From: Halichondria panicea | Lineage: Eukaryota > Porifera > Demospongiae > Suberitida > Halichondriidae | DNA length: 64,000 bases | Assembly (NCBI RefSeq): GCF_963675165.1 | Contig: NC_087379.1 | Location: 6,241,839-6,305,838, forward strand | Direction: 5' to 3' | Shown: positions 1-64,000 of the stretch, piece after piece | How the letters are laid out: each line of letters begins with the position of its first letter | Position numbering within the stretch: the stretch's first letter is position 1 | The notes under the pieces: generated by a model | What the model saw: the letters and a program-made list of their open reading frames with translations, nothing else | Databases searched by the model: none | What the model was told of the DNA's origin: nothing | Translations under genes and position numbers: made by a program

Positions 1-868
1 CGTAATTCCGTGATTATTATGCGGCAAAGTCTCGAGACTAGCAATAATGTAGTAGCAATAGTAGCTTTATGCTATGTCAACGTATACCGAGGTATTCAGC
101 ACCCGTGGTGCTTTCGTATATATTCTTCAAGTGTTCAAACAATTTTTAGGGAATTCCGCAACAGCTTAAAATGCTATAGGTGCATATAATTATAGGAGCT
201 ATCAACTTCAGAGTCAACTCACGGTTAGCACTCAAGGCCTCGTAAAATACAACACCGAATTACGACCCATCCTCTCATGTATACGATATGGTGCATTGCA
301 CATGAGGGAATGTGAAATTGTGGGAATTGTGGACTGAAATTGTTTGAGTTTTAGTGTATATAACTAAAACTGCAATGTATTGATCATCGAATGTTGAATT
401 GAAAGCACAAATATAATAATCCAGTTTTATATACTTGTACATTGACCATTGGGAGGAGAGGCTGTAAAATTGCAACGTATGACTTTTTGCGGGTGACCAC
501 GCTAGATCTACGGTGTGTGTAAGTGATTTCGTTTGTATTGCAACAGTAGACTTGTAGCAGCTCGATTTTTTTTTTTTAAAGAGAAGTTGAAGAGCACATC
601 AAAATGTGCGAATACTGTGTAGAATGCTTGGTTAAGTAGTCGGTTCTAGTCTGAGTTTGTGAATTTTTATCAAGCCTGGAGAGTAGAGGGAAACAACACA
701 TCTTCCTGCTATTGTGGAAATGGTTGCTATGAATAGATCTATTGTTACATTATTGACATCTGGTGAATCTCACATGACATTCTGTGTTGCTTCTCTTAAT
801 AATTATTAAGAGAAGCAACACAGAATGTCATGTGAGATTCACTAGCTGAATGTCCTACACAAGGAATT
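1..868 (+). other. Leader/promoter block type II, copy 1
   Basis: No gene is visible here. The stretch is a diverged copy of the non-coding block found again at about 11870-13520, 60536-61024 and 63089-64000; all share the start GTAATTCCGTGATTA and the later string GCGGGTGACCACGCTAGA. In the first and second copies it leads straight into a TRIM gene, so it probably carries the promoter and first untranslated exon. The transcription start cannot be placed from sequence. Confidence 0.6.
764..841. repeat. Perfect 78-bp palindrome
   Basis: Two 39-bp arms are exact reverse complements with no spacer. Sister copies of this block (near 13160 and 63880) contain only the left arm and run directly into CTAGCTGAATGTCC. 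The right arm is therefore an inverted duplication added in this copy, not an ancestral element. Confidence 0.9.
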
Positions 869-1130
869 GTGAGTTTATCCCTTAATGTGCTGACTTGTAT
901 GACTGTACATGTATGTGTTGACTTTCTGTATGTGTGCTATAGTATGTGTACTAGGAATGAATAATATATGTATATAAATACCGTACTTCCCAATAAGGCA
1001 CCCCCTGAGAATTTGCATACATGTAGAACCGTCTAAATTTTGAATACACTAGATCAAGCGGCACCTTTAATATTTAAGAAAATTAATACAGTGCAGTTTG
1101 TAAAACTTCAAATTTTCCTTCACATGCCAG
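869..1130 (+). other. Putative 5'-UTR intron of TRIM copy 1
   Basis: A GTGAGT donor follows AAGGAATT, and a pyrimidine-rich tract ends in CATGCCAG 37 bases before the ATG at 1168. The same donor/acceptor pair with different spacing occurs upstream of every full-size TRIM copy, which supports a real intron. No transcript evidence is available. Confidence 0.5.
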
Positions 1131-1167
1131 TAAGAAGCCTTACAAGACTTGATCATATCCCAAAACC

Positions 1168-3043
1168 ATGGCCGAGAGAGTGACGACAAAAGAAGCTCTC
1201 AAGAAACTCGATGCTCAACTCAAATGCTCCCTTTGTCTCGATACTTTCAAGCAGCCGAAACTCTTGCCTTGTTTTCATGTGTTTTGCAAGTCCCCGTGTC
1301 TGGAGAAACTAGTGACTAAGGATGGACGCTCCCTCACTTGTCCCACCTGTCGACACATTGTCCCACTGTCAGAGAGGGGAGTGGCTGGACTGCAATCAGA
1401 CTTCCACATCGACCACTTGTTTGAGATACAAGATGCTTTCAACAAGGCCGAAAACAACAATGATATGAACTGTGGCAGCTGTGAGGATGGCAAAGCCACC
1501 GGATACAGTAACGACTGTGGGGACTTTTTGTGTGAGGAATGTCAAACTGCTCATAAGAGACTCAAATACACGAGGAATCATTATCTCATTTCGCTCAACG
1601 CACTCAAAGCTCAAATGACGGGCCTGGTTCCCCCCCAAAAATCCGCCCCCAATTGCCCCGAACACTCGAAGAATGACCTCAAGATATACTGCGATACTTG
1701 CTCCACTCTCATTTGCATGGACTGCACCATTCATCTACACAAAGACCACAACTATGACCTGGTGGCTGATGTGCTGACCAAGCACAAGGAAGAACTTGTC
1801 TCCAGTCTCAAACCAGTCAAAAACTATTCAGCCAGAGACAAAGGCTGACATGGAACTGACCACAAAAGGAAAAGAACCTCTTCAACAAGCTTGCCGAAGT
1901 TTCCTAGAGGTTGATCACAGTGGATCATTCAGCTTAGAGAACAGCCACACGACAGGAGATGGTCTGAAAGGTGCTATAACTGGAGAAACAAAAACTGTAT
2001 CGTTTCAAGCAAAAACCAAGAGTAACAAGAAATTCAACGGCAAAAGCAACCTCAAAGCTGAACTTGTGGATATCGTGAGCAAAGACATATTGAAATGTGA
2101 AGTGATCGATCAACAACACGGTCAACACAAGATCAACTATCGCCCAATGAAACGAGGAAAGCATGAACTACACATCACTGTCAATGGGAACGCAGTACGA
2201 GGCAGTCCATTCCCAATAGCTGTAGCCCCATCACCACAGAGCTTCATCAAGCCTTCCCGAGTTGTACGAGGTGTGAACAAGCCACGAGGCACTGTCTCCA
2301 ACAGTAAGGGAGAGTTAGTTGTTGTTGAAGGTGGTGGAGCTACTATCTCTGTATTGACACCAGAGGGTGAGAAGATACGAACATTCGGAAAGCTGAATAC
2401 TGCATATGGAGTGACTGTGGACAAAGACGACAACATCTATGTAGTGGAGAACAGCAATCATCGTGTGAATAAATTCTCATCCGACAGAGAGTTTGTGGCA
2501 GCTGTTGGTAGTGCAGGCAATGGTAACCTTCAGTTTAGTAGCCCAGCTGGTATTTATTATAACAGAAAAGACAACAACCTGTATGTGCCTGATCAGCTTA
2601 ACCACAGAATACAAGTGTTCTCTACTGAACTGAAGTTTGTGCGGTGTTTTGGTACACAAGGCAATGGGAACGGACAATTACAGCAACCACTGTATGCATC
2701 ATTTGATAGTGCCGACAACCTCTATGTGATTGACTTTGCTAACCATCGAGTACAAGTCTTCACTGCTGAAGGTCAATTCTTGAGAGCCTTCTCACAAAAA
2801 GCCAACGGTCAGAAGCTGAGTTATCCCTATGCCATAGCCATCGACAGTAGTGACACAGTGTACGTCAGTGAGAATGGACCACATCATGTGAGTGTGTTCA
2901 CATCTCAGGGAGCCTACATCACCACATTTGGTGGGCCAGGAACGGAAGAGGGACAGTTTAATGGAATTTATGGACTCTCTATTGATCGCAATGACTCTGT
3001 TGTTGTATCCGATCGTAACAACAGGCGACTACAGACATTCTAA
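1168..3043 (+). pseudogene. TRIM-filamin-NHL copy 1, frameshifted by internal deletion
   Basis: The reading frame from ATG 1168 codes for the RING (C20, C23, C35, H37, C40, C44, C58, C61), both B-boxes and the start of the coiled coil, then ends at 1848 after a foreign tail (NYSARDKG). A second frame, open to 3043, resumes at TIQPETKADME and codes for the complete filamin and NHL domains. Compared with the copy at 45791, 353 bp covering the whole coiled coil are missing between two TCAAA pentamers, one of which is retained; 353 is not a multiple of three. The filamin and proximal NHL region is almost identical to the 45791 copy, indicating recent duplication or gene conversion. A 226-residue RING/B-box protein without coiled coil could still be made. 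Confidence 0.9.
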
Positions 3044-3690
3044 CGAGATAAGTAGTACAAGCAAATAAGTGGATTGTGTATGTTTGTAGTTTAGTGTGAA
3101 AATGTTAGTTTATATGCATTATATCAGCTGTGAATAAGTCTGTTATGAAATGAGAGAACAATGTCTACTTCTCTAGCTAGATCTAGTCTCCTAATTCCAT
3201 TCAAACTCAGCATGTCATGACAGGATGTAATTATTTGATTTGACTTTATCAACCTCCTACATATCCTAAGAGATTATACATGTGTGTTCTTAATTGTGTA
3301 ATGTGTGCAGTAAGTGTGCTATTGTCAAATTGACGTATTTTTATGCTCGTAGGGAGGGCATTGACTAAATACATAAGTACGAGAGAGGCTACTGTACTAC
3401 AGAACACGTTATGTGTTCTTTAATACTTACATGGGCTGGACTGCTTTGCTCGTTCCAAACTATTCCAGTGAGTCCACTTTTCCTCCCTCCATGCAGCTAC
3501 CTGCAATACAGCACACTATATTGCTAACACTTTGAGTGGTGGACTGTGTCACTGTGAGTCATATAGCAAGGTTTGAAGTATAGTTGCCCTGTAGCTGATT
3601 GCACTATACGCTTTGCTATATACCCGCTGTTCTATGTATTCCCTACTTCTTTGTCAAATGCATGTTAGTGAAGTACTTATACTAACAAGG
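3044..3690 (+). other. Inter-unit non-coding stretch
   Basis: This holds the 3' flank of TRIM copy 1 and the decayed intron preceding the OPA1-like P-loop exon. The segment from about 3520 (CTAACACTTTGAGTGG) recurs near 16436, 42577 and 48431 in front of the other P-loop exons. No gene is seen. Confidence 0.5.
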
Positions 3691-3699
3691 GACACACAC

Positions 3700-4652
3700 T
3701 TACAGGTAGTGGTGGTTGGAGACCAGAGTGCTGGCAAGACGAGTGTCCTGGAGATAGTTGCTAATGCTCATATATTCCCACGGGGAGGAGGGGAGATGAT
3801 GACTCGTAGCCCACCATGATTACCCTTAGCAACGGAGCAGAATAAGTTGCAATGGTCTAATATCAGCCAATGACAAGTTTGAACTACACACATTACTTAT
3901 CAGGGCCTAGTGACAACTACAGCACCTATTTTTGTTCCTGCATGCTATTAAGACATTTACATGTATTGCACAATAAATTATTAGCAAAATTACTGAACTG
4001 TTAATTCAAAATGTCATCACCGAGTAATTAAATACGTATATATATATATAGATCCCAAATGCTCTAGAAGATCATGTGTTGTCTTTCCTTAAAAATTGGC
4101 ATGTATGACTGTATACATGTATTATTTCTGTGTTTAACTCAGCACTCTATTTCTACACACTACATTGTACCGATACATTGTATTGTGGTGCTGTAAAATT
4201 GGTACAAAATATAGTGATGTAATGTGACCATGCAGGTACTCTTCCACCCCATAGGTGTATGACCTCACCAAGGAGGGGGACCTTTGTAGCATCTGCACTG
4301 CATGAGATTGAGCGTCAAATGAGGGTCAGCGTCCAATCAGGGAAGACAGTGAGCTCTCAGCCCATCTCCCTCACCGTGTACGGACCCCACCTCAAGAGAA
4401 TGGTCCTGGTTTACCTACCAGGGATCATCAGTGTGAGTGTCATGTGACTGTGCACTCAAATCATGTGACTGTGTGTATTCGTACAGACTGTGATCACAGG
4501 TATGGCCGCTAACACAAGAGAAGATATCATCAAAATGTGCAGGTGTGTTGTGTGTGTATATGTATAGTGTGGAAGGTGTAGTCAGTAATTCCTGTTCCTC
4601 CACAGACAGTACATGCAGAACCTGAACAACATCATCATGTAAATACAAGGTA
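3700..4652 (+). pseudogene. OPA1-like dynamin GTPase remnant, exons 1-4 of unit A
   Basis: Four exon remnants in the order of an OPA1 GTPase domain are separated by decayed introns. They are about 3706-3830 ([13 protein letters not shown]-loop, then [12 protein letters not shown]), 4255-4432 (YDLTKEGDL to [10 protein letters not shown]), 4490-4545 (TGMAANTREDIIKMC) and 4604-4652 (RQYMQNLN). The series matches OPA1 better than classical dynamin ([21 protein letters not shown]). The first exon has lost one C in AGCCCACC and shifts frame, the fourth has a stop after NNII, and the D of DLPG is Y. Conserved splice-like borders indicate DNA-level duplication, not retroposition. Confidence 0.85.
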
Positions 4653-5634
4653 AGTGCTGTAGTTGAAGCTTATGGTTACGGTGGCCCTGATTTAGCTACA
4701 GCCTTTCAAAGTTGGTAGTTCTGTGTCACACAGAGTCTACCCTTAAATAAACAACTGCACTTCACTCCCAATTAATTCACGGTAGCATTATTAATTCTAT
4801 TACGTAGTCTATAGTGCTTTTGTACCACTGCCTCCTCCTACATGTATTAACCTCTGTACCCACTTTTTGCTCCTATTAATTTTCTCAAGAAAGTTTGTTT
4901 GTGCTCTGAAACAGCTTCAAAATGCTAGGTACATTGTAGCTATCAACTTCAATTTCAACTCACTATAATTATGTACTGTCATGGTACATTGCACATCGGG
5001 GAGGGGGCGATGTTCTGTAAAGTGAAACAATGTGCTTGATAACTCATGCATGCAGTTAGTGGTTTAACTGTGTGTGTTTATGCTGACTAGCGATTGCAAC
5101 AGTATAATTATAAGGAACTACTCATTTCTATATTTTACATTTGTACAGTGCATGTACATTGATATCAAAGGGTGATATTGAAAGCACGTTGGGATGTACC
5201 GTATAGCGGGAAATGTTCGTGGGTAAGAGAGGCCTTGGATCGAGGCTAATCTGTGGTATGATCCAGTTAAAATGTGCTAAGCCTATAAAATATGTCCTAC
5301 ACTGTATTTGTGCTGTTTAGTTTTTTAGGGGTGACCGTGCAACAGTACAATTGAACATACATGACTGTGTTCAGAATAGTTCATTGTGAAACAACGAAGA
5401 AACTAAAGAGCACCTCAGAATGTCAATCTACGTATAGTGCTTGCACTTGACTGTGGTTAGGTCAATGTGAATTTACGCACAATCGAGTTTGTGATTGTCT
5501 TCAAAATACATGTGAACGTAAATAAACGTTTATATGATGTGTGAACAATCTAGATCTATGAATATTGTTGCTCATATTTGACATAATTATGGTGAACCCA
5601 CCCATTCTGTTCTGAATGTCATCAACAAAGAACT
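4653..5634 (+). other. Leader/promoter block type I (TRIM copy 2)
   Basis: This non-coding block is repeated with small changes at about 17503-18910, 24640-25520, 43740-45611 and 49826-54565, each time between an OPA1-like QYMQNP exon and a TRIM gene. Shared landmarks are GGGGAGGGGGCGATGTTCT, TGTACAGTGCATGTACATTG and GGTGAACCCCACCCATTCTG. It probably carries promoter and first exon; no individual site can be assigned. Confidence 0.55.
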
Positions 5635-5780
5635 GTGAGTTAATCCCTCAAATGTGCATGACCTGTACTCTATATATATATGTATATGCTAACAGTATAA
5701 TTTATTGACTTGGGGTGTGTGTATTTAATATGTATTTGTACATAGAATCTACAATAATTTTTACCGATGTTCCCTCACAG
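5635..5780 (+). other. Putative 5'-UTR intron of TRIM copy 2
   Basis: GTGAGT donor after AAAGAACT; acceptor GTTCCCTCACAG, 40 bases before the ATG. Both borders are conserved in the type I copies at 18911-19103, 25521-39808, 45612-45735 and 54566-54730. Confidence 0.6.
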
Positions 5781-5820
5781 ATATTGCCCAGTAAAAAACC
5801 TTCGATAAATTCTCAAAGCC

Positions 5821-8025
5821 ATGGCCGAGAGAGTGACGACAAAAGAATCTCTCAAGAAACTCGATGCTCAACTCGAATGCTCCCTTTGTCTCGACACTTT
5901 CAAGCAGCCGAAACTCTTACCTTGTTTTCATGTGTTTTGCAAGTCCCCGTGTCTGGAGAAACTAGTGACCAACGATGGACGCTCCCTCACTTGTCCCACT
6001 TGTCGACACATTGTCCCACTGTCAGAGAGGGGAGTGGCTGGACTGCGATCAGACTTCCACATCGACCACTTGTTTGAGATACAAGATGCTTTCAACAAAG
6101 CTGAAGACGATAATGATACAAACTGTGGCAGCTGTGAGGATGGTAAAGCCACTGGATACTGTAACGACTGTGGGGACTTTTTATGTGACGAATGTCAAAC
6201 TGCTCACAAGAGACTCAAATACACGAGGAATCATAAACTAATTTCGCTGGATGAACTCAAAGCTCAAGTGACTAGCCTGGTTCCCCCCAAGAAAGCCGTC
6301 CCCCATTGCTCCAAACACTCGGAGAATGCCCTCAAGATATACTGTGATACTTGCTCCACTCTCATTTGCATGGACTGCACCATTCGTCTCCACAAAGACC
6401 ACAACTACGACCTGGTGGCTGATGTGCTGACCAAGCACAAAGAAGAACTTGTCTCCAGTCTCAAACCAGTCAAAGAGAAGCTGGACAGTGTACAACGAGC
6501 TCTGAAGGACTTTGACACAAGAGCCAAGGCAATCCACGATCAGAAGGCCGCAATTGAAGCCAACATCCACAAGGAAATTGACGAACAACATCGACTGTTA
6601 GATCAACGAAGGGCAGAGCTTGTAGGAGAGCTAGAGATGCTGACTCAACAGAAACTGAAGGATCTGGCGGCACAAAGGGACCAAGTGGAGATCACTCAGG
6701 TGAAACTGACCAGCTGTCTGGAGTACGCTGAGGGGGTCTCAAAACAGGCGAAAACTTCCGTTCTCAAGAGAGTCAAACAAATTTCTGCTGAATTCGATCG
6801 AAACACAATTCAGCCAGAAACAAAGGCTGACATAGAACTGATCACAAAAGGAAAAGAACCTCTCCAACAAGCTTGCCGAAGTTTCTTAGAGGTTGATCAC
6901 AGTGGATCATTTAGCTTAGAGAACAGCCACACGACAGGAGATGGTCTGAAAGGTGCTACAACTGGAGAAACAAAAACTGTATCGTTTCGAGCAAAAACCA
7001 AGAGTAACAGAAATGTCAAACGCAAACTCGACCTCAAAGCTGAACTCGTGCGTTTGGAGAGCAAAGATATATTGAAATGTGAAGTGATCGATCAACAACA
7101 TGGCCAACACAAGATCAACTATCGCCCATTGAACCGAGGAAAGCATGAACTACACATCACTGTCAATGAGGACGCAGTACGAGGCAGTCCATTCCCAATA
7201 GCTGTAGCCCCATCACCACAGAGCTTCGTCAAGCCTTCCCGAGTTGTACGAGGTGTGAACAAACCACGAGGCACTGTCTTCAACAGTAAGGGACAGTTGG
7301 TTGTTGTTGAAGGTAGTGGAGCTACTGTCTCTGTATTGACACCAGAGGGTCAGAAGATACAAACGTTTGGACAGCTGAATAATGCATTTGGAGTGACTGT
7401 GGACAAAGACGACAACATCTATGTAGTGGAGTGTGGCAATCATCGTGTGAATAAGTTCTCATCCGACGGAGAGTTTGTGGCAGCTGTTGGTAGTCAAGGC
7501 AGCGGTAACCTTCAGTTTAGTAGCCCATTTGATATTTGTTATAACAGAAGAGACAACAACTTGTATATGCCTGATCAGGGTAACCACAGAATACAAGTGC
7601 TTTCCACTGATCTGAAGTTCGTACGATGTTTCGGTACACCTGGCAATGGGAACGGACAATTACAGCAACCACTATATGCAACATTTGATAGTGCCAACAA
7701 CCTCTATGTGACTGATCGTGGTAACCATCGAGTACAAGTCTTCACTGCTGAAGGTCATTTCCTGAGAACCTTCTCACAAAAAGCCAAAGGTAAAAAGCTG
7801 AACTCACTCTGGGCCATAGCCATCGATAGCAATGACACAGTGTACGTCAGTGAGAATGGACCGCATCATGTGAGTGTGTTCATATCTCAGGGAGCCTACA
7901 TCACCACGTTTGGTGGACCAGGAACGAAAGAGGGACAGTTTAATGGCATTTACGGACTCTCTATTAATCGCAATGACTCAGTTGTTGTGTCCGATCTGAA
8001 CAATGGGCGACTGCAGATATTCTAG
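5821..8025 (+). CDS. TRIM-NHL protein (RING, B-boxes, coiled coil, filamin, NHL), copy 2
   Basis: Intact 734-residue single-exon gene, TRIM2/3/71 type. A C3HC4 RING lies at about residues 20-61 (CSLC, CFHVFC, CPTC), a first B-box-like Cys/His cluster at 100-145, and a second B-box at 160-200 (CDTCSTLICMDC). A coiled coil covers 205-320, a filamin-type immunoglobulin fold about 350-460 (ending GSPFPIAVAPS), and a six-bladed NHL propeller 470-734. Family knowledge: the RING is a ubiquitin-ligase module, the coiled coil dimerises, and NHL propellers bind RNA or protein. The ATG is preceded by CAAAGCC as in all copies. The coiled-coil end is about 11 residues shorter than in other copies (EGVSKQAKTSV). 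It lies between the QYMQNP and TKVD exons of an OPA1-like remnant. Substrate unknown. Confidence 0.93.
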   Translation: MAERVTTKESLKKLDAQLECSLCLDTFKQPKLLPCFHVFCKSPCLEKLVTNDGRSLTCPTCRHIVPLSERGVAGLRSDFHIDHLFEIQDAFNKAEDDNDTNCGSCEDGKATGYCNDCGDFLCDECQTAHKRLKYTRNHKLISLDELKAQVTSLVPPKKAVPHCSKHSENALKIYCDTCSTLICMDCTIRLHKDHNYDLVADVLTKHKEELVSSLKPVKEKLDSVQRALKDFDTRAKAIHDQKAAIEANIHKEIDEQHRLLDQRRAELVGELEMLTQQKLKDLAAQRDQVEITQVKLTSCLEYAEGVSKQAKTSVLKRVKQISAEFDRNTIQPETKADIELITKGKEPLQQACRSFLEVDHSGSFSLENSHTTGDGLKGATTGETKTVSFRAKTKSNRNVKRKLDLKAELVRLESKDILKCEVIDQQHGQHKINYRPLNRGKHELHITVNEDAVRGSPFPIAVAPSPQSFVKPSRVVRGVNKPRGTVFNSKGQLVVVEGSGATVSVLTPEGQKIQTFGQLNNAFGVTVDKDDNIYVVECGNHRVNKFSSDGEFVAAVGSQGSGNLQFSSPFDICYNRRDNNLYMPDQGNHRIQVLSTDLKFVRCFGTPGNGNGQLQQPLYATFDSANNLYVTDRGNHRVQVFTAEGHFLRTFSQKAKGKKLNSLWAIAIDSNDTVYVSENGPHHVSVFISQGAYITTFGGPGTKEGQFNGIYGLSINRNDSVVVSDLNNGRLQIF

Positions 8026-8560
8026 GAACTTTAGAGTGTCAGGTACTGTGTACATTTTTTGTAGTGTTATTTTGTGTTCTAGTCTGAAATCCAACCAGTG
8101 AACCTGGTTTGGCTTAGTGTGAAAATTGTTGTAACGTCTTTGTACGTCTTTAAGTTTTGATATGTTGAAATCTGTGGTTATTAGTCTGTTTTAGCACATG
8201 AAGTATGCATGGAAAATTCACTGTTTACTTGATTCTCTTTATTGCACTCACACTCTGCCAGCACATGTCATTAATATGTTACAAATGGTTCAGTGGATGC
8301 TGAGAGAATCATAATATTATATTGACAGACATTGTCAGTCAACTATGGTCAAATGGACCCAGAATTAGATTCCTATAGATTGCCTGTACTGTCGGGTTAC
8401 CTCAAACTATTACTGTTGTATTAGTATACCCTCAATACCTACACAGCCTAGCTTGTCCTCATGACTGCCTTACTGATACTAATACCTACACAGCCTTGCA
8501 TTGTCTAACCTCAAAACTCTTGTCATGATTTCCAGCGCTCTTTTATAATTATCTCTCCTT
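8026..8560 (+). other. 3' flank type alpha of TRIM copy 2
   Basis: Non-coding. It starts AACTTTAGAGTGTCAGG and is shared with the scrap ending at 58631 and the fragment ending at 61567, all of which lead into TKVD-type OPA1 exons. Near 8430-8505 it carries a partial tandem repeat (CTACACAGCC, ACTGCCTTACTGATACT) that is expanded to about three units at 61987-62148. Confidence 0.6.
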
Positions 8561-8568
8561 TTCTCAAG

Positions 8569-8912
8569 GCTCTCGTACGATATTTGTGCTCACCAAAGTT
8601 GACCTGGCGGAGAAGGGTGGAGTCAAACAAGACAGGGTGAGTGTTTGTGACCAATCAGATTGATGCTATAGTTTGCCCCTGCAGATGCTCTCAATTCTGG
8701 ATGGCCAGTTGTTTTCCCAATGAAGGCCCTTGGATACTATGCCCTGGTTACTGGGAGAGGTATGTATGTATGTGTACTGTACTTATCGTGAACTGTTGCA
8801 CTCTAGCGGAGCAGTTTTCTAAGTGATTTTGTGTTCATGTGTCCTAATTGTTAATGTGTATATAGAATGTATAGGGAGTCCATCAACAATCAGGCACTGC
8901 GCTTTAAGAGCT
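8569..8912 (+). pseudogene. OPA1-like remnant, TKVD and following exons
   Basis: Three exon pieces are visible. 8569-8636 codes for SRTIFVLTKVDLAEKG (the G4 motif TKxD of OPA1/dynamin GTPases) and ends at a GTGAGT donor. 8685-8760 codes for MLSILDGQLF and, after a 2-bp insertion that breaks the frame, GYYALVTGR. About 8868-8912 codes for YRESINNQALRFKS and stops. These continue the GTPase domain begun at 3700-4652, so TRIM copy 2 lies inside what would be an OPA1 intron. Confidence 0.8.
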
Positions 8913-8991
8913 AGTGAGTATGCGTTGGATATTAATATTGTACATAACCATGATAACTATATAGTGAACTGGGCTTCGACTCTTTAATGCT

Positions 8992-9055
8992 GGTTCTTTA
9001 TAATTATATGTGAGCACGTTAGACTTTGAATCTAAGTTCAATTCTCGGCAGGACC
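8992..9055 (+). pseudogene. tRNA-Gln(UUG)-like pseudogene
   Basis: The 3' half resembles tRNA-Gln: AGCACGTTAGACTTTGAATCTAA forms a perfect 5-bp anticodon stem (TTAGA/TCTAA) around loop CTTTGAA with anticodon TTG. GTTCAATTCTCGG matches a T-loop, GGACC closes an acceptor stem with GGTTC, and a T-rich run follows. The 5' side of the T stem is deleted and the D arm is degenerate. Two further copies lie at 59524 and 62628 in the same context. Confidence 0.6.
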
Positions 9056-9560
9056 TTTATTTTTTTATAGTGCAGCTCATTGTGATTTTCTGCATATTCA
9101 GTACACGTTTTCTGAGGTAGTGGCAAGCTAGCGAACTCTGGCAGGTCAACAGGTCAGAGAAGCTCTCAATTGTAAAGACACATGCAGACAGCAATTAAAG
9201 AGACTGACTGCGTGCATGTGTGAACCTCTATAATTATGTAGTATCTTCCGTTTGTATAAAAATGTATACATAATTGTGATACCGTAGGTCATCAAAGTAT
9301 CTCTACTATTAGTATTCTTTTGGTACGGTATGAAGTTTACGATTAATTAACAGAAATCAGCAACATACGTGTAATTCCCGGTATATATAAAACACTATAT
9401 TGTCAAAAACAATTACTCAAACAACATAATATATATGTACAGCTAAAAATAAAGTATACAACAGAGCAAAAACTGACAATTAAATACAAAATATTGTTAA
9501 TAGTACTGATGGTGTTTTGAAAACCTACTACATATTTCCTAGCTACATACATGCAGTGGG
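9056..9560. other. AT-rich stretch without visible gene
   Basis: The first part matches the flank of the tRNA-like copies at 59597 and 62702 (TTTATTTTTTTATAGT). The rest is AT-rich unique sequence with no supported coding frame. Confidence 0.4.
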
Positions 9561-9564
9561 TGAT

Positions 9565-9812
9565 TCACACAGTCACAGATGGCTGCCTAGTGAGTTGAGT
9601 CTGAGCCTTCTCTATACTGCTAGTGATACGATACAAGTGCCCCGAGAGTGTGATCCCCATGGTCTTAAGGTCGGCCTCTGTGAGCTGCAACACTTGGTTG
9701 ATGTCGTTCAGCTCGGCTTCATCGAATTTGACCTTATAACGTTCCATCTTGATGGCTATATGAGCCACTTCTCAATGGTAGGGTAGTCGAGGGAGTTGAG
9801 GATGTTTAGGTA
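9565..9812 (-). pseudogene. SAM-domain (Eph-receptor-like) pseudogene exon
   Basis: Read on the minus strand, the sequence codes for a SAM domain: IEKWL, then after a small frame break IAIKMERYKVKFDEAELNDI, LTEADLKTMGITLSGH and LYRITSSIE. The pattern WL..IKM.RY...F, LT..DL...GITL.GH..(R/K)I is typical of SAM domains of Eph receptors and relatives. The break just before IAIK, and the absence of neighbouring kinase or receptor exons, argue for a stray exon. It is the only minus-strand protein trace inside the OPA1/TRIM array outside mobile elements. Confidence 0.65.
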
Positions 9813-10095
9813 TGTCTCTCTAGTGTCAGCCAATGACAAGTTTAAATTACACACAACTACACCTACGCATGTATATCCCTACTATGCTCTAAACGTTTAT
9901 CCATGTATTGTCTCCATTGTCTCTACTCATGTGTACATGACTTGTGGGTTGCTGTAAGATAGGTTGATGGTATGTACATGCATGCATGCATATATATACA
10001 TTCATAGCTATTAATTGACTAATAGTAATTTACATGCACCCGTATATAAGATAGTGACGTAACGTGGCCATGTACTCTCCCACCCCATGCACAGG

Positions 10096-10478
10096 TGAAT
10101 GACCTCACCAAGAAGGGGGACCTTCGTAGCCTCGCACTGAGATTAAGCGTCAGATGAGGGTCAGCGTCCAATCAGGGAAGACCGTGAGCTCTCAGCCCAT
10201 CTCTCTCACCGTGTACAGACCCCACTTCAAGAGAAAGGTCCTGGTTGACCTCCCAGAGATTGTCAGTGTGAGTGTCATGTGACTGTACATGCACTCAATC
10301 ATGTTACTGTGTGTAGACGGTGACCACTGATATGGTCGCTAACACAAGAGAAGATGTCATCAAAATGTGCAGGTGTGTTGTGTGTGGTGACTGTATAGTG
10401 TGGAAAGTGTCTAGTAATTCCTGTTCTTCCACAGACAGTACATGCAGAACCCAAACGCCATCATCATGTGCATACAAG
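10096..10478 (+). pseudogene. OPA1-like remnant, exons 2-4, interrupted downstream by a transposon
   Basis: 10096-10266 matches the DLTKEGDL...DLPEIV exon with a lost codon (CTCGCACTG), 10316-10375 the TVTTDMVANTREDVIKMC piece and 10434-10478 the RQYMQNPNAIIMCIQ exon, followed by a GTAAGTGCT donor. A 774-bp element is inserted exactly after this donor and duplicates it. The remnant is closest to the one at 60119-60395. Confidence 0.8.
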
Positions 10479-10487
10479 GTAAGTGCT

Positions 10488-11261
10488 TAGCCTCGTTCCC
10501 AGGCCTTACTTTTTCTTGCTGTTGTCACTGTTCATCCATAAATAATCACAAGAAAGACATAGTGAGGCAGCAAAGAAAGAAATGGGCGTACAGTTAAGAA
10601 AAAGTAAGGCCTGGTTTGGGAAATCGCGTGATCCACAAGGATTTTTATGAACGTGGGCGATATGTAGCCCACAATCGTGACGTAAGGTATTCTCCCACGC
10701 ATTCAGAGTTAATAAAACTGTACTGAGACAACCACCCAAGCTGTGCTGCAAGTCAGATCAGAGAACCAGCGTGGCCAGCTCTGGTGGCAGTAGCTACCTG
10801 CAATATGATAATGATGACTAAGCTATTCTTGATCTATACTAGCATGTAGAAAGACACAAGAAAAGGTAATAGTCTGAGAGAATCTGAACACACAATCTAG
10901 ACTAGTAGATCATCTAGCTAAGCCTAAGGTATATAGCTAGCTATAGTGCTTGCAAACTTCCAGTTCCAAGTCCATGTCCAGCTTGCTGCAGGCAAAGTTT
11001 TATTAGTCATAGATATCTGCGTGGGCAGTCCAACATCTCTAGCTCAGCATGTCCACGCTCATTTTCACCCTTCTACCACCCTTCTACCCTCACGCGACTT
11101 CCCGATACAGGCTCTCCTTTTTCCTAACTCTACGTCTATTTCTTTCTTTATTCCTCCAATTAATACCGTATTTTATCTCATTGAACGATTAAGAGACAGT
11201 ATTTTATCTTATTGAACGATTGTGATAAAGAACAGAAAAAGGAGAGCCTGTGTAGAGGCTA
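10488..11261 (+). mobile_element. Non-autonomous TAGCCTC element, copy A (9-bp target duplication)
   Basis: The 774-bp element begins TAGCCTC and ends GAGGCTA, flanked by perfect 9-bp duplications GTAAGTGCT (10479-10487 and 11262-11270). Inner inverted motifs include AGGCCTTACTTTTTCTT with AAAAAGTAAGGCCTGG, and AGGCTCTCCTTTTTC with its complement. No transposase is encoded. A second copy, inverted and 770 bp long, lies at 30245-31014 with a different 9-bp duplication. Nine-base duplications are typical of Mutator-like elements but not exclusive to them. Confidence 0.88.
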
Positions 11262-11429
11262 GTAAGTGCTGTCATTGAATCTTATGGTTACTTACGGTGG
11301 CCCTGAGTGCTACCAAGAGTTAAGCTTACAGTTATAGCTACCTATAGTTTTTCAAAGTTGGTATATGGTTCAGTCCCATGCAGAGTCTACCCTCGGGTAA
11401 ACAACTTCACTTCACCCTCGATATTCACA

Positions 11430-11690
11430 TAATTATGCCTCGGTGCGCATGCGCAAGCGAGATATTATATGGTAGTGCATGTGTGTGTATGTGTATGTGT
11501 GTGCTGCTCAAGGATCAATAAAGTGCAGTAAGAGTTTATTCTAGCTACAGGCTTCAAGTCTTAGATTTTAATTCGTGGATTTGCAAAATAGTGCTTCGTC
11601 CTTGAGTTATACCTGTTTTGCTTAATTGGGGAATGTTATTGCAGCCTTTTCAGAAGAGTGCGTAGCAAAACCTTTCCATAGAGTGTTTCT
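11430..11690 (-). mobile_element. SINE-like dispersed repeat with GT-rich tract
   Basis: Its reverse complement matches the repeat at about 23380-23610: GAATTAAAATC...AAGCCT, then a CA-rich tract, then GCATGCGCACCGAGGCATAA against CTACGCCTCGAGGCATAA. The tail sequence (CCTCGRGGCATAA) and variable microsatellite suggest a short interspersed element. The exact 5' end is not visible. Confidence 0.45.
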
Positions 11691-11953
11691 ACTCTATTTA
11701 GTAGTTATAGCTAGCTATTGGTAGCTGCAAGAGTTTGAACAGAGCTGCAAGCCTCTGCTGACGTGACATGATGCAGCAGCCATTAATTTTAGCTTTTAGA
11801 CTTGTACTTTTGGCATTCTTTTTTAGTACCATTGCAATCCTGGTCAATCATTTCCCACTATTGAGTTTTCCTGTAATTCCGTGATTAGAAAATAATTATT
11901 ATGCGGCAAAGTCTCGAGACTAGCAATAATGTAGTAGCAATAGTAGCTACGTA

Positions 11954-12568
11954 TTAGTTATTGCCCAGCCAGAGTGCAACATGCCATATATTGCACTGGA
12001 GCAATGTCATCCAGTGCAATATATGGCATGTTGCACGAGGGCGCCGGCAATAACTAACTTGTTGCCCAATGACGTTAAACTCGTCTGACTGGTCATATAA
12101 ATCGTAATAAAAGACATGTGTTTTGAAGGAATTTAGTGTATTCATTAGTTTTGCTGAATTCCATAGTAAATTTTTTAGGTTTTCTTCCCACTAGTAGTTG
12201 TAAAGGTAGTAGCCTATAAAAGGGACCAACTGAGTATTGGGTGGGATGGTGGTCCCAAATGGATATCTCTTAAAGAAATCTACTGCATTTACACAGTGCA
12301 AGTGCATATAATGCAGTGCAATATATGGTAGCCATGGCAGTGATGCAACATGCCATATACTGAGCACTGGATTGCTTTGATCTGCCCACTCACTGGGCAA
12401 CAACCGCATTTACACACAGTGCAAGTGCATATAATCCAGTGCAAGTGCATATAATCCAGTGCATTATGCCATATAATGCAGTGCAATATATGGTAGCCAT
12501 GGCAGTGATGCAACATGCCATATACTGAGCACTGGATTGCTTTGATCTGCCCACTCACTGGGCACAAG
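11954..12568. repeat. Inserted block of inverted and tandem repeats
   Basis: This block replaces part of leader block type II. At the left, AGTTATTGCC...GGCAATAACT (11956-12054) encloses a hairpin of TGCAACATGCCATATATTGC. From about 12286 to 12568 a unit holding GTGATGCAACATGCCATATA and CTGCCCACTCACTGGGCA occurs twice, with extra copies of AGTGCATATAATCCAGTGC between. No protein is supported. Confidence 0.65.
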
Positions 12569-13190
12569 TATAATTATAGGAGCTATCAACTTCAGAGTCA
12601 ACTCACGGTTAGCACTCAGGGCCTCGTAAAATACAACAATTACGACCCAGCCTCTCATGTATGCGATATGGTGAATTGCACATGGGGGAATGTGAAATTG
12701 TGGGAATTGTGGACTGAAATTGTTTGAGTTTTAGTGTATATAACTAAAACTGCGATGTATTGATCATCGAACGTGATATTGAAAGCACAAATATAATAAT
12801 CCAGTTTTCTATACTTGTACATTGACCATTGGGGGAAGTGCTGTAAAATTGAAATGTATGACTTTTTGCGGGTGACCACGCTATAGATGTACGGTGTGTG
12901 TAAGTGATTTCGTTATTGTTGCAACAGTAGACTCGTGTATATGTAAGGAGCAGCTCGACTTTTTTCAATTCATTGAAAAAGAGAAGTTGAAGAGCACATC
13001 AGAATGTACAATGCAATCGAATGCTTGGTTAAGTAGCCGGTTCTAGTCTGAGTTTGTGAATTTTTATCAAGCCTGGTAGAGTATAGTAGACATCTTCCTG
13101 CTTATTGTGGAAATGGTTGCTATGAATATTGTTACATTATTGACATCTGGTGAATCTCACATGACATTCTGTGTTGCTTCTCTTTAATAA
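12569..13190 (+). other. Leader block type II, copy 2 (part)
   Basis: Colinear with 190-800 and 63310-63920; it includes GTGGGAATTGTGGACTGAAATTG and GCGGGTGACCACGCTA. No gene is visible. The block is interrupted at 13191 by a MITE and resumes at 13488. Confidence 0.55.
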
Positions 13191-13487
13191 TGCACCTATC
13201 AATGTGTTGCCCCATCCCCCCCCCCGGGAGGGGTCGGGGTTATATGGGGGATTTGACCATACCTCAGGTCAAATTCCCCCAGGTGGGGGAGGATTCTGTG
13301 TTCAAATCCCCCAGTCAACAGGGGGTTTTTGAGCCCCAAGCAGTTGCACTGCATAAAAACAGGCTATAAAAGCAGTCTTTACTACGCAAAGCCAGGTGAA
13401 ATCCCCCAGTATGGGGCCAAAATGTCAGGTCAAATTGAGTCAAATCCCCCCGGGGGGGGGTAGTGGGGCAACACATTGATAGGTGCA
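13191..13487. mobile_element. Harbinger-like MITE, copy 1 (TAA duplication)
   Basis: The 297-bp element has TGCACCTATCAATGTGTTGC at the left and the exact complement at the right, flanked by TAA on both sides. A second copy at 25658-25965 is flanked by TTA. TWA three-base duplications fit PIF/Harbinger MITEs. The interior has CCCCC/GGGGG runs and no coding capacity. Confidence 0.8.
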
Positions 13488-13522
13488 TAATAATTCTAGC
13501 TGAATGTCCTACACAAGGAATT

Positions 13523-13765
13523 GTGAGTTTATCCCTTAATGTGCTGACTTGTATGACTGTGTGTGTGTTGACTGTCTGTATGTGTGCTAGTATGTGTACT
13601 AGGAATGAATAATATGTATATAAATACCGTACTTCTTCGCAATAAGGCACCCCCTGAGAATTTTGCGTACATGTAGAACCGTATAAATTAATACACTAGA
13701 TCAAACGGCACCTTTAATATTTACAGTGCAGTTTGTAAAACTTCCAATTTTCCCTCACATGCCAG
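13523..13765 (+). other. Putative 5'-UTR intron of TRIM copy 3
   Basis: GTGAGT donor after AAGGAATT; acceptor TTCCCTCACATGCCAG, 37 bases before the ATG, as in TRIM copy 1. Confidence 0.5.
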
Positions 13766-13802
13766 TAAGAAGCCTTACAAGACTTGATCATATCCCAAAG
13801 CC

Positions 13803-16025
13803 ATGGCCGAGAGAGTGACTACAAAAGAAGCTCTCAAGAAACTCGATGCTCAACTCGAATGCTCCCTTTGTCTCGACACTTTCAAGCAGCCGAAACTCTT
13901 GCCTTGTTTTCATGTGTTTTGCAAGTCCCCGTGTCTGGAGAAACTAGTGACCATGGATGGACGCTCCCTCACTTGTCCCACCTGTCGACACATTGTCCCA
14001 CTGTCAGAGAGGGGAGTGGCTGGACTGCAATCAGACTTCCACATCGACCACTTGTTTGAGATACAAGATGCTTTCAACAAGGCCGATGACAACAATGATA
14101 CAAACTGTGGCAGCTGTGAGGATGGCAAAGCCACCGGATACTGTAACGACTGTGGGGACTTTTTGTGTGACAGGTGTCAAACTGCTCACAAATTTGTTAA
14201 ATACACTCGTCAACATAAACTGATTTCGCTGGATGAACTGAAAGCTCAAGTGACTAGCCTGGTTCCCCCCAAGAAAGCCGTCCCTCATTGCCCCAAACAC
14301 TCGAGGAATGACCTCAAGATATACTGCGATACCTGCTCCACTGTCATTTGCATGGACTGCACCATTCGACTCCACAAAGACCACAACTACGACCTGGTGG
14401 CTGATGTGCTGACCAAGCATAAGGAAGAACTTGTCTCCAGTCTCAAACCAGTCAAAGAGAAGCTGGACAGTGTACAACGAGCTCTGAAGGACTTTGACAC
14501 AAGAGCCAAGGAAATCCACGATCAGAAGGCCACGATTGAAGCCAACATCCACAAGGAAATTGACAAACAACATCGACTGTTGGACCAACGAAGGGCAGAG
14601 CTTGTGGGAGAGCTAGAGATGCTGACTCAGCAGAAGCTGAAGGATCTGGCGGCACAGAGGGACCAAGTGGAGATCACTCAGGTGAAACTGACCAGCTGTC
14701 TAGAGTACGCTGAGGGGGGTCTCAAAACAGGCACAGATGGTGATGTACTCGAAATGAAATCTTCCGTTGTTAAGAGAGTCGAACAGATCACTACCGAATT
14801 AGAGTCAAACACTATTCAACCAGAGACAAAGGCTGACATGGAACTGATCACTAAAGGAAAAGAACCTCTCCAACAAGCTTGTCGAGATTTCCTAGAGATT
14901 TATCACAGTGGATCATTCAGCTTAGAGAACAGCCACACGACAGGAGATGGTCTGAAATGTGCTACAAATGGAGAAACAAAAACTGTATCCTTTCAAGCAA
15001 AAACCAAGAGTAACAGAAATATCAAACGCAAACTCGACCTCAAAGCTGAACTCGTGCGTTTGGAAAGCAAAGATACATTGAAATGTGAAGTGATCGAGCA
15101 ACAACATGGCCAACACAAAATCAACTATCGCCCTATGAAACAAGGAAAGCATGAACTACACATCACTGTCAATGGGGACGCAGTACGAGGCAGTCTATTC
15201 CCAATAGCTGTAGTCCCATCACCACAGAGCTTCGTCAAGCCTTCCCAAGTTGTACGAGGTGTGAACACCCCACGAGGCACTGTCTCCAACAGTAAGGGAC
15301 AGTTAGTTGTTGTTGAAGGAGCTACTGTCTCTGTATTGACACCAGAGGGTGAGAAGATACAAACGTTTGGACAGCTGAATAATGCATTTGGAGTGACCTT
15401 GGACAAAGACGACAACATCTATGTAGTGGAGTGTAGCAATCATTGTGTGAATAAGTTCTCATCCGACGGAGAGTTTGTGGCAGCTGTTGGTAGTGAAGGC
15501 AGTGGTAACCTTCTGTTTCAGGACCCTTACGGTATATTTTATAACAAAAGGGACAACAACCTGTATGTGCCTGATTGCAACAACCACAGAATACAAGTGC
15601 TCTCTACTGAACTGAAGTTCGTACGATGTTTCGGTATCCCTGGCAATGGGAACGGTCAATTACAGCAACCATTGCATGCAACGTTTGATAGTGCCAACAA
15701 CCTCTATGTGATTGATGATGGTAACCATCGAGTACAGGTCTTTACTGCTGAAGGTTAATTCCTGAGAACCTTCTCACAAAAAGCCAACGGTCAGAAGCTG
15801 AACCTTCCTTGGACCATAGCCATCGACAGTAGTGACACAGTGTACGTCAGTGAGAATGGACCGAATCATGTGAGTGTGTTCACATCTCATGGAGCCTACA
15901 TCACCACGTTTGGTGGACCTGGAACGAAAGAGGGACGGTTTAATGCCATTTATGGACTCTCTATTGATCGCAATGACTCTGTTGTTATATCCGATCAAGG
16001 CAACGAGCGACTGCACATATTCTAA
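13803..16025 (+). pseudogene. TRIM-NHL copy 3 with in-frame nonsense codon
   Basis: The frame is open from ATG 13803 to a TAA at 15756-15758 (651 residues), then continues in the same frame to TAA 16023-16025, giving 740 codons of similarity. All other copies have CAA (FTAEGQF) at this point, so one C-to-T change truncates the protein inside NHL blade 4-5. RING, B-boxes, coiled coil and filamin are complete. The filamin patch RNIKRKLDLKAELVRLESK groups with copies 2 and 7, while the coiled-coil end (GGLKTGTDGDVLEMK) is of the longer type. A truncated propeller would be unstable; readthrough is possible but unsupported. Confidence 0.88.
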
Positions 16026-16640
16026 CGAGATAAGTGCAGTCAAGCCAAGAACTTTTAAGTGGACTATGTTTGTAGGTTCATGGTTAGCATTCATAATTTG
16101 TTAGTTGCGTTTTAATTAATTTCTGCTCTAATGGAAAATCTTGAAATAGTTGTTACGAAGTTTGTTTCTATGTTTGTAGCCATGTTTCTATCGAACTCTT
16201 GGACCATTATGTTTAATTTGTAGCTTAAAATAATAGTGCACTTGCGGCGTATTTTGAAATCCAATTTGTTCTCGCTACAGCACAATCGCGATTATTACAA
16301 ACTTTACTTGTTTTTCAACTTGAATACAGCTCTGTGGTACCTAAGAGTACAAGCACATAAGTATATAGGTATGAAATTACAAAATTTGTGGTTCAGTGTT
16401 TAGTATAACAAGAATGTGCTTAATATCTATATTGCTAACACTTTGAGTGGTGGACTGTGTGAGTGGATGCAACTAGAAATATATATATAGCAAAGTTTAT
16501 AGTTGTAGCAAGGTTTGTAGTATAGTTGCCCTGTAGCTGATTGCAGTGATACACTAGCTAAACACCTTGCTACCCACTGTTCAATGTATTCCCTAGCCCA
16601 ATGTCTAATGCATGTTAGTGAAGTACTTACTAACAACAGA
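16026..16640 (+). other. 3' flank type beta of TRIM copy 3 with OPA1 exon scrap
   Basis: Non-coding; starts CGAGATAAGTGCAGTCAAGCC like the flanks of copies 4-7. At 16327-16342 AATACAG followed by CTCTGTGGTACC is all that remains of the RYNLEAEW exon that is complete at 42381. From 16436 the intron segment preceding the P-loop exon is recognisable. Confidence 0.6.
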
Positions 16641-16649
16641 CACACACAC

Positions 16650-17502
16650 ACTTGCAGATGGTGGTGGTTGGAGACCAGAGTGCTGGCAAGACGAGTGTCC
16701 TGGAGATAATGCTCGTATATTCCCACGAGGAGGAGGGGAGATGATGACTCGTAGCCCCACCATGGTTACCCATAGCGACAGACCAGAGCGTGTTGCAATG
16801 GTCTCTCTATAATTAATGTCAGCCAATGAACTACATACACACCATGCACACATGTACACCTATACGTAGATCCCAAATGCTCTAAACATTCATCTACGTG
16901 TATATGTTGTCTCTCCTTAAAAATTGGTATGTATGACTGTATAATTATTATCAGCACTTTATTTTTACTGGTACATTTACTGCACTGCGGTGTTGTACAA
17001 TTTGGTTGATGGCATGTATGTACATCGATCCACTGCATGTAAATTGTCTCTGACATTCATAGCTATATGCATTGGGTACCCATTATAGTGACCATGTACT
17101 CTCCCAGCCCACAGGTGTATGACCTCACCAAGGAGGGGGACCTTCGTAGCCTTTGCACTGAGATGGAGCCTCAAATGAGGGTCAGCGTCCAATCAGGGAA
17201 GACCGTGAGCTCTCAGTCCATCTCCCTCATCGTGTACGGACCCCATCAGATCTCAAGAGAATGGTCCTGGTCGACCTCCCAGTGTGAGTGTCATGTAACT
17301 ATACACTCAAATCATGTGACTGTGTGTATTCGTACAGACTGTGACCACCGGTATGGCCGTTAACACAAGAGATGAAATGTGCAGGTGTGTTGGTGTGTTG
17401 GTGTGTGGATATGTATAGTGTGGAAGGTGTAGTCAGTAATTCCTGTTCTTCCACAGACAGTATATGCAGAACCCGAACGCCATCATCATGTGCATACAAG
17501 GT
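16650..17502 (+). pseudogene. OPA1-like remnant, exons 1-4 of the unit before TRIM copy 4
   Basis: Exon pieces: about 16660-16790 ([16 protein letters not shown], then a 7-bp loss before [21 protein letters not shown]), 17115-17282 ([15 protein letters not shown]...[10 protein letters not shown], damaged near the DLP motif), 17338-17386 (VTTGMAVNTRD, shortened) and 17456-17502 (RQYMQNPNAIIMCIQ) with GTAAGTG donor. The first frame break lies right after the P-loop. Confidence 0.82.
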
Positions 17503-18222
17503 AAGTGCTGTAGTTGAAGCTTATGGTTACGGTGGCACTGAGTGCTACCAATATTACAGTTCATTTAACTACAGCCTTTTGAAGTTGGTATAGTTCTGTC
17601 TCACGCAGAGTCTACCCTTAAATAAACAACTGCGCTTCACTCTCAATTAATTCACGGTAGCATTATTAATTCTATTATTACGTATAGTCTATGGTGTTTT
17701 CGTACCACTGCCTCCTACATGTATTAACTTCTGTACCCATTTTTGCTCCTATTAGCTTTCTAAAGAAAGTTTGTTTGTGCTCCGAAACAGCTTCAAAATG
17801 CTAGGTACATTGTAGCTATCAACTTCTCACTAGTACTATCATAGTACATTGCACATCGGGGAGGGGGCGATGTTCTATAAATTTGAAACAATGTGCTTGA
17901 TAACTCATGCAGGAAGTTAGTGGTTTAACTGTGTGTGTTTATGCTGACTATAGCGATTGCAACAGTATAAGGAACTACTCATTTCTATATTTTACATTTG
18001 TACAGTGCATGTACATTGATATCAAAGGGTGATATATTGAAAGCACGTCGGCATGTACTGTATAGTGGGAAATTTTTGTGGGTTGCAAAATTTTGAGAGT
18101 AGAGCAGTTAACGCTGGGAGAAACTCCCACGCACCGATATTTCACATGCAAAGCTATTGGTGGGTGTGGTTTCCTGGCATTGAATATCTGTGCTATAAAA
18201 ATAATGTGCTAGGCCTATAAAA
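17503..18222 (+). other. Leader block type I, unit before TRIM copy 4 (first part)
   Basis: Colinear with 4653-5290. It includes an insertion-type difference shared with 53150-53290 (GCAGTTAACGCTGGGAGAAACTC). No gene is visible. Confidence 0.5.
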
Positions 18223-18561
18223 TACCGACTAGAAAAACATTTGCAATGTGAAAAATTGCTAGGATTGGCTGGGGGAACCACCAAAAAGCGTGGAAACAAA
18301 AAATCAGACAACGAGCGGTGAAACGTCGAAATAGTGCAATTTTTAAAATGACGATATTCATTCATTAAAACGTTCATGGATTATGAAATGAGAGACACAA
18401 AGAGAGAAAAGGCTAAATAAACTATCTGTCCAGCAAGTTTCTTGATGTGGCCTTTCCCTGCAGAGATAGAACAGTTGAAACATGAGTGAAAATATGTGAA
18501 ATATTGCTAAACGCGGGCAAACCCACTGCCAATCCTATGTAAAACCTACTGGTTTTACTAA
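18223..18561. mobile_element. MITE-like insertion related to the 39264 element
   Basis: The leader block is interrupted between CCTATAAAATA and ATGTCCTA. The inserted sequence carries AAAAACATTTGCAATGTG and GCTAGGATTGGC near its left end and GCCAATCCTATG near its right end, like the termini of the 501-bp element at 39264-39764. A partial relative in reverse orientation lies at about 28860-29120. Exact ends and duplication are unclear. Confidence 0.55.
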
Positions 18562-18910
18562 TGTCCTATTTATACAGTAGTCTATTTGTGCTGTTTAGTT
18601 TTTTAGGGTGACCATGCAACAACAGTACATGCAACAGTACAATTGAACATACATGACTGTGTTTGGAACACCTCAGAATGTTAATCTACGTATTATAATG
18701 CTTGCACTTGACTGTGGTTCAGTAGGTCATATGAATTTACGCACACTCGAGTTTGTGGTTGTCTTTAAAATACATGTGAACGTAGATAAACGTTTATATG
18801 ATGTGTGATAATCAATCATGGCTAGGTCTACTATGAATATTGTTGCTCATATTTGAAATATTTATGGTGAACCCCACCCATTCTGTTCTGAATGTCCTCA
18901 ACAAAGAATT

Positions 18911-19103
18911 GTGAGTTAATCCCTCAAATGTGCATGACCTGTACTCTATATTATATGTATATTATGCTAACAGACTTTGTATTAGGGTATGTATAACAGA
19001 CTAGTTCTATATATTGACTTTGTTGTGTGTGTATTTAATATGAATTTGTACATATAGAATCTATTTGACACAATAATGTTTCAGTGCCGATGTTCCCTCA
19101 CAG
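18911..19103 (+). other. Putative 5'-UTR intron of TRIM copy 4
   Basis: GTGAGT donor after AAAGAATT; acceptor GTTCCCTCACAG. The exon that follows contains an extra ATGG (CCCATGGCCAG) before the true start at 19158, which could act as a short upstream start. Confidence 0.55.
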
Positions 19104-19157
19104 ATATTGCCCATGGCCAGTAAAAAACCTTACAGCATTTGATAAATTCCCAATGCC

Positions 19158-21377
19158 ATGGCTGAGAGATTGACTACGAAAGAAGCTCTCAAGAAACTCG
19201 ATGCTCAACTCGAATGCTCCCTTTGTCTTGACACTTTCAAGCAACCGAAACTCTTGCCTTGTTTTCACGTATTTTGCAAGTCCCCGTGTCTGGAGAAACT
19301 AGTGACCAAGGATGGACGCTCCCTCACTTGCCCCATCTGTCGACACATTGTCCCACTGTCAGAGAGGGGAGTGGCTGGACTGCAATCAGACTTCCACATT
19401 GACCACTTGTTTGAGATACAAGATGCTTTCAACAAGGCCGAAGACGACAATGATACAAATTGTGGCAACTGTGAGAATGGCAGAGCCACCGGGTACTGTA
19501 ACGACTGTGGGGACTTTTTGTGTGATGAGTGTCAAGATGCTCATAAGAAAATGAAATATCTACGGAGTCATAAACTAATTTCACTGGATGAACTTAAACT
19601 TCAAGTGACTAACCTGGTTCCCCCCAAGAAGGCCGTCCCCCATTGCTCCAAACACTCAGGGAATGCTCTCAAGATATACTGCGATACCTGCTCCACTGTC
19701 ATTTGCACGGACTGCACCATTCGTCTCCACAAACACCACAACTACGACCTGGTGGCTGATGTGCTGACCAAGCACAAGGAAGAACTTGTCTCCAGTCTCA
19801 AACCAGTCAAAGATAAGCTGGACAGTGTACAACGAGCTCTGAAGGACTTTGACACAAGAGCCAAGGCAATCCATGATCAGAGGGCCACGATTGAAGCCAA
19901 CATCCACGAGGAGATTGACGAACAACATCGACTATTGGACCATCGAAGGGCAGAGCTTGTGGGAGAGCTAGAGATGCTGACTCAGCAGAAGCTGAAGGAT
20001 CTAGCGGCACAAAGGGACCAAGTGGAGATGTCTCAGGTGAAACTGACCAGCTGTCTGGAGTACACTGAGGGTGGTCTCAAAACAGGCACAGATGGTGAAG
20101 TACTCGAAATGAAATCTTCCGTTGTTAAGAGAGTGGAACATATTTCTACTCAATTAGAATTAATCGCTATTCAGCCAGAGACAAAGGCTGACATGGAACT
20201 GACCACTAAAGGAAAAGAACCTCTCAAACAAGCTTGTAGAACATTTCTAGAGATTGATCACGGTGGATCATTCAGCTTAGAGAACAGCCGCACGACAGGA
20301 GATGGCCTAAAAGGTGCTACAACTGGAGAAACAAAAACAGTATCCTTTCAAGCGAACAAGAAATTTAAAGGAAACTTCGACCTCCAAGCTGAACTTGTGC
20401 ATATCGAAAGCAAAAAAATACTGAAATGTGAAGTGATCGAGCAACAACATGGCCAACACAAGATCAACTATCGCCCTATGAAACGAGGAAAGCATGAACT
20501 ACACATCACTGTCAATGGGGACGCAGTACGAGGCAGTCCATTCCCAATAGCTGTAGCCCCATCACCACAGAGCTTCATCAAGCCTTCCCGAGTTGTACGA
20601 GGTGTGAACACCCCACGAGGCACTGTCTTTAACAGTAAGGGACAGTTGATTGTTGTTGAAGGTAGTGGAGCTACTGTCTCTGTATTGACACCAGAGGGTG
20701 AGAAGATACAAACGTTTGGACAGCTGAGTAATGCATATGGAGTAACTGTAGACAAAGACGATAATATCTATGTAGTGGAGAATGGGCATCATCGTGTGAA
20801 TAAGTTCTCATCCGACGGAGAGTTTGTGGCAGCTGTTGGTAGTCAAGGCAATGGTAACCTTCAGTTTCTGCACCCTATTGGTATATGTTATAACACAAGA
20901 GACAACAACCTGTATGTGGCTGATAACGTCAACCACAGAATGCAAGTGCTTTCCACTGATCTGAAGCTTGTACGATGTTTCGGTACACAAGGCAATGATA
21001 ACGAGCAATTACAAAACCCGTGGTATCCAACATTTGATAGTGCCAATAACCTCTATGTGACTGAGTACACAAACCATCGAGTACAAGTGTTCACTGCTGA
21101 AGGTCAATTCCTGAGAGCCTTTTCACAAAAATCCAACGGTTCGAAGCTGAGTCATCCCCAAGCCATTGCCATCGATAGCAGTGACACGGTGTACGTCAGT
21201 GAGGATGGATCGCATCATGTGAGTGTGTTCACATCTCAGGGAGCCTACATCACCACGTTTGGTGGGCGAGGAACAAAAAAGGGACAGTTTGATCTAATTT
21301 ACGGACTCTCTATTGATCGCAATGACTCTATTGTTGTGTCCGATCAAGACAACGGGCGACTTCAGATATTTAAATGA
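19158..21377 (+). CDS. TRIM-NHL protein, copy 4
   Basis: Intact, 739 residues: RING 20-61 (CSLC...CPIC), B-boxes about 100-200, coiled coil 205-331, filamin about 353-461, NHL 474-739. The filamin domain has lost the TKSN tetrapeptide found in most copies (FQANKKFKGN). NHL blade dipeptides are NG-H, NV and YT, and blade 3 begins FLHPIGICYN, shared only with copy 5. One extra residue (K) follows the final LQIF. It lies after a QYMQNP exon remnant and before a RYNLEAEW exon that is split by a hAT-like MITE. Confidence 0.92.
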   Translation: MAERLTTKEALKKLDAQLECSLCLDTFKQPKLLPCFHVFCKSPCLEKLVTKDGRSLTCPICRHIVPLSERGVAGLQSDFHIDHLFEIQDAFNKAEDDNDTNCGNCENGRATGYCNDCGDFLCDECQDAHKKMKYLRSHKLISLDELKLQVTNLVPPKKAVPHCSKHSGNALKIYCDTCSTVICTDCTIRLHKHHNYDLVADVLTKHKEELVSSLKPVKDKLDSVQRALKDFDTRAKAIHDQRATIEANIHEEIDEQHRLLDHRRAELVGELEMLTQQKLKDLAAQRDQVEMSQVKLTSCLEYTEGGLKTGTDGEVLEMKSSVVKRVEHISTQLELIAIQPETKADMELTTKGKEPLKQACRTFLEIDHGGSFSLENSRTTGDGLKGATTGETKTVSFQANKKFKGNFDLQAELVHIESKKILKCEVIEQQHGQHKINYRPMKRGKHELHITVNGDAVRGSPFPIAVAPSPQSFIKPSRVVRGVNTPRGTVFNSKGQLIVVEGSGATVSVLTPEGEKIQTFGQLSNAYGVTVDKDDNIYVVENGHHRVNKFSSDGEFVAAVGSQGNGNLQFLHPIGICYNTRDNNLYVADNVNHRMQVLSTDLKLVRCFGTQGNDNEQLQNPWYPTFDSANNLYVTEYTNHRVQVFTAEGQFLRAFSQKSNGSKLSHPQAIAIDSSDTVYVSEDGSHHVSVFTSQGAYITTFGGRGTKKGQFDLIYGLSIDRNDSIVVSDQDNGRLQIFK

Positions 21378-21653
21378 GATAGCTAGTGCAGTCAAGCCAA
21401 GAACTTTAAGTGGACTGTGTTTGTAGGTTATCATTAATTTGTGCTCTTAGTGAACATCTTAAAGTAGTTGTAATGAAGTTTGTTTCTATGTTTGTAGCCA
21501 TGTTTCTTTTGTAGCTTTAAGTATAACGTGCAGGCCTAGCGCCTATTGTGAAATCCGATTTTGTTCGTTATCAGCTATGCGAATTTTTGTGAATGTCCTT
21601 AGCATAATCAATTATTTTATAAACTTTACTATAGTTTTTCAACCCGAATACAG

Positions 21654-21913
21654 CTCTGCGGTAGTCCAGTGGCGTAGGAACCAATTTCTCAATGGGGGGG
21701 GGCTCTAGTTTTGAATGGATGGCTATCTAGATATAGACTATAATTTATAGTCTAGAAAGACAGCCCCTGGAACCCCCCTCTTCCTACGCCACTGGGTACA
21801 CTCTAGAGGCTGGGTGGTGTAATAGGTATCTCGGGGGGAGACACTGGACAGAGATGACGTACCTCTTTGAGCTGGGAAAGGTGGACATCTTGACCGAGGG
21901 TGCCAGTCTGTAG
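21654..21913 (+). pseudogene. OPA1-like RYNLEAEW exon split by a MITE
   Basis: After an AATACAG acceptor, CTCTGCGGTA begins the exon. A 128-bp hAT-like MITE interrupts it, and the exon resumes at TACACTCTAGAGGCTGG and ends TGTAG before GTGAGG. Compared with the intact exon at 42381-42508 (RYNLEAEWRNRYPG...LFELCKADILTD), several substitutions introduce stops. Confidence 0.75.
21667..21794. mobile_element. hAT-like MITE (CAGTGGCGTAGG termini)
   Basis: The 128-bp palindrome-like element has CAGTGGCGTAGGAA at the left and TTCCTACGCCACTG at the right. CAGTGGCGTA termini are characteristic of many hAT MITEs. The expected 8-bp duplication cannot be read cleanly because the flanks have diverged. Confidence 0.65.
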
Positions 21914-21989
21914 GTGAGGGGATACTGTATACATATATATACATATAGGTATGAAACTACAGAATGTGTAGTTCAGTTTTTAGTATTAG

Positions 21990-22385
21990 TATATTGCCCC
22001 CTCCAATTCTCACTCCAACCTTACCACCTGCTACCGCAAACATAAATTAATAAAGAAACGTGCCTACGAGCAAAGGATAAGAGAAATTGAGAATGCCTCA
22101 TGATCATTCACCCCACTCGTTCTCTCTGCCACCGGAGGTCTTGCAGTTGAAGCGACCGTTTTTTACAAAAGACTTGCCTCCCTACTCGCAACGAAATGGG
22201 ATCAACCCTATTCCTCCACCCTGTCCTGGCTATGCTGCCGCCTAAATTTCTCTTTACTAAGATCAGCAATCCAGTGCATTCGTGGGGCCCGCTCAAGCGC
22301 TGGTCAATCCATGAAGACACCGCCCCCTATGGACCTGGCTATGTCAGAACTTCAAATCAACTGAACTCAGCATCCACATTATGTA
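21990..22385 (+). pseudogene. 3' fragment of a LINE-type reverse transcriptase ORF
   Basis: In one frame the sequence reads KKRAYEQRIREIENAS, a TGA stop, then SFTPLVLSATGGLA, EATVFYKRLASLLATKWDQP and SLLRSAIQCIRGARSS. This is the familiar C-terminal end of reverse-transcriptase proteins of LINE-type elements (pattern FTPLVFS.SGG...A..FYKRLA). Only the last ~125 residues are present and one stop interrupts them. No 3' tail or target duplication was found. Confidence 0.75.
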
Positions 22386-22451
22386 TGTCACTGTGAGTCA
22401 CTAGAAAGGTTGCCACTATAGTTTCCCTGTATATAGCTGGTTGCAGTAATA

Positions 22452-22680
22452 TACTCTCTTCTAACACTTTCTATTAGCCCGACACTTTTCTGGGAAATGT
22501 TCGTTGTTCTAATACAGTGGACACTCTGGTGCTTTAATTTTATAGCTAGTTTAACTATTCAGTCACACACTATTCTATTAAATTTAGCTAGCTAGCATGT
22601 AGCTGCATCGGACACTTCGCATGCTCTATAAACTAGTGTTCAAGCTGGCGCTGTGCTAATGCCTCTCGCCATGATTTGCT
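22452..22680. mobile_element. Decayed fragment of the TCTTCTAAT MITE family
   Basis: TCTTCTAACAC, GTTCGTTGTTCTAATACAGT and GGACACTC match the interior of the TA-flanked MITE at 51031-51428, as does the later GACACTTCGCATGCTCTATAAA. One end is missing. Confidence 0.5.
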
Positions 22681-23290
22681 TTCGCTCAAAAGTATAGAAG
22701 AGAAAGTATAGAAGAGGAAAAAGTGTATAAAATAATCTGTCTAAAACTGACTTGCAATTGTATAATTATGGTATCATTGTTGTGTTTTGTGGCTGCTTAT
22801 ACCAGGACCTCAATGATCTAGGAAGCAACAAAGAAGAAGATTTTGTTTTCAATTAATTATAAGCGGAAGTGCATAATTATTTCATAAAGTTAGCTTATCT
22901 ATATAAAGTCACTGAGAAGAAAAGACTTATTACATACATCTATTGTTGTATTATGTGGCTTTAATACCAGGACCTCAAGAAAGAAGAAAATTGGATCTGT
23001 AGTTCATGCAGTGTATAATTATAATATTTAAGAATAAAAGACTTGTGTACATGCATATTGTTATCTATAGTAGTGTTTTGTGGCTTACCAGGCCCTCAAG
23101 AAAAATATGATTCTGCCAGGAGGATCTGGATCTGGGGAATGAGCGCGCATGCGCATTACATCCATAGGAATAATTAAAGGGTGTGTCCAAAGAGATCAAT
23201 TTCACAAATGGCTACTGCTAGCTAGCTGTTTTAACAGGTATTTTCTGAGTCTTGTAGCTAACAAAAAGCTAGCGCTTTAGTGCAAGGCTA
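22681..23290. other. AT-rich stretch without visible gene
   Basis: It contains two or three diverged copies of a roughly 130-bp unit: GTGTTTTGTGGC...TTATACCAGGACCTCAA...AAGAAGAA recurs near 22780, 22950 and 23070. No coding frame is supported. Confidence 0.5.
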
Positions 23291-23379
23291 ACTCATATGT
23301 TGAATAGAAAGTTTGTGCGGACAGATGATGCTATGAAAGATTCTGAAGAGACTGCAACAGCCTTCAATGTGAGTCAAAC

Positions 23380-23610
23380 TAGCCATAACTCGAGAAAGAA
23401 GCTTTAGTTTGCTAATCCACGAATCAAAATCCAAGAGAACGTGGCTAGAAGCCTATAGAAGCTGTTAGTTTTCGTCGCATTGCAACCGTTGAGCAGTTAC
23501 AGCTGGAACAGACACACAGACACACAGACACACAGACACACACACACACACACAGTCAGCTTTACCGTATCCCTCGTGCGGCTACGCCTCGAGGCATAAA
23601 AATCTGTCCA
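23380..23610 (+). mobile_element. SINE-like dispersed repeat with CACAGA tract
   Basis: Shares CCACGAATCAAAATC, AAGCCTATAGAAGC and a terminal CCTCGAGGCATAA with the inverted copy at 11430-11690. A (CACACAGA)n/(CA)n tract at 23510-23553 separates body and tail. Confidence 0.45.
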
Positions 23611-23704
23611 ATTACCCAGACAATTGTTCTAGAACATGATTATAGATTATACGGCATAATTATACCCACTGCTGTTCGATATATTCCCTATTTTTATATT
23701 TATA

Positions 23705-23917
23705 CCGTATAGCGCGAAATGTTCGCTGTTTTCGTGGGTTAGCAATCCTACACAAAAATTATTGTAGAATTATCTGCTATAACGTGCAAAGATTAAAGAC
23801 GTGGCTTTCAGTAAGTATAGTCATCCCACGAACATTGAACATTATGCAATTAAAAAAAAGCTTTTATAGAGGCCATTCCACAAAATATAAGTGCCTCGAA
23901 AATTTCGCGCTGTACAG
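23705..23917. mobile_element. CCGTATAGCGCGAAAT MITE, copy 1
   Basis: Begins CCGTATAGCGCGAAATGTTCG and ends CGAAAATTTCGCGCTGTACAG, flanked by TA. Related, variably decayed copies are at 24154-24349 and 57804-58032. TA duplication and short inverted termini fit a Tc1/mariner-type MITE. Confidence 0.65.
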
Positions 23918-23965
23918 TATGTCTAATGCAACTATAACAACACACACACACACACACACTTGCAG

Positions 23966-24634
23966 GTGGTGGTGGTTGGAGACCACTGGCAAGACGAGTG
24001 TCCTGGAGATGGTTATTAATGCTCGATATTCCCACGAGGAGGGGGGGAGATGATGACTCGTAGCCCTACCATGGTTACCCTTAGCAACAGACCAGAGCAT
24101 GTTGCAATGCCAATGGCTAGTTTGAACTATACACACTACACATTATACCTATACCGTGTAGAGCGGGTAATTTTCGTGGGCAAGCTGACCTCCATGAAAA
24201 TTTTCCCCACGAAAACGTAGGTGTGGCTTACCGGAACGCATGCAGCAATACAGTGCAGGCAATGAAGCCAAACAAAATTTTACGCACGAAAATATTGCCT
24301 TTTTCGAGTTGAACAATTTTTTGACCCACGAAAATTACCTACTATACGGATGGGTTTCTCTTTTCCGATTGCAAATTACGAGGTTTTGCTTAAATCGAAA
24401 CAAATGCAAAGAGAGGGCATGCACATGCAATTTCCCATCTTTTTTATGCCATTCGCAATCGTAATCAGACTTTACCCGGTATGTACGTTCAATTACACCT
24501 TCGTAGACCGAATGGTCTAGTTCATCCATGTATATAGTGTTTCTTCAAATAATGAGCACATGCATGATGGTCATATTACATCATTCGTTGCTCATTATTG
24601 TACGCCATCATCATAATTATGTATGCACACAAGG
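23966..24634 (+). pseudogene. OPA1-like remnant before TRIM copy 5
   Basis: The P-loop exon at 23966-24090 reads VVVVGDH then loses 7 bp at the P-loop itself (GGAGACCACTGGCAAGACG). [19 protein letters not shown] follows in shifted frames. The next exons are missing, replaced by a MITE at 24154. A trace of the QYMQNP exon (GCCATCATCATAATTATG...ACAAG/GTAAGTG) is left at 24604-24636. Confidence 0.75.
24154..24349. mobile_element. CCGTRTAGAGCGGGTAA MITE, copy 2
   Basis: Left end CCGTGTAGAGCGGGTAATTT and right end AAATTACCTACTATACGG are inverted. It belongs with the elements at 23705 and 57804. No protein. Confidence 0.55.
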
Positions 24635-24636
24635 TA

Positions 24637-25520
24637 AGTGCTGTAGTTGAAGCTTATGGTTACAGTGGCCCTGAGTGCTACCAATATAGTTAAGCTTACA
24701 GTTCACTTTAGCTACACCTATATACAGCCTTTCGAAGTTGGTATATAGTTCCGAATTTACCTTCAGATTATAAACAACTGCGCTCACTTTCAATATTCAC
24801 AGAAATATAATAGCAATATTAAAAAAACTCTTCGTCTATAGTTACTAGTGCTTTTGTATCATGGTACATTACACATCGGGGAGGGGGCGATGTTCTGTAA
24901 AGTGAAACAATGTGCTTGATAACTCATGCATGCAGGTAGTGGTTTACTGTGTGTGTTTATGCTGACTAGCGATTGCAACAGTATAATTATAAGAAACTGC
25001 TCATTTCTATGTTTTACATTTGTACAGTGCATGTACATTGATATCAAAGGGGGATATTGAAAGCACGTTGGGATGCACCGTATAGCGGGAAATGTTCGTG
25101 GGTAAGAGAGGCCTTGGATCGAGGCTAATCTGTGCTATGATCCAGTTAAAATGTGCTAAGCCTATAAAATATGTCCTACACTGTATTTGTGCTGTTTAGT
25201 TTTTTAGGGGTGACCGTGCAACAGTACAATTGAACGTACATGACTGTGTTCAGAATAGTTCATTGTGAAACAACGAAGAAACTGAAGAGCACCTCAGAAT
25301 GTCAATCTACGTATAGTGCTTGCACTTGACTGTGGTTAGGTCATGTGAATTTACGCACATACAGCACTCGAGTTTGTGGTTGTCTTCAAAATACATGTGA
25401 ACGTAAATAAACGTTTATATGATGTGTGAACAATCTAGATCTATGAATATTGTTGCTCATATTTGACATAATTATGGTGAACCCCACCCATTCTGTTCTG
25501 AATGTCATCAACAAAGAACT
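24637..25520 (+). other. Leader block type I of TRIM copy 5 (separated from its gene)
   Basis: Colinear with 4655-5634, up to and including AAAGAACT and the GTGAGT donor at 25521. The matching acceptor and coding exon lie 14.3 kb downstream at 39808/39849. If the promoter is here, as in the other units, this is the regulatory region of TRIM copy 5. Confidence 0.55.
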
Positions 25521-25657
25521 GTGAGTTAATCCCTCAAATGTGCATGACCTGTACTCTATATATATGTATATGCTAACAGACTAGCTATAGGGTATGTATA
25601 ACAGACTAGTTCTATATAATTTATTGACTTTGGGTGTGTGTATTTAAGTATTAGTTA

Positions 25658-25965
25658 TGCACCTATCAATGTGTTGCCCCACCCCCCCCCCCGGGAGGGG
25701 TCGGGGTTATATGGGGGATTTGACCATACTACCTCAGGTCAAATTCCCCCAGATGGGGGAGGATTCTGTGTTCAAATCCCCCAGTCAACAGGGGGTTTTT
25801 GAGCCCCAACAGTTGCACTGCATAAAAACAGGCTATAAAAGCAGTCTTTACTACGCAAAGCCAGGTCAAATCCCCCAGTATGGGGCCAAAATGTCAGGTC
25901 AAATTGAGTCAAATCCCCCCGTATGTCCCGGGGGGGGGTAGTGGGGCAACACATTGATAGGTGCA
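25658..25965. mobile_element. Harbinger-like MITE, copy 2 (TTA duplication)
   Basis: A 308-bp copy of the element at 13191-13487 with the same TGCACCTATCAATG termini, flanked by TTA on both sides. It differs from copy 1 by small indels in the C/G runs. Confidence 0.8.
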
Positions 25966-26021
25966 TTAATGTACAGTGTAGAGGGGTTTACTGTCATAAA
26001 CCCCGAGGCACTGTACATTAA
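25966..26021. repeat. 56-bp imperfect hairpin
   Basis: TTAATGTACAGTG and GGGGTTTA pair with TAAACCCC and CACTGTACATTAA around CTGTCA. It abuts the preceding MITE directly. Confidence 0.7.
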
Positions 26022-26660
26022 TTGATATATGTCCCATCTGATTGGCTGACTGGTTGCTGTGCATCAAGCTGCATGACTACCACATAGCAACACTATTCAA
26101 ACAAGAAGACAACTAGGAAAAGATAGCTCGTTCACACCAGGGCTGCTGTCCACACTCAAATCCTTGCGCAGCCTGGACAGAATATGAGCAGCCAGCCCCT
26201 CCCTCAAAGCGAACGGTACAGAGCCACCCCCCCTCTCTGTTCAATTAGTCAGCCCCTCCCTCCACTTACTGCGCAGCAACCAGCCAGAAGAAGCAACACA
26301 GCTAGCTCTAGACGGTGTCTAGACCAGCTCTCTTCAGCTATGCCAGGCTAGTAGGCAAGCAAAGGTAAGCTTAAAATAGCCACTCCTATATTATTACTAA
26401 ACTGGCTTCTTTTTATTTAAATACAGAAGCTGAACAGGCCTAGTGCAGTACTAGTGCTAGTGAGCAAGGCTCAGCCTGAGCCCTAGCCCTCTCCCAGAGT
26501 GTCTCTAAAGCAGCTCCTTCTGCAAGCACACAGCAGAATTTTTGATGAACTAGTCTTACAGACTACACCCGACTCTATGTGTTTCATTTATGGCATTTTG
26601 TTTCTCTTGCAAGACATTTCATTCATCTTCATTCATCAAAAACACCATTAATTAATTTTT
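26022..26660. other. Unassigned part of the nested insertion
   Basis: No open frame of note. A possible short intron (CAAAG/GTAAGC at about 26359 to AAATACAG at about 26427) and a purine/pyrimidine-biased part (CAGCCCCTCCCTC twice) are visible. Function unknown. Confidence 0.35.
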
Positions 26661-27053
26661 ACTGCATATGCTTGAGGTGCCAATTTATGAGCCATATTTT
26701 CCCTTGTAGCCCTGGGGTGCCAATTTATGACAGTTAAACCCCACTAGACTACATGGCAAAAGTGTAGTAGGTGGGAAATATATAATAGTTAGATACTGTT
26801 TAGGAGGTATCTATGGGAATTATAAGCCCAAAGGCCTGCTGTAGTATCCCGAGCGAAGCGAGGGTACTATATACGAGTGCCTGCGGGCTTATAATTCCCA
26901 TAGATACCTCCTAAACAGTATCTAACTATTATATATTTCCCACCTACTACACTTTTGCCATGTAGTCTAGTGGGGTTTAACTGTCATAAATTGGCACCCC
27001 AGGGCTACAAGGGAAAATATGGCTCATAAATTGGCACCTCAAGCATATGCAGT
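26661..27053. mobile_element. 393-bp fold-back element with 169-bp perfect arms
   Basis: The left arm 26661-26829 and right arm 26884-27053 are, by eye, exact reverse complements, from ACTGCATATGCTTGAGG to ATTATAAGCCC. The ends are TA/CTGCATATGC...GCATATGCAG/TA, suggesting a TA duplication. The inner part (26784-26934) is a copy of the AATAGTTAGAYACTG MITE family found at 27357 and 29512, so one palindrome seems to have grown from another. Confidence 0.85.
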
Positions 27054-27356
27054 ACGAGTTTAGTTGCTATACTAATACTCCGTGCAACTGCTGCTACTAG
27101 ACAGCGACTGAACATTATAATTTTTTTTCATTACCAAAAACAGAACAGTTACTTCTCATTGTTTTTTATAATACAATCTACAAAAAACATGTTTGAAAAA
27201 CACAAAAATTAATAATGAATGGTTGTTGTGAACATGAAAATTACAGGTTTATATGAGAATTTACAGGTTAATAATTATGAGAATTTACAGGTTAATATGG
27301 GAAATATAAACCCTGTACTGACCAATCAGATTGCTGGATTCTGGGCTACTAGTAAC

Positions 27357-27507
27357 TAAATAATAGTTAGACACTGTTTTGGAGGTGTCTATGGGATTTA
27401 GAAGCCCAAAGGCACTGATTTAGTATCCCGAGCGTAGCGAGGGTACTAAAGTGGCTGAGGGCTTCTAAATCACATGGACACCGACAAAACAGTGTCTAAC
27501 TCATTTA
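27357..27507. mobile_element. TAAATAATAGTTAG MITE, copy 2
   Basis: Palindromic, about 151 bp: TAGTTAGACACTGTTTTGG at the left pairs with CAAAACAGTGTCTAACT at the right. The centre reads TATCCCGAGCGTAGCGAGGG. Related to 29512-29664 and to the core of the 26661 fold-back. Confidence 0.75.
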
Positions 27508-27631
27508 GATACTAGTGCGCATGCGCAAACTGCTTGACTACAATACAATTACTTGACAACGGAATACTAGGTATACTTAGACTACATTACATCATCTGTA
27601 ATTGATCTGATTGGCTAAAAACAGTAGATTA

Positions 27632-27760
27632 CATGGAAGCATAATCTACAGGAAGGTAGTTATTCTACAGGAAATGGGCGCATATTCTACAGGAAGTGGA
27701 CACATATTCTACAGGAAATGGACTTATATTCTACAGGAAGTGACAAAAATTTGCAGGAAG
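27632..27760. repeat. Short tandem repeat, ATTCTACAGGAARTGG unit
   Basis: About five imperfect 27-bp units with the core TCTACAGGAAATGGAC. No function visible. Confidence 0.75.
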
Positions 27761-28323
27761 TTCTCAAAAGTTGGAATGAAATTTTTAGTGAAAGTGACAA
27801 GAAGATGACAAAAACATTATAAAAAACACAGAATGCAATAGTTTTTTCAGTCAATATCCATTCTTTCCATGTCCACTGTTGCTTTGTATTGCTTTTTCCA
27901 GTTTGGCATGGGCAGGGGGGCCAGGAAGCATCAAAAACACTTTAGTAGTCGCTTGACACTTTCTATTGAGGTTCCATGCCGGTCCAGTCTGCTCTATACC
28001 CCTTCCACTCCACCACAGTGCTTCATTCTTCTTCTTGTAGTGTTGCAGAGTCAGTTCTAGCATAGTTCTATGTTCTTTTTACGTGTCTGTTCTTTCCAGT
28101 ATCTTCAGGAAGCGTTTCACAAGCTTTACTAAGTTTTACTGTAGTTTTTCGTTGTTTTGAAGCCGTCTTCTTGTCTTTTTCTGTCAACTGGTGTCTCTCA
28201 CAGCTCCAGCTCGTCCAGCTCGCACAAATTCAATTTCTGTTGCTACGCACCAAACCTGGCTTTTTATAACCACACCTCGCGCATGCGCAATGAAGTCCAA
28301 GTTAGATAGACCACACCCACTCG
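27761..28323. other. Unassigned part of the nested insertion
   Basis: No coding frame is supported on either strand. The end has CGCGCATGCGCAATGAAG, a motif seen beside several other inserted elements here (23149, 27517, 32799). Confidence 0.35.
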
Positions 28324-28425
28324 TAGAATATGCGTCTTAGTAACCGCCTTGGTTACGGTTAGATTCCCTCGGCTTTGCGCCTCGGGCTAACCGCAACCGT
28401 GGAGGTTACATAGACGCATATTCTA
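28324..28425. mobile_element. 102-bp palindromic MITE
   Basis: TAGAATATGCGTC at the left and GACGCATATTCTA at the right, with GGTTACGGTTAG and CTAACCGCAACC inside. The centre TCCCTCGGCTTTGCGCCTCGGG resembles the CCCGAGCGAAGCGAGGG centre of the 26661/27357/29512 family. Confidence 0.65.
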
Positions 28426-29383
28426 CTCTTAGGTGTAGTCTACACAGCCAAAAATCCACGGGCCGTTTCATGCCTGTTACGGGCCCGTTACAGGTATAAA
28501 TCCACGTGGTGTATTCAACTGTTTGGTTAGGTACTGTTTAGCAGCCTGTGGATTTCAGCATGTAATCAGCCGTGGAACGGGCTGTAAGCAGCCTGAGCAC
28601 GGCCTGTAAGCAGCCCTATGTTCTCAGTTAGTTCCGGTTTGCTTTTATACAGTTAAAAGCTGAGTTTGGCATGAATAATTCAACGAAGTGTTATAATTTT
28701 TAAGAAACAAACATAGCCAGACAGTTAATATATATACTAAGTAAATTTGCAGGTATACTAAGTCCCATAGTATACCTGCTCTGAGGCACTTTTCCCATGT
28801 ACTTCCCATGTACTTCCCATGTAGATCTTATCAACTAGTGTCTAATATGTATTAGTACAACCAGTAGGTTAGTAGGTTGTACATAGGATTGACAGTGCAG
28901 TTGTGTGTGTTTTCAATTATTGCACAAATTTTGACTCGTGTTTAGACTGCTCTATTTCTGCAGGGAAAGGCCACATCAAGAAAATAACTGGATAGATAGC
29001 TTAGTTAGCCTTTTATCTGTGTAAATGTGTGATATTATAGTCTATGAATATTCACATGCATTAATATTGATATTTTAAAAATTGCACTATTTTCATATTT
29101 CACCGCGTTTCGTCTGACTGACTAAGTAAGTTAGTAAGTAAGTAAGTAACTTTCTTGAAAAGCATTTCCTCCTTGTACAAACATGTTCAGAAGATTCTGG
29201 ATATAGCTTCTAGTCGACTAGAACCCGGACCATGGGCTTTTTTCTCAGAATTGCGTTCGCTTCCAAGAGGCAGATGACCTCTCAGGCTCTACTTTTCTTA
29301 CCTACGCAATTCCGCCATCTTTAAATGACTGCCACAGCAACGCACATGGCAACTTATGAGATGGGCGTGGCTTTAACATCGAT
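28426..29383. other. Mixed repeat remnants
   Basis: Includes a small hairpin at 28751-28781 (GCAGGTATACTA/TAGTATACCTGC), a 10-bp tandem (TTCCCATGTAC three times near 28793-28820), and at about 28860-29120 a reverse partial copy of the 18223-18561 element (GTACATAGGATTGACAGTG; GCAGGGAAAGGCCACATCAAG). No gene. Confidence 0.45.
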
Positions 29384-29511
29384 AAGGCCCTCCAAGTGAC
29401 ACTCTGGTTTCTGGTCCTGAAGTTTTTCTAATTGCATGCGGGCGGGCGGCTTTTCTCATTATGTCATTATCAATTTCACCTTATGAATCTCATTATTTTG
29501 CAAATGAATAA

Positions 29512-29664
29512 TAAATAATAGTTAGACACTGTTTAGGAAGTTTCTACATAATTTAGAAGCCCAAAGGGCTGGTTGTAGTATCCCGAACGCAGTGAGGGTT
29601 CTACTAGCCCTGAGGACTTCTAAATCATGTGGAAACTTCCTAAACAGTGTCTAACTATTATTTA
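29512..29664. mobile_element. TAAATAATAGTTAG MITE, copy 3
   Basis: A 153-bp palindrome-like element with TAAATAATAGTTAGACACTG at the left and its complement at the right. The centre TATCCCGAACGCAGTGAGGG matches the other copies. Confidence 0.8.
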
Positions 29665-30225
29665 GATCCCATTTGAGTGTATTTAGCAGGGAACTATGAG
29701 CTATAGTACCGGTACTATAGATTGCTCTGGGCGACAAACTACAAAATTGTACATTGTATTGTGATTTACAAGAAGATACACATGTAATAACATAAAAATT
29801 ATTGTAGCTAGATGCTTTGTCTAGTAATATAATAACAGAACTAGAATGAAAGAGAGAATCTCTAGTTTCTTTTTTTGGCTTTGTTCGAAAGTAGTAGGAG
29901 ACGCTCATTTTTTGGGCAGTGTGCTGTGCTTTTTTGCTGCAAGGCTGCATGGGGGAGGAGCTGGATGTATGGAAGTGCTGGGATTCTAGCTTTGGCTTCT
30001 TCCTAAAGTTCCTTTCGCTTTGTTCAAGAGTAGTATAGGAGCCTCTCGTTTGCTGGGCTTGTTTGCTGCAAATTATAGCTTATAGGTGTCTTCCCTTTCG
30101 CTTTGTGAGAGTAGTATGAGCCGCTCGTTTCCGTTGGGAAGTGTGCTGGGCTTGTTTGCTGCAAAACTGGGGGAGGAGCTGGATGTTTCCGTTTTGTGGG
30201 TGGAGCTAGGACTATAATTTTGTCC
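29665..30225. other. Unassigned part of the nested insertion
   Basis: A degenerate tandem of about 90 bp is visible: TTTCGCTTTGT...GTAGTA(G)GAG...CGCTCGTTT...GGGCTTGTTTGCTGCAA occurs three times between 29880 and 30170. No gene. Confidence 0.5.
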
Positions 30226-30232
30226 ATCAAAC

Positions 30233-32251
30233 CATAGATAATAGTAGCCTCTACACAGGCTCTCCTTTTTCTGTTCTTTATCACAATCGATTCAATAAGA
30301 TAAAATACTGTCTTAATCGTTCAATGAGATAAAATACGGTATTAATTGGAGGAATAAAGAAAGAAATAGACGTAGAGTTAGGAAAAAGGAGAGCCTGTAT
30401 CGGGAAGTCGCGTGAGGGTAGAAGGGTGGTAGAAGGGTGAAAATGAGCGTGGGCATGCTGAGCTAGAGATGTTGGACTGCCCACGCAGATATCTATGACT
30501 AATAAAACTTTGCCTGCAGCAAGCTGGACATGGACTTGGAACTGGAAGTTTGCAAGCACTATAGCTAGCTATATACCTTAGGCTTAGCTAGATGATCTAC
30601 TAGTCTAGATTGTGTGTTCAGATTCTATCAGACTATTACCTTTTCTTGTGTCTTTCTACATGCTAGTATAGATCAAGAATAGCTTAGTCATCATTATCAT
30701 ATTGCAGGTAGCTACTGCCACCAGAGCTGGCCACGCTGGTTCTCTGATCTGACTTGCAGCACAGCTTGGGTGGTTGTCTCAGTACAGTTTTATTAACTCT
30801 GAATGCGTGGGAGAATACCTTACGTCACGATTGTGGGCTACATATCGCCCACGTTCATAAAAATCCTTGTGGATCACGCGATTTCCCAAACCAGGCCTTA
30901 CTTTTTCTTAACTGTACGCCCATTTCTTTCTTTGCTGCCTCACTATGTCTTTCTTGTGATTTATGGATGAACAGTGACAACAGCAAGAAAAAGTAAGGCC
31001 TGGGAACGAGGCTAAGATAATAGAGCACAGAAAGGGATTGGAAACGTAATGATATTCATAGCATTCTTGGTTCAGATGCGTGTCTCCATCACATGACCAA
31101 TTAATGGTGGGGATTTAATAGAGTTACATGACAGGTGGCAATGGTTTAATTAATATTCCTATGGCAAGCAGCAAGCTAGTCTCCAGGCGCAGGCTAGGCA
31201 AAAACAGTCACTGGTAGTACTGCAGCAAGTGAGCTTGATTACCAATATCTGTGGAAAAAAATTGTGGCAGTGCTTGCTCAGGGCCAGGGAGACTTAAATC
31301 TCAAACTGTGATCGATGTTTCAAGGTGCAGCTCAGGAGTTGGCCAAGATTGAAATAAATGAGAAGAACACCATTACTACTTTGTTCGATGTATGACGGCA
31401 CTAATAAATATCTAGACTGGATGTCAGCAAGAGATGGAACCTGTGAACAATAGCAATAACAAAATTGTTACCATTAAGTTTACCTTTTCTGATACGGAAT
31501 CATTGTGATCATTGTGTATGTGTGCACTGTTGGGCTGGTTTTGAGCCTTCAAGACCCTAGTCGGTGCCTTTCAGCATTATTACATTTAATTTACCAAACG
31601 TAAACTGTCTATGTTCCATCAGTATTACCTACACATACATACGTACATGTACATGCAGGACATTTTATTGTTGTGATCTCTCAGAGTATTTATAATTATG
31701 TTAATCTTTATTAACCATGCATTTCTACAACCACTTCTTAGCAAATGAGACTCCTTAACACTTGTTCTTAATCATTTGCAAGGTCAGGAAAACTCCACAC
31801 AGCAACCAATGATTCTGCACTGATTTACTGTTACAACTGGTCCTTAAACATGTATTTGGACTAATCAACAGGACAGTGCAACACAGTGCTGTCAAATGAA
31901 CCTACTCTTGTTTCTAAAAATGTACAGAAAACTTTAATAAAGTTCTAAAAACTCCACAAGTATATTGTAACACTTTGACTCTCTACTAACCTTTCTTCAT
32001 AGAGGTTTTCCTGCAGAAAACAGAGATTTAACACTGGTATAGCGCACATAAGATGATTGCGGGGGTGGCTACACAGTTTTGTGGTCTAAAGCAGATTCAT
32101 AGCCATCCAATTGTCAAAAGAGTAGAATAGTAAACAAACAATTAACACTTGTAACCGCGAGACACGCATATGACACAGCTGCAAGATGTCACTACGTGGG
32201 TTGTATACTGGGTCACGTGAACGTTTCCAATCCCTGTCTCTATTATCTATG
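30233..32251. mobile_element. CATAGATAATAG element with 7-bp duplication, interrupted by a TAGCCTC element
   Basis: Ends CATAGATAATAG and CTATTATCTATG are exact complements, and inner GGGATTGGAAACGT is also inverted. ATCAAAC flanks both sides (30226-30232, 32252-32258). The left terminus is split by the 770-bp TAGCCTC element with its 9-bp duplication; without it the element is about 1,240 bp. No transposase frame was recognised. Relatives lie at 44110-44662 and 53682-54547. Confidence 0.82.
30245..31014 (-). mobile_element. Non-autonomous TAGCCTC element, copy B (9-bp target duplication)
   Basis: 770 bp, reverse orientation relative to 10488-11261 and nearly identical to it. The flanking duplication is AGATAATAG (30236-30244 and 31015-31023), which is itself part of the terminus of the host element. 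Confidence 0.9.
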
Positions 32252-32443
32252 ATCAAACTGAGGTGGAGGAACAGGGTTGACTTGAGTAGAGACCACAGAT
32301 TTAGTAGAGACACAGAGATGCCAACTTCAGATATTAGTTTTCAAAAGAATAATGATGCAGTTGCTAGGTTGGCTGTTTATATAGGTTGACTGTTGCTAAG
32401 CTAGTGCATTTCTAGTAGCCAATAGGTTTTGGGATCTAAATCA

Positions 32444-32556
32444 GTTAGAACATGTGCATTCGGTATCTATGGTTATAGTGTCCCTCATCCCTCGGGCTAA
32501 AGCCCTCGAGCTTTGGGACACTATAACACATAGATACCTCATGCCCATGTTCTAAC
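32444..32556. mobile_element. 113-bp palindromic MITE
   Basis: GTTAGAACATG and TATCTATGGTTATAGTGTCCC pair with GGGACACTATAACACATAGATA and CATGTTCTAAC; the centre is CTCGGGCTAAAGCCCTCGAG. No coding potential. Confidence 0.7.
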
Positions 32557-32571
32557 CATAACTTATTATTA

Positions 32572-32768
32572 CAGTTGAGCCTCGGTTATCCGAACACCTT
32601 TGTCCCCGGGCCCATTCGGGTAAGTGAAATATTCGGATAATCAAAAGCTGGCTTTTTGCCAGCCACGTGGGCAATTTCCTACTGCGCATGCTCAGATTGC
32701 ACTATGCTCTAGCATTCGGATAATCGAGGATTCGGATAACCGGGATTCGGATAACCGAGGCTCAACTG
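32572..32768. mobile_element. pogo/Tigger-like MITE
   Basis: 197 bp with CAGTTGAGCCTCGGTTATCC at the left, its complement at the right, and TA on both sides. CAG...TCGGTTATCCG termini and TA duplication are typical of pogo/Tigger elements. Internal repeats of ATTCGGATAAYCGAG are present. Confidence 0.85.
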
Positions 32769-32933
32769 TATCACTATTTTGTACCACATGGACCATTATG
32801 CGCATGCGTAGTAGAAATAATGGGATAGAAATCCAATAATGAGATAGAAATCCAAGAATAAAATCTTAGTCTGGCCACGCCCTCCCATACTTCGTATATG
32901 GTCGGGTGAACTTGCAATGAACAGTTCGTGCAG

Positions 32934-32958
32934 ACACCCCAAGATTTTCTTGGGGTGT
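32934..32958. repeat. Subterminal hairpin of the two-gene transposon
   Basis: ACACCCCAAGA and TCTTGGGGTGT form an 11-bp stem around TTT, 90 bp before the start codon of the putative transposase. Possible regulatory or binding site; inference only. Confidence 0.5.
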
Positions 32959-33047
32959 GAAACCGCTCGTCAAGTGCCTTGTGGGCCGTTGTGGCCTGTT
33001 GTGTAAACTGTTACGTAAGCTATTGCATCACGAAAAAGTAGCTAGAT

Positions 33048-36000
33048 ATGGGCCTCTACTGCTGTTTGTGTGCGAATGAGTCTCTGGACAACCGAAGGCG
33101 AAAGAACCTCAATGGTCATAGCTGTTCTGAAGCAAGAGAAGTACTTGTGCAGCTCCTTCCAGTACCTCTGCATTGCATCCCTGAAACTAGTGCTAGTGAC
33201 AGTATATTGTGTCACCAGTGCGAGAAACAACTGAAGAATGTCCATGCTCAACAAGAAAAGCTATGCAAGGTAAAGAAGGAAGCAACAGAGCTAATAAATG
33301 GTCTGCTTTCAAGACATGCAGAAGATAACTTATTACCACCACCGCCAAAAAGAAGTAGAGTTATGCAGGAACCCCCCACACCACCCATTCCATCATCTGT
33401 TTCAGTACCAACCATTCCATCAGTGTCAGCAGCAACCATTCCACCAGTGTCAGCAGCAACCATTCCATCAGCGTCAGCAGCAACCATTCCACCGGTGTAC
33501 GTGTCAGCAGCAACCATTCCACCAGTGTCAGCAGCAACCATTCCATCAGCGTCAGCAGCAATGTCAGCAGCTAATCTACGAACAACTGCAGCCACTCAGC
33601 TACCATCATCTCAGATACCGCAAAGCAGCTCTAATTTGCCCAGTTTTGAGGTACATTGATCACATGTATTTATAAATATCACTGTTTATGTGCACATATT
33701 ATATACATTGTATAATTATAGGTTGTAGTACCCTATTCGCAGCAGACCCGAAAGTACATTATCAAAACTCCGACTCGACAGACTGCCATTAGGCGTTTGG
33801 TCCGAAAGAGTTACACCGCTCTTACCTCTGGTACCGTAAACTCTCCTAGGGCAAAGAGGGCATTGTTATCACAGTTGGCACTGACAATCAAAAATGAGAT
33901 GAAGAAGATAGGTACAAATAAACATGATTCAATTTTAAGGGACAACAATGAAGCAGTGAAACGATTCAGCTGGGAGACAGTGAGATTGGAGCTTTATAAG
34001 ATGGTTCCAACTCTCATGTCACTGCTTTCGCTGCTGATACCAAACCCAGAAAACCGTATACCCCTTATTTGCACTATTGCATCCCAATTGTTGAAGTGCA
34101 GGCATCAACACCTATCGTTAGTCCAGAGGGTTGTTTCCGTCATGTTGTATGGACATGGAACTCACAAGCAGGTATTAATTAATTGTTATCATAACTCAAT
34201 AATATTAACACATATTGTTTAATTCCAAGGTGTTCAGCAATCTGCAGCCACTGAACTTATGCCTCTCCCACAAAGGATCGCTGAACATTGTGAGAGGTAT
34301 TTCTCAAGACTATGACGTTGAAGTACAAGAGTGGCGGGACAAGTTGATTGAGAGAATCCCCAAACCCACTGCGGATGTATCGGTAAAATTTGTATCATTT
34401 AGTAATTTTAGCGTGTATAGAATACTCATATCACAGTATCGATCGCTGACACTACCATCACAAACCGCTACTGATGCGGACTACTCCCTGACAGAACAGG
34501 ATGTACCTCTGAGCGAGCTTAACGCAAGCTTCTCATCTGATGACTATAGTCATCCAGATTTTAGTCCGATTACATCTGTTGAGGATAATGAGGTGGATGA
34601 GAACGTAGCAGATGATCTGGAGACCAGTTTAATCGTTGATGATCCTCAGGTAGGTTAGGATAAATACTGTAGACCCATCTAAAACTGACTTCTTCAGAAT
34701 CAAAGTGACCAGTCCCAGCCAACATCAAGTTCCACTTTCACCTGGACTGGATTTAAATTTGTTGGGGACAACCTCGATAAGAGGGTGAAGCCACGGTATC
34801 AAAGAGCAGATATGAGAGGCCATGAAGGGCACTATTTTCATGGTTTTGCTGTTCGTGATAGAATAGATATGTGCAGGTTTTCAGAAGAGAAACCATCTCG
34901 AGTTGAACCACAGGCATCAGAGCTACTAGCGTCCAGTGATGACGTCTCAGCTTACAAAACGGAGTTGGAGATACTAATTTCACGGTAAAGTATCAGCAAA
35001 TAATTATTGCGTTCCATTAGGTTATTTGTATTATAATGCAGAATACTAGTTGAGCACATGGGAGATGTATTTGACAGTGAGAAGAAAAACGTCATGAAAC
35101 ACATCCCCAGTAAATACTCGGAGGAAATGGCATCTTCATCGAAAACGGTATGAAACGTATACAAAGAAAGTGCACTAGTATACATTTACTCATGCATGCA
35201 TATACTAACACTTTGCCTCTCTTAACTTTTTAATTAGGTTCCGCTTAGTGTATTGCTTCTTAATGAGAATAAGCTGGAGGAGATGAGTCAAATTTTGAAG
35301 CACTACATGGAGCTGGTCCCTGCTTTGTCTTGTGAAGGCAAATTTACTCTTGGGAATGGAACCACTATCACGTTCGACGATACAAGGCTATGGGAAGTGC
35401 TTTTTGGAGGAGATCAATTAACGGTAGCCAGAATTCGTGGAACACAGACTCTGAGGGACACTGAGGAAAGCCCTGGAGATCGGCTTGAGGGCATCATCCC
35501 TGTGGTGGAGGACTGGCACACTAGGATGACCTTCTTGAGGGTACAGCAAAGTACAATAATTATATGTGCATGCATGCGCATGCAATAATTATACCCTCGA
35601 ATGTTGCAATAAACTTTTTATGTTTGTTGCCACAGCTTGTCTGGGGGCGTCACTATAGTAAAGAGTCTACCCGGGAAGTAGGCACCATGTATCACCTTCG
35701 AAATCTAATATGCAGGAATGTTGTACCAGCTGACCCGGAGAAGAACATGAATGCAGCCGAAGACTTTATGCTCCTCCTTGTACATTGCCATGTCACAGCA
35801 GCTGCACATCATTTAATGCAAAAGAAAGCTCACAATTTGGCCACGTTAACCAAGGAGATAATCGATACGTTTGTGCATTTTCAAGATGTTTCTCAGATTG
35901 GTCAAACAACACCCGATTCTAATGATAAGGTGCATCTATACGCCACAGAGCTTCTCTCGTTGGGTCTTCTTTGGTACGGGTTTCACGATGCTGTAAGGGA

Positions 36001-36553
36001 GGCAGATGGAGACCGCATATTAAGATACTGGAAGCTGCTTTTGGTGCCTTTCAAATCATCAGCGCATAGGAATTATGCCAAAGAAGCAGTGAATATTCTT
36101 TTTCAGTATCATTATGTATTTTCTGAGAGGCAAAAGATGCAGTTGCTGTGGAGCAGGTGTGTTAACACAAGAGGTTACAAAGGTGCTAACATACCATGTG
36201 ATTTATACATGGAGCATCTCAATCGAAGATTGAAGACAGTTGTTCGTGGCATGGGCTCCAATGTGTCACCAGATAAAATACAGAGAGCTGGGAAAACACT
36301 ACAGCCGATACAAACTGTGTGCGAAGCATTTGAGAAAGAGACTACCAATGAAATACGAAGTGATAGGCATCCCTATCCATCTTTTGAAAAAGATTTTAAG
36401 CTAATTTTTGATACACTGATCAAAAACAAAGTGTTTAGCAATGTTCCTGGCCGAAACCATCCCAGTTATAAATTCAAGAAAAGTATTTTCAAACTGAACT
36501 CCAGAAATGAACTTATAAAAAAAGTTAACACAACCTTAAAGAAGCTAGTCTAG
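33048..36553 (+). CDS. DUF6589-type putative transposase, eight exons
   Basis: Exons: 33048-33650, 33722-34171, 34230-34382, 34437-34649, 34698-34984, 35042-35147, 35238-35540, 35636-36553. All introns are GT...AG, and the exons join in frame to 1,010 residues. The 54-bp third intron has no stop and might be retained. The N-terminus has a CxxC...CxxC pair (CCLC, CHQC), a probable zinc-binding fold like ZAD. Then follows a low-complexity tract of TIPPVSAA repeats from a 24-bp minisatellite (33410-33560). The C-terminal half has GDNLDKRVKPR, HYFHGFAVRDRID, FGGDQLTVARIRG and VEDWHTRM, the hallmarks I associate with DUF6589, which looks like an RNase-H-fold transposase; catalytic Asp positions are my inference. 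The intact frame suggests recent activity. Confidence 0.85.
33405..33572 (+). repeat. 24-bp coding minisatellite in exon 1 of the putative transposase
   Basis: CCATTCCACCAGTGTCAGCA-type units are repeated about seven times, in phase, coding for TIPPVSAA/TIPSASAA. One unit has a 6-bp insertion (VYVSAA). Probably a flexible linker between the zinc-binding N-terminus and the main domain. Confidence 0.85.
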
Positions 36554-36584
36554 AATAATACTTTGCATGTTGTGTGTAATGTAA

Positions 36585-37914
36585 TCATGAGTTCGTTGCA
36601 ATAAAGCCACAAATGTCACAACAACTACTACCTTCTACGTTAATACTGTCTTCTTTGTAATATAAAAAATCTTTAAAAAGTAAACGACGTCTACACATGC
36701 TACTGTTTAAAACATAGTCTTTCATTTTCTTACTAGCATATCTTCCTCCTTTTCCTGCAAATAGTATTGCTTGTGAGGGTTGTCCATCCCTGCCACTACG
36801 CCCAGTTTCTTGTACATACTCCTCAACTGATGAAGGCATACCCCAATGAACAATGGTTCGTATGTCTGGGCAGTCAATACCCATTCCGAAAGCTGTTGTG
36901 GCAATCACTAAACGTAATGTGCTGTCAACTGAGGTGAAAGAATTCAACACATCTTCTTTTTTGCTAACAGAAAGCACTCTAGTAAACATGTCAACTAGTC
37001 GATGACCTTTAACATTGGGACATCCAGGTGGATCAGTTATATAGGATCCGAGACTGCACTTAATCACCATATATAAAGATGAGCAATCGGCATAACTTCG
37101 TACGTAAATCACTGTTTTAGGGTATGACTTCCGTTTTTCTCGAATTTCATCAGCAATTTTTTCACCAAGGCTTTCAACGTCAATCTTAGAGTGAACCTCA
37201 TAAGAAATATTGTCTCGGAAAGGAGGGGAGGCAATTAAAGTAGGATCGTCCATACATAACCTTCTACTGACAATGTAAAATGTTTCTGTTGTAGAGGTAG
37301 CAGTAAGTGCGTGAACACCGACATTGTCTGGAATGAGGCTCCTTAAATCTCCAATCTCCGAAAAAGCGACTCGAAAATCATCTCCCCAGGTTTTAACGCA
37401 GTGGGCTTCATCAACTACTACTGCAACAAGATTCTTTATATACGGTGGTGACAGAAGCATATTTCGAAAAATACCCTTCGCTAATATGCTCTCTGGGGAG
37501 ATGAACACCAACTGAGCTTCTCCTTTCAGTACTCTGTTAATAGCACTACGGTCTGTCTGAGCTTCTCCAACGTATTCCACTGTCAATCCTCCAGCTGCAT
37601 ACTTTTTTTGTTGATCCATCATCAGCGAAGTGAGGGGACTAATACAAAGTACAATGCTTCCAGATGTTCCTGCAAAACAGAAAAATATAGGTACACTCAT
37701 ACAGCAATTTTAGTTCACCTTTCAATTGGTCAAAGGCCATAGGTAATGCAGCAAAGATTACTGACTTTCCATAGCCAGTTGGCAGTGACACAAATGTGTC
37801 CTTTCCTCCAATGATCGAATACATTGCTTTCATTTGCTCTGGCTTTAAATAATGGATCCCAATTGCTCTAGCACTCTCAATTATCACATCTTGCATCTTC
37901 ATGTGTCTTTCCAT
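36585..37914 (-). CDS. RecQ-like ATP-dependent DNA helicase of the transposon, two exons
   Basis: Minus-strand exons 37914-37719 and 37669-36585, separated by a 49-bp GT...AG intron, give 426 residues. Superfamily II motifs follow in order: LPTGYGKS (I, ATP binding), CISPLTSLMMDQ (Ia), VDEAHCVKTWGDDFR (II, DEAH then the RecQ aromatic-rich loop), LTATST (III), TVIYVRS (IV), IATTAFGMGIDCPDIR (V) and YVQETGRSGRDG (VI). A C-terminal Cys cluster (CRRRLLFKDF...CCDIC) matches the RecQ zinc-binding region. WH and HRDC domains are absent, so it is shorter than host RecQ proteins. It ends 31 bp from the end of the putative transposase gene. Likely role: DNA unwinding during transposition (inference). 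Confidence 0.9.
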
Positions 37915-38139
37915 AGTCTTGCACTATAATTATGTACTAAATCTTGAAAGTCATAAACTAAATGTTCCACACTGATTTTTGGCCACACCTAGTACCTGTA
38001 CCACACTACATGTATTTGGTTAACACCCAATTATCACTACTAGGTTATCTAACCGCGGCACTTAGGGCCTGACACGAGTGGTGATAGTGAAGTTCACCAG
38101 ACTCTTGCAAAGAGGCTGGAAATCGAGACTATAAAATCT

Positions 38140-38389
38140 GATGCGGGCGGTGGACCAGAAACCGGAGTATCACTTGGAGTGGCCTAACACAAAGCCTCCT
38201 TTCTTCAGCTCAGCTCTTCACTTCAGGTGTGCTATTTATGCTAGACATATGCACTGACTGGATATACCATAGCCATAGGCCTCCATGCTTTTGCACTTGG
38301 AAGTACATCTACAGTATATAATAGTATAAACATGGCTGTCATTTTATCACATAGATTCTGAATAAAATAATAATGTTTATTAACCCGAG
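38140..38389. other. Remnant flank of the two-gene transposon
   Basis: ACCAGAAACCGGAGTATCACTTGGAGTGGCC (positions 38152-38185) is an inverted match to 29386-29417; both are probably pieces of an older MITE family. No gene. Confidence 0.45.
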
Positions 38390-38510
38390 GCGCGTGGGCG
38401 GCCACGGGTTATAGTAGTCTGTCTGTTTGTTACCCGAGGCGCGTGGGCGGCCACGGGTATAGTAGTCTGTCTGTTTGTTTGTCTGTTTGTTTGTTTGTTT
38501 GTAACGAGTA
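38390..38510. repeat. Duplicated ACCCGAGGCGCGTGGGCGG unit with GTTT tract
   Basis: ACCCGAGGCGCGTGGGCGG...TATAGTAGTCTGTCTGTTTGT occurs twice about 40 bp apart, followed by a (GTTT)n/(GTCT)n run. It resembles the tail of the SINE-like repeats at 11430 and 23380 in reverse. Confidence 0.6.
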
Positions 38511-38675
38511 TATCTACTCACCTGGATGCCATAGCACTGCGTTTACAGCATAGATAGTCTTCACACAACAGTATCTTGGTTTAAATAGTGGCAGATTTTG
38601 ATGTTAAAGCTTCTTTGTCGAGTAAAAGCGAGCAAAAGCTAAGAAGCTTAAACTTGCCACGTGGCCTTGAGTCAA

Positions 38676-38750
38676 GGTACGGGATCACTTCAGCTTAAAA
38701 TACGTAGTCAAGGCTTGATTATGTATTTTCAGCTGAAGTGATCCTGTACC
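38676..38750. repeat. 75-bp imperfect hairpin
   Basis: GGTACGGGATCACTTCAGCT pairs with AGCTGAAGTGATCCTGTACC; the loop carries AAAATAC/GTATTTT. Probably a tiny MITE. Confidence 0.65.
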
Positions 38751-39263
38751 AGGAACAATTGTCAAGAAAGTAGAATTGTGACTGGTTGTTGACTGACTCT
38801 GGATCCTATACGTACTCCAGCCTGGAAGGAGCCATACTTCTCTTAGTCTAAGTCTAAGACTCCAGGCTTCTTTGCTGTGATCCCAGTCCATAGTGCATGT
38901 CTCATGCATGTACGTTGTTAGTTTAGTTTTATTGCTCTTGAGTTGCTGTGCTAGCGCATGCTAGTCATACATGCTACATGCACTGCATTATCACTCATCT
39001 GGTTTCTTTATTATCACGTCACCAGCCGAGGGTTTGCACTTTAGTGCTCTAGTTCCAGTCCTGTCTTCTCTTCTTGAACTTCTCTTGCTTCTTGATGTTC
39101 CTCTTCAGGTATTTCACTTTCATTATTGAAGAGTATACTATACTTCTGTCCAACGACCACTTATATATTATAAGGCTTCAACAAGATTACAGGACGATGA
39201 CAAATTAATCAACGTCACATTTATCTTATTATTAATGTACTACTGTAATGAAAAAAGAAAGGG
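38751..39263. other. Stretch without visible gene
   Basis: AT-rich, with CATGCATG-type alternation near 38900-38990. No supported coding frame or repeat family. Confidence 0.35.
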
Positions 39264-39764
39264 AATCAAAACTAAAAAACATTTGCAATGTGAACGTTGC
39301 TAGGATTGCCAGGAAAAGAAAAGCGTGAAGAAACAAGAAATTCGGCGAGTGCATAACTCCAATCCGTTGCAACGTCATGAACATGTACAGTCGAGTGGCC
39401 TATACTGTTGATAATGATTTTAGAATCAAAACACACTGAAGTTGGGTAAAAATGAACCGATAATCAAGAAATAAGAATTCACAATCATCCACTCACACAT
39501 CCAATACTTGCATGTTTGCTCAACACTGTAAGGAAAACATCACAAACACATTACACAACTTGAAAAAAATTCATAAAAATTACTAAAGGATTGGCCAGGA
39601 AAAGCACAAAAACAAACAAAAAGTATTGCTTAATTAAAACAGTACATGTGAATGACGTTGTAACGGATTGGAGTTATGCACTCGCCGAATTTCGCTTTTT
39701 CGCGCTTTTCTTTTCCTGGCAATCCTAGCAACGTTCACATTGCAAATGTTTTTTAGTTTTGATT
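39264..39764. mobile_element. 501-bp MITE directly upstream of TRIM copy 5
   Basis: Long inverted termini of about 100 bp: AATCAAAACTAAAAAACATT, GTGAACGTTGCTAGGATTGCC and GAGTGCATAACTCCAATCCG at the left, their complements at the right. The right end touches TTTGTACATAGAATCTGC, the preserved leader of TRIM copy 5, only 44 bp before its splice acceptor. Related to 18223-18561. Confidence 0.8.
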
Positions 39765-39848
39765 TGTACATAGAATCTGCAATAATTTTTGCCGATGTTC
39801 CCTCACAGATATCGCCCAGTAAAAAACCTTCGATAAATTCTCAAAGCC

Positions 39849-42092
39849 ATGGCCGAGAGAGTGACGACAAAAGAAGCTCTCAAGAAACTCGATGCTCAAC
39901 TCGAATGCTCCCTTTGTCTCGACACTTTCAAGCAGCCGAAACTCTTGCCTTGTTTTCACGTATTTTGCAAGTCCCCGTGTCTGGAGAAACTAGTGACCAA
40001 GGATGGACCCTCCCTCACTTGTCCCACCTGTCGACACATTGTCCCACTGTCAGAGAGGGGAGTGGCTGGACTGCAATCAGACTTCCACATCGACCACTTG
40101 TTTGAGATACAAGATTCTTTCAACAAGGCCAAGGATGAGAATGCTACAAATTGTGGCAACTGTGAGAATGGCAAAGCCACCGGATACTGTAACGATTGTG
40201 GGGACTTTTTGTGTGACAAGTGTCAAGCTGCTCACAAGATAGTTAAATACACACGTGAACATAAACTAATTTCGTTAGATGAACTCAAAGCTCAAGTGAC
40301 TAGCCTGGTTCCCCCAAAGAAAGCCGTCCCCCATTGCCCCAAACACTCGGAGAATTCCCTCAAGATATACTGTGATACCTGCTCCACTCTCATTTGCACG
40401 GACTGCACCATTCGTCTCCACAAAGATCACAACTACGACCTGGTGGCTGATGTGCTGACCAAGCACAAAGAAGAACTTGTCTCCAGTCTCAAACCAGTCA
40501 AAGAGAAGCTGGACAGTGTAAAACGAGCTCTGAAGGACTTTGACGCAAGAGCCAAGGCAATCCACGATCAGAGGGCCACGATTGAAGCTAACATCCACAA
40601 GGAGATTGACGAACAACATCAACTGTTGGACCAACGAAGGGCAGAGGTTGTGGAAGAGCTAGAGATGCTGACTCAGCAGAAGCTGAAGGATCTGGCGGCA
40701 CAGAAGGACCAAGTGGAGATCACTCAAGTGAAACTGACCAGCTGTCTGGAGTACGCTAAAGGGGGTCTCAAAACAGGCACAGACGGTGAAGTACTCGAAA
40801 TAAAATCTTCCTTTGTTAAGAGAGTTAAACAAATCACTGCAGAATTCGAATCATATGCTATTCAGCCAGAGACAAAGGCTGACATGGAACTGATCACTGA
40901 AGGAAAAGAACCTCTCAAACAAGCTTACCAAGATTTCCTAGAAGTTGATCACAATCGATCATTCAGCTTAGAGAACAGCCACATGACAGGAGATTGTCTG
41001 AAAGATGCTACCTCTGAAGAAACAAAAACTTTATCCTATCAAGCAATGACCAAAAATAACAAGAAATTCAAAGACAAACTTAACCTCAAAGCTGAACTTG
41101 TGCATATCGAAAGCAAAGGCATATTGAAATGTGAAGTGATCAAGGAACCACATGGCCAACACAAGATCAACTATCGCCCTGTGAAACGAGGAAAGCATGA
41201 ACTACACATCACTGTCAATGGGGACGCAGTACGAGACAATCCATTCCCAATAGCTGTAGCCCCATCACCACAGAGCTTCGGCAAGCCTTCCCGAGTTGTA
41301 CGAGGTGTGAAAAAACCACAAGGCACTGTCTTCAACAGTAAGGGACAGTTGGTTGTTGTTGGAGGTGATGGAACTACTGTCTCTGTATTGACACCAGAGG
41401 GTGAGAAGATACGAACGTTTGGACAGCTGAATAATGCAAGAGGAGTGACTGTCGACAAAGACGACAACATGTATGTTGTGGAGACCGGCAATCATCGTGT
41501 GAAAAAGTTCTCATCTGACGGAGAATTTATGGCAGCTGTTGGTAGTCACGGCAGTGGTAACCTTAAGTTTCTGCACCCTATTGGTATCTGTTATAGCAGA
41601 AGAGACAACAACCTGTATGTGGCTGATCGGAGTAACCACAGAATACAAGTGCTCTCTACTGAACTTAATTTCGTTCAATGTTTTGGCGCACAAGGCAATG
41701 GGAACAAACAATTATATAATCCACGGCATGCAACATTTGATAGTGCCAACAACCTTTATGTGACTGATAACGGTAACCATCGAGTACAAGTCTTCACTGC
41801 TGAAGGTCAATTCCTGAGAACCTTCTCACAAAAAGCCAACGGTAGGAAGCTGAGTTGTCCCTATGCCATAGCCATCGACAGCAGTGACACAGTGTACGTC
41901 AGTGAGAATGGATCACATCATGGACCACATCATGTGAGCGTGTTCACATCTCAGGGAGCCTACATCACCACGTTTGGTGGACTTGGAACGAAAGAGGAAC
42001 AGTTTAATAACATTTATGGACTTTCGATTGATAGCAATGATTCTGTTGTTGTGTCCGATCAAGGCAACTGGCGACTGCAGATATTCAAATGA
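39849..42092 (+). CDS. TRIM-NHL protein, copy 5
   Basis: Intact and the longest copy, 747 residues. Domain order as in the others. Differences: RING ligand spacing kept but DGPS for DGRS; B-box linker KDENATNCGNCENG; the most diverged filamin domain (MTKNNKKFKDKLNLKAELV). A small duplication in the last blade gives NGSHHGPHHVS. NHL blade dipeptides are TG, RS and NG, and blade 3 begins FLHPIGICYS like copy 4. It ends with K after LQIF. Its presumed promoter is 14 kb upstream beyond nested transposons; the 501-bp MITE at 39264 could instead supply or disrupt regulation. Confidence 0.92.
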   Translation: MAERVTTKEALKKLDAQLECSLCLDTFKQPKLLPCFHVFCKSPCLEKLVTKDGPSLTCPTCRHIVPLSERGVAGLQSDFHIDHLFEIQDSFNKAKDENATNCGNCENGKATGYCNDCGDFLCDKCQAAHKIVKYTREHKLISLDELKAQVTSLVPPKKAVPHCPKHSENSLKIYCDTCSTLICTDCTIRLHKDHNYDLVADVLTKHKEELVSSLKPVKEKLDSVKRALKDFDARAKAIHDQRATIEANIHKEIDEQHQLLDQRRAEVVEELEMLTQQKLKDLAAQKDQVEITQVKLTSCLEYAKGGLKTGTDGEVLEIKSSFVKRVKQITAEFESYAIQPETKADMELITEGKEPLKQAYQDFLEVDHNRSFSLENSHMTGDCLKDATSEETKTLSYQAMTKNNKKFKDKLNLKAELVHIESKGILKCEVIKEPHGQHKINYRPVKRGKHELHITVNGDAVRDNPFPIAVAPSPQSFGKPSRVVRGVKKPQGTVFNSKGQLVVVGGDGTTVSVLTPEGEKIRTFGQLNNARGVTVDKDDNMYVVETGNHRVKKFSSDGEFMAAVGSHGSGNLKFLHPIGICYSRRDNNLYVADRSNHRIQVLSTELNFVQCFGAQGNGNKQLYNPRHATFDSANNLYVTDNGNHRVQVFTAEGQFLRTFSQKANGRKLSCPYAIAIDSSDTVYVSENGSHHGPHHVSVFTSQGAYITTFGGLGTKEEQFNNIYGLSIDSNDSVVVSDQGNWRLQIFK

Positions 42093-42380
42093 GATAGCTA
42101 GTGCAGCTAGTCAAGCCAAGAACTTTAAGTGGACTGTGTTTGTAGGTAGCTAATTAGCGGTAATAATTTAATTGTTAGCTGCGTTGTTCTAATGTATGTT
42201 TGTCCATGTTTCTATCAAACTAGGACAGCTTACATGTTTATTTGATATATTATGTGCACTTGTAGCCTATTGTGAAATCCAATTTTGTTTTCGTTATATC
42301 AGCTGTGGGATTTTTTGTGAATGTGCTTCAACACAATCATGCATGATTCAAACTTTACTTTTTTCTTAACACAAATACAG

Positions 42381-42508
42381 CTCTGCGGTACAACCTAGAG
42401 GCGGAGTGGCGTAATAGATACCCCGGGGGAAGGACACCGTACAGAGACGACCTCTTTGAGCTATGCAAGGCGGACATCTTGACCGATCACGAGGTCTCCA
42501 ATCTGCAG
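42381..42508 (+). pseudogene. OPA1-like RYNLEAEW exon, best preserved copy
   Basis: After an AATACAG acceptor, 128 nt read LRYNLEAEWRNRYPGGRTPY and then DDLFELCKADILTDHEVSNLQ, ending at a GTGAGG donor. The match is to the middle domain of OPA1 after the GTPase (RFNLE.EW...YP...). The exon itself is open, but the other exons of the unit are broken, and it precedes rather than follows its P-loop exon because of the tandem arrangement. Confidence 0.82.
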
Positions 42509-42774
42509 GTGAGGGGATACTATACACATACGTATGAAAGGAAATTACAAAACCTGTGTTTAGTGGGTAATATTGACTGCTAACACTTTGAGTGGTGGAC
42601 TGTGTCACTGTGAGTCACTAGTAATAATTATAGTTGTAGCAAGGTTTGTAGTATAGTTGCCTGGTAGCTGATTGCAGTAATGCACTATACGCTTTGCTAT
42701 ATATACCCACTATTCCTTACTTCTATGTCAAATGCATGTCAGTGAGGTACTTATTAATTAACAACGGACACACA

Positions 42775-43725
42775 TTTACAGGTGGTGGTGATTGGAGACC
42801 AGAGTGCTGGCAAGACGAGTGTCCTGGAGATGGTTGCTAATGCTCGTATATTCCCACTGGGAGGAGGGGAGATGATGACTCGTAGCCCCACCATGGTTAC
42901 CCTTAGCAACGGAGCGGAATGAGTTGCTATGGTCTCTCTAATATCAGCCAATGACAAGTTTTAACTACACACATTACTATCAGAGCCAAGTGACAACTAC
43001 AGTACCTATTTTTGTTCCTGCTATTAACATTTTAGCATGCACAATCAATTACCAAAATTATTGAACTGTCAATTCAAAATGTCATCACTGTGTATAATTA
43101 AGTGTGACCTGACATCTGCTGACTATTTAATAGTACTGGTAAGCCTCACACAACTTTATACCTTCAATTACACCTACGTACAAATGCTCTAGAAGATCAT
43201 GTGTTGTCTCTCCTTAAAATTGGCATGTATGACTGTATATTATTTCTGTGATTGACTCAGCACTCTATTTGTACTGGTACATTGTAGATCTATTGTGGTG
43301 CTGTAAAATTGGTACAAAATAATTATACCGGTAGTTGTGACCATGTACTCTTCCACCCCACATGTATGACCTCACCAAGGAGGGGGACCTTTGTAGCCTC
43401 TGCACTGAGATTGAGCGTCAGATGAGAGTCTGCGTCCAATCAGGGAAGACCGTGAGCTCTCAGCCCATCTCCCTCACTGTGTACAGACCCCACCTCAAGT
43501 CTAGTTGACCTCCCTGGGATCATCAGTGTGAGTGTCATGTGACTGTACACTCAAATCATGTGACTGTGTGTATCCGTACAGACTGTGACCACTGGTATGG
43601 CCGTTAACATAAGAGAAGATATCATCAAAATGTGCAGGTGTTTTGTGTGTGTTGAGAATGTAGTGTTGAAAAGTTTAGTAAGTAATTCCTGTTCTTCCAC
43701 AGACAGTACATGCAGAACCCAAATA
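42775..43725 (+). pseudogene. OPA1-like remnant, exons 1-4 of the unit before TRIM copy 6
   Basis: P-loop exon 42781-42925 reads [20 protein letters not shown] then [20 protein letters not shown] and LSNGAE before a stop, the best kept of the five. Exon 2 at 43363-43525 lacks bases before VDLPGII (CTCAAGTCTAGTTGAC). Exon 3 lies at 43580-43640 and exon 4 at 43702-43725, cut after RQYMQNPN. Confidence 0.82.
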
Positions 43726-43757
43726 AGTGCTGTAATTAGGTTGCCCTGAGTGCAACC

Positions 43758-43816
43758 TAGTCTCATGAATCAGCCGCACCTTTGGTGTCCAAAGGTGCGG
43801 CTGATTCATGAGACTA
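43758..43816. mobile_element. 59-bp palindromic element with 9-bp duplication
   Basis: TAGTCTCATGAATCAGCCGC...CATGAGACTA is a perfect stem with a 3-base loop (TGT). AGTGCAACC flanks it on both sides (43749-43757, 43817-43825). The TAGTCT...AGACTA ends are identical to those of the two-gene transposon at 32867. Confidence 0.88.
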
Positions 43817-43825
43817 AGTGCAACC

Positions 43826-44109
43826 AAGTGTTAAGCTTACAGTTCATCTGTACTTTAGCCTCTCGTAGTTGGTAGATCAGTCTACCCTTAGATAAACAAA
43901 CTGCACCTCATGCTCTATATTCACTTAAATATAGCTGTTTCAATACTACTATCATAGTACCACTCTTATCCACTGCCTCCTATTAGCTCCATACTATTAA
44001 CCTCTCTCAAGAAAGTTTGTTTGTGCCCTGAAACAGCTGCGAAGTACAAAGTTAACTCTGTATTTTACTCGAGGCCTCGTAAAATACAACAATCTTATCT
44101 CAATACGAC
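43826..44109 (+). other. Leader block type I of TRIM copy 6 (first part)
   Basis: Diverged colinear copy of 4690-4940 and 17530-17810. No gene. Confidence 0.45.
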
Positions 44110-44662
44110 CATAGATACAAGAGGAAGAGAGATTGGAAACGGAAGTGCCCTCGAAGTACCATCTGTGTATCTCCGCGATTTCAATTGACGCTTACTTTTA
44201 ACCGTGGAGGGTTAACATAAATAATTTATGAGAATTATTTTGCTGTGTGTAAAACATCCAAGAGCAGTTCTTCTGCTAAACATAACTTTCATCTCGTATA
44301 CTTGAGGCCATTAGGGACACAGCACACTACATAGTTTACACAGCCTTAGATCATACACAGTAAGGACTATATAATTTATTATATAGGTATAATTATATAT
44401 ACATAAGCATAAAGGCGCTGTGTACCTTTAGCTACTTCACGACAATCGAGATTATATTTTCTTCGTTTCCAATAACTACCATTAAGGGGCGGGCATATGT
44501 GATTCAGTAATGGGGGTAGCTCTGAGAGGTATGCATTGGACACAATAAGTTTCCCAGGCTTTCGCGGGAGTTGTGAAGAGATATACGAATGGTCCCAGAG
44601 CCACTACGTAGACTTTATTGTAAAACATCACATGAATCGCTTCCGTTCCTTATTATACTCTG
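44110..44662. mobile_element. CATAGATA element, copy 2 (7-bp duplication ATACGAC)
   Basis: 553 bp, starts CATAGATACAAGAGG with inner AGATTGGAAACGGAAG, ends CGCTTCCGTTCCTTATTATACTCTG. ATACGAC flanks both sides exactly (44103-44109, 44663-44669). The right terminus has diverged more than the left. No coding frame. Confidence 0.75.
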
Positions 44663-45611
44663 ATACGACTCAGCCTCTCATATAATTTTGTACTATCATT
44701 ATACATTGCACATCGGGGGGAGGGACTGTTCTGAAACCCAGAATATGCTTGTTATTCTGTTGATGAGTGACCGTGCAACAGTGTGTGTGTGTGTAGATAT
44801 TTCAACAGTACGTATATATATACGTTTCTCTTCTACCGGTATTATTACATTTGTACAGTGCATGTACATTGATATTGTAGGGTATTATTGAAAGCACGTC
44901 GGCATGTACAATGTCTGTGCTATATGATCCAGCTGGGGAATGTGCTATAAAATTGATGTCCTACACTGTATTGTTTTTGTAAGTGACCATGCATGCAACA
45001 GTGCGATGTGAACGTACAATAACATGACTGTGTTCAGAATAGCACCATATTTTTATTTTATTTTGAAACAACAACTGAAGAGCACGTCCGAATGTAGATC
45101 TTACGTATGATGTAACGTAGCCTCCTTCACAGTTTCCATTGAGGAAGTGCGGCCTGAGATCTAGATATACGTATATAATGCTGCAATGGCACCATAATTA
45201 CTCGAGCATCAAACATATGCAAACTTTGCGAGGGTTGCGAGGGTTAATCAATTCATAACAATAAAATCGCAAAACCTAAATTATTAATAGTAAAAGCAAA
45301 ATAAAACATTAGTAGCCGCGGTTCCTGATCAAGCATATACGGTACGCGCAATCCTTGCATGCCGGAACGCAATAGTTAGATAAAATTTTTTGCTGATTTG
45401 GCTGATTCGCAAAGGTTTTTCACCCGCAAAATATTCTAGTAATACGGTATGTAAAATACTTGCCTGTGGTTAAGTTCTAGTCAATGTGTTTACTTATTTG
45501 AGTTTGTGACATGTGAGAACTAGAATGGCTGCTATGAATATTGTTGCTCATATTTGACATAATTATGGTGAACCCCACCCATTCTGTTCTTCAAACTGTC
45601 AACAAAGAACT
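44663..45611 (+). other. Leader block type I of TRIM copy 6 (second part)
   Basis: Colinear with 4960-5634 but with about 330 bp of unmatched sequence at 45120-45450 that ends in ATACGGTATG and may be a further TA-flanked MITE. No gene. Confidence 0.45.
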
Positions 45612-45735
45612 GTGAGTTAATCCCTCAAATGTGCATAACCTGTACTCGTACTCTTTGTATGTATCTTGCTAAACTATATTGACCTTGTGTGTGTATTTGT
45701 AGAATGTTTGTAAAACTTCTAATTTCCCCTCACAG
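45612..45735 (+). other. Putative 5'-UTR intron of TRIM copy 6
   Basis: GTGAGT donor after AAAGAACT; acceptor TTTCCCCTCACAG. Shortest of the set (124 bp). Confidence 0.55.
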
Positions 45736-45790
45736 ATATCGCGTATCGCCCAGTGACAAATCTTACAACACTCGATAAATTCCCAAAGCC

Positions 45791-48027
45791 ATGGCCGAGA
45801 GAGTGACTACAAAAGACGCTCTCAAGAAACTTGATGCTCAACTCGCTCCCTTTGTCTCGACACTTTCAAGCAGCCGAAACTCTTGCCTTGTTTTCATGTG
45901 TTTTGCAAGTCCCCGTGTCTGGAGAAACTAGTGACCAAGGATGGACGCTCCCTAACTTGTCCCACCTGTCGACACATTGTCCCACTGTCAGAGAGGGGAG
46001 TGGCTGGACTGCAATCAGACTTCCACATCGACCACTTGTTTGAGATACAAGATGCTTTCAACAAAGCTGAAGACGACAATGATACAAACTGTGGCAGCTG
46101 TGAGGATGGCAAAGCCACTGGATACTGTAACGACTGTAACGACTGTGGGGACTTTTTGTGTGAGGAATGTCAAACTGCTCATAAGAGACTCAAATACACG
46201 AGGAATCATTATCTCATTTCGCTCAACGCACTCAAAGCTCAAATGACGGGCCTGGTTCCCCCCCAAAAAGCCACCCCCAATTGCCCTAAACACTCGAAGA
46301 ATGACCTCAAAATATACTGCGATACTTGCTCCACTCTCATTTGCATGGACTGCACCATTCGTCTACACAAAGACCATAACTACGACCTGGTGGCTGATGT
46401 GCTGACCAAGCACAAGGAAGAACTTGTCTCCAGTCTCAAACCAGTCAAAGAGAAGCTGGACAGTGTACAACGAGCTCTGAAGGACTTTGACACAAGAGCC
46501 AAGGCAATTCACGATCAGAGGACCACGATTGAAGCCAACATCCACAAGGAGATTGGTGAACAACATCGACTGTTGGATCAACGAAGGGCAGAGCTTGTAG
46601 GAGAGCTAGAGATGCTGACTCAGCAAAAGCTGAAGGATCTAGCGGCACAGAGGGACCAAGTGGAGATCACTCAGGTGAAACTGACCAGCTGTCTGGAGTA
46701 CGCTGAGGGGGGTCTCAAAACAGGCACAGACGGTGAAATACTCAAAATGAAATTTTCCGTTGTTAAGAGAGTCGAACAGATCACTACCGAATTCGAATCA
46801 AAAACTATTCAGCCAGAAACAAAGGCTGACATGGAACTGACCACAAAAGGAAAAGAACCTCTCCAACAAGCTTGCCGAGATTTCCTAGAGATTGAACAGC
46901 GTGGATCATTCAGTTTAGAGAACAGCCACACGACAGGAGATGGTCTAAAAGGTGCTACAATTGGAGAAATAAAAACTGTGTCCTTTCAACTAATGACCAA
47001 GAAAAACAAGAAATTCAACGGCAAAAGCAACCTCAAAGCTGAACTTGTGTATATCGTGAGCAAAGACATATTGAAATGTGAAGTGATCGATCAACAACAC
47101 GGTCAACACAAGATCAACTATCGCCCAATGAAACGAGGAAAGCATGAACTACACATCACTGTCAATGGGAACGCAGTACGAGGCAGTCCATTCCCAATAG
47201 CTGTAGCCCCATCACCACAGAGCTTCATCAAGCCTTCCCGAGTTGTACGAGGTGTGAACAAGCCACGAGGCACTGTCTCCAACAGTAAGGGAGAGTTGGT
47301 TGTTGTTGAAGGTGGTGGAGCTACTATCTCTGTATTGACACCAGAGGGTGAGAAGATACGAACGTTCGGAAAGCTGAATAATGCATATGGAGTGACTGTG
47401 GACAAAGACGACAACATCTATGTAATGGAAGTTAACAATCATCGTGTGAATAAGTTCTCATCCGACGGAGAGTTTGTGGCAGCTGGTGGTAGTCTAGGCA
47501 GTGGTAACCTTCAGTTTAGTGGCCCACTTGGTATTTGTTACAACAGAAGAGACAACAACCTGTATGTGCCTGATCAGAGTAACAACAGAATACAAGTGCT
47601 CTCTACTGAACTGAATTTCGTACGATGTTTCGGTACACCTGGCAAAGGGAACGGACAATTACAAAGCCCATTATATGCAGCATTTGATAGTGCCAATAAC
47701 CTCTATGTGACTGAGTACACTAACCATCGAGTACAAGTCTTCACTGCTGAAGGTCAATTCCTGAGAACCTTCTCACAAAAAGCCAACGGTCATCAGAAGC
47801 TGAGCTCACCCTATGCCATAGCCATCGACAGCAGTGACACAGTGTACGTTAGTGAGAATGGACTGTATCATGTGAATGTGTTCACATCTCAAGGAGCATA
47901 CATCACCACGTTTGGCGGACCAGGAACGAAAGAAGGACAGTTTAATAACATTTACGGACTCTCTATTGATCGCAATGACTCCGTTGTTGTATCCGATGAA
48001 GGCAACGAGCGACTACAGATATTCTAA
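45791..48027 (+). pseudogene. TRIM-NHL copy 6, frameshifted in the RING
   Basis: The normal ATG at 45791 reads MAERVTTKDALKKLDAQL, then a 4-bp deletion (CTCGCTCCC where other copies have CTCGAATGCTCCC) shifts the frame, removes the first RING Cys pair and stops at about residue 46. The remaining 714 codons to 48027 are open with no in-frame ATG until after the first B-box. A 9-bp tandem duplication gives CNDCNDCGDFLC in B-box 1, adding a Cys. Filamin and early NHL are almost identical to copy 1. Blade dipeptides VN, QS (NNR) and YT; one residue inserted in NGHQKL. A single sequencing error could also explain the 4-bp loss, so it should be re-read before being called dead. Confidence 0.85.
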
Positions 48028-48914
<887 letters not shown>

Positions 48915-48927
48915 GACATGCACTTGC

Positions 48928-49825
48928 AGGTGGTGGTGGTTGGAGACCAGAGTGCTGGCAAGACGAGTGTCCTGGAGATGGTTGCTAATGCTCGTATATT
49001 TCCCACAGGGAGGAGGGGAGATGATGACTCGTAGCCCCACCATGGTTACCCTTAGCAACAGACCTGAGTGTGTTGCAATGGTCTCTCTATTACTATTAAT
49101 GTCAGCCAATGACAAGTTTGAACTACATACACACCATGCACACATGTACACCTACGTAGATCCCAAATGCTCTAAACATTTATACATGTATATGTGTTGT
49201 CTCTCCTTAAAAATTGGTACGTATGACTGTCTGTGTTTAACTCAGCACTCTATTTGTACTGGTACTGACTTTTACTGTGGTGCTGTAAAATTTGGTTGAT
49301 GGCATGTACGTCGATTCACTGCATGTAAATTGTCTCTAACATTCATAGCTATATAATAAATTCATTGGGTACCCGTACAAGATATAGTGACGTAATGTGA
49401 CCATGTACTCTCCCAGCCCACAGGTGTATGACCTCACCAAGGAGGGGGACCTTTGTGCCATCCGCACCGAGATTGAGCGTCAGATGAGGGTCAGCGTTCA
49501 ATCAGGGAAGACCATGAGCTCTCAGCCCCATCTCCCTTACCATGTACATCTCCCTTACCATGTACGGGCCCCACCTCAAGAGAATGGTCCTGGTCGACCT
49601 CCCAGGGATCATCTTGTGTGTCATGTGAGTGTACACTCAAATAATGTGACTGTGTGTATCCGTACAGACTAGTATGGCCGCTAACACAAAAGATGAGATC
49701 ATCAAAATGTGCAGGTGTGTTGTGTGTGTGGTGACTGTAGTGTGGAAGGTGTAGTCAGTAATTCCTGTTCTTCCACAGACAGTACATGCAGAACCCAAAC
49801 GCCATCATCATGACTTGTGCAAGGT
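48928..49825 (+). pseudogene. OPA1-like remnant, exons 1-4 of the unit before TRIM copy 7
   Basis: P-loop exon 48930-49060 ([20 protein letters not shown]) shifts frame at TATATTTCCCACAGGG. Exon 2 at 49424-49612 carries a duplicated TCTCCCTTACCATGTACATC stretch before LKRMVLVDLPGII. Exon 3 at 49668-49713 lacks its TVTT start, and exon 4 at 49779-49825 is RQYMQNPNAIIMT with a broken donor. Confidence 0.82.
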
Positions 49826-50334
49826 ATAAGTGCTGTAGTTGAAGCTTATGGTTACGGTGGCCCTGAGTGCTACCAATATTACAGTTCATTTAGCTACAGC
49901 CTTTCAAAGTTGGTAGTTCTGTGTCACACAGAGTCTACCCTTAAATAAACAACTGCGCTTCACTCCCAATTAATTCACGGTAGCATTATTAATTCTATTA
50001 CGTAGTCTATAGTGCTTTTGTACCACTGCCTCCTCCTACATGTATTAACCTCTGTACCCACTTTTTGCTCCTATTAACTTTCTCAAGAAAGCTTGTTTGT
50101 GCTCTGAAACAGTTTCAAAATGCTAGGTACATTGCATTGTAGCTATCAACTTCAATTTCAACTCACTATAATTATGTACTATCATGGTACATTGCACATC
50201 GGGGAGGGGGCGATGTTCTGTAAAGTTAGGTCGACATTACCACTAAGCTATAATAAGCTATTTTCTGTCCTTCCCTATAAAAACAATATTTTGATGCATA
50301 CAGGGAAGGACAGAAAATATCAAATATTGTTTAA
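49826..50334 (+). other. Leader block type I of TRIM copy 7 (first part) plus hairpin
   Basis: Colinear with 4653-5020 up to CGATGTTCTGTAAAGT (50226). It is followed by about 105 bp containing an inverted pair ATTTTCTGTCCTTCCCT/AGGGAAGGACAGAAAAT (50262-50320). No gene. Confidence 0.5.
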
Positions 50335-50639
50335 CCCTTTAACCGAATAAAATGGTGCAACATGTGTTGCCATAACAACCATGGTTATTACGCTCACCCG
50401 TTTTTATCATTTTAAATGCTCGGCCAGCGGTGAGATAAAATCCAAAAATTGATTTTTTATGGATCAGCCTATCATATGGTATAAAGGCTTGACTAAGCTT
50501 GATTTTCACATCATATGAATGTAACAATGTTAAGATATATCAATTTGAAGTACAATACGTACATGTATTACTATATCGGTGAACGATCTACGAAACAAGC
50601 TCACATAAAGACTGTTCATTACTGCTAATTCTATTTTAG

Positions 50640-50795
50640 CTATACTATACTCACTACTGATATTCTAGCTATACTATACTACTTGCCAGAGTCACACAGT
50701 GAGCCCTCTCCTGGTCTTTCACCGTCCTGGTCCATAGCGCTAGCGTCTAGGTCCATGTCATGCATGTCCTCAGGAGAGCAGTGCAGGATTGGCTA
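50640..50795 (-). pseudogene. Possible second piece of the piggyBac transposase frame
   Basis: On the minus strand CSPEDMHDMDLDASAMDQDG and ERPGEGSLCDSGK form an acidic stretch open over about 35 codons, compatible with the acidic N-terminal region of piggyBac transposases. It is separated from the start codon piece by the 1.77-kb nested block. Weak evidence. Confidence 0.35.
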
Positions 50796-51030
50796 TTTAT
50801 ACTATTTATACTTAGGATGTTATACACATAGAGGTTTTACATGGTTCTATACACATTATACACATGTTATATTGCATAGAGTGATGTATAAAGTCACAAA
50901 TTACCACCATAATCTAGTATAATAATTATGACTCAGTTTCTTGTGTATTGTCTACTATTTCAGTATGATGTCATTGTTTTGATAGTCAGCATTCATAAAT
51001 ACCAGTATAATGTGCATAACATGCATAATT

Positions 51031-51428
51031 ACCGTATATCTTCTAATTTATCGGACACTTCTAATTACCCCGGACACTCTTTTGGGCAATTTTCGTTGTT
51101 CTAATACAACGGACACTCCAGTGCTTTAATATTACATTTGTTCTAAATATCCGGACAATACTTTGAAAAGTAGAGTTTACATTCACAGACGGCAAGTAAG
51201 ACTTAGAGTGCTGCAGTTAGATAGCTTTGAGTAGCTAGTTTTAGATAGCTAGTGCAACTATTCAGTCGCACACTGTTCTATTAAACTTAGCTAACTCGCA
51301 TGCAGCTGCTTGCTTGTTCTAATTATTCCGGACACTTCGCATGCTCTATAAAAATCTGTTCCAATTATACCCGGACAATTTCCAAAATAATAATTTTTTA
51401 CTGTCCGATAAATTAGAAGATATACGGT
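51031..51428. mobile_element. TCTTCTAATTTATCGGACA MITE (TA duplication)
   Basis: 398 bp; ACCGTATATCTTCTAATTTA at the left and its complement at the right, with TA shared at both ends. Interior repeats of TTCTAATTA(T)-CCGGACA. A decayed relative is at 22452-22680. Confidence 0.82.
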
Positions 51429-51429
51429 A

Positions 51430-51617
51430 TACCACGTTATACACATGTTATACACAGTGTTATACACATGTTAGACATTATACAGTATAAAGTCAACGTG
51501 TATAATGTCACACTTCCGCACATTGTACCACGTTATACACATGTTATACACAGTGTTATACACATGTTAGACATTATACAGTATAAAGTCAATGTGTATA
51601 ATGTCATACTTACGCAC
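51430..51617. repeat. Two 94-bp tandem units rich in GTTATACACATG
   Basis: ACCACGTTATACACATG...ATTATACAGTATAAAGTCAA and the following TGTATAATGTCA occur twice in tandem with few differences. Confidence 0.85.
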
Positions 51618-51663
51618 AACTGTGCCAGTGTATATAATGTGCATATAACACCTATATTAATCC

Positions 51664-52060
51664 CTTACCCTAACTCTAACCCCTTTACCCTAACCCTTTA
51701 CCCTAACCTTATACCCACCTAACCCCTAACACTAACCTTTACCCTAACCCTAACCCCTTTACCCTATACTAGCTCTAACCCCTTTACCCTAACTCTAACC
51801 CGTTACCCTAACTCTAACCCCTTTACCCTAACTCTAACCCCTTTACCCTAACTCAAACCCCTTTACCCTAACTCTAACCCTTTACCCTAGCTCTAACCCC
51901 TTTACCCTAACTCTAACCCCTTTACCCTAACTCTAATCTCTTACCCTAACCCTTTACCCTTACCCTGACCCCCTAGTCTGTTACCCTAACCCTAACCTTA
52001 TTCCCTATAACCCTATCCCTAACCCTTTACCCCTTATGCTAACTAACCCTTACCCATACC
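51664..52060. repeat. Telomere-like minisatellite (CCCTAACTCTAACCCCTTTA)
   Basis: About 20 imperfect units of CCCTAACTCTAACCCCTTTA and CCCTAACCCTTTA fill 400 bp. The hexamer CCCTAA (complement TTAGGG, the common animal telomere repeat) is frequent but never runs as a pure array. It is either a degenerate interstitial telomeric tract or a minisatellite that resembles one. Confidence 0.8.
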
Positions 52061-52496
52061 GTTACCTAACCTCTTATATACCCTTATAACCGCCCATAAT
52101 CCCGACATTATGCACATTATATGCATAATATACATACACAATTAAGTGTACCTGTAGCCAAACTCTATATCCGTAACACCAACACGTCCCAACTTGGATC
52201 TCACAAATTTGACATTATGCATATTATGCACAATTAAAATAATTATTTGACATTATGCACATTATACAGCTCAATTATACATCAAATATAAAATTTGACG
52301 TTATGCATATTATGCATAATATACACCACTTACTAAAATGTGACATTATGCACAATATGCATAACAATTATACATCAAGTATAAAATGCATAATGTCATA
52401 ATTATTACATCACTTGTATGAATGTGACATTATGCACATTATACATTTTTATATCAACATTATATGTTACATGTATAATGTGGGGATGTTATGCAA
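52061..52496. repeat. AT-rich TGACATTATGCACATTATGC repeats
   Basis: Irregular repeats of the palindrome-prone string ACATTATGCACATTATGCAT on both strands. No gene. Confidence 0.7.
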
Positions 52497-52730
52497 TTAT
52501 ACATATAATGTCATGCTAATGTCAGTATAACATGCATAAATAACCAATCCTGCACACTTATGGTCCTCAGTCCCAGACAGTTCATCAGCGTCTGGCATAA
52601 AGCTGGTAGCCTTTGGGAGGTATCCTACTATCCCCTCTCCTTCATAGGCACTGTCATCACCAGAGGAGACATCGCCATTGCTGTCCTCAAGCTGTTCAAG
52701 CACATCGGCACAAGTAAACAACCTAGCCAT
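52497..52730 (-). pseudogene. piggyBac transposase N-terminal remnant
   Basis: From the ATG whose complement is at 52728-52730 the frame reads MARLFTCADVLEQLEDSNGD, then SSGDDSAYEGEGIVGYLP. The pattern of a short basic start, a leucine-rich helix and an acidic Ser/Asp tract is typical of the start of piggyBac-type transposases. The catalytic domain is absent. Confidence 0.6.
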
Positions 52731-52934
52731 AGCTATAAACTTCGTGCGGTAAGATGCTAATGAAATTTTAACATAGCAACGTGGCTTGGAAATTTCTAGA
52801 CTAAATTGCACGTGATTCTACAGCTCTTCCTGTATACAGGGATGTGCGTAGTTCGAGCTACTTCCTAAGTATCGCAGAATTATACAAAAAACTACTATGG
52901 CCACGATCGTGGCCCGTGGCGGTTAAAGGGTTAA

Positions 52935-53681
52935 AGAAAGAAAAAAATATAATTTATATATTATTATATTTGAAACAATGTGCTTGATAACTCATGCATG
53001 TAGTTAGTGGTTTAACTGTGTGTGTTTATACTGACTAGCGATTGCAACAGTATAATTGTAAGGAACTGCTCATTTCTATATTTTACATTTGTACAGTGCA
53101 TGTACATTGATATCAAAGGGTGATATTGAAAGCACGTTGGCATGTATAGCGGGAAATTTTGGTGGGGTGCAAAATTTCACGGATAGAGCAGTTAACGCTG
53201 GGAGAAACTCCCATGCACGCACCGGTATTTCACATGCAAAGCTATTGGTGGGTATGTTTCCTGGCATTGAATATCTGTGCTATGATCCAGTTAAAAATAA
53301 TGTGCTAAGCCAATAATAATTTATGTCCTACACTATTTTTGTGCTGTTTAGTTTTTTGGGTGACCATGCAACGGTACAATTGAACGTACATGACTGTGTT
53401 CGGAATAGTTCATCGTGAAACAACGGAGAAAACTGAAAAGCACCTCAGAATGTCAATCTACGTATGATGCTTGCACTTGACTGTGGTTAGGTCAATGTGA
53501 ATTTAGGCACACTCGAGTTTGTGGTTGTCTTCAAAATACATGTGAACGTAGATAAACGTTTATAATTAATTATGATGTGTAAACACTATGGCTGCTAAAT
53601 CTATGAATATTGTTGCATGCTCATATTTGACATAATTATGGTGAACCCCACCCATTCTGTTCTGAATGTCCTCAATAAGTC
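52935..53681 (+). other. Leader block type I of TRIM copy 7 (second part)
   Basis: Resumes at GAAACAATGTGCTTGATAACTC and is colinear with 5025-5620 and 17880-18900. No gene. Confidence 0.5.
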
Positions 53682-54547
53682 CATAGATACACAAAAGAAA
53701 GGGATAGGCAACACCCAGCACTTCTGTTGGATGAGGCGAGTTGCTAAAAAGGGGCGTGTAATGAGCAAAAAAGGGGTGTGTGCACTCAAAATGTCAGTAA
53801 AGATATTAATTAATAATTTGTAGTATTATAGCAAACTGTGCTCTTGAGGAGACACCAGATACACTTAGACATAGGCTATTAATCTTTTAGAGCTACTATA
53901 TGCAAAGTGATGAGAAAGTGAGCTCCAAAGGGGGTGTCAGTACACTCTACAAACCATAACAGGTCTGTTCCCAAGTCCTTCAAATGCCATCTCTTCGATC
54001 ACACAATACAGATAAAGATACTTGTGTTCCACTTTCTAATACCTAAACTGTGTCTTAGAGCACTTCAAACTAGATTACCATGTACAGTAAGAGCAGGAGA
54101 GGTACGCAAACTTTCTGGACTTCGGACAAACGTTTCATGGTGCTGCTACTACTTCACTGCATTGAGAGCTGGAAAATATGCTTTGTTCCATGCAGTTATA
54201 AACACACTTTAATTCTGTGAAACGTACATGTTATAAAATTATTTCATATTGGAGATATAGGTACATAAACTGACAAATCGGTGTTTTTTCACACAAATCA
54301 AGCTGAATAAAAGAAAGCTCGGCACTAACATAGCAACTGTAGCTATCAGTAGTGCTGGGTGTATGTGTGCATGATGCCTGATTGCTTTGAATTTCTCTTT
54401 TAGGCCCCCTACGAGAAAAATAAGCAGATATAGGGATCATTGTGTACTTTCTTGAGCACAACTCGCCTCCAAACCGGAGGGTGTGACGTCACACACTGCA
54501 TTTACCTAGCATCACGTGGGGCGTTGCCTTACTTTCGTGTATCTATG
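53682..54547. mobile_element. CATAGATA element, copy 3 (7-bp duplication)
   Basis: 866 bp with CATAGATACAC at the left and GTGTATCTATG at the right. ATAAGTC and ATCAGTC flank it (one mismatch). An open frame of about 90 codons at 53934-54212 has no recognisable family. The element ends 18 bp before the splice donor of TRIM copy 7, so it separates the upstream promoter block from the first intron. Confidence 0.78.
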
Positions 54548-54565
54548 ATCAGTCAACAAAGAATT

Positions 54566-54730
54566 GTGAGTTAATCCCTCGAATGTGCATGACCTGTACC
54601 CTATATATGTATATGCTAACAGACTTTGTATTAGTTCTATATTGACTTTGTTGTAATATGTATTTGTACATAGTCATAGTCTAATATAGATCTAGAATCA
54701 CAATAATGTTTGCCCCATGTTCCCTCACAG
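54566..54730 (+). other. Putative 5'-UTR intron of TRIM copy 7
   Basis: GTGAGT donor after AAAGAATT; acceptor GTTCCCTCACAG. Confidence 0.6.
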
Positions 54731-54778
54731 ATATCGCCCAGTAACAAACCTTACAGCATTCGATAAATTCCCAAAGCC

Positions 54779-56998
54779 ATGGCCGAGAGAGTGACGACAA
54801 AAGAAGCTCTCAAGAAACTCGATGCTCAACTTGAATGCTCCCTTTGTCTCGACACTTTCAAGCAACCGAAACTCTTGCCTTGTTTTCACGTATTTTGCAA
54901 GTCCCCATGTCTGGAGAAACTAGTGACCAAGGATGGATGCTCCCTCACTTGTCCCACCTGTCGACACATCGTCCCACTATCGGAGAGGGGAGTGGCTGGA
55001 CTGCAATCAGACTTTCACATCGACCACTTGTTTGAGATACAAGATGCTTTCAACAAAGCTGAAGACGACAATGATACAAACTGTGGCAGCTGTGAGGATG
55101 GCAAAGCCACTGGGTACTGTAACGATTGTGGGGACTTTTTATGTGACGAATGTCAAACTGCTCACAAGAGACTCAAATACACAAGGAATCATAAACTAAT
55201 TTCGCTGGATGAACTCAAAGCTCAAGTGACTAGCCTGGTTCCCCCCAAGAAAGCCGTCCCCCATTGCTCCAAACATTCGGAGAATGCCCTCAAGATATAC
55301 TGTGATACTTGCTCCACTCTCATTTGCATGGACTGCACCATTCGTCTCCACAAAGACCACAACTACGACCTGGTGGCTGATGTGCTGACCAAGCACAAAG
55401 AAGAACTTCTCTCCAGTCTCAATCCAGTCAAAGAGAAGCTAGACAGTGTACAACGAGCTCTGAAGGACTTTGACACAAGAGCCAAGGCAATCCACAATCA
55501 GAGGGCCGCGATTGAAGCCAACATCCACAAGGAGATTGACGAACAACATCGATTGTTAGATCAACGAAGGGCAGTGCTTGTAGGAAAGCTAGAGATGCTG
55601 ACTCAGCAGAAACTGAAGGATCTGGCGGCACAAAGGGACCAAGTGGAGATCACTCAGGTGAAACTGACCAGCTGTCTGGAGTACGCTGAGGGGGGTCTCA
55701 AAACAGGCACAAACGGTGAAGTACTCGAAATGAAAACTTCCGTTCTCAAGAGAGTCAAACAAATTTCTACTGAATTCGATCGAAACACAATTCAGCCAGA
55801 AACAAAGGCTGACATAGAAATGATCACAAAAGGAAAAGAACCTCTCCAACAAGCTTGCCGAGATTTCCTAGAGATTGATCACAGTGGATCATTCAGCTTA
55901 GAGAATAACCACATAACAGGAGATGGTCTGAAAGGTGCTACAACTGGAGAAACAAAAACTGTATCCTTTCAAGCAAAAACCAGAAATGTCAAACGCAAAC
56001 TCGACCTCAAAGCTGAACTCGTGCGTTTGGAGAGCAAAGATATATTGAAATGTGAAGTGATCGATCAACAACACGGCCAACACAAGATCAACTATCGCCC
56101 AATGAAACGAGGAAAGCATGAACTACACATCACAGTCAATGAGGACGCAGTACGAGGCAGTCCATTCCCAATAGCTGTAGCCCCATCACCACAGAGCTTC
56201 GTCAAGCCTTCCCGAGTTGTACGAGGTGTGAACAGCCCACGAGGCACTGTCTACAACAGTAAGGGACAGTTGGTTGTTGTTGAAAGTGGTGGAGCTACTG
56301 TCTCTGTATTGACACCAGAGGGTGAGAAGATACGAACGTTTGGGCAGCTGAATAATGCATTTGGAGTGACTGTGGACAAAGACGACCAAATTTATGTAGT
56401 GGAGTATGCCAATCATCGTGTGAATAAGTTCTCGTTCGACGGAGAGTTTGTGGCAGCCGTTGGTAGTTCAGGCAGTGGTAACCTTCAGTTTAGTAACCCA
56501 TTTGGTATCTGTTATAACAGAAAAGACAACAACCTGTATGTTCCTGATCAGTGTAACCACAGAATACAAGTGCTCTCTACTGAACTGAAGTTCGTACGAT
56601 GTTTCGGCACACCTGGCAATGGGAACGGACATTTAAAGCAACCACTGTATGCTACATTTGATAGTGCCAACAACCTCTATGTGACTGAGTTTGCTAACAA
56701 TCGAGTACAAGTCTTCACTGCCGAAGGTCAATTCCTGAGAACCTTCTCACAAAAAGCCAATGGTCAGAAGTTGAGCTCACCCTATGCCATAGCCATCGAC
56801 AGCAGTGACACAGTCTACGTCAGTGAGAATGGACCGAATCATGTGAGTGTGTTCACATCTCAGGGAGCCTACATCACCACGTTTGGTGGGTTAGGAACGA
56901 AAGAGGGACAGTTTAATGGCATTTATGGATTCGCTATTGATTGCAATGACTCTATTGCTGTATCTGATATGAACAACGGGCGACTGCAGATATTTTAG
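54779..56998 (+). CDS. TRIM-NHL protein, copy 7
   Basis: Intact, 739 residues, closest to copy 2 in the B-box (KRLKYTRNHKLISLDELK) and filamin regions (RNVKRKLDLKAELVRLESKD), but with the longer coiled-coil end (GGLKTGTNGEVLEMK). RING has DGCS for DGRS, giving an extra Cys next to the last zinc pair. Blade dipeptides YA, QC and FA (NNR). The propeller ends MNNGRLQIF. Upstream it is preceded by the CATAGATA element; downstream lie a broken RYNLEAEW exon scrap and two MITEs. Confidence 0.92.
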   Translation: MAERVTTKEALKKLDAQLECSLCLDTFKQPKLLPCFHVFCKSPCLEKLVTKDGCSLTCPTCRHIVPLSERGVAGLQSDFHIDHLFEIQDAFNKAEDDNDTNCGSCEDGKATGYCNDCGDFLCDECQTAHKRLKYTRNHKLISLDELKAQVTSLVPPKKAVPHCSKHSENALKIYCDTCSTLICMDCTIRLHKDHNYDLVADVLTKHKEELLSSLNPVKEKLDSVQRALKDFDTRAKAIHNQRAAIEANIHKEIDEQHRLLDQRRAVLVGKLEMLTQQKLKDLAAQRDQVEITQVKLTSCLEYAEGGLKTGTNGEVLEMKTSVLKRVKQISTEFDRNTIQPETKADIEMITKGKEPLQQACRDFLEIDHSGSFSLENNHITGDGLKGATTGETKTVSFQAKTRNVKRKLDLKAELVRLESKDILKCEVIDQQHGQHKINYRPMKRGKHELHITVNEDAVRGSPFPIAVAPSPQSFVKPSRVVRGVNSPRGTVYNSKGQLVVVESGGATVSVLTPEGEKIRTFGQLNNAFGVTVDKDDQIYVVEYANHRVNKFSFDGEFVAAVGSSGSGNLQFSNPFGICYNRKDNNLYVPDQCNHRIQVLSTELKFVRCFGTPGNGNGHLKQPLYATFDSANNLYVTEFANNRVQVFTAEGQFLRTFSQKANGQKLSSPYAIAIDSSDTVYVSENGPNHVSVFTSQGAYITTFGGLGTKEGQFNGIYGFAIDCNDSIAVSDMNNGRLQIF

Positions 56999-57420
56999 AT
57001 ACTGCAGTCAAGCCAAGAACTTAAAGTGACTGTGTTTGTGGACTGTGTTTGTAGGTTTAATAGCGTTAATAATGTTTAGCTGCGTTGTAATTAATTTGTG
57101 TTCTATTTTGAAGTATGTATATAAATGTTACAAAGTTTATTGCTATGTTTGTAGCCATGTTCCTATGTTCCTATCGAACTTGGACCATGTTTGTAGCTTG
57201 AATAAGTGCACTTGCAGCGTATTTTGAAATCCAATTTTGTTCTCGTTATCAGCTGTATGATTTTTTGTGAATGTTTCAGCACAATCACGATTATTTCATT
57301 CAAACTTTACTTGTTTTTTAACTCGAATGCAGCTCTGTGGTACATGTAACTTGAGGCTGAGTGGCGTATTGCACCCTAAGGGGGGGGAGTACAGGCACAT
57401 AAGTAGGTACAAAATTTGTG
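56999..57420 (+). other. 3' flank type beta of TRIM copy 7
   Basis: Non-coding; GCAGTCAAGCCAAGAAC as in the other beta flanks. A scrap of the RYNLEAEW exon (57333-57400) keeps CTCTGTGGTAC and GAGGCTGAGTGGCGTA with indels. Confidence 0.6.
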
Positions 57421-57429
57421 GTGTTTAGT

Positions 57430-57775
57430 TAGTCGGGCGCCGCCGCCCTCTACCGTTGCCCAGAAGGAGGTCGGGAATCAAGCCTATCCACAGTTTTGTT
57501 CTGTTGTTGGAATTCCAACAATTCCACCAGCTCCAATCAGATTGCAGTATCTCAAGGGGATTGATCACACCCACTCAACTGTACCACGTGTGAATTTTGC
57601 ATTGACTGAGAGGCGAGGCCAACACCCACTTTAATAAATGATATTCATCGCTATTGGTTAGCACCCACACAGAATGAATGATATTCATGATACTATTGCG
57701 TAAAACAGGCCAGAACAAAACTGTGGATAGGCTTGATTCCCGACCTCCTTCAAGGAGGGCGGCGACGCTCGACTA
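57430..57775. mobile_element. 346-bp TAGTCGGGCG element with 9-bp duplication
   Basis: Ends TAGTCGGGCGCCGCCGCCCT and GGGCGGCGACGCTCGACTA are inverted; GTGTTTAGT flanks both sides exactly (57421-57429, 57776-57784). GGAGGTCGGGAATCAAGCC and its complement extend the inverted pair, followed by ATCCACAGTTTTGTTCTG. Non-coding. Confidence 0.88.
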
Positions 57776-57803
57776 GTGTTTAGTAACGAGAATGTGCGTA
57801 ATA

Positions 57804-58032
57804 CCGCATAGCGCGAAATTTTCAAGGCACTTATATTTCATGGACTGGCCTCTAAAAGCATTTCGTTGCACAATGTTTGCAGAATGACTGCATGCTTACC
57901 GGAAGCCACGCCTTTAAATCTTTGCACGTTATAGCAGATAATTCAAATTAAGGAACAATTTCCGTGGACTTAATAATTTATTTTCACGAAATCCACGAAA
58001 ATTAAGCCCCTCGAAAATTTCACACTATACGG
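57804..58032. mobile_element. CCGTATAGYGCGAAATTT MITE, copy 3
   Basis: CCGCATAGCGCGAAATTTTC at the left, GAAAATTTCACACTATACGG at the right, TA on both sides. Reverse orientation relative to 23705-23917 (shared GCACTTATATTT, GGCCTCTAAAAGC, CTTTGCACGTTATAGCAGA). Confidence 0.75.
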
Positions 58033-58205
58033 TATCTAAACCTTCTCTTCAATCTATTTGTACTAGTACTTTTACTGTGGTGCTGTAAAATTTGGTTGAT
58101 GGTATTGCATACGTCGATCCACGACTTGTAAATTGTCTCTAACATTCATAGCGGGTACCCGTACAAGACTCGATATAGTGATGCCATGTACTCTTCCACC
58201 CCACA

Positions 58206-58480
58206 GGTTGTATGACCTTACCAAGGAGGGGGACCTTCGTAGCATCTGCACTGAGATTGAGTGTCCGATGGAGAGTCAAGTCAGCGTCCAATCAGGGAAG
58301 ACCATGAGATCTCAGCCTATCTCCCTCACTGTGTACGGACCCCACCTCAAGAGAATGGTCCTGGTCTACCTCCCAGAGATTGTCAGTGTGAGTGTCATGT
58401 GACTGTGTGTATCCCTACAGACTGGTATGGCCATTAACACATGAGAAGAGATAATCAAAATGTGCAGGTGTGTTGTGATA
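58206..58480 (+). pseudogene. OPA1-like remnant, exons 2-3
   Basis: 58206-58386 reads [17 protein letters not shown], then a short insertion, [20 protein letters not shown] and MVLVYLPEIV. 58420-58470 keeps TGMAINT and IIKMC-like traces with a stop. The P-loop exon is missing. Confidence 0.78.
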
Positions 58481-58508
58481 TATAGTACATAATTCCTGTT
58501 CATTATTC

Positions 58509-58631
58509 ATTACGTTTGGTGGGTCAGGAACGAAAGAGGGACAGTTTAGGAGCATTTACGGACTCTCTATTGATTGCAATGACTCTATTGTTGTGTCTGA
58601 TCAAAACAATGGGCAACTTCAGATATTCTAA
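58509..58631 (+). pseudogene. TRIM-NHL scrap: last NHL blade
   Basis: In one frame TFGGSGTKEGQFRSIYGLSI, DCNDSIVVSDQNNGQLQIF and a stop, i.e. the last 40 codons of the TRIM gene joined directly to the intron after the OPA1-like exon 3 (ATTCCTGTTC/ATTATTC). It is followed by type alpha 3' flank. A deletion has removed the rest of a former TRIM copy. Confidence 0.88.
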
Positions 58632-59098
58632 TGAAATGATTATATTTTAATGAGATAAGAACTTTAGAGTGTCAGTTAATTTGTGTTCTAGTCTGAAATC
58701 CAACAAGCGAACCTGGGGTTTAGCTTAGTGTGAAATGGTTGTAACAGTACGTCTTTAAGTTTGGATATGTTTGAAATCTATGGTTATTAGCTGTGAATTA
58801 ATTGTCTGTTTTAGCACATGAAGTATGCGTGGAAAATTCACTGTTTACTTGATTCTCTTTATTGCACTCACACTCTGCCAGCACATGTCATTAATATGTT
58901 ACAAATGGTTCAGTGGATGCTGAGAGGAGAATAATAATTATATTTGACAGTCAGATGGACCTAGAAGGTTCCTATAGATGCCTGTATACTGTTTGAACTA
59001 TTACTGTTGTGTTTGTGTGTATCCTCAATACCTACACAGCCTTGTCTAACCTCAAAACTTTTGTCACGATTTCCAGCGCTGTTTCTCTTTTTATCAAG
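58632..59098 (+). other. 3' flank type alpha after the NHL scrap
   Basis: Colinear with 8030-8568 and 61568-62210 (AGCACATGAAGTATGC, CAGCACATGTCATTAATATG). No gene. Confidence 0.6.
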
Positions 59099-59445
59099 GC
59101 TCTCGTACGATATTTGTGCTCACCAAAGTTGACCTGGTGGAGAAGGGTGCATGGAGTCAAACAAGACAGAGTGAATGTGTGACCAATCAGATTGATGCTA
59201 TAAAACTGATTACCCCTGCAGATGCTCTCAATTCTGGATGGCCAGTTGTTCTCAATGAAGGCTTTGGATACTATGCCTGGTTACTGGGAGAGGTATGTAT
59301 ATGTATGTGTACTGTACTTATCATGAACTGTTACACTCTAGCAGAGCAGTTTTCTAAGTGATTTTGTTTTCATGTGTCCTAATTGTTAATGTGTATAGAA
59401 TGTATAGGGAGTCCATCAACAATCAGGCACTGCACTTTAAGAGCT
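59099..59445 (+). pseudogene. OPA1-like remnant, TKVD and following exons, copy 2
   Basis: 59099-59165 SRTIFVLTKVDLVEKG with a 3-bp insertion (GTGCATGGAGTC); 59221-59293 DALNSGWPVV-frame of the LDGQLF exon with a 1-bp loss before GYYA; about 59396-59445 the ESINNQALHFKS piece. Parallel to 8569-8912 and 62211-62565. Confidence 0.78.
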
Positions 59446-59523
59446 AGTGCGCATGCGTTGGATATTAATATTGTACATAACCATGATAACTATAGTGAAC
59501 TGGGCTTCGACTCTTTAATAGCT

Positions 59524-59596
59524 GGTTCTTTATAATCATGGATTTTATATGTGAGCACGTTAGACTTTGAATCTAAGTTTAATACTCGGCAGGACC
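59524..59596 (+). pseudogene. tRNA-Gln(UUG)-like pseudogene, copy 2
   Basis: Longest of the three: GGTTCTTTATAATCATGG at the 5' end, intact anticodon stem-loop with TTG, GTTTAATACTCGG for the T-loop region, GGACC at the 3' end, then TTTATTTTTTTATA. The T-stem 5' side is missing. Confidence 0.6.
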
Positions 59597-60118
59597 TTTA
59601 TTTTTTTATAGTGCAGTGCTCATTGCAATTCTGCATGTCGCTATATATTCAGTACACATTTTCTGAGATAGTGGCAAGCTAGCGAATTCTGGCAGGTCAA
59701 CAGGTCGGACATTCAGAAAGCACTCAATTGCAAAGACACAGCAATTAAAGAGACTGACTGCATGTGTGAACCTTCTATATGTAGTATCTTCCGTTTGCAT
59801 AATTATTATTTTAGTGATTGTCATACAAACTGTAGGGTCATCAAAATATCTCAACTATTAAGTACGCGGTATGAAGTTTTTGCACAACTACACCTACGCA
59901 TGTATATCCCTACTATGCTCTAAACGTTCATCCATGTATTGTCTCCATTGTCTCTACTCATGTGTACATGACTTGTGGGGTGCTGTAAAATAGGTTGGGT
60001 GGTATGTACATGCATATGCATATACATTCATAGCTATTAATCGACTTTAATATTAATGTACACCCGTATATAAGATAGTGACGTAACGTGGCCATATACT
60101 CTCCCACCCCATGCACAG
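59597..60118. other. Stretch without visible gene
   Basis: The first half parallels 9056-9350 and the second half 9850-10095 (ACACCTACGCATGTATATCC). The SAM pseudogene present between these parts in the first unit is absent here, so it was either inserted there or deleted here. Confidence 0.5.
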
Positions 60119-60440
60119 GTGTATGACCTCACCAAGGAGGGGGCCTTCGTAGCCTCTGCACTGAGATTAAGCGTCAGACGAGGGTCAGCGTCCAATCAGG
60201 GAAGACCGTGAGCTCTCAGCCCATCTCTCTCACCGTATACAGACCCCACTTCAAGAGAAAGGTCCTGGTTGACCTCCCAGAGATTGTCAGTGTGAGTGTC
60301 ATGTGACTGTACACTCAATCATGTTACTGTGTATAGACGGTGACCACTGATATGGTCGCTAACACAAGAGAAGATGTCATCAAAATGTGCAGGTGTGTTG
60401 TGTGTGGTGACTGTAGTGTGGAAAGTGTCTAGTAATTCCT
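60119..60440 (+). pseudogene. OPA1-like remnant, exons 2-3, copy beside TRIM fragment 8
   Basis: 60119-60292 YDLTKEG, a frame break at GGGGGCCTTCG, then [20 protein letters not shown] and VLVDLPEIV; 60336-60395 TDMVANTREDVIKMC. Nearly identical to 10096-10375. It is cut at ATTCCTGTTC, the same point at which the 58509 scrap begins. Confidence 0.8.
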
Positions 60441-61024
60441 GTTCATTAATTTTAGCTTTTATACTAGTACTTTTGGCATTCTTTTTAGCACCATTGCTAT
60501 CATGGTCAATTATTTCCCACTATTGAGTTTCCCTGTAATTCCGTGATTATTATGCGGCAAAGTCTCGAGACTAGCAATAATGTAGTAGCAATCAGTAGCT
60601 TTATGTTATGTCAACGTATACCGAGGTATTCAGCACCCGCGGTGCTTTCGTATATATTCTTCAAGTGTTCAAACAATTTTTAGGGAATTCTGCAACAGCT
60701 TGAAAAGCTGTTGCATATAATTATAAGAGCTTATCAACTTTAGAGTCAACTCACGGTTAGCACTCAGGGCCTCGTAAAATACAACAATTACGACCCAGCC
60801 TCTCATGTATACGATATGGTGCATTGCACATGAGGGAATGTGAAATTGTGGGAATTGTGGACTGAAATTGTTTGCAGTTTTAGTGTATATAACTAAAACT
60901 GCAATGTATTGATCATCGAACGTGATATTGAAAGCACAAATATCACTTGTACATTGACCATTGGGGGGAGAGGCTGTAAAATTGAAATTTATGACTTTTG
61001 CGGGTGACCACGCTAGATCTACGG
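60441..61024 (+). other. Leader block type II, copy 3
   Basis: Colinear with 1-515 and 62990-63650. It stops abruptly at CTACGGTGTG (61028), where it is joined to the middle of an NHL domain. Confidence 0.6.
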
Positions 61025-61567
61025 TGTGTTGGTAGTCGAGGCAGTGGTAACCTTCAGTTTAGTGACCCATTTGATATTTGTTACAACAGAAGAGACAACA
61101 ACCTGTATGTGACTGATAATTGTAACCACAGAATACAAGTGCTCTCTACTGAACTAAAGTTCGTACGATGTTTCGGTACACCTGGCAATGGGAACAGACA
61201 ATTACAAAACCCACTGTATGCATCATTTGATAGTGCCAACAACCTCTATGTTACTGAGTACATTAATCATCGAGTACAAGTCTTCACTGCTGAAGGTCAA
61301 TTCCTGAGAACCTTCTCACAAAAAGCCAACGGTCAGAAGCTGAGTTATCCCTATTCCATAGCCATCGACAGCAGTGACACAGTGTACGTCAGTGAGAATG
61401 GACCGCATCATGTGAGTGTGTTCACATCTCAGGGAGCCTACATCACCACGTTTGGTGGGCAAGGAACGAAAGAGGGACAGTTTAATGGCATTTATGGACT
61501 CGCTATTGATAGCATTGATTCTGTTGTTGTGTCCGATCAAGACAACGGGCGACTACAGACATTCTAA
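61025..61567 (+). pseudogene. 5'-truncated TRIM-NHL copy 8 (NHL blades only)
   Basis: The frame from about 61030 reads VGSRGSGNLQFSDPFDICYN to QDNGRLQTF and stops at 61565-61567, about 180 codons: the last two-thirds of the NHL propeller, with no damage. The upstream part is missing; TGTTGGTAG of the NHL joins ACGGTGTG of leader block type II. Blade dipeptides NC and YI are unique to this copy. There is no start codon of its own in good context. Confidence 0.88.
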
Positions 61568-62210
61568 TGAGATAAGAAGTTTAGAGTGTCAGGTACTGTG
61601 TACATTTTTTGTGGTGTTAATTTGTGTTCTAGTCTGAAATCCGACAAGTGAACCTGGTTTGGCTTAGTGTGAAAATTGTTGTAATAGTACGTCTTTAAGT
61701 TGATTTGTTTGAAAATCTGTGGTTATCAGCTGTGAATTAATTGTCTGTTTTAGCACATGAAGTATGCATGGAAAATTCACTGTTTACTTGATTCTCTTTA
61801 TTGCACTCACACTCTGCCAGCACATGTCATTAATATGTTACAAATGGTTCAGTGGATGCTGAGAGAATCATAATATTATATTGACAGACATTGTCAGTCA
61901 ACTATGGTCAAATGGACCCAGAATTAGATTGCCTGTACTGTCGGGTTACCTCAAACTATTACTGTTGTATTAGTGTGTACACTCAATACCTACACAGCCT
62001 TGTCCTCGTAACTGCCTTACTAATACTAATATAATACCTACACAGCATTGTCCTCGTGACTGCCTTACTGATACTAATATAATACCTACACAGCCTTGTC
62101 CTCGTGACTGCCTTACTGATACTAATACCTACACAGCCTTGCATTGTCTAACCTCAAAACTCTTGTCAGGATTTCCAGCGCTGTTTTATAATTATCTCTC
62201 CTTTTCTCGA
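61568..62210 (+). other. 3' flank type alpha of TRIM fragment 8, with tandem repeat
   Basis: Colinear with 8030-8568. At 61987-62148 a 55-57-bp unit (CCTACACAGCCTTGTCCTCG, TGACTGCCTTACTGATACTA) occurs about three times, against about one and a half at 8430-8505. Confidence 0.7.
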
Positions 62211-62565
62211 GGCTCTGGTACGATATTTGTGCTCACCAAAGTTGACCTGGCGGAGAAGGGTGGAGTCAAACAAGACAGGGTGAGTGTGTGTGACCAATCA
62301 GATTGATGCTATATAACTGATTGCCCCTGCAGATGCTCTCAATTCTGGATGGTCAGTTGTTCTCAATGAAGGCCCTTGGATACTATGCCTGGTTACTGGG
62401 AGAGGTATGTATATATATATATATGTGTACTGTACTTATCATGAACTGTTACACTCTAGCGGAGCAGTTTTCTAAGTGATTTTGTGTTCATGTGTCCTAA
62501 TTGTTAATGTGTATATAGAATGTATAGGGAGTCCATCAACAATCAGGCACTGCGCTTTAAGAGCT
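62211..62565 (+). pseudogene. OPA1-like remnant, TKVD and following exons, copy 3
   Basis: 62212-62278 reads SGTIFVLTKVDLAEKGGVKQ with GTGAGTG donor. 62332-62405 reads MLSILDGQLFSMKALGYYA, then a 1-bp loss (WLLGE for LVTGR). 62518-62565 is the ESINNQALRFKS piece. Better kept than the other two copies. Confidence 0.8.
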
Positions 62566-62627
62566 AGTGTGCATGCGTTGGATATTAATATTGTACATAA
62601 CCATGATAACTATAGTGGGCTTCGACT

Positions 62628-62701
62628 GGTTCTTTCTAATTATGGATTTTTATATGTGAGCACGTTAGACTTTGAATCTAAGTTCAATTCTTGGCAGGAC
62701 C
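62628..62701 (+). pseudogene. tRNA-Gln(UUG)-like pseudogene, copy 3
   Basis: GGTTCTTTCTAATTATGG, GAGCACGTTAGACTTTGAATC, GTTCAATTCTTGGCAGGACC and a T-rich run; same deletions as the other two copies. Confidence 0.6.
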
Positions 62702-62765
62702 TTTATTTTTTTATAGTACAGCTCGTGATTTTCTGCATATTCTACGGTGGCCCTGAGCGCTACTA

Positions 62766-62930
62766 GTAGTTCACCTTAGCTACTTAATAGTTCACCTACC
62801 TTAGCTACTTGATAGTTCGCCTACCTTAGCTACTTGATAGTTCAACTACCTAAGTTTGTAAGTTCAACAACCTTAGCTACTTGATAGTTGACCTACCTTC
62901 GCTGCTTGATAGTTCACCTACCTTAGCTAA
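62766..62930. repeat. Minisatellite TAGTTCACCTACCTTAGCTACTTGA
   Basis: About seven imperfect 25-26-bp units with core CCTTAGCTACTTGATAGTT. The first bases (CTACGGTGGCCCTGAG) derive from the OPA1/leader boundary. Confidence 0.85.
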
Positions 62931-64000
62931 AACAAAATTCAAGAGTTTGAACAGAGCTGCAAGCCTCTGCTGACGTGACATGATGCAGCAGCCATTAATT
63001 TTAGCTTTTATACTTGTACTTTTGGCATTCTTTTTAGCACCAATTGCAATCATGGTCAATCATTTCCCACTATTGAGTTTTCCCGTAATTCCGTGATTAG
63101 TTATAAGCGGCAATAATTAGTCGCGAGACTAGCAATAATTATTACCTATAAATTATTGTGTGTATTAGCAATAGCTATACTAGTAGCTTTATGTTATGTC
63201 AGCTATGACACATTACACCGAGGTATTCAGCACCCGCGGTGCTTTCATATATATATTCTTTCAGTTAAGTGTTCAAACAATTTTTAGGGAATTCTGCAAC
63301 AGCTATAGGTACATATAATTACAGGAGCTATCAACTTCAGAATCAACTCAAGGTTAGCACTCAGGGCCTCGTAAAATACAACAATTACGACCCAGCCTCT
63401 CATGTATACGATATGGTGTATTGCACATGGGGGAATGTGAAATTGTGGGAATTGTGGACTGAAATTGTTTGCAGTTTTAGTGTATTTACTAAAACTGCAA
63501 TGTATTGATCATCGAATGTTGATATTGAAAGCACAAATATAATAATCCAGTTTTCTATACTTGTACATTGACCATTGGGGGGAGAGGCTGTAAAATTGAA
63601 GTGTATGACTTTTTGCGGGTGACCACGCTAGATCTACGGTGTGTGTAAGTGGTTTCGTTATTGTATTGCAACAGTAGACTTGTAGCAGCTCGATTTTTTT
63701 TGAAAAAGAGAAGTTGAAGAGCACATCAAAATGTGCGAATACTGTGTAGAATGCTTGGTTAAGTAGTCGGTTCTAGTCTGAGTTTGTGAATTTTTATCAA
63801 GCCTGGAGAGTAGAGGGAACAACACATCTTCCTGCTATTGTGGAAATGGTTGCTATGAATATTGTTACATTATTGACATCTGGTGAATCTCACATGACAT
63901 TCTGTGTTGCTTCTCTTAATAATTCTAGCTGAATGTCCTACACAAGGAATTGTGAGTTTATCCCTTAATGTGCTGACTTGTATGACTGTACATGTGTTGA
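62931..64000 (+). other. Leader block type II, copy 4 (runs off the window)
   Basis: Colinear with 1-920 and 11745-13560, including CAGAGCTGCAAGCCTCTGCTG and TTCTAGCTGAATGTCC. The putative GTGAGT donor (TTGTGAGTTTATC) is at about 63951, so another TRIM gene is expected within a few hundred bases beyond the window. Confidence 0.6.

Follow-up and report, generated by a model that had tools for sequence, protein, structure and literature searches.

In this study, a 5,265-bp element in the genome of the sponge Halichondria panicea (positions 32867-38131, + strand, of the window, i.e. the whole analyzed stretch of 64,000 nucleotides from contig NC_087379.1) was identified as very probably an AcademH-type DNA transposon that moves by cut and paste and was active recently, the comparison with AcademH being made by description only. 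The AcademH type itself is a known, little-studied class. What is added here is a predicted function for DUF6589, the co-divergence of a transposase with its helicase, inverted repeats near the element ends and end-only remnants of 52-59 bp.

The element starts with TAGTCT (32867-32872), ends with AGACTA (38126-38131) and is flanked by two 8-bp target site duplications (TSDs), TAAAATCT at 32859-32866 and TAAAATCT at 38132-38139. A preliminary description of this DNA had proposed these ends and predicted unoccupied sites with a single TAAAATCT, and both were found. Of 347 candidate places, 40 were scored, and at every one of them the flanks joined through one TAAAATCT match a repeat copy straight through the join, more than chance would give; two of these empty-site repeats, each with one TAAAATCT, aligned to the joined flanks without gaps (140/141 and 142/143 identical positions). 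Since these interruption-free repeats elsewhere hold one TAAAATCT, the element borders are exact to the base. The same boundaries recur in other copies within the genome, where all 32 left-end matches start at query position 1 and, of 24 matches to the right end, 21 extend to the final base. Another copy is 99.8% identical to the window copy (9 substitutions) and has both of its genes open, in line with the recent movement suggested earlier from the intact frames. Both genes are multi-copy in this genome and are thus not the conserved single-copy host genes that would have spoken against a transposon.

The TSDs of families 1-3 vary in sequence from copy to copy and are 8-9 bp long. Among 20 two-ended copies of the window's family (family 1), 14 have an exact 9-bp TSD, three (the window copy included) an exact 8-bp one, one a 9-bp TSD with a single mismatch and two no TSD; 9-bp TSDs also flank 8 of 10 short copies of family 2 and 8 of 8 short copies of family 3. 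The 8-bp duplication originally described is therefore correct for the window copy, but not as the norm of the family. These observations demonstrate that the 5,265-bp element is a DNA transposon inserted as a unit, that it duplicated its target (over 8 bp in this copy, against 9 bp in most), and that non-autonomous derivatives of the family were inserted elsewhere in the same way. Since copies in which gene A or gene B is not intact have also moved, the encoded proteins must be able to act in trans.

As first noted in the preliminary description, the element carries two convergent, spliced, stop-free genes. Gene A (33048-36553, + strand) consists of eight exons (33048-33650, 33722-34171, 34230-34382, 34437-34649, 34698-34984, 35042-35147, 35238-35540 and 35636-36553) separated by GT-AG introns, with an open frame encoding a protein of 1,010 aa, and residues 546-950 of this protein match PF20231 (DUF6589; E 1.9e-51). 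The only other Pfam hit within an E limit of 1 was a weak one to PB2 (E 0.2); the DUF6589 profile matched no PDB sequence at E 10 or below, and Foldseek against the PDB and viral models gave none at E 0.001 or better. The predicted structure adopts a DDE-transposase (RNase-H) fold, as had been surmised for this protein, with the P element as the best structural match (7-12% identity in the aligned core), followed by Hermes and RAG1. Residues D497, D663 and E898 are conserved in the DUF6589 protein and form the predicted catalytic triad; the comparison with Hermes and RAG1 used the numbers of their catalytic residues. It is well supported that gene A encodes the transposase, predicted to be an RNase-H-fold DDE enzyme acting via D497, D663 and E898, and that in this predicted enzyme a helical insertion precedes the last acidic residue. 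That it makes 9-bp staggered joins is likewise well supported. DUF6589 is a Pfam label of "unknown function" with many members, and one search yielded 207 relatives; scanning of prokaryote contigs and IMG/VR viral contigs confirmed none there. If DUF6589 is the DDE transposase of helicase-bearing transposons, many entries named "uncharacterized protein" would become transposase genes, and this reading offers three testable residues.

Several known systems share parts of this architecture. The P element has an 8-bp TSD, a DDE core with an insertion before the last acidic residue, internally deleted derivatives and a long staggered cut (PMC7776569, in excerpt), and the sponge element resembles it in the first three features, as its best structural match, and possibly in the fourth. 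The P superfamily was nevertheless rejected, as gene A has no Pfam match to P-element domains or to a THAP finger. Hermes (hAT) and RAG1/Transib, the next-best structural matches, also have a DDE RNase-H core with a helical insertion, but gene A gave no match to hAT or RAG family Pfam domains. Neither the P element nor Hermes nor RAG1/Transib is known to have a helicase. AcademX, which has 3-4-bp TSDs and a nuclease gene (XPG), was rejected because the TSDs here are 8-9 bp long and none of the nine XPG_I matches in the genome lies near a DUF6589 locus, including the weak DUF6589 loci, where such a neighbour would have formed a bridge to AcademX. Zisupton has an 8-bp TSD (PMC12730594, in excerpt); KDZ (Zisupton and its kin) was rejected for want of a KDZ Pfam match in gene A.

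Gene B (36585-37914, - strand; exons 37914-37719 and 37669-36585) has an open frame for a 426-aa protein, the RecQ-like nature of which, recognized early from its motifs, is borne out by Pfam matches to DEAD (1e-19) and Helicase_C (1.1e-12) and by similarity to the E. coli RecQ structure 1oyw (E 1.9e-40), with RecQ_Zn_bind (0.022) below the cut-off. The tail-to-tail order of genes A and B recurs at at least 28 of 63 DUF6589 loci, as judged by pairing all 92 DUF6589 rows with 79 of 140 helicase rows, the other 61 being assumed, by position, to be further exons of the same places. Among 14 transposase-helicase pairs, 9 of 11 splits are common to the transposase and the helicase tree, the latter unrooted; 15 pairs had been chosen from 34, one of which (L072) was dropped by length, and the sample includes three near-identical couples. 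Because of this recurrence and these common splits, the partnership is, as far as sequences indicate, old and co-inherited. It could be argued that the helicase is a mere passenger without a role in transposition, derived from a host RecQ gene that was picked up by chance, as non-autonomous copies without an intact helicase have moved and some DUF6589 loci show none (98 of 360 helicase candidates were scored, so that others may have gone unnoticed). Some helicases, in turn, have no DUF6589 match listed beside them. We consider the passenger reading quite improbable, since chance cargo would part from its carrier, while here the order is kept at many loci, the trees are congruent for helicases that share as little as about 30% identity, and trans-acting protein from full copies accounts for the movement of defective ones. 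The helicase is a likely working part, because it is co-inherited with the transposase across families only about 30% identical, and this small element, which seems to be intact, thereby offers a system in which the role of a helicase in cut-and-paste transposition can be tested. As a putative functional partner passed on together with the transposase, it may open hairpin-prone ends during excision or, alternatively, unwind repair intermediates while the donor gap refills.

The pairing of a transposase with a RecQ helicase, thought unusual when first noticed, is thus supported but not unique, as KolobokH combines a DDD/E transposase with RecQ, with RecQ on the complementary strand in Kolobok-1_CCri, and is reported only from fungi (excerpts of PMC9587614). 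The sponge element shares both the pairing and the opposite-strand helicase. However, its host is not a fungus and its family has 8-9-bp TSDs of varied sequence, not TTAA, the Kolobok target, and Kolobok/KolobokH was therefore rejected; that the element is a KolobokH transposon is extremely unlikely. AcademH, of the Academ superfamily, was reportedly described by Kojima in 2020 from animals and fungi. It is a DNA transposon with a helicase (excerpts of PMC10045372 and PMC10799480) and TSDs of 9 or 10 bp (PMC10045372, in excerpt). The window element resembles it in its RecQ-type helicase gene within the mapped borders, in the 9-bp TSD usual in its family and in its animal host, and differs in the 8-bp TSD of the window copy and two others of 20. 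The placement follows from the helicase and the 9-bp TSDs, which match AcademH as described, the element type that the preliminary description had already put closest. An unnamed superfamily of its own, made up of helicase-bearing transposons that converged on the TSD length and helicase of AcademH is unlikely, given that exactly this combination is reported for AcademH and that AcademH is said to occur in animals; on its side are the descriptive nature of the likeness and the literature library searched, in which DUF6589 is named nowhere and PF20231 occurs only in four papers with unrelated titles.

Repeats lie near both ends of the element. The similar subterminal blocks in inverted orientation (GGTGAACTT...TCGTG) that had been pointed out before lie at 32905-32933 (+ strand, GGTGAACTT...TCGTGCAG) and 38069-38098 (- strand, GGTGAACTT...TCGTGTCAG). 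A similar block stands in the same place in family 2, and the left block is probably a transposase-binding site, as predicted from sequence. An imperfect inverted repeat with two 5-bp stem parts occupies 32878-32908 at the left end (10 pairs, counted over 8 related ends; equal stability in 0.15 of 300 shuffles), and another 38097-38119 at the right end (equal stability in 0.02 of 300 shuffles).

Among 11 loci examined, five hold end-only copies of 52-59 bp between TSDs; at the other six the right end was not matched. These remnants may be scars left at excision by a staggered cut like that of the P element, in which case the odd long staggered cut of the P element would not be unique to it. 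There is a slightly less than even chance that they are instead a micro-MITE, itself mobilised, as the same 58-mer is present, free of mismatches, at three sites that each have a different TSD. On the other hand, two further copies (52 and 59 bp) are joined differently, all joins fall in one narrow zone (left 30-34 bp, right 22-28 bp), and a 2-bp overlap (TG, judged by eye) at the 58-bp join can make end joining recurrent. Taking the remnants as scars, we tentatively propose a joint scheme, which as a whole is more doubtful than probable. The DUF6589 transposase would cut one strand at the border and the other about 25-34 bp inside, the inner cut lying in the conserved inverted repeat that can form a hairpin and borders the subterminal binding block on its outer side; the RecQ helicase of the element would separate or resolve the strand-separated, hairpin-prone ends; and repair would then often seal the donor site so that each end leaves 22-34 bp behind between the target copies, giving the 52-59-bp remnants.

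Minor variation was observed in gene A. A RefSeq isoform of H. panicea (P0002) is 100% identical to the gene A protein over the aligned part; compared with our model, it reads through the 54-bp third intron as coding sequence and is without the final exon. Exon 1 contains a linker-coding 24-bp tandem repeat (33394-33561, + strand); the coding sequence of another copy (L010) is 26 codons longer than that of the window copy.

The transposon occupies window positions 32867-38131, starting with TAGTCT and finishing with AGACTA, and TAAAATCT adjoins both of its ends. The + strand of G000:C3:6241839-6305838 makes up the window, and copies were sought in the whole 131-Mb assembly (39 contigs), in which all 32 left-end matches begin at query base 1 and 21 of 24 right-end matches extend to the final query base. 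The decisive test of the borders is the empty-site comparison. The insertion point falls within a repeat of high copy number (window 32772-32866 and 38132-38185; 347 candidate places genome-wide), and when the flanks were fused around a single TAAAATCT, each of the 40 places scored among the 347 spanned the junction without interruption (97-99% identity), all starting at one common query base. Two empty sites that were fetched aligned free of gaps, with one TAAAATCT each. The TAGTCT...AGACTA borders and the single-target empty sites predicted in the preliminary description are therefore confirmed, both by these sites and by the common end positions of other copies. The surroundings are a tandem array of one gene family, with seven long frames on the + strand (1778-3043, 5809-8025, 13788-15758, 19146-21377, 39837-42092, 45835-48027 and 54767-56998) whose domains, judged by eye, are RING/B-box/filamin/NHL (TRIM-like).

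The element is real, well delimited and recently active. The search for further full copies identified L010, which differs from the window element by 9 substitutions over 5,265 aligned bases and has both genes open, bearing out the recent movement proposed initially. All seven introns of its DUF6589 gene (gene A) have GT-AG borders; this gene is 26 codons longer than in the window, the extra codons probably lying in the exon-1 tandem repeat, and the helicase gene (gene B) is of equal length. Another copy, L011, is broken. An annotated Halichondria panicea protein is identical to gene A over the aligned part, which identifies the host as this sponge. Ten derivatives of approximately 1.56-1.62 kb (mutual identity of 98.9-100%) lack most of gene A and retain only a partial helicase, in many cases with stops, and were therefore presumably mobilised by proteins supplied in trans.

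Among the 20 two-ended copies of the window's family (family 1), 14 have an exact 9-bp target site duplication (TSD), three an exact 8-bp one (the window copy, L019 and L031) and one (L029) a 9-bp TSD with one mismatch, while L020 and L030 have none. Thus, the 8-bp duplication described earlier is exact for the window copy but is not the usual form. Two more families (5,349 and 5,413 bp, with terminal inverted repeats of about 69 and 67 bp) likewise end in TAG...CTA; of their four full copies read, three have a 9-bp TSD and one (L074) has none. End searches gave 271 candidate places for family 2 and 371 for family 3, of which 40 were scored in each. TSDs of 9 bp flank eight of ten short derivatives of family 2 (the others having 10 bp within a CA repeat and none, respectively) and all eight of family 3; mismatched flank pairs from these derivatives gave no match in 306 comparisons.

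Five of 11 further loci (L035, L037, L038, L040 and L042) are 52-59-bp copies comprising the two ends only (left part 30-34 bp, right part 22-28 bp), with TSDs outside: exact 9 bp in three, exact 8 bp in one and 9 bp with one mismatch in one. In the P element, according to PMC7776569, second-strand cleavage occurs 17 bp inside the end; by analogy, the end-only copies could have been left as scars by excision through a comparable cut whose stagger is longer than those 17 bp. Alternatively, they may represent a mobilised micro-copy: three of them share one 58-mer, each with a different TSD, and a genome search allowing up to 3 mismatches found no fourth place (a reversed-pattern control gave no places at all). 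The excision-scar reading is a bold, testable idea of how the element is cut.

Inward from the termini lie, at about 12-42 bp, an imperfect inverted repeat and, beyond it, the subterminal block noted previously, GGTGAACTT...TCGTG, which has a similar counterpart in family 2 (GGTCAAGTT...CTCGT) and no clear one in the family 3 ends inspected. Of 17 folded ends, which are related and hence not independent, 12 have a stability that fewer than 5% of 300 mononucleotide shuffles reach; the remaining five, including the window left end (0.15), miss that level. Eight related left ends, when aligned, show pairing in 93.8% of pair cells, with two pairs altered at both positions (each in a single sequence, by alignment the window copy), a result equalled by 12 of 500 shuffles and absent from slid controls. 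This pattern is suggestive of a hairpin-like paired repeat near the ends, which may instead be a protein-binding palindrome.

Judged by its sequence, gene B (426 aa) is a RecQ-type helicase, as first described: it matches Pfam DEAD (1e-19) and Helicase_C (1.1e-12), its zinc-binding part falling under the cut-off, and among solved sequences E. coli RecQ is the closest (E 1.9e-40), followed narrowly by BLM and WRN. Genome-wide, 92 DUF6589 exon matches merge to 63 loci; at 30 of these a helicase match lies no more than 6 kb away, tail-to-tail in 28 cases, 25 of which have a gap of at most 761 bp. By our own arithmetic, about 0.5 such pairings are expected by chance, given 79 helicase places in 131 Mb (98 scored of 360 candidates). 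The 28 pairs contain near-identical copies, and therefore 14 chosen pairs were compared. Distances of the two genes correlate (r 0.975; permutation 1 in 10,000) and their trees have 9 of 11 splits in common, whereas 500 label shuffles never gave more than 5. The two conflicting splits have support of 48 and 72 in the tree of helicases, compared with 89 and 92 in that of DUF6589. Against the partnership count the 33 of 63 DUF6589 loci without a helicase match among the 98 of 360 candidates scored, many of these loci matching one profile part only. A DUF6589 match is also missing from 47 of the 79 helicase places, 15 of which are window-family derivatives by place or identity. The other 32 RecQ-like places (e.g. 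G000 C7:3232212, C15:49885, C1:10212124, C6:2763327 and C7:4265200) have none within 6 kb, and many share an equal match range and one TAA.

In published work, AcademH is tied to DEAD and Helicase_C domains (PMC10799480) and has TSDs of 9 or 10 bp, compared with 3 or 4 bp in AcademX, a difference linked to helicase/nuclease (PMC10045372); KolobokH is described in PMC9587614. Nothing decisive for the placement comes from PMC12730594, PMC12210899 or PMC10294476, and PMC10368747 contains none of the terms sought. On the basis of its helicase and TSD length, the element is set with AcademH by description, as a probable member forming a new family. DUF6589 is named in no paper of the literature collection searched, where PF20231 occurs as a bare string only, in four papers with unrelated titles. 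DUF6589 gains a useful new identity here, that of a predicted DDE transposase. Weak DUF6589 matches (54.9 bits) occur in open frames of 1,617-1,732 aa (G000 C9:1650827, C14:4797543 and C3:3629098), which perhaps encode a different, larger kind of protein sharing this domain. The DUF6589 protein P0111, labelled uncultured Thioglobus bacterium, is probably sponge DNA within a symbiont assembly. Separately, XPG_I is matched six times in G000 C13:3752339-3866203, by frames of 588-601 aa at intervals of about 17-44 kb.
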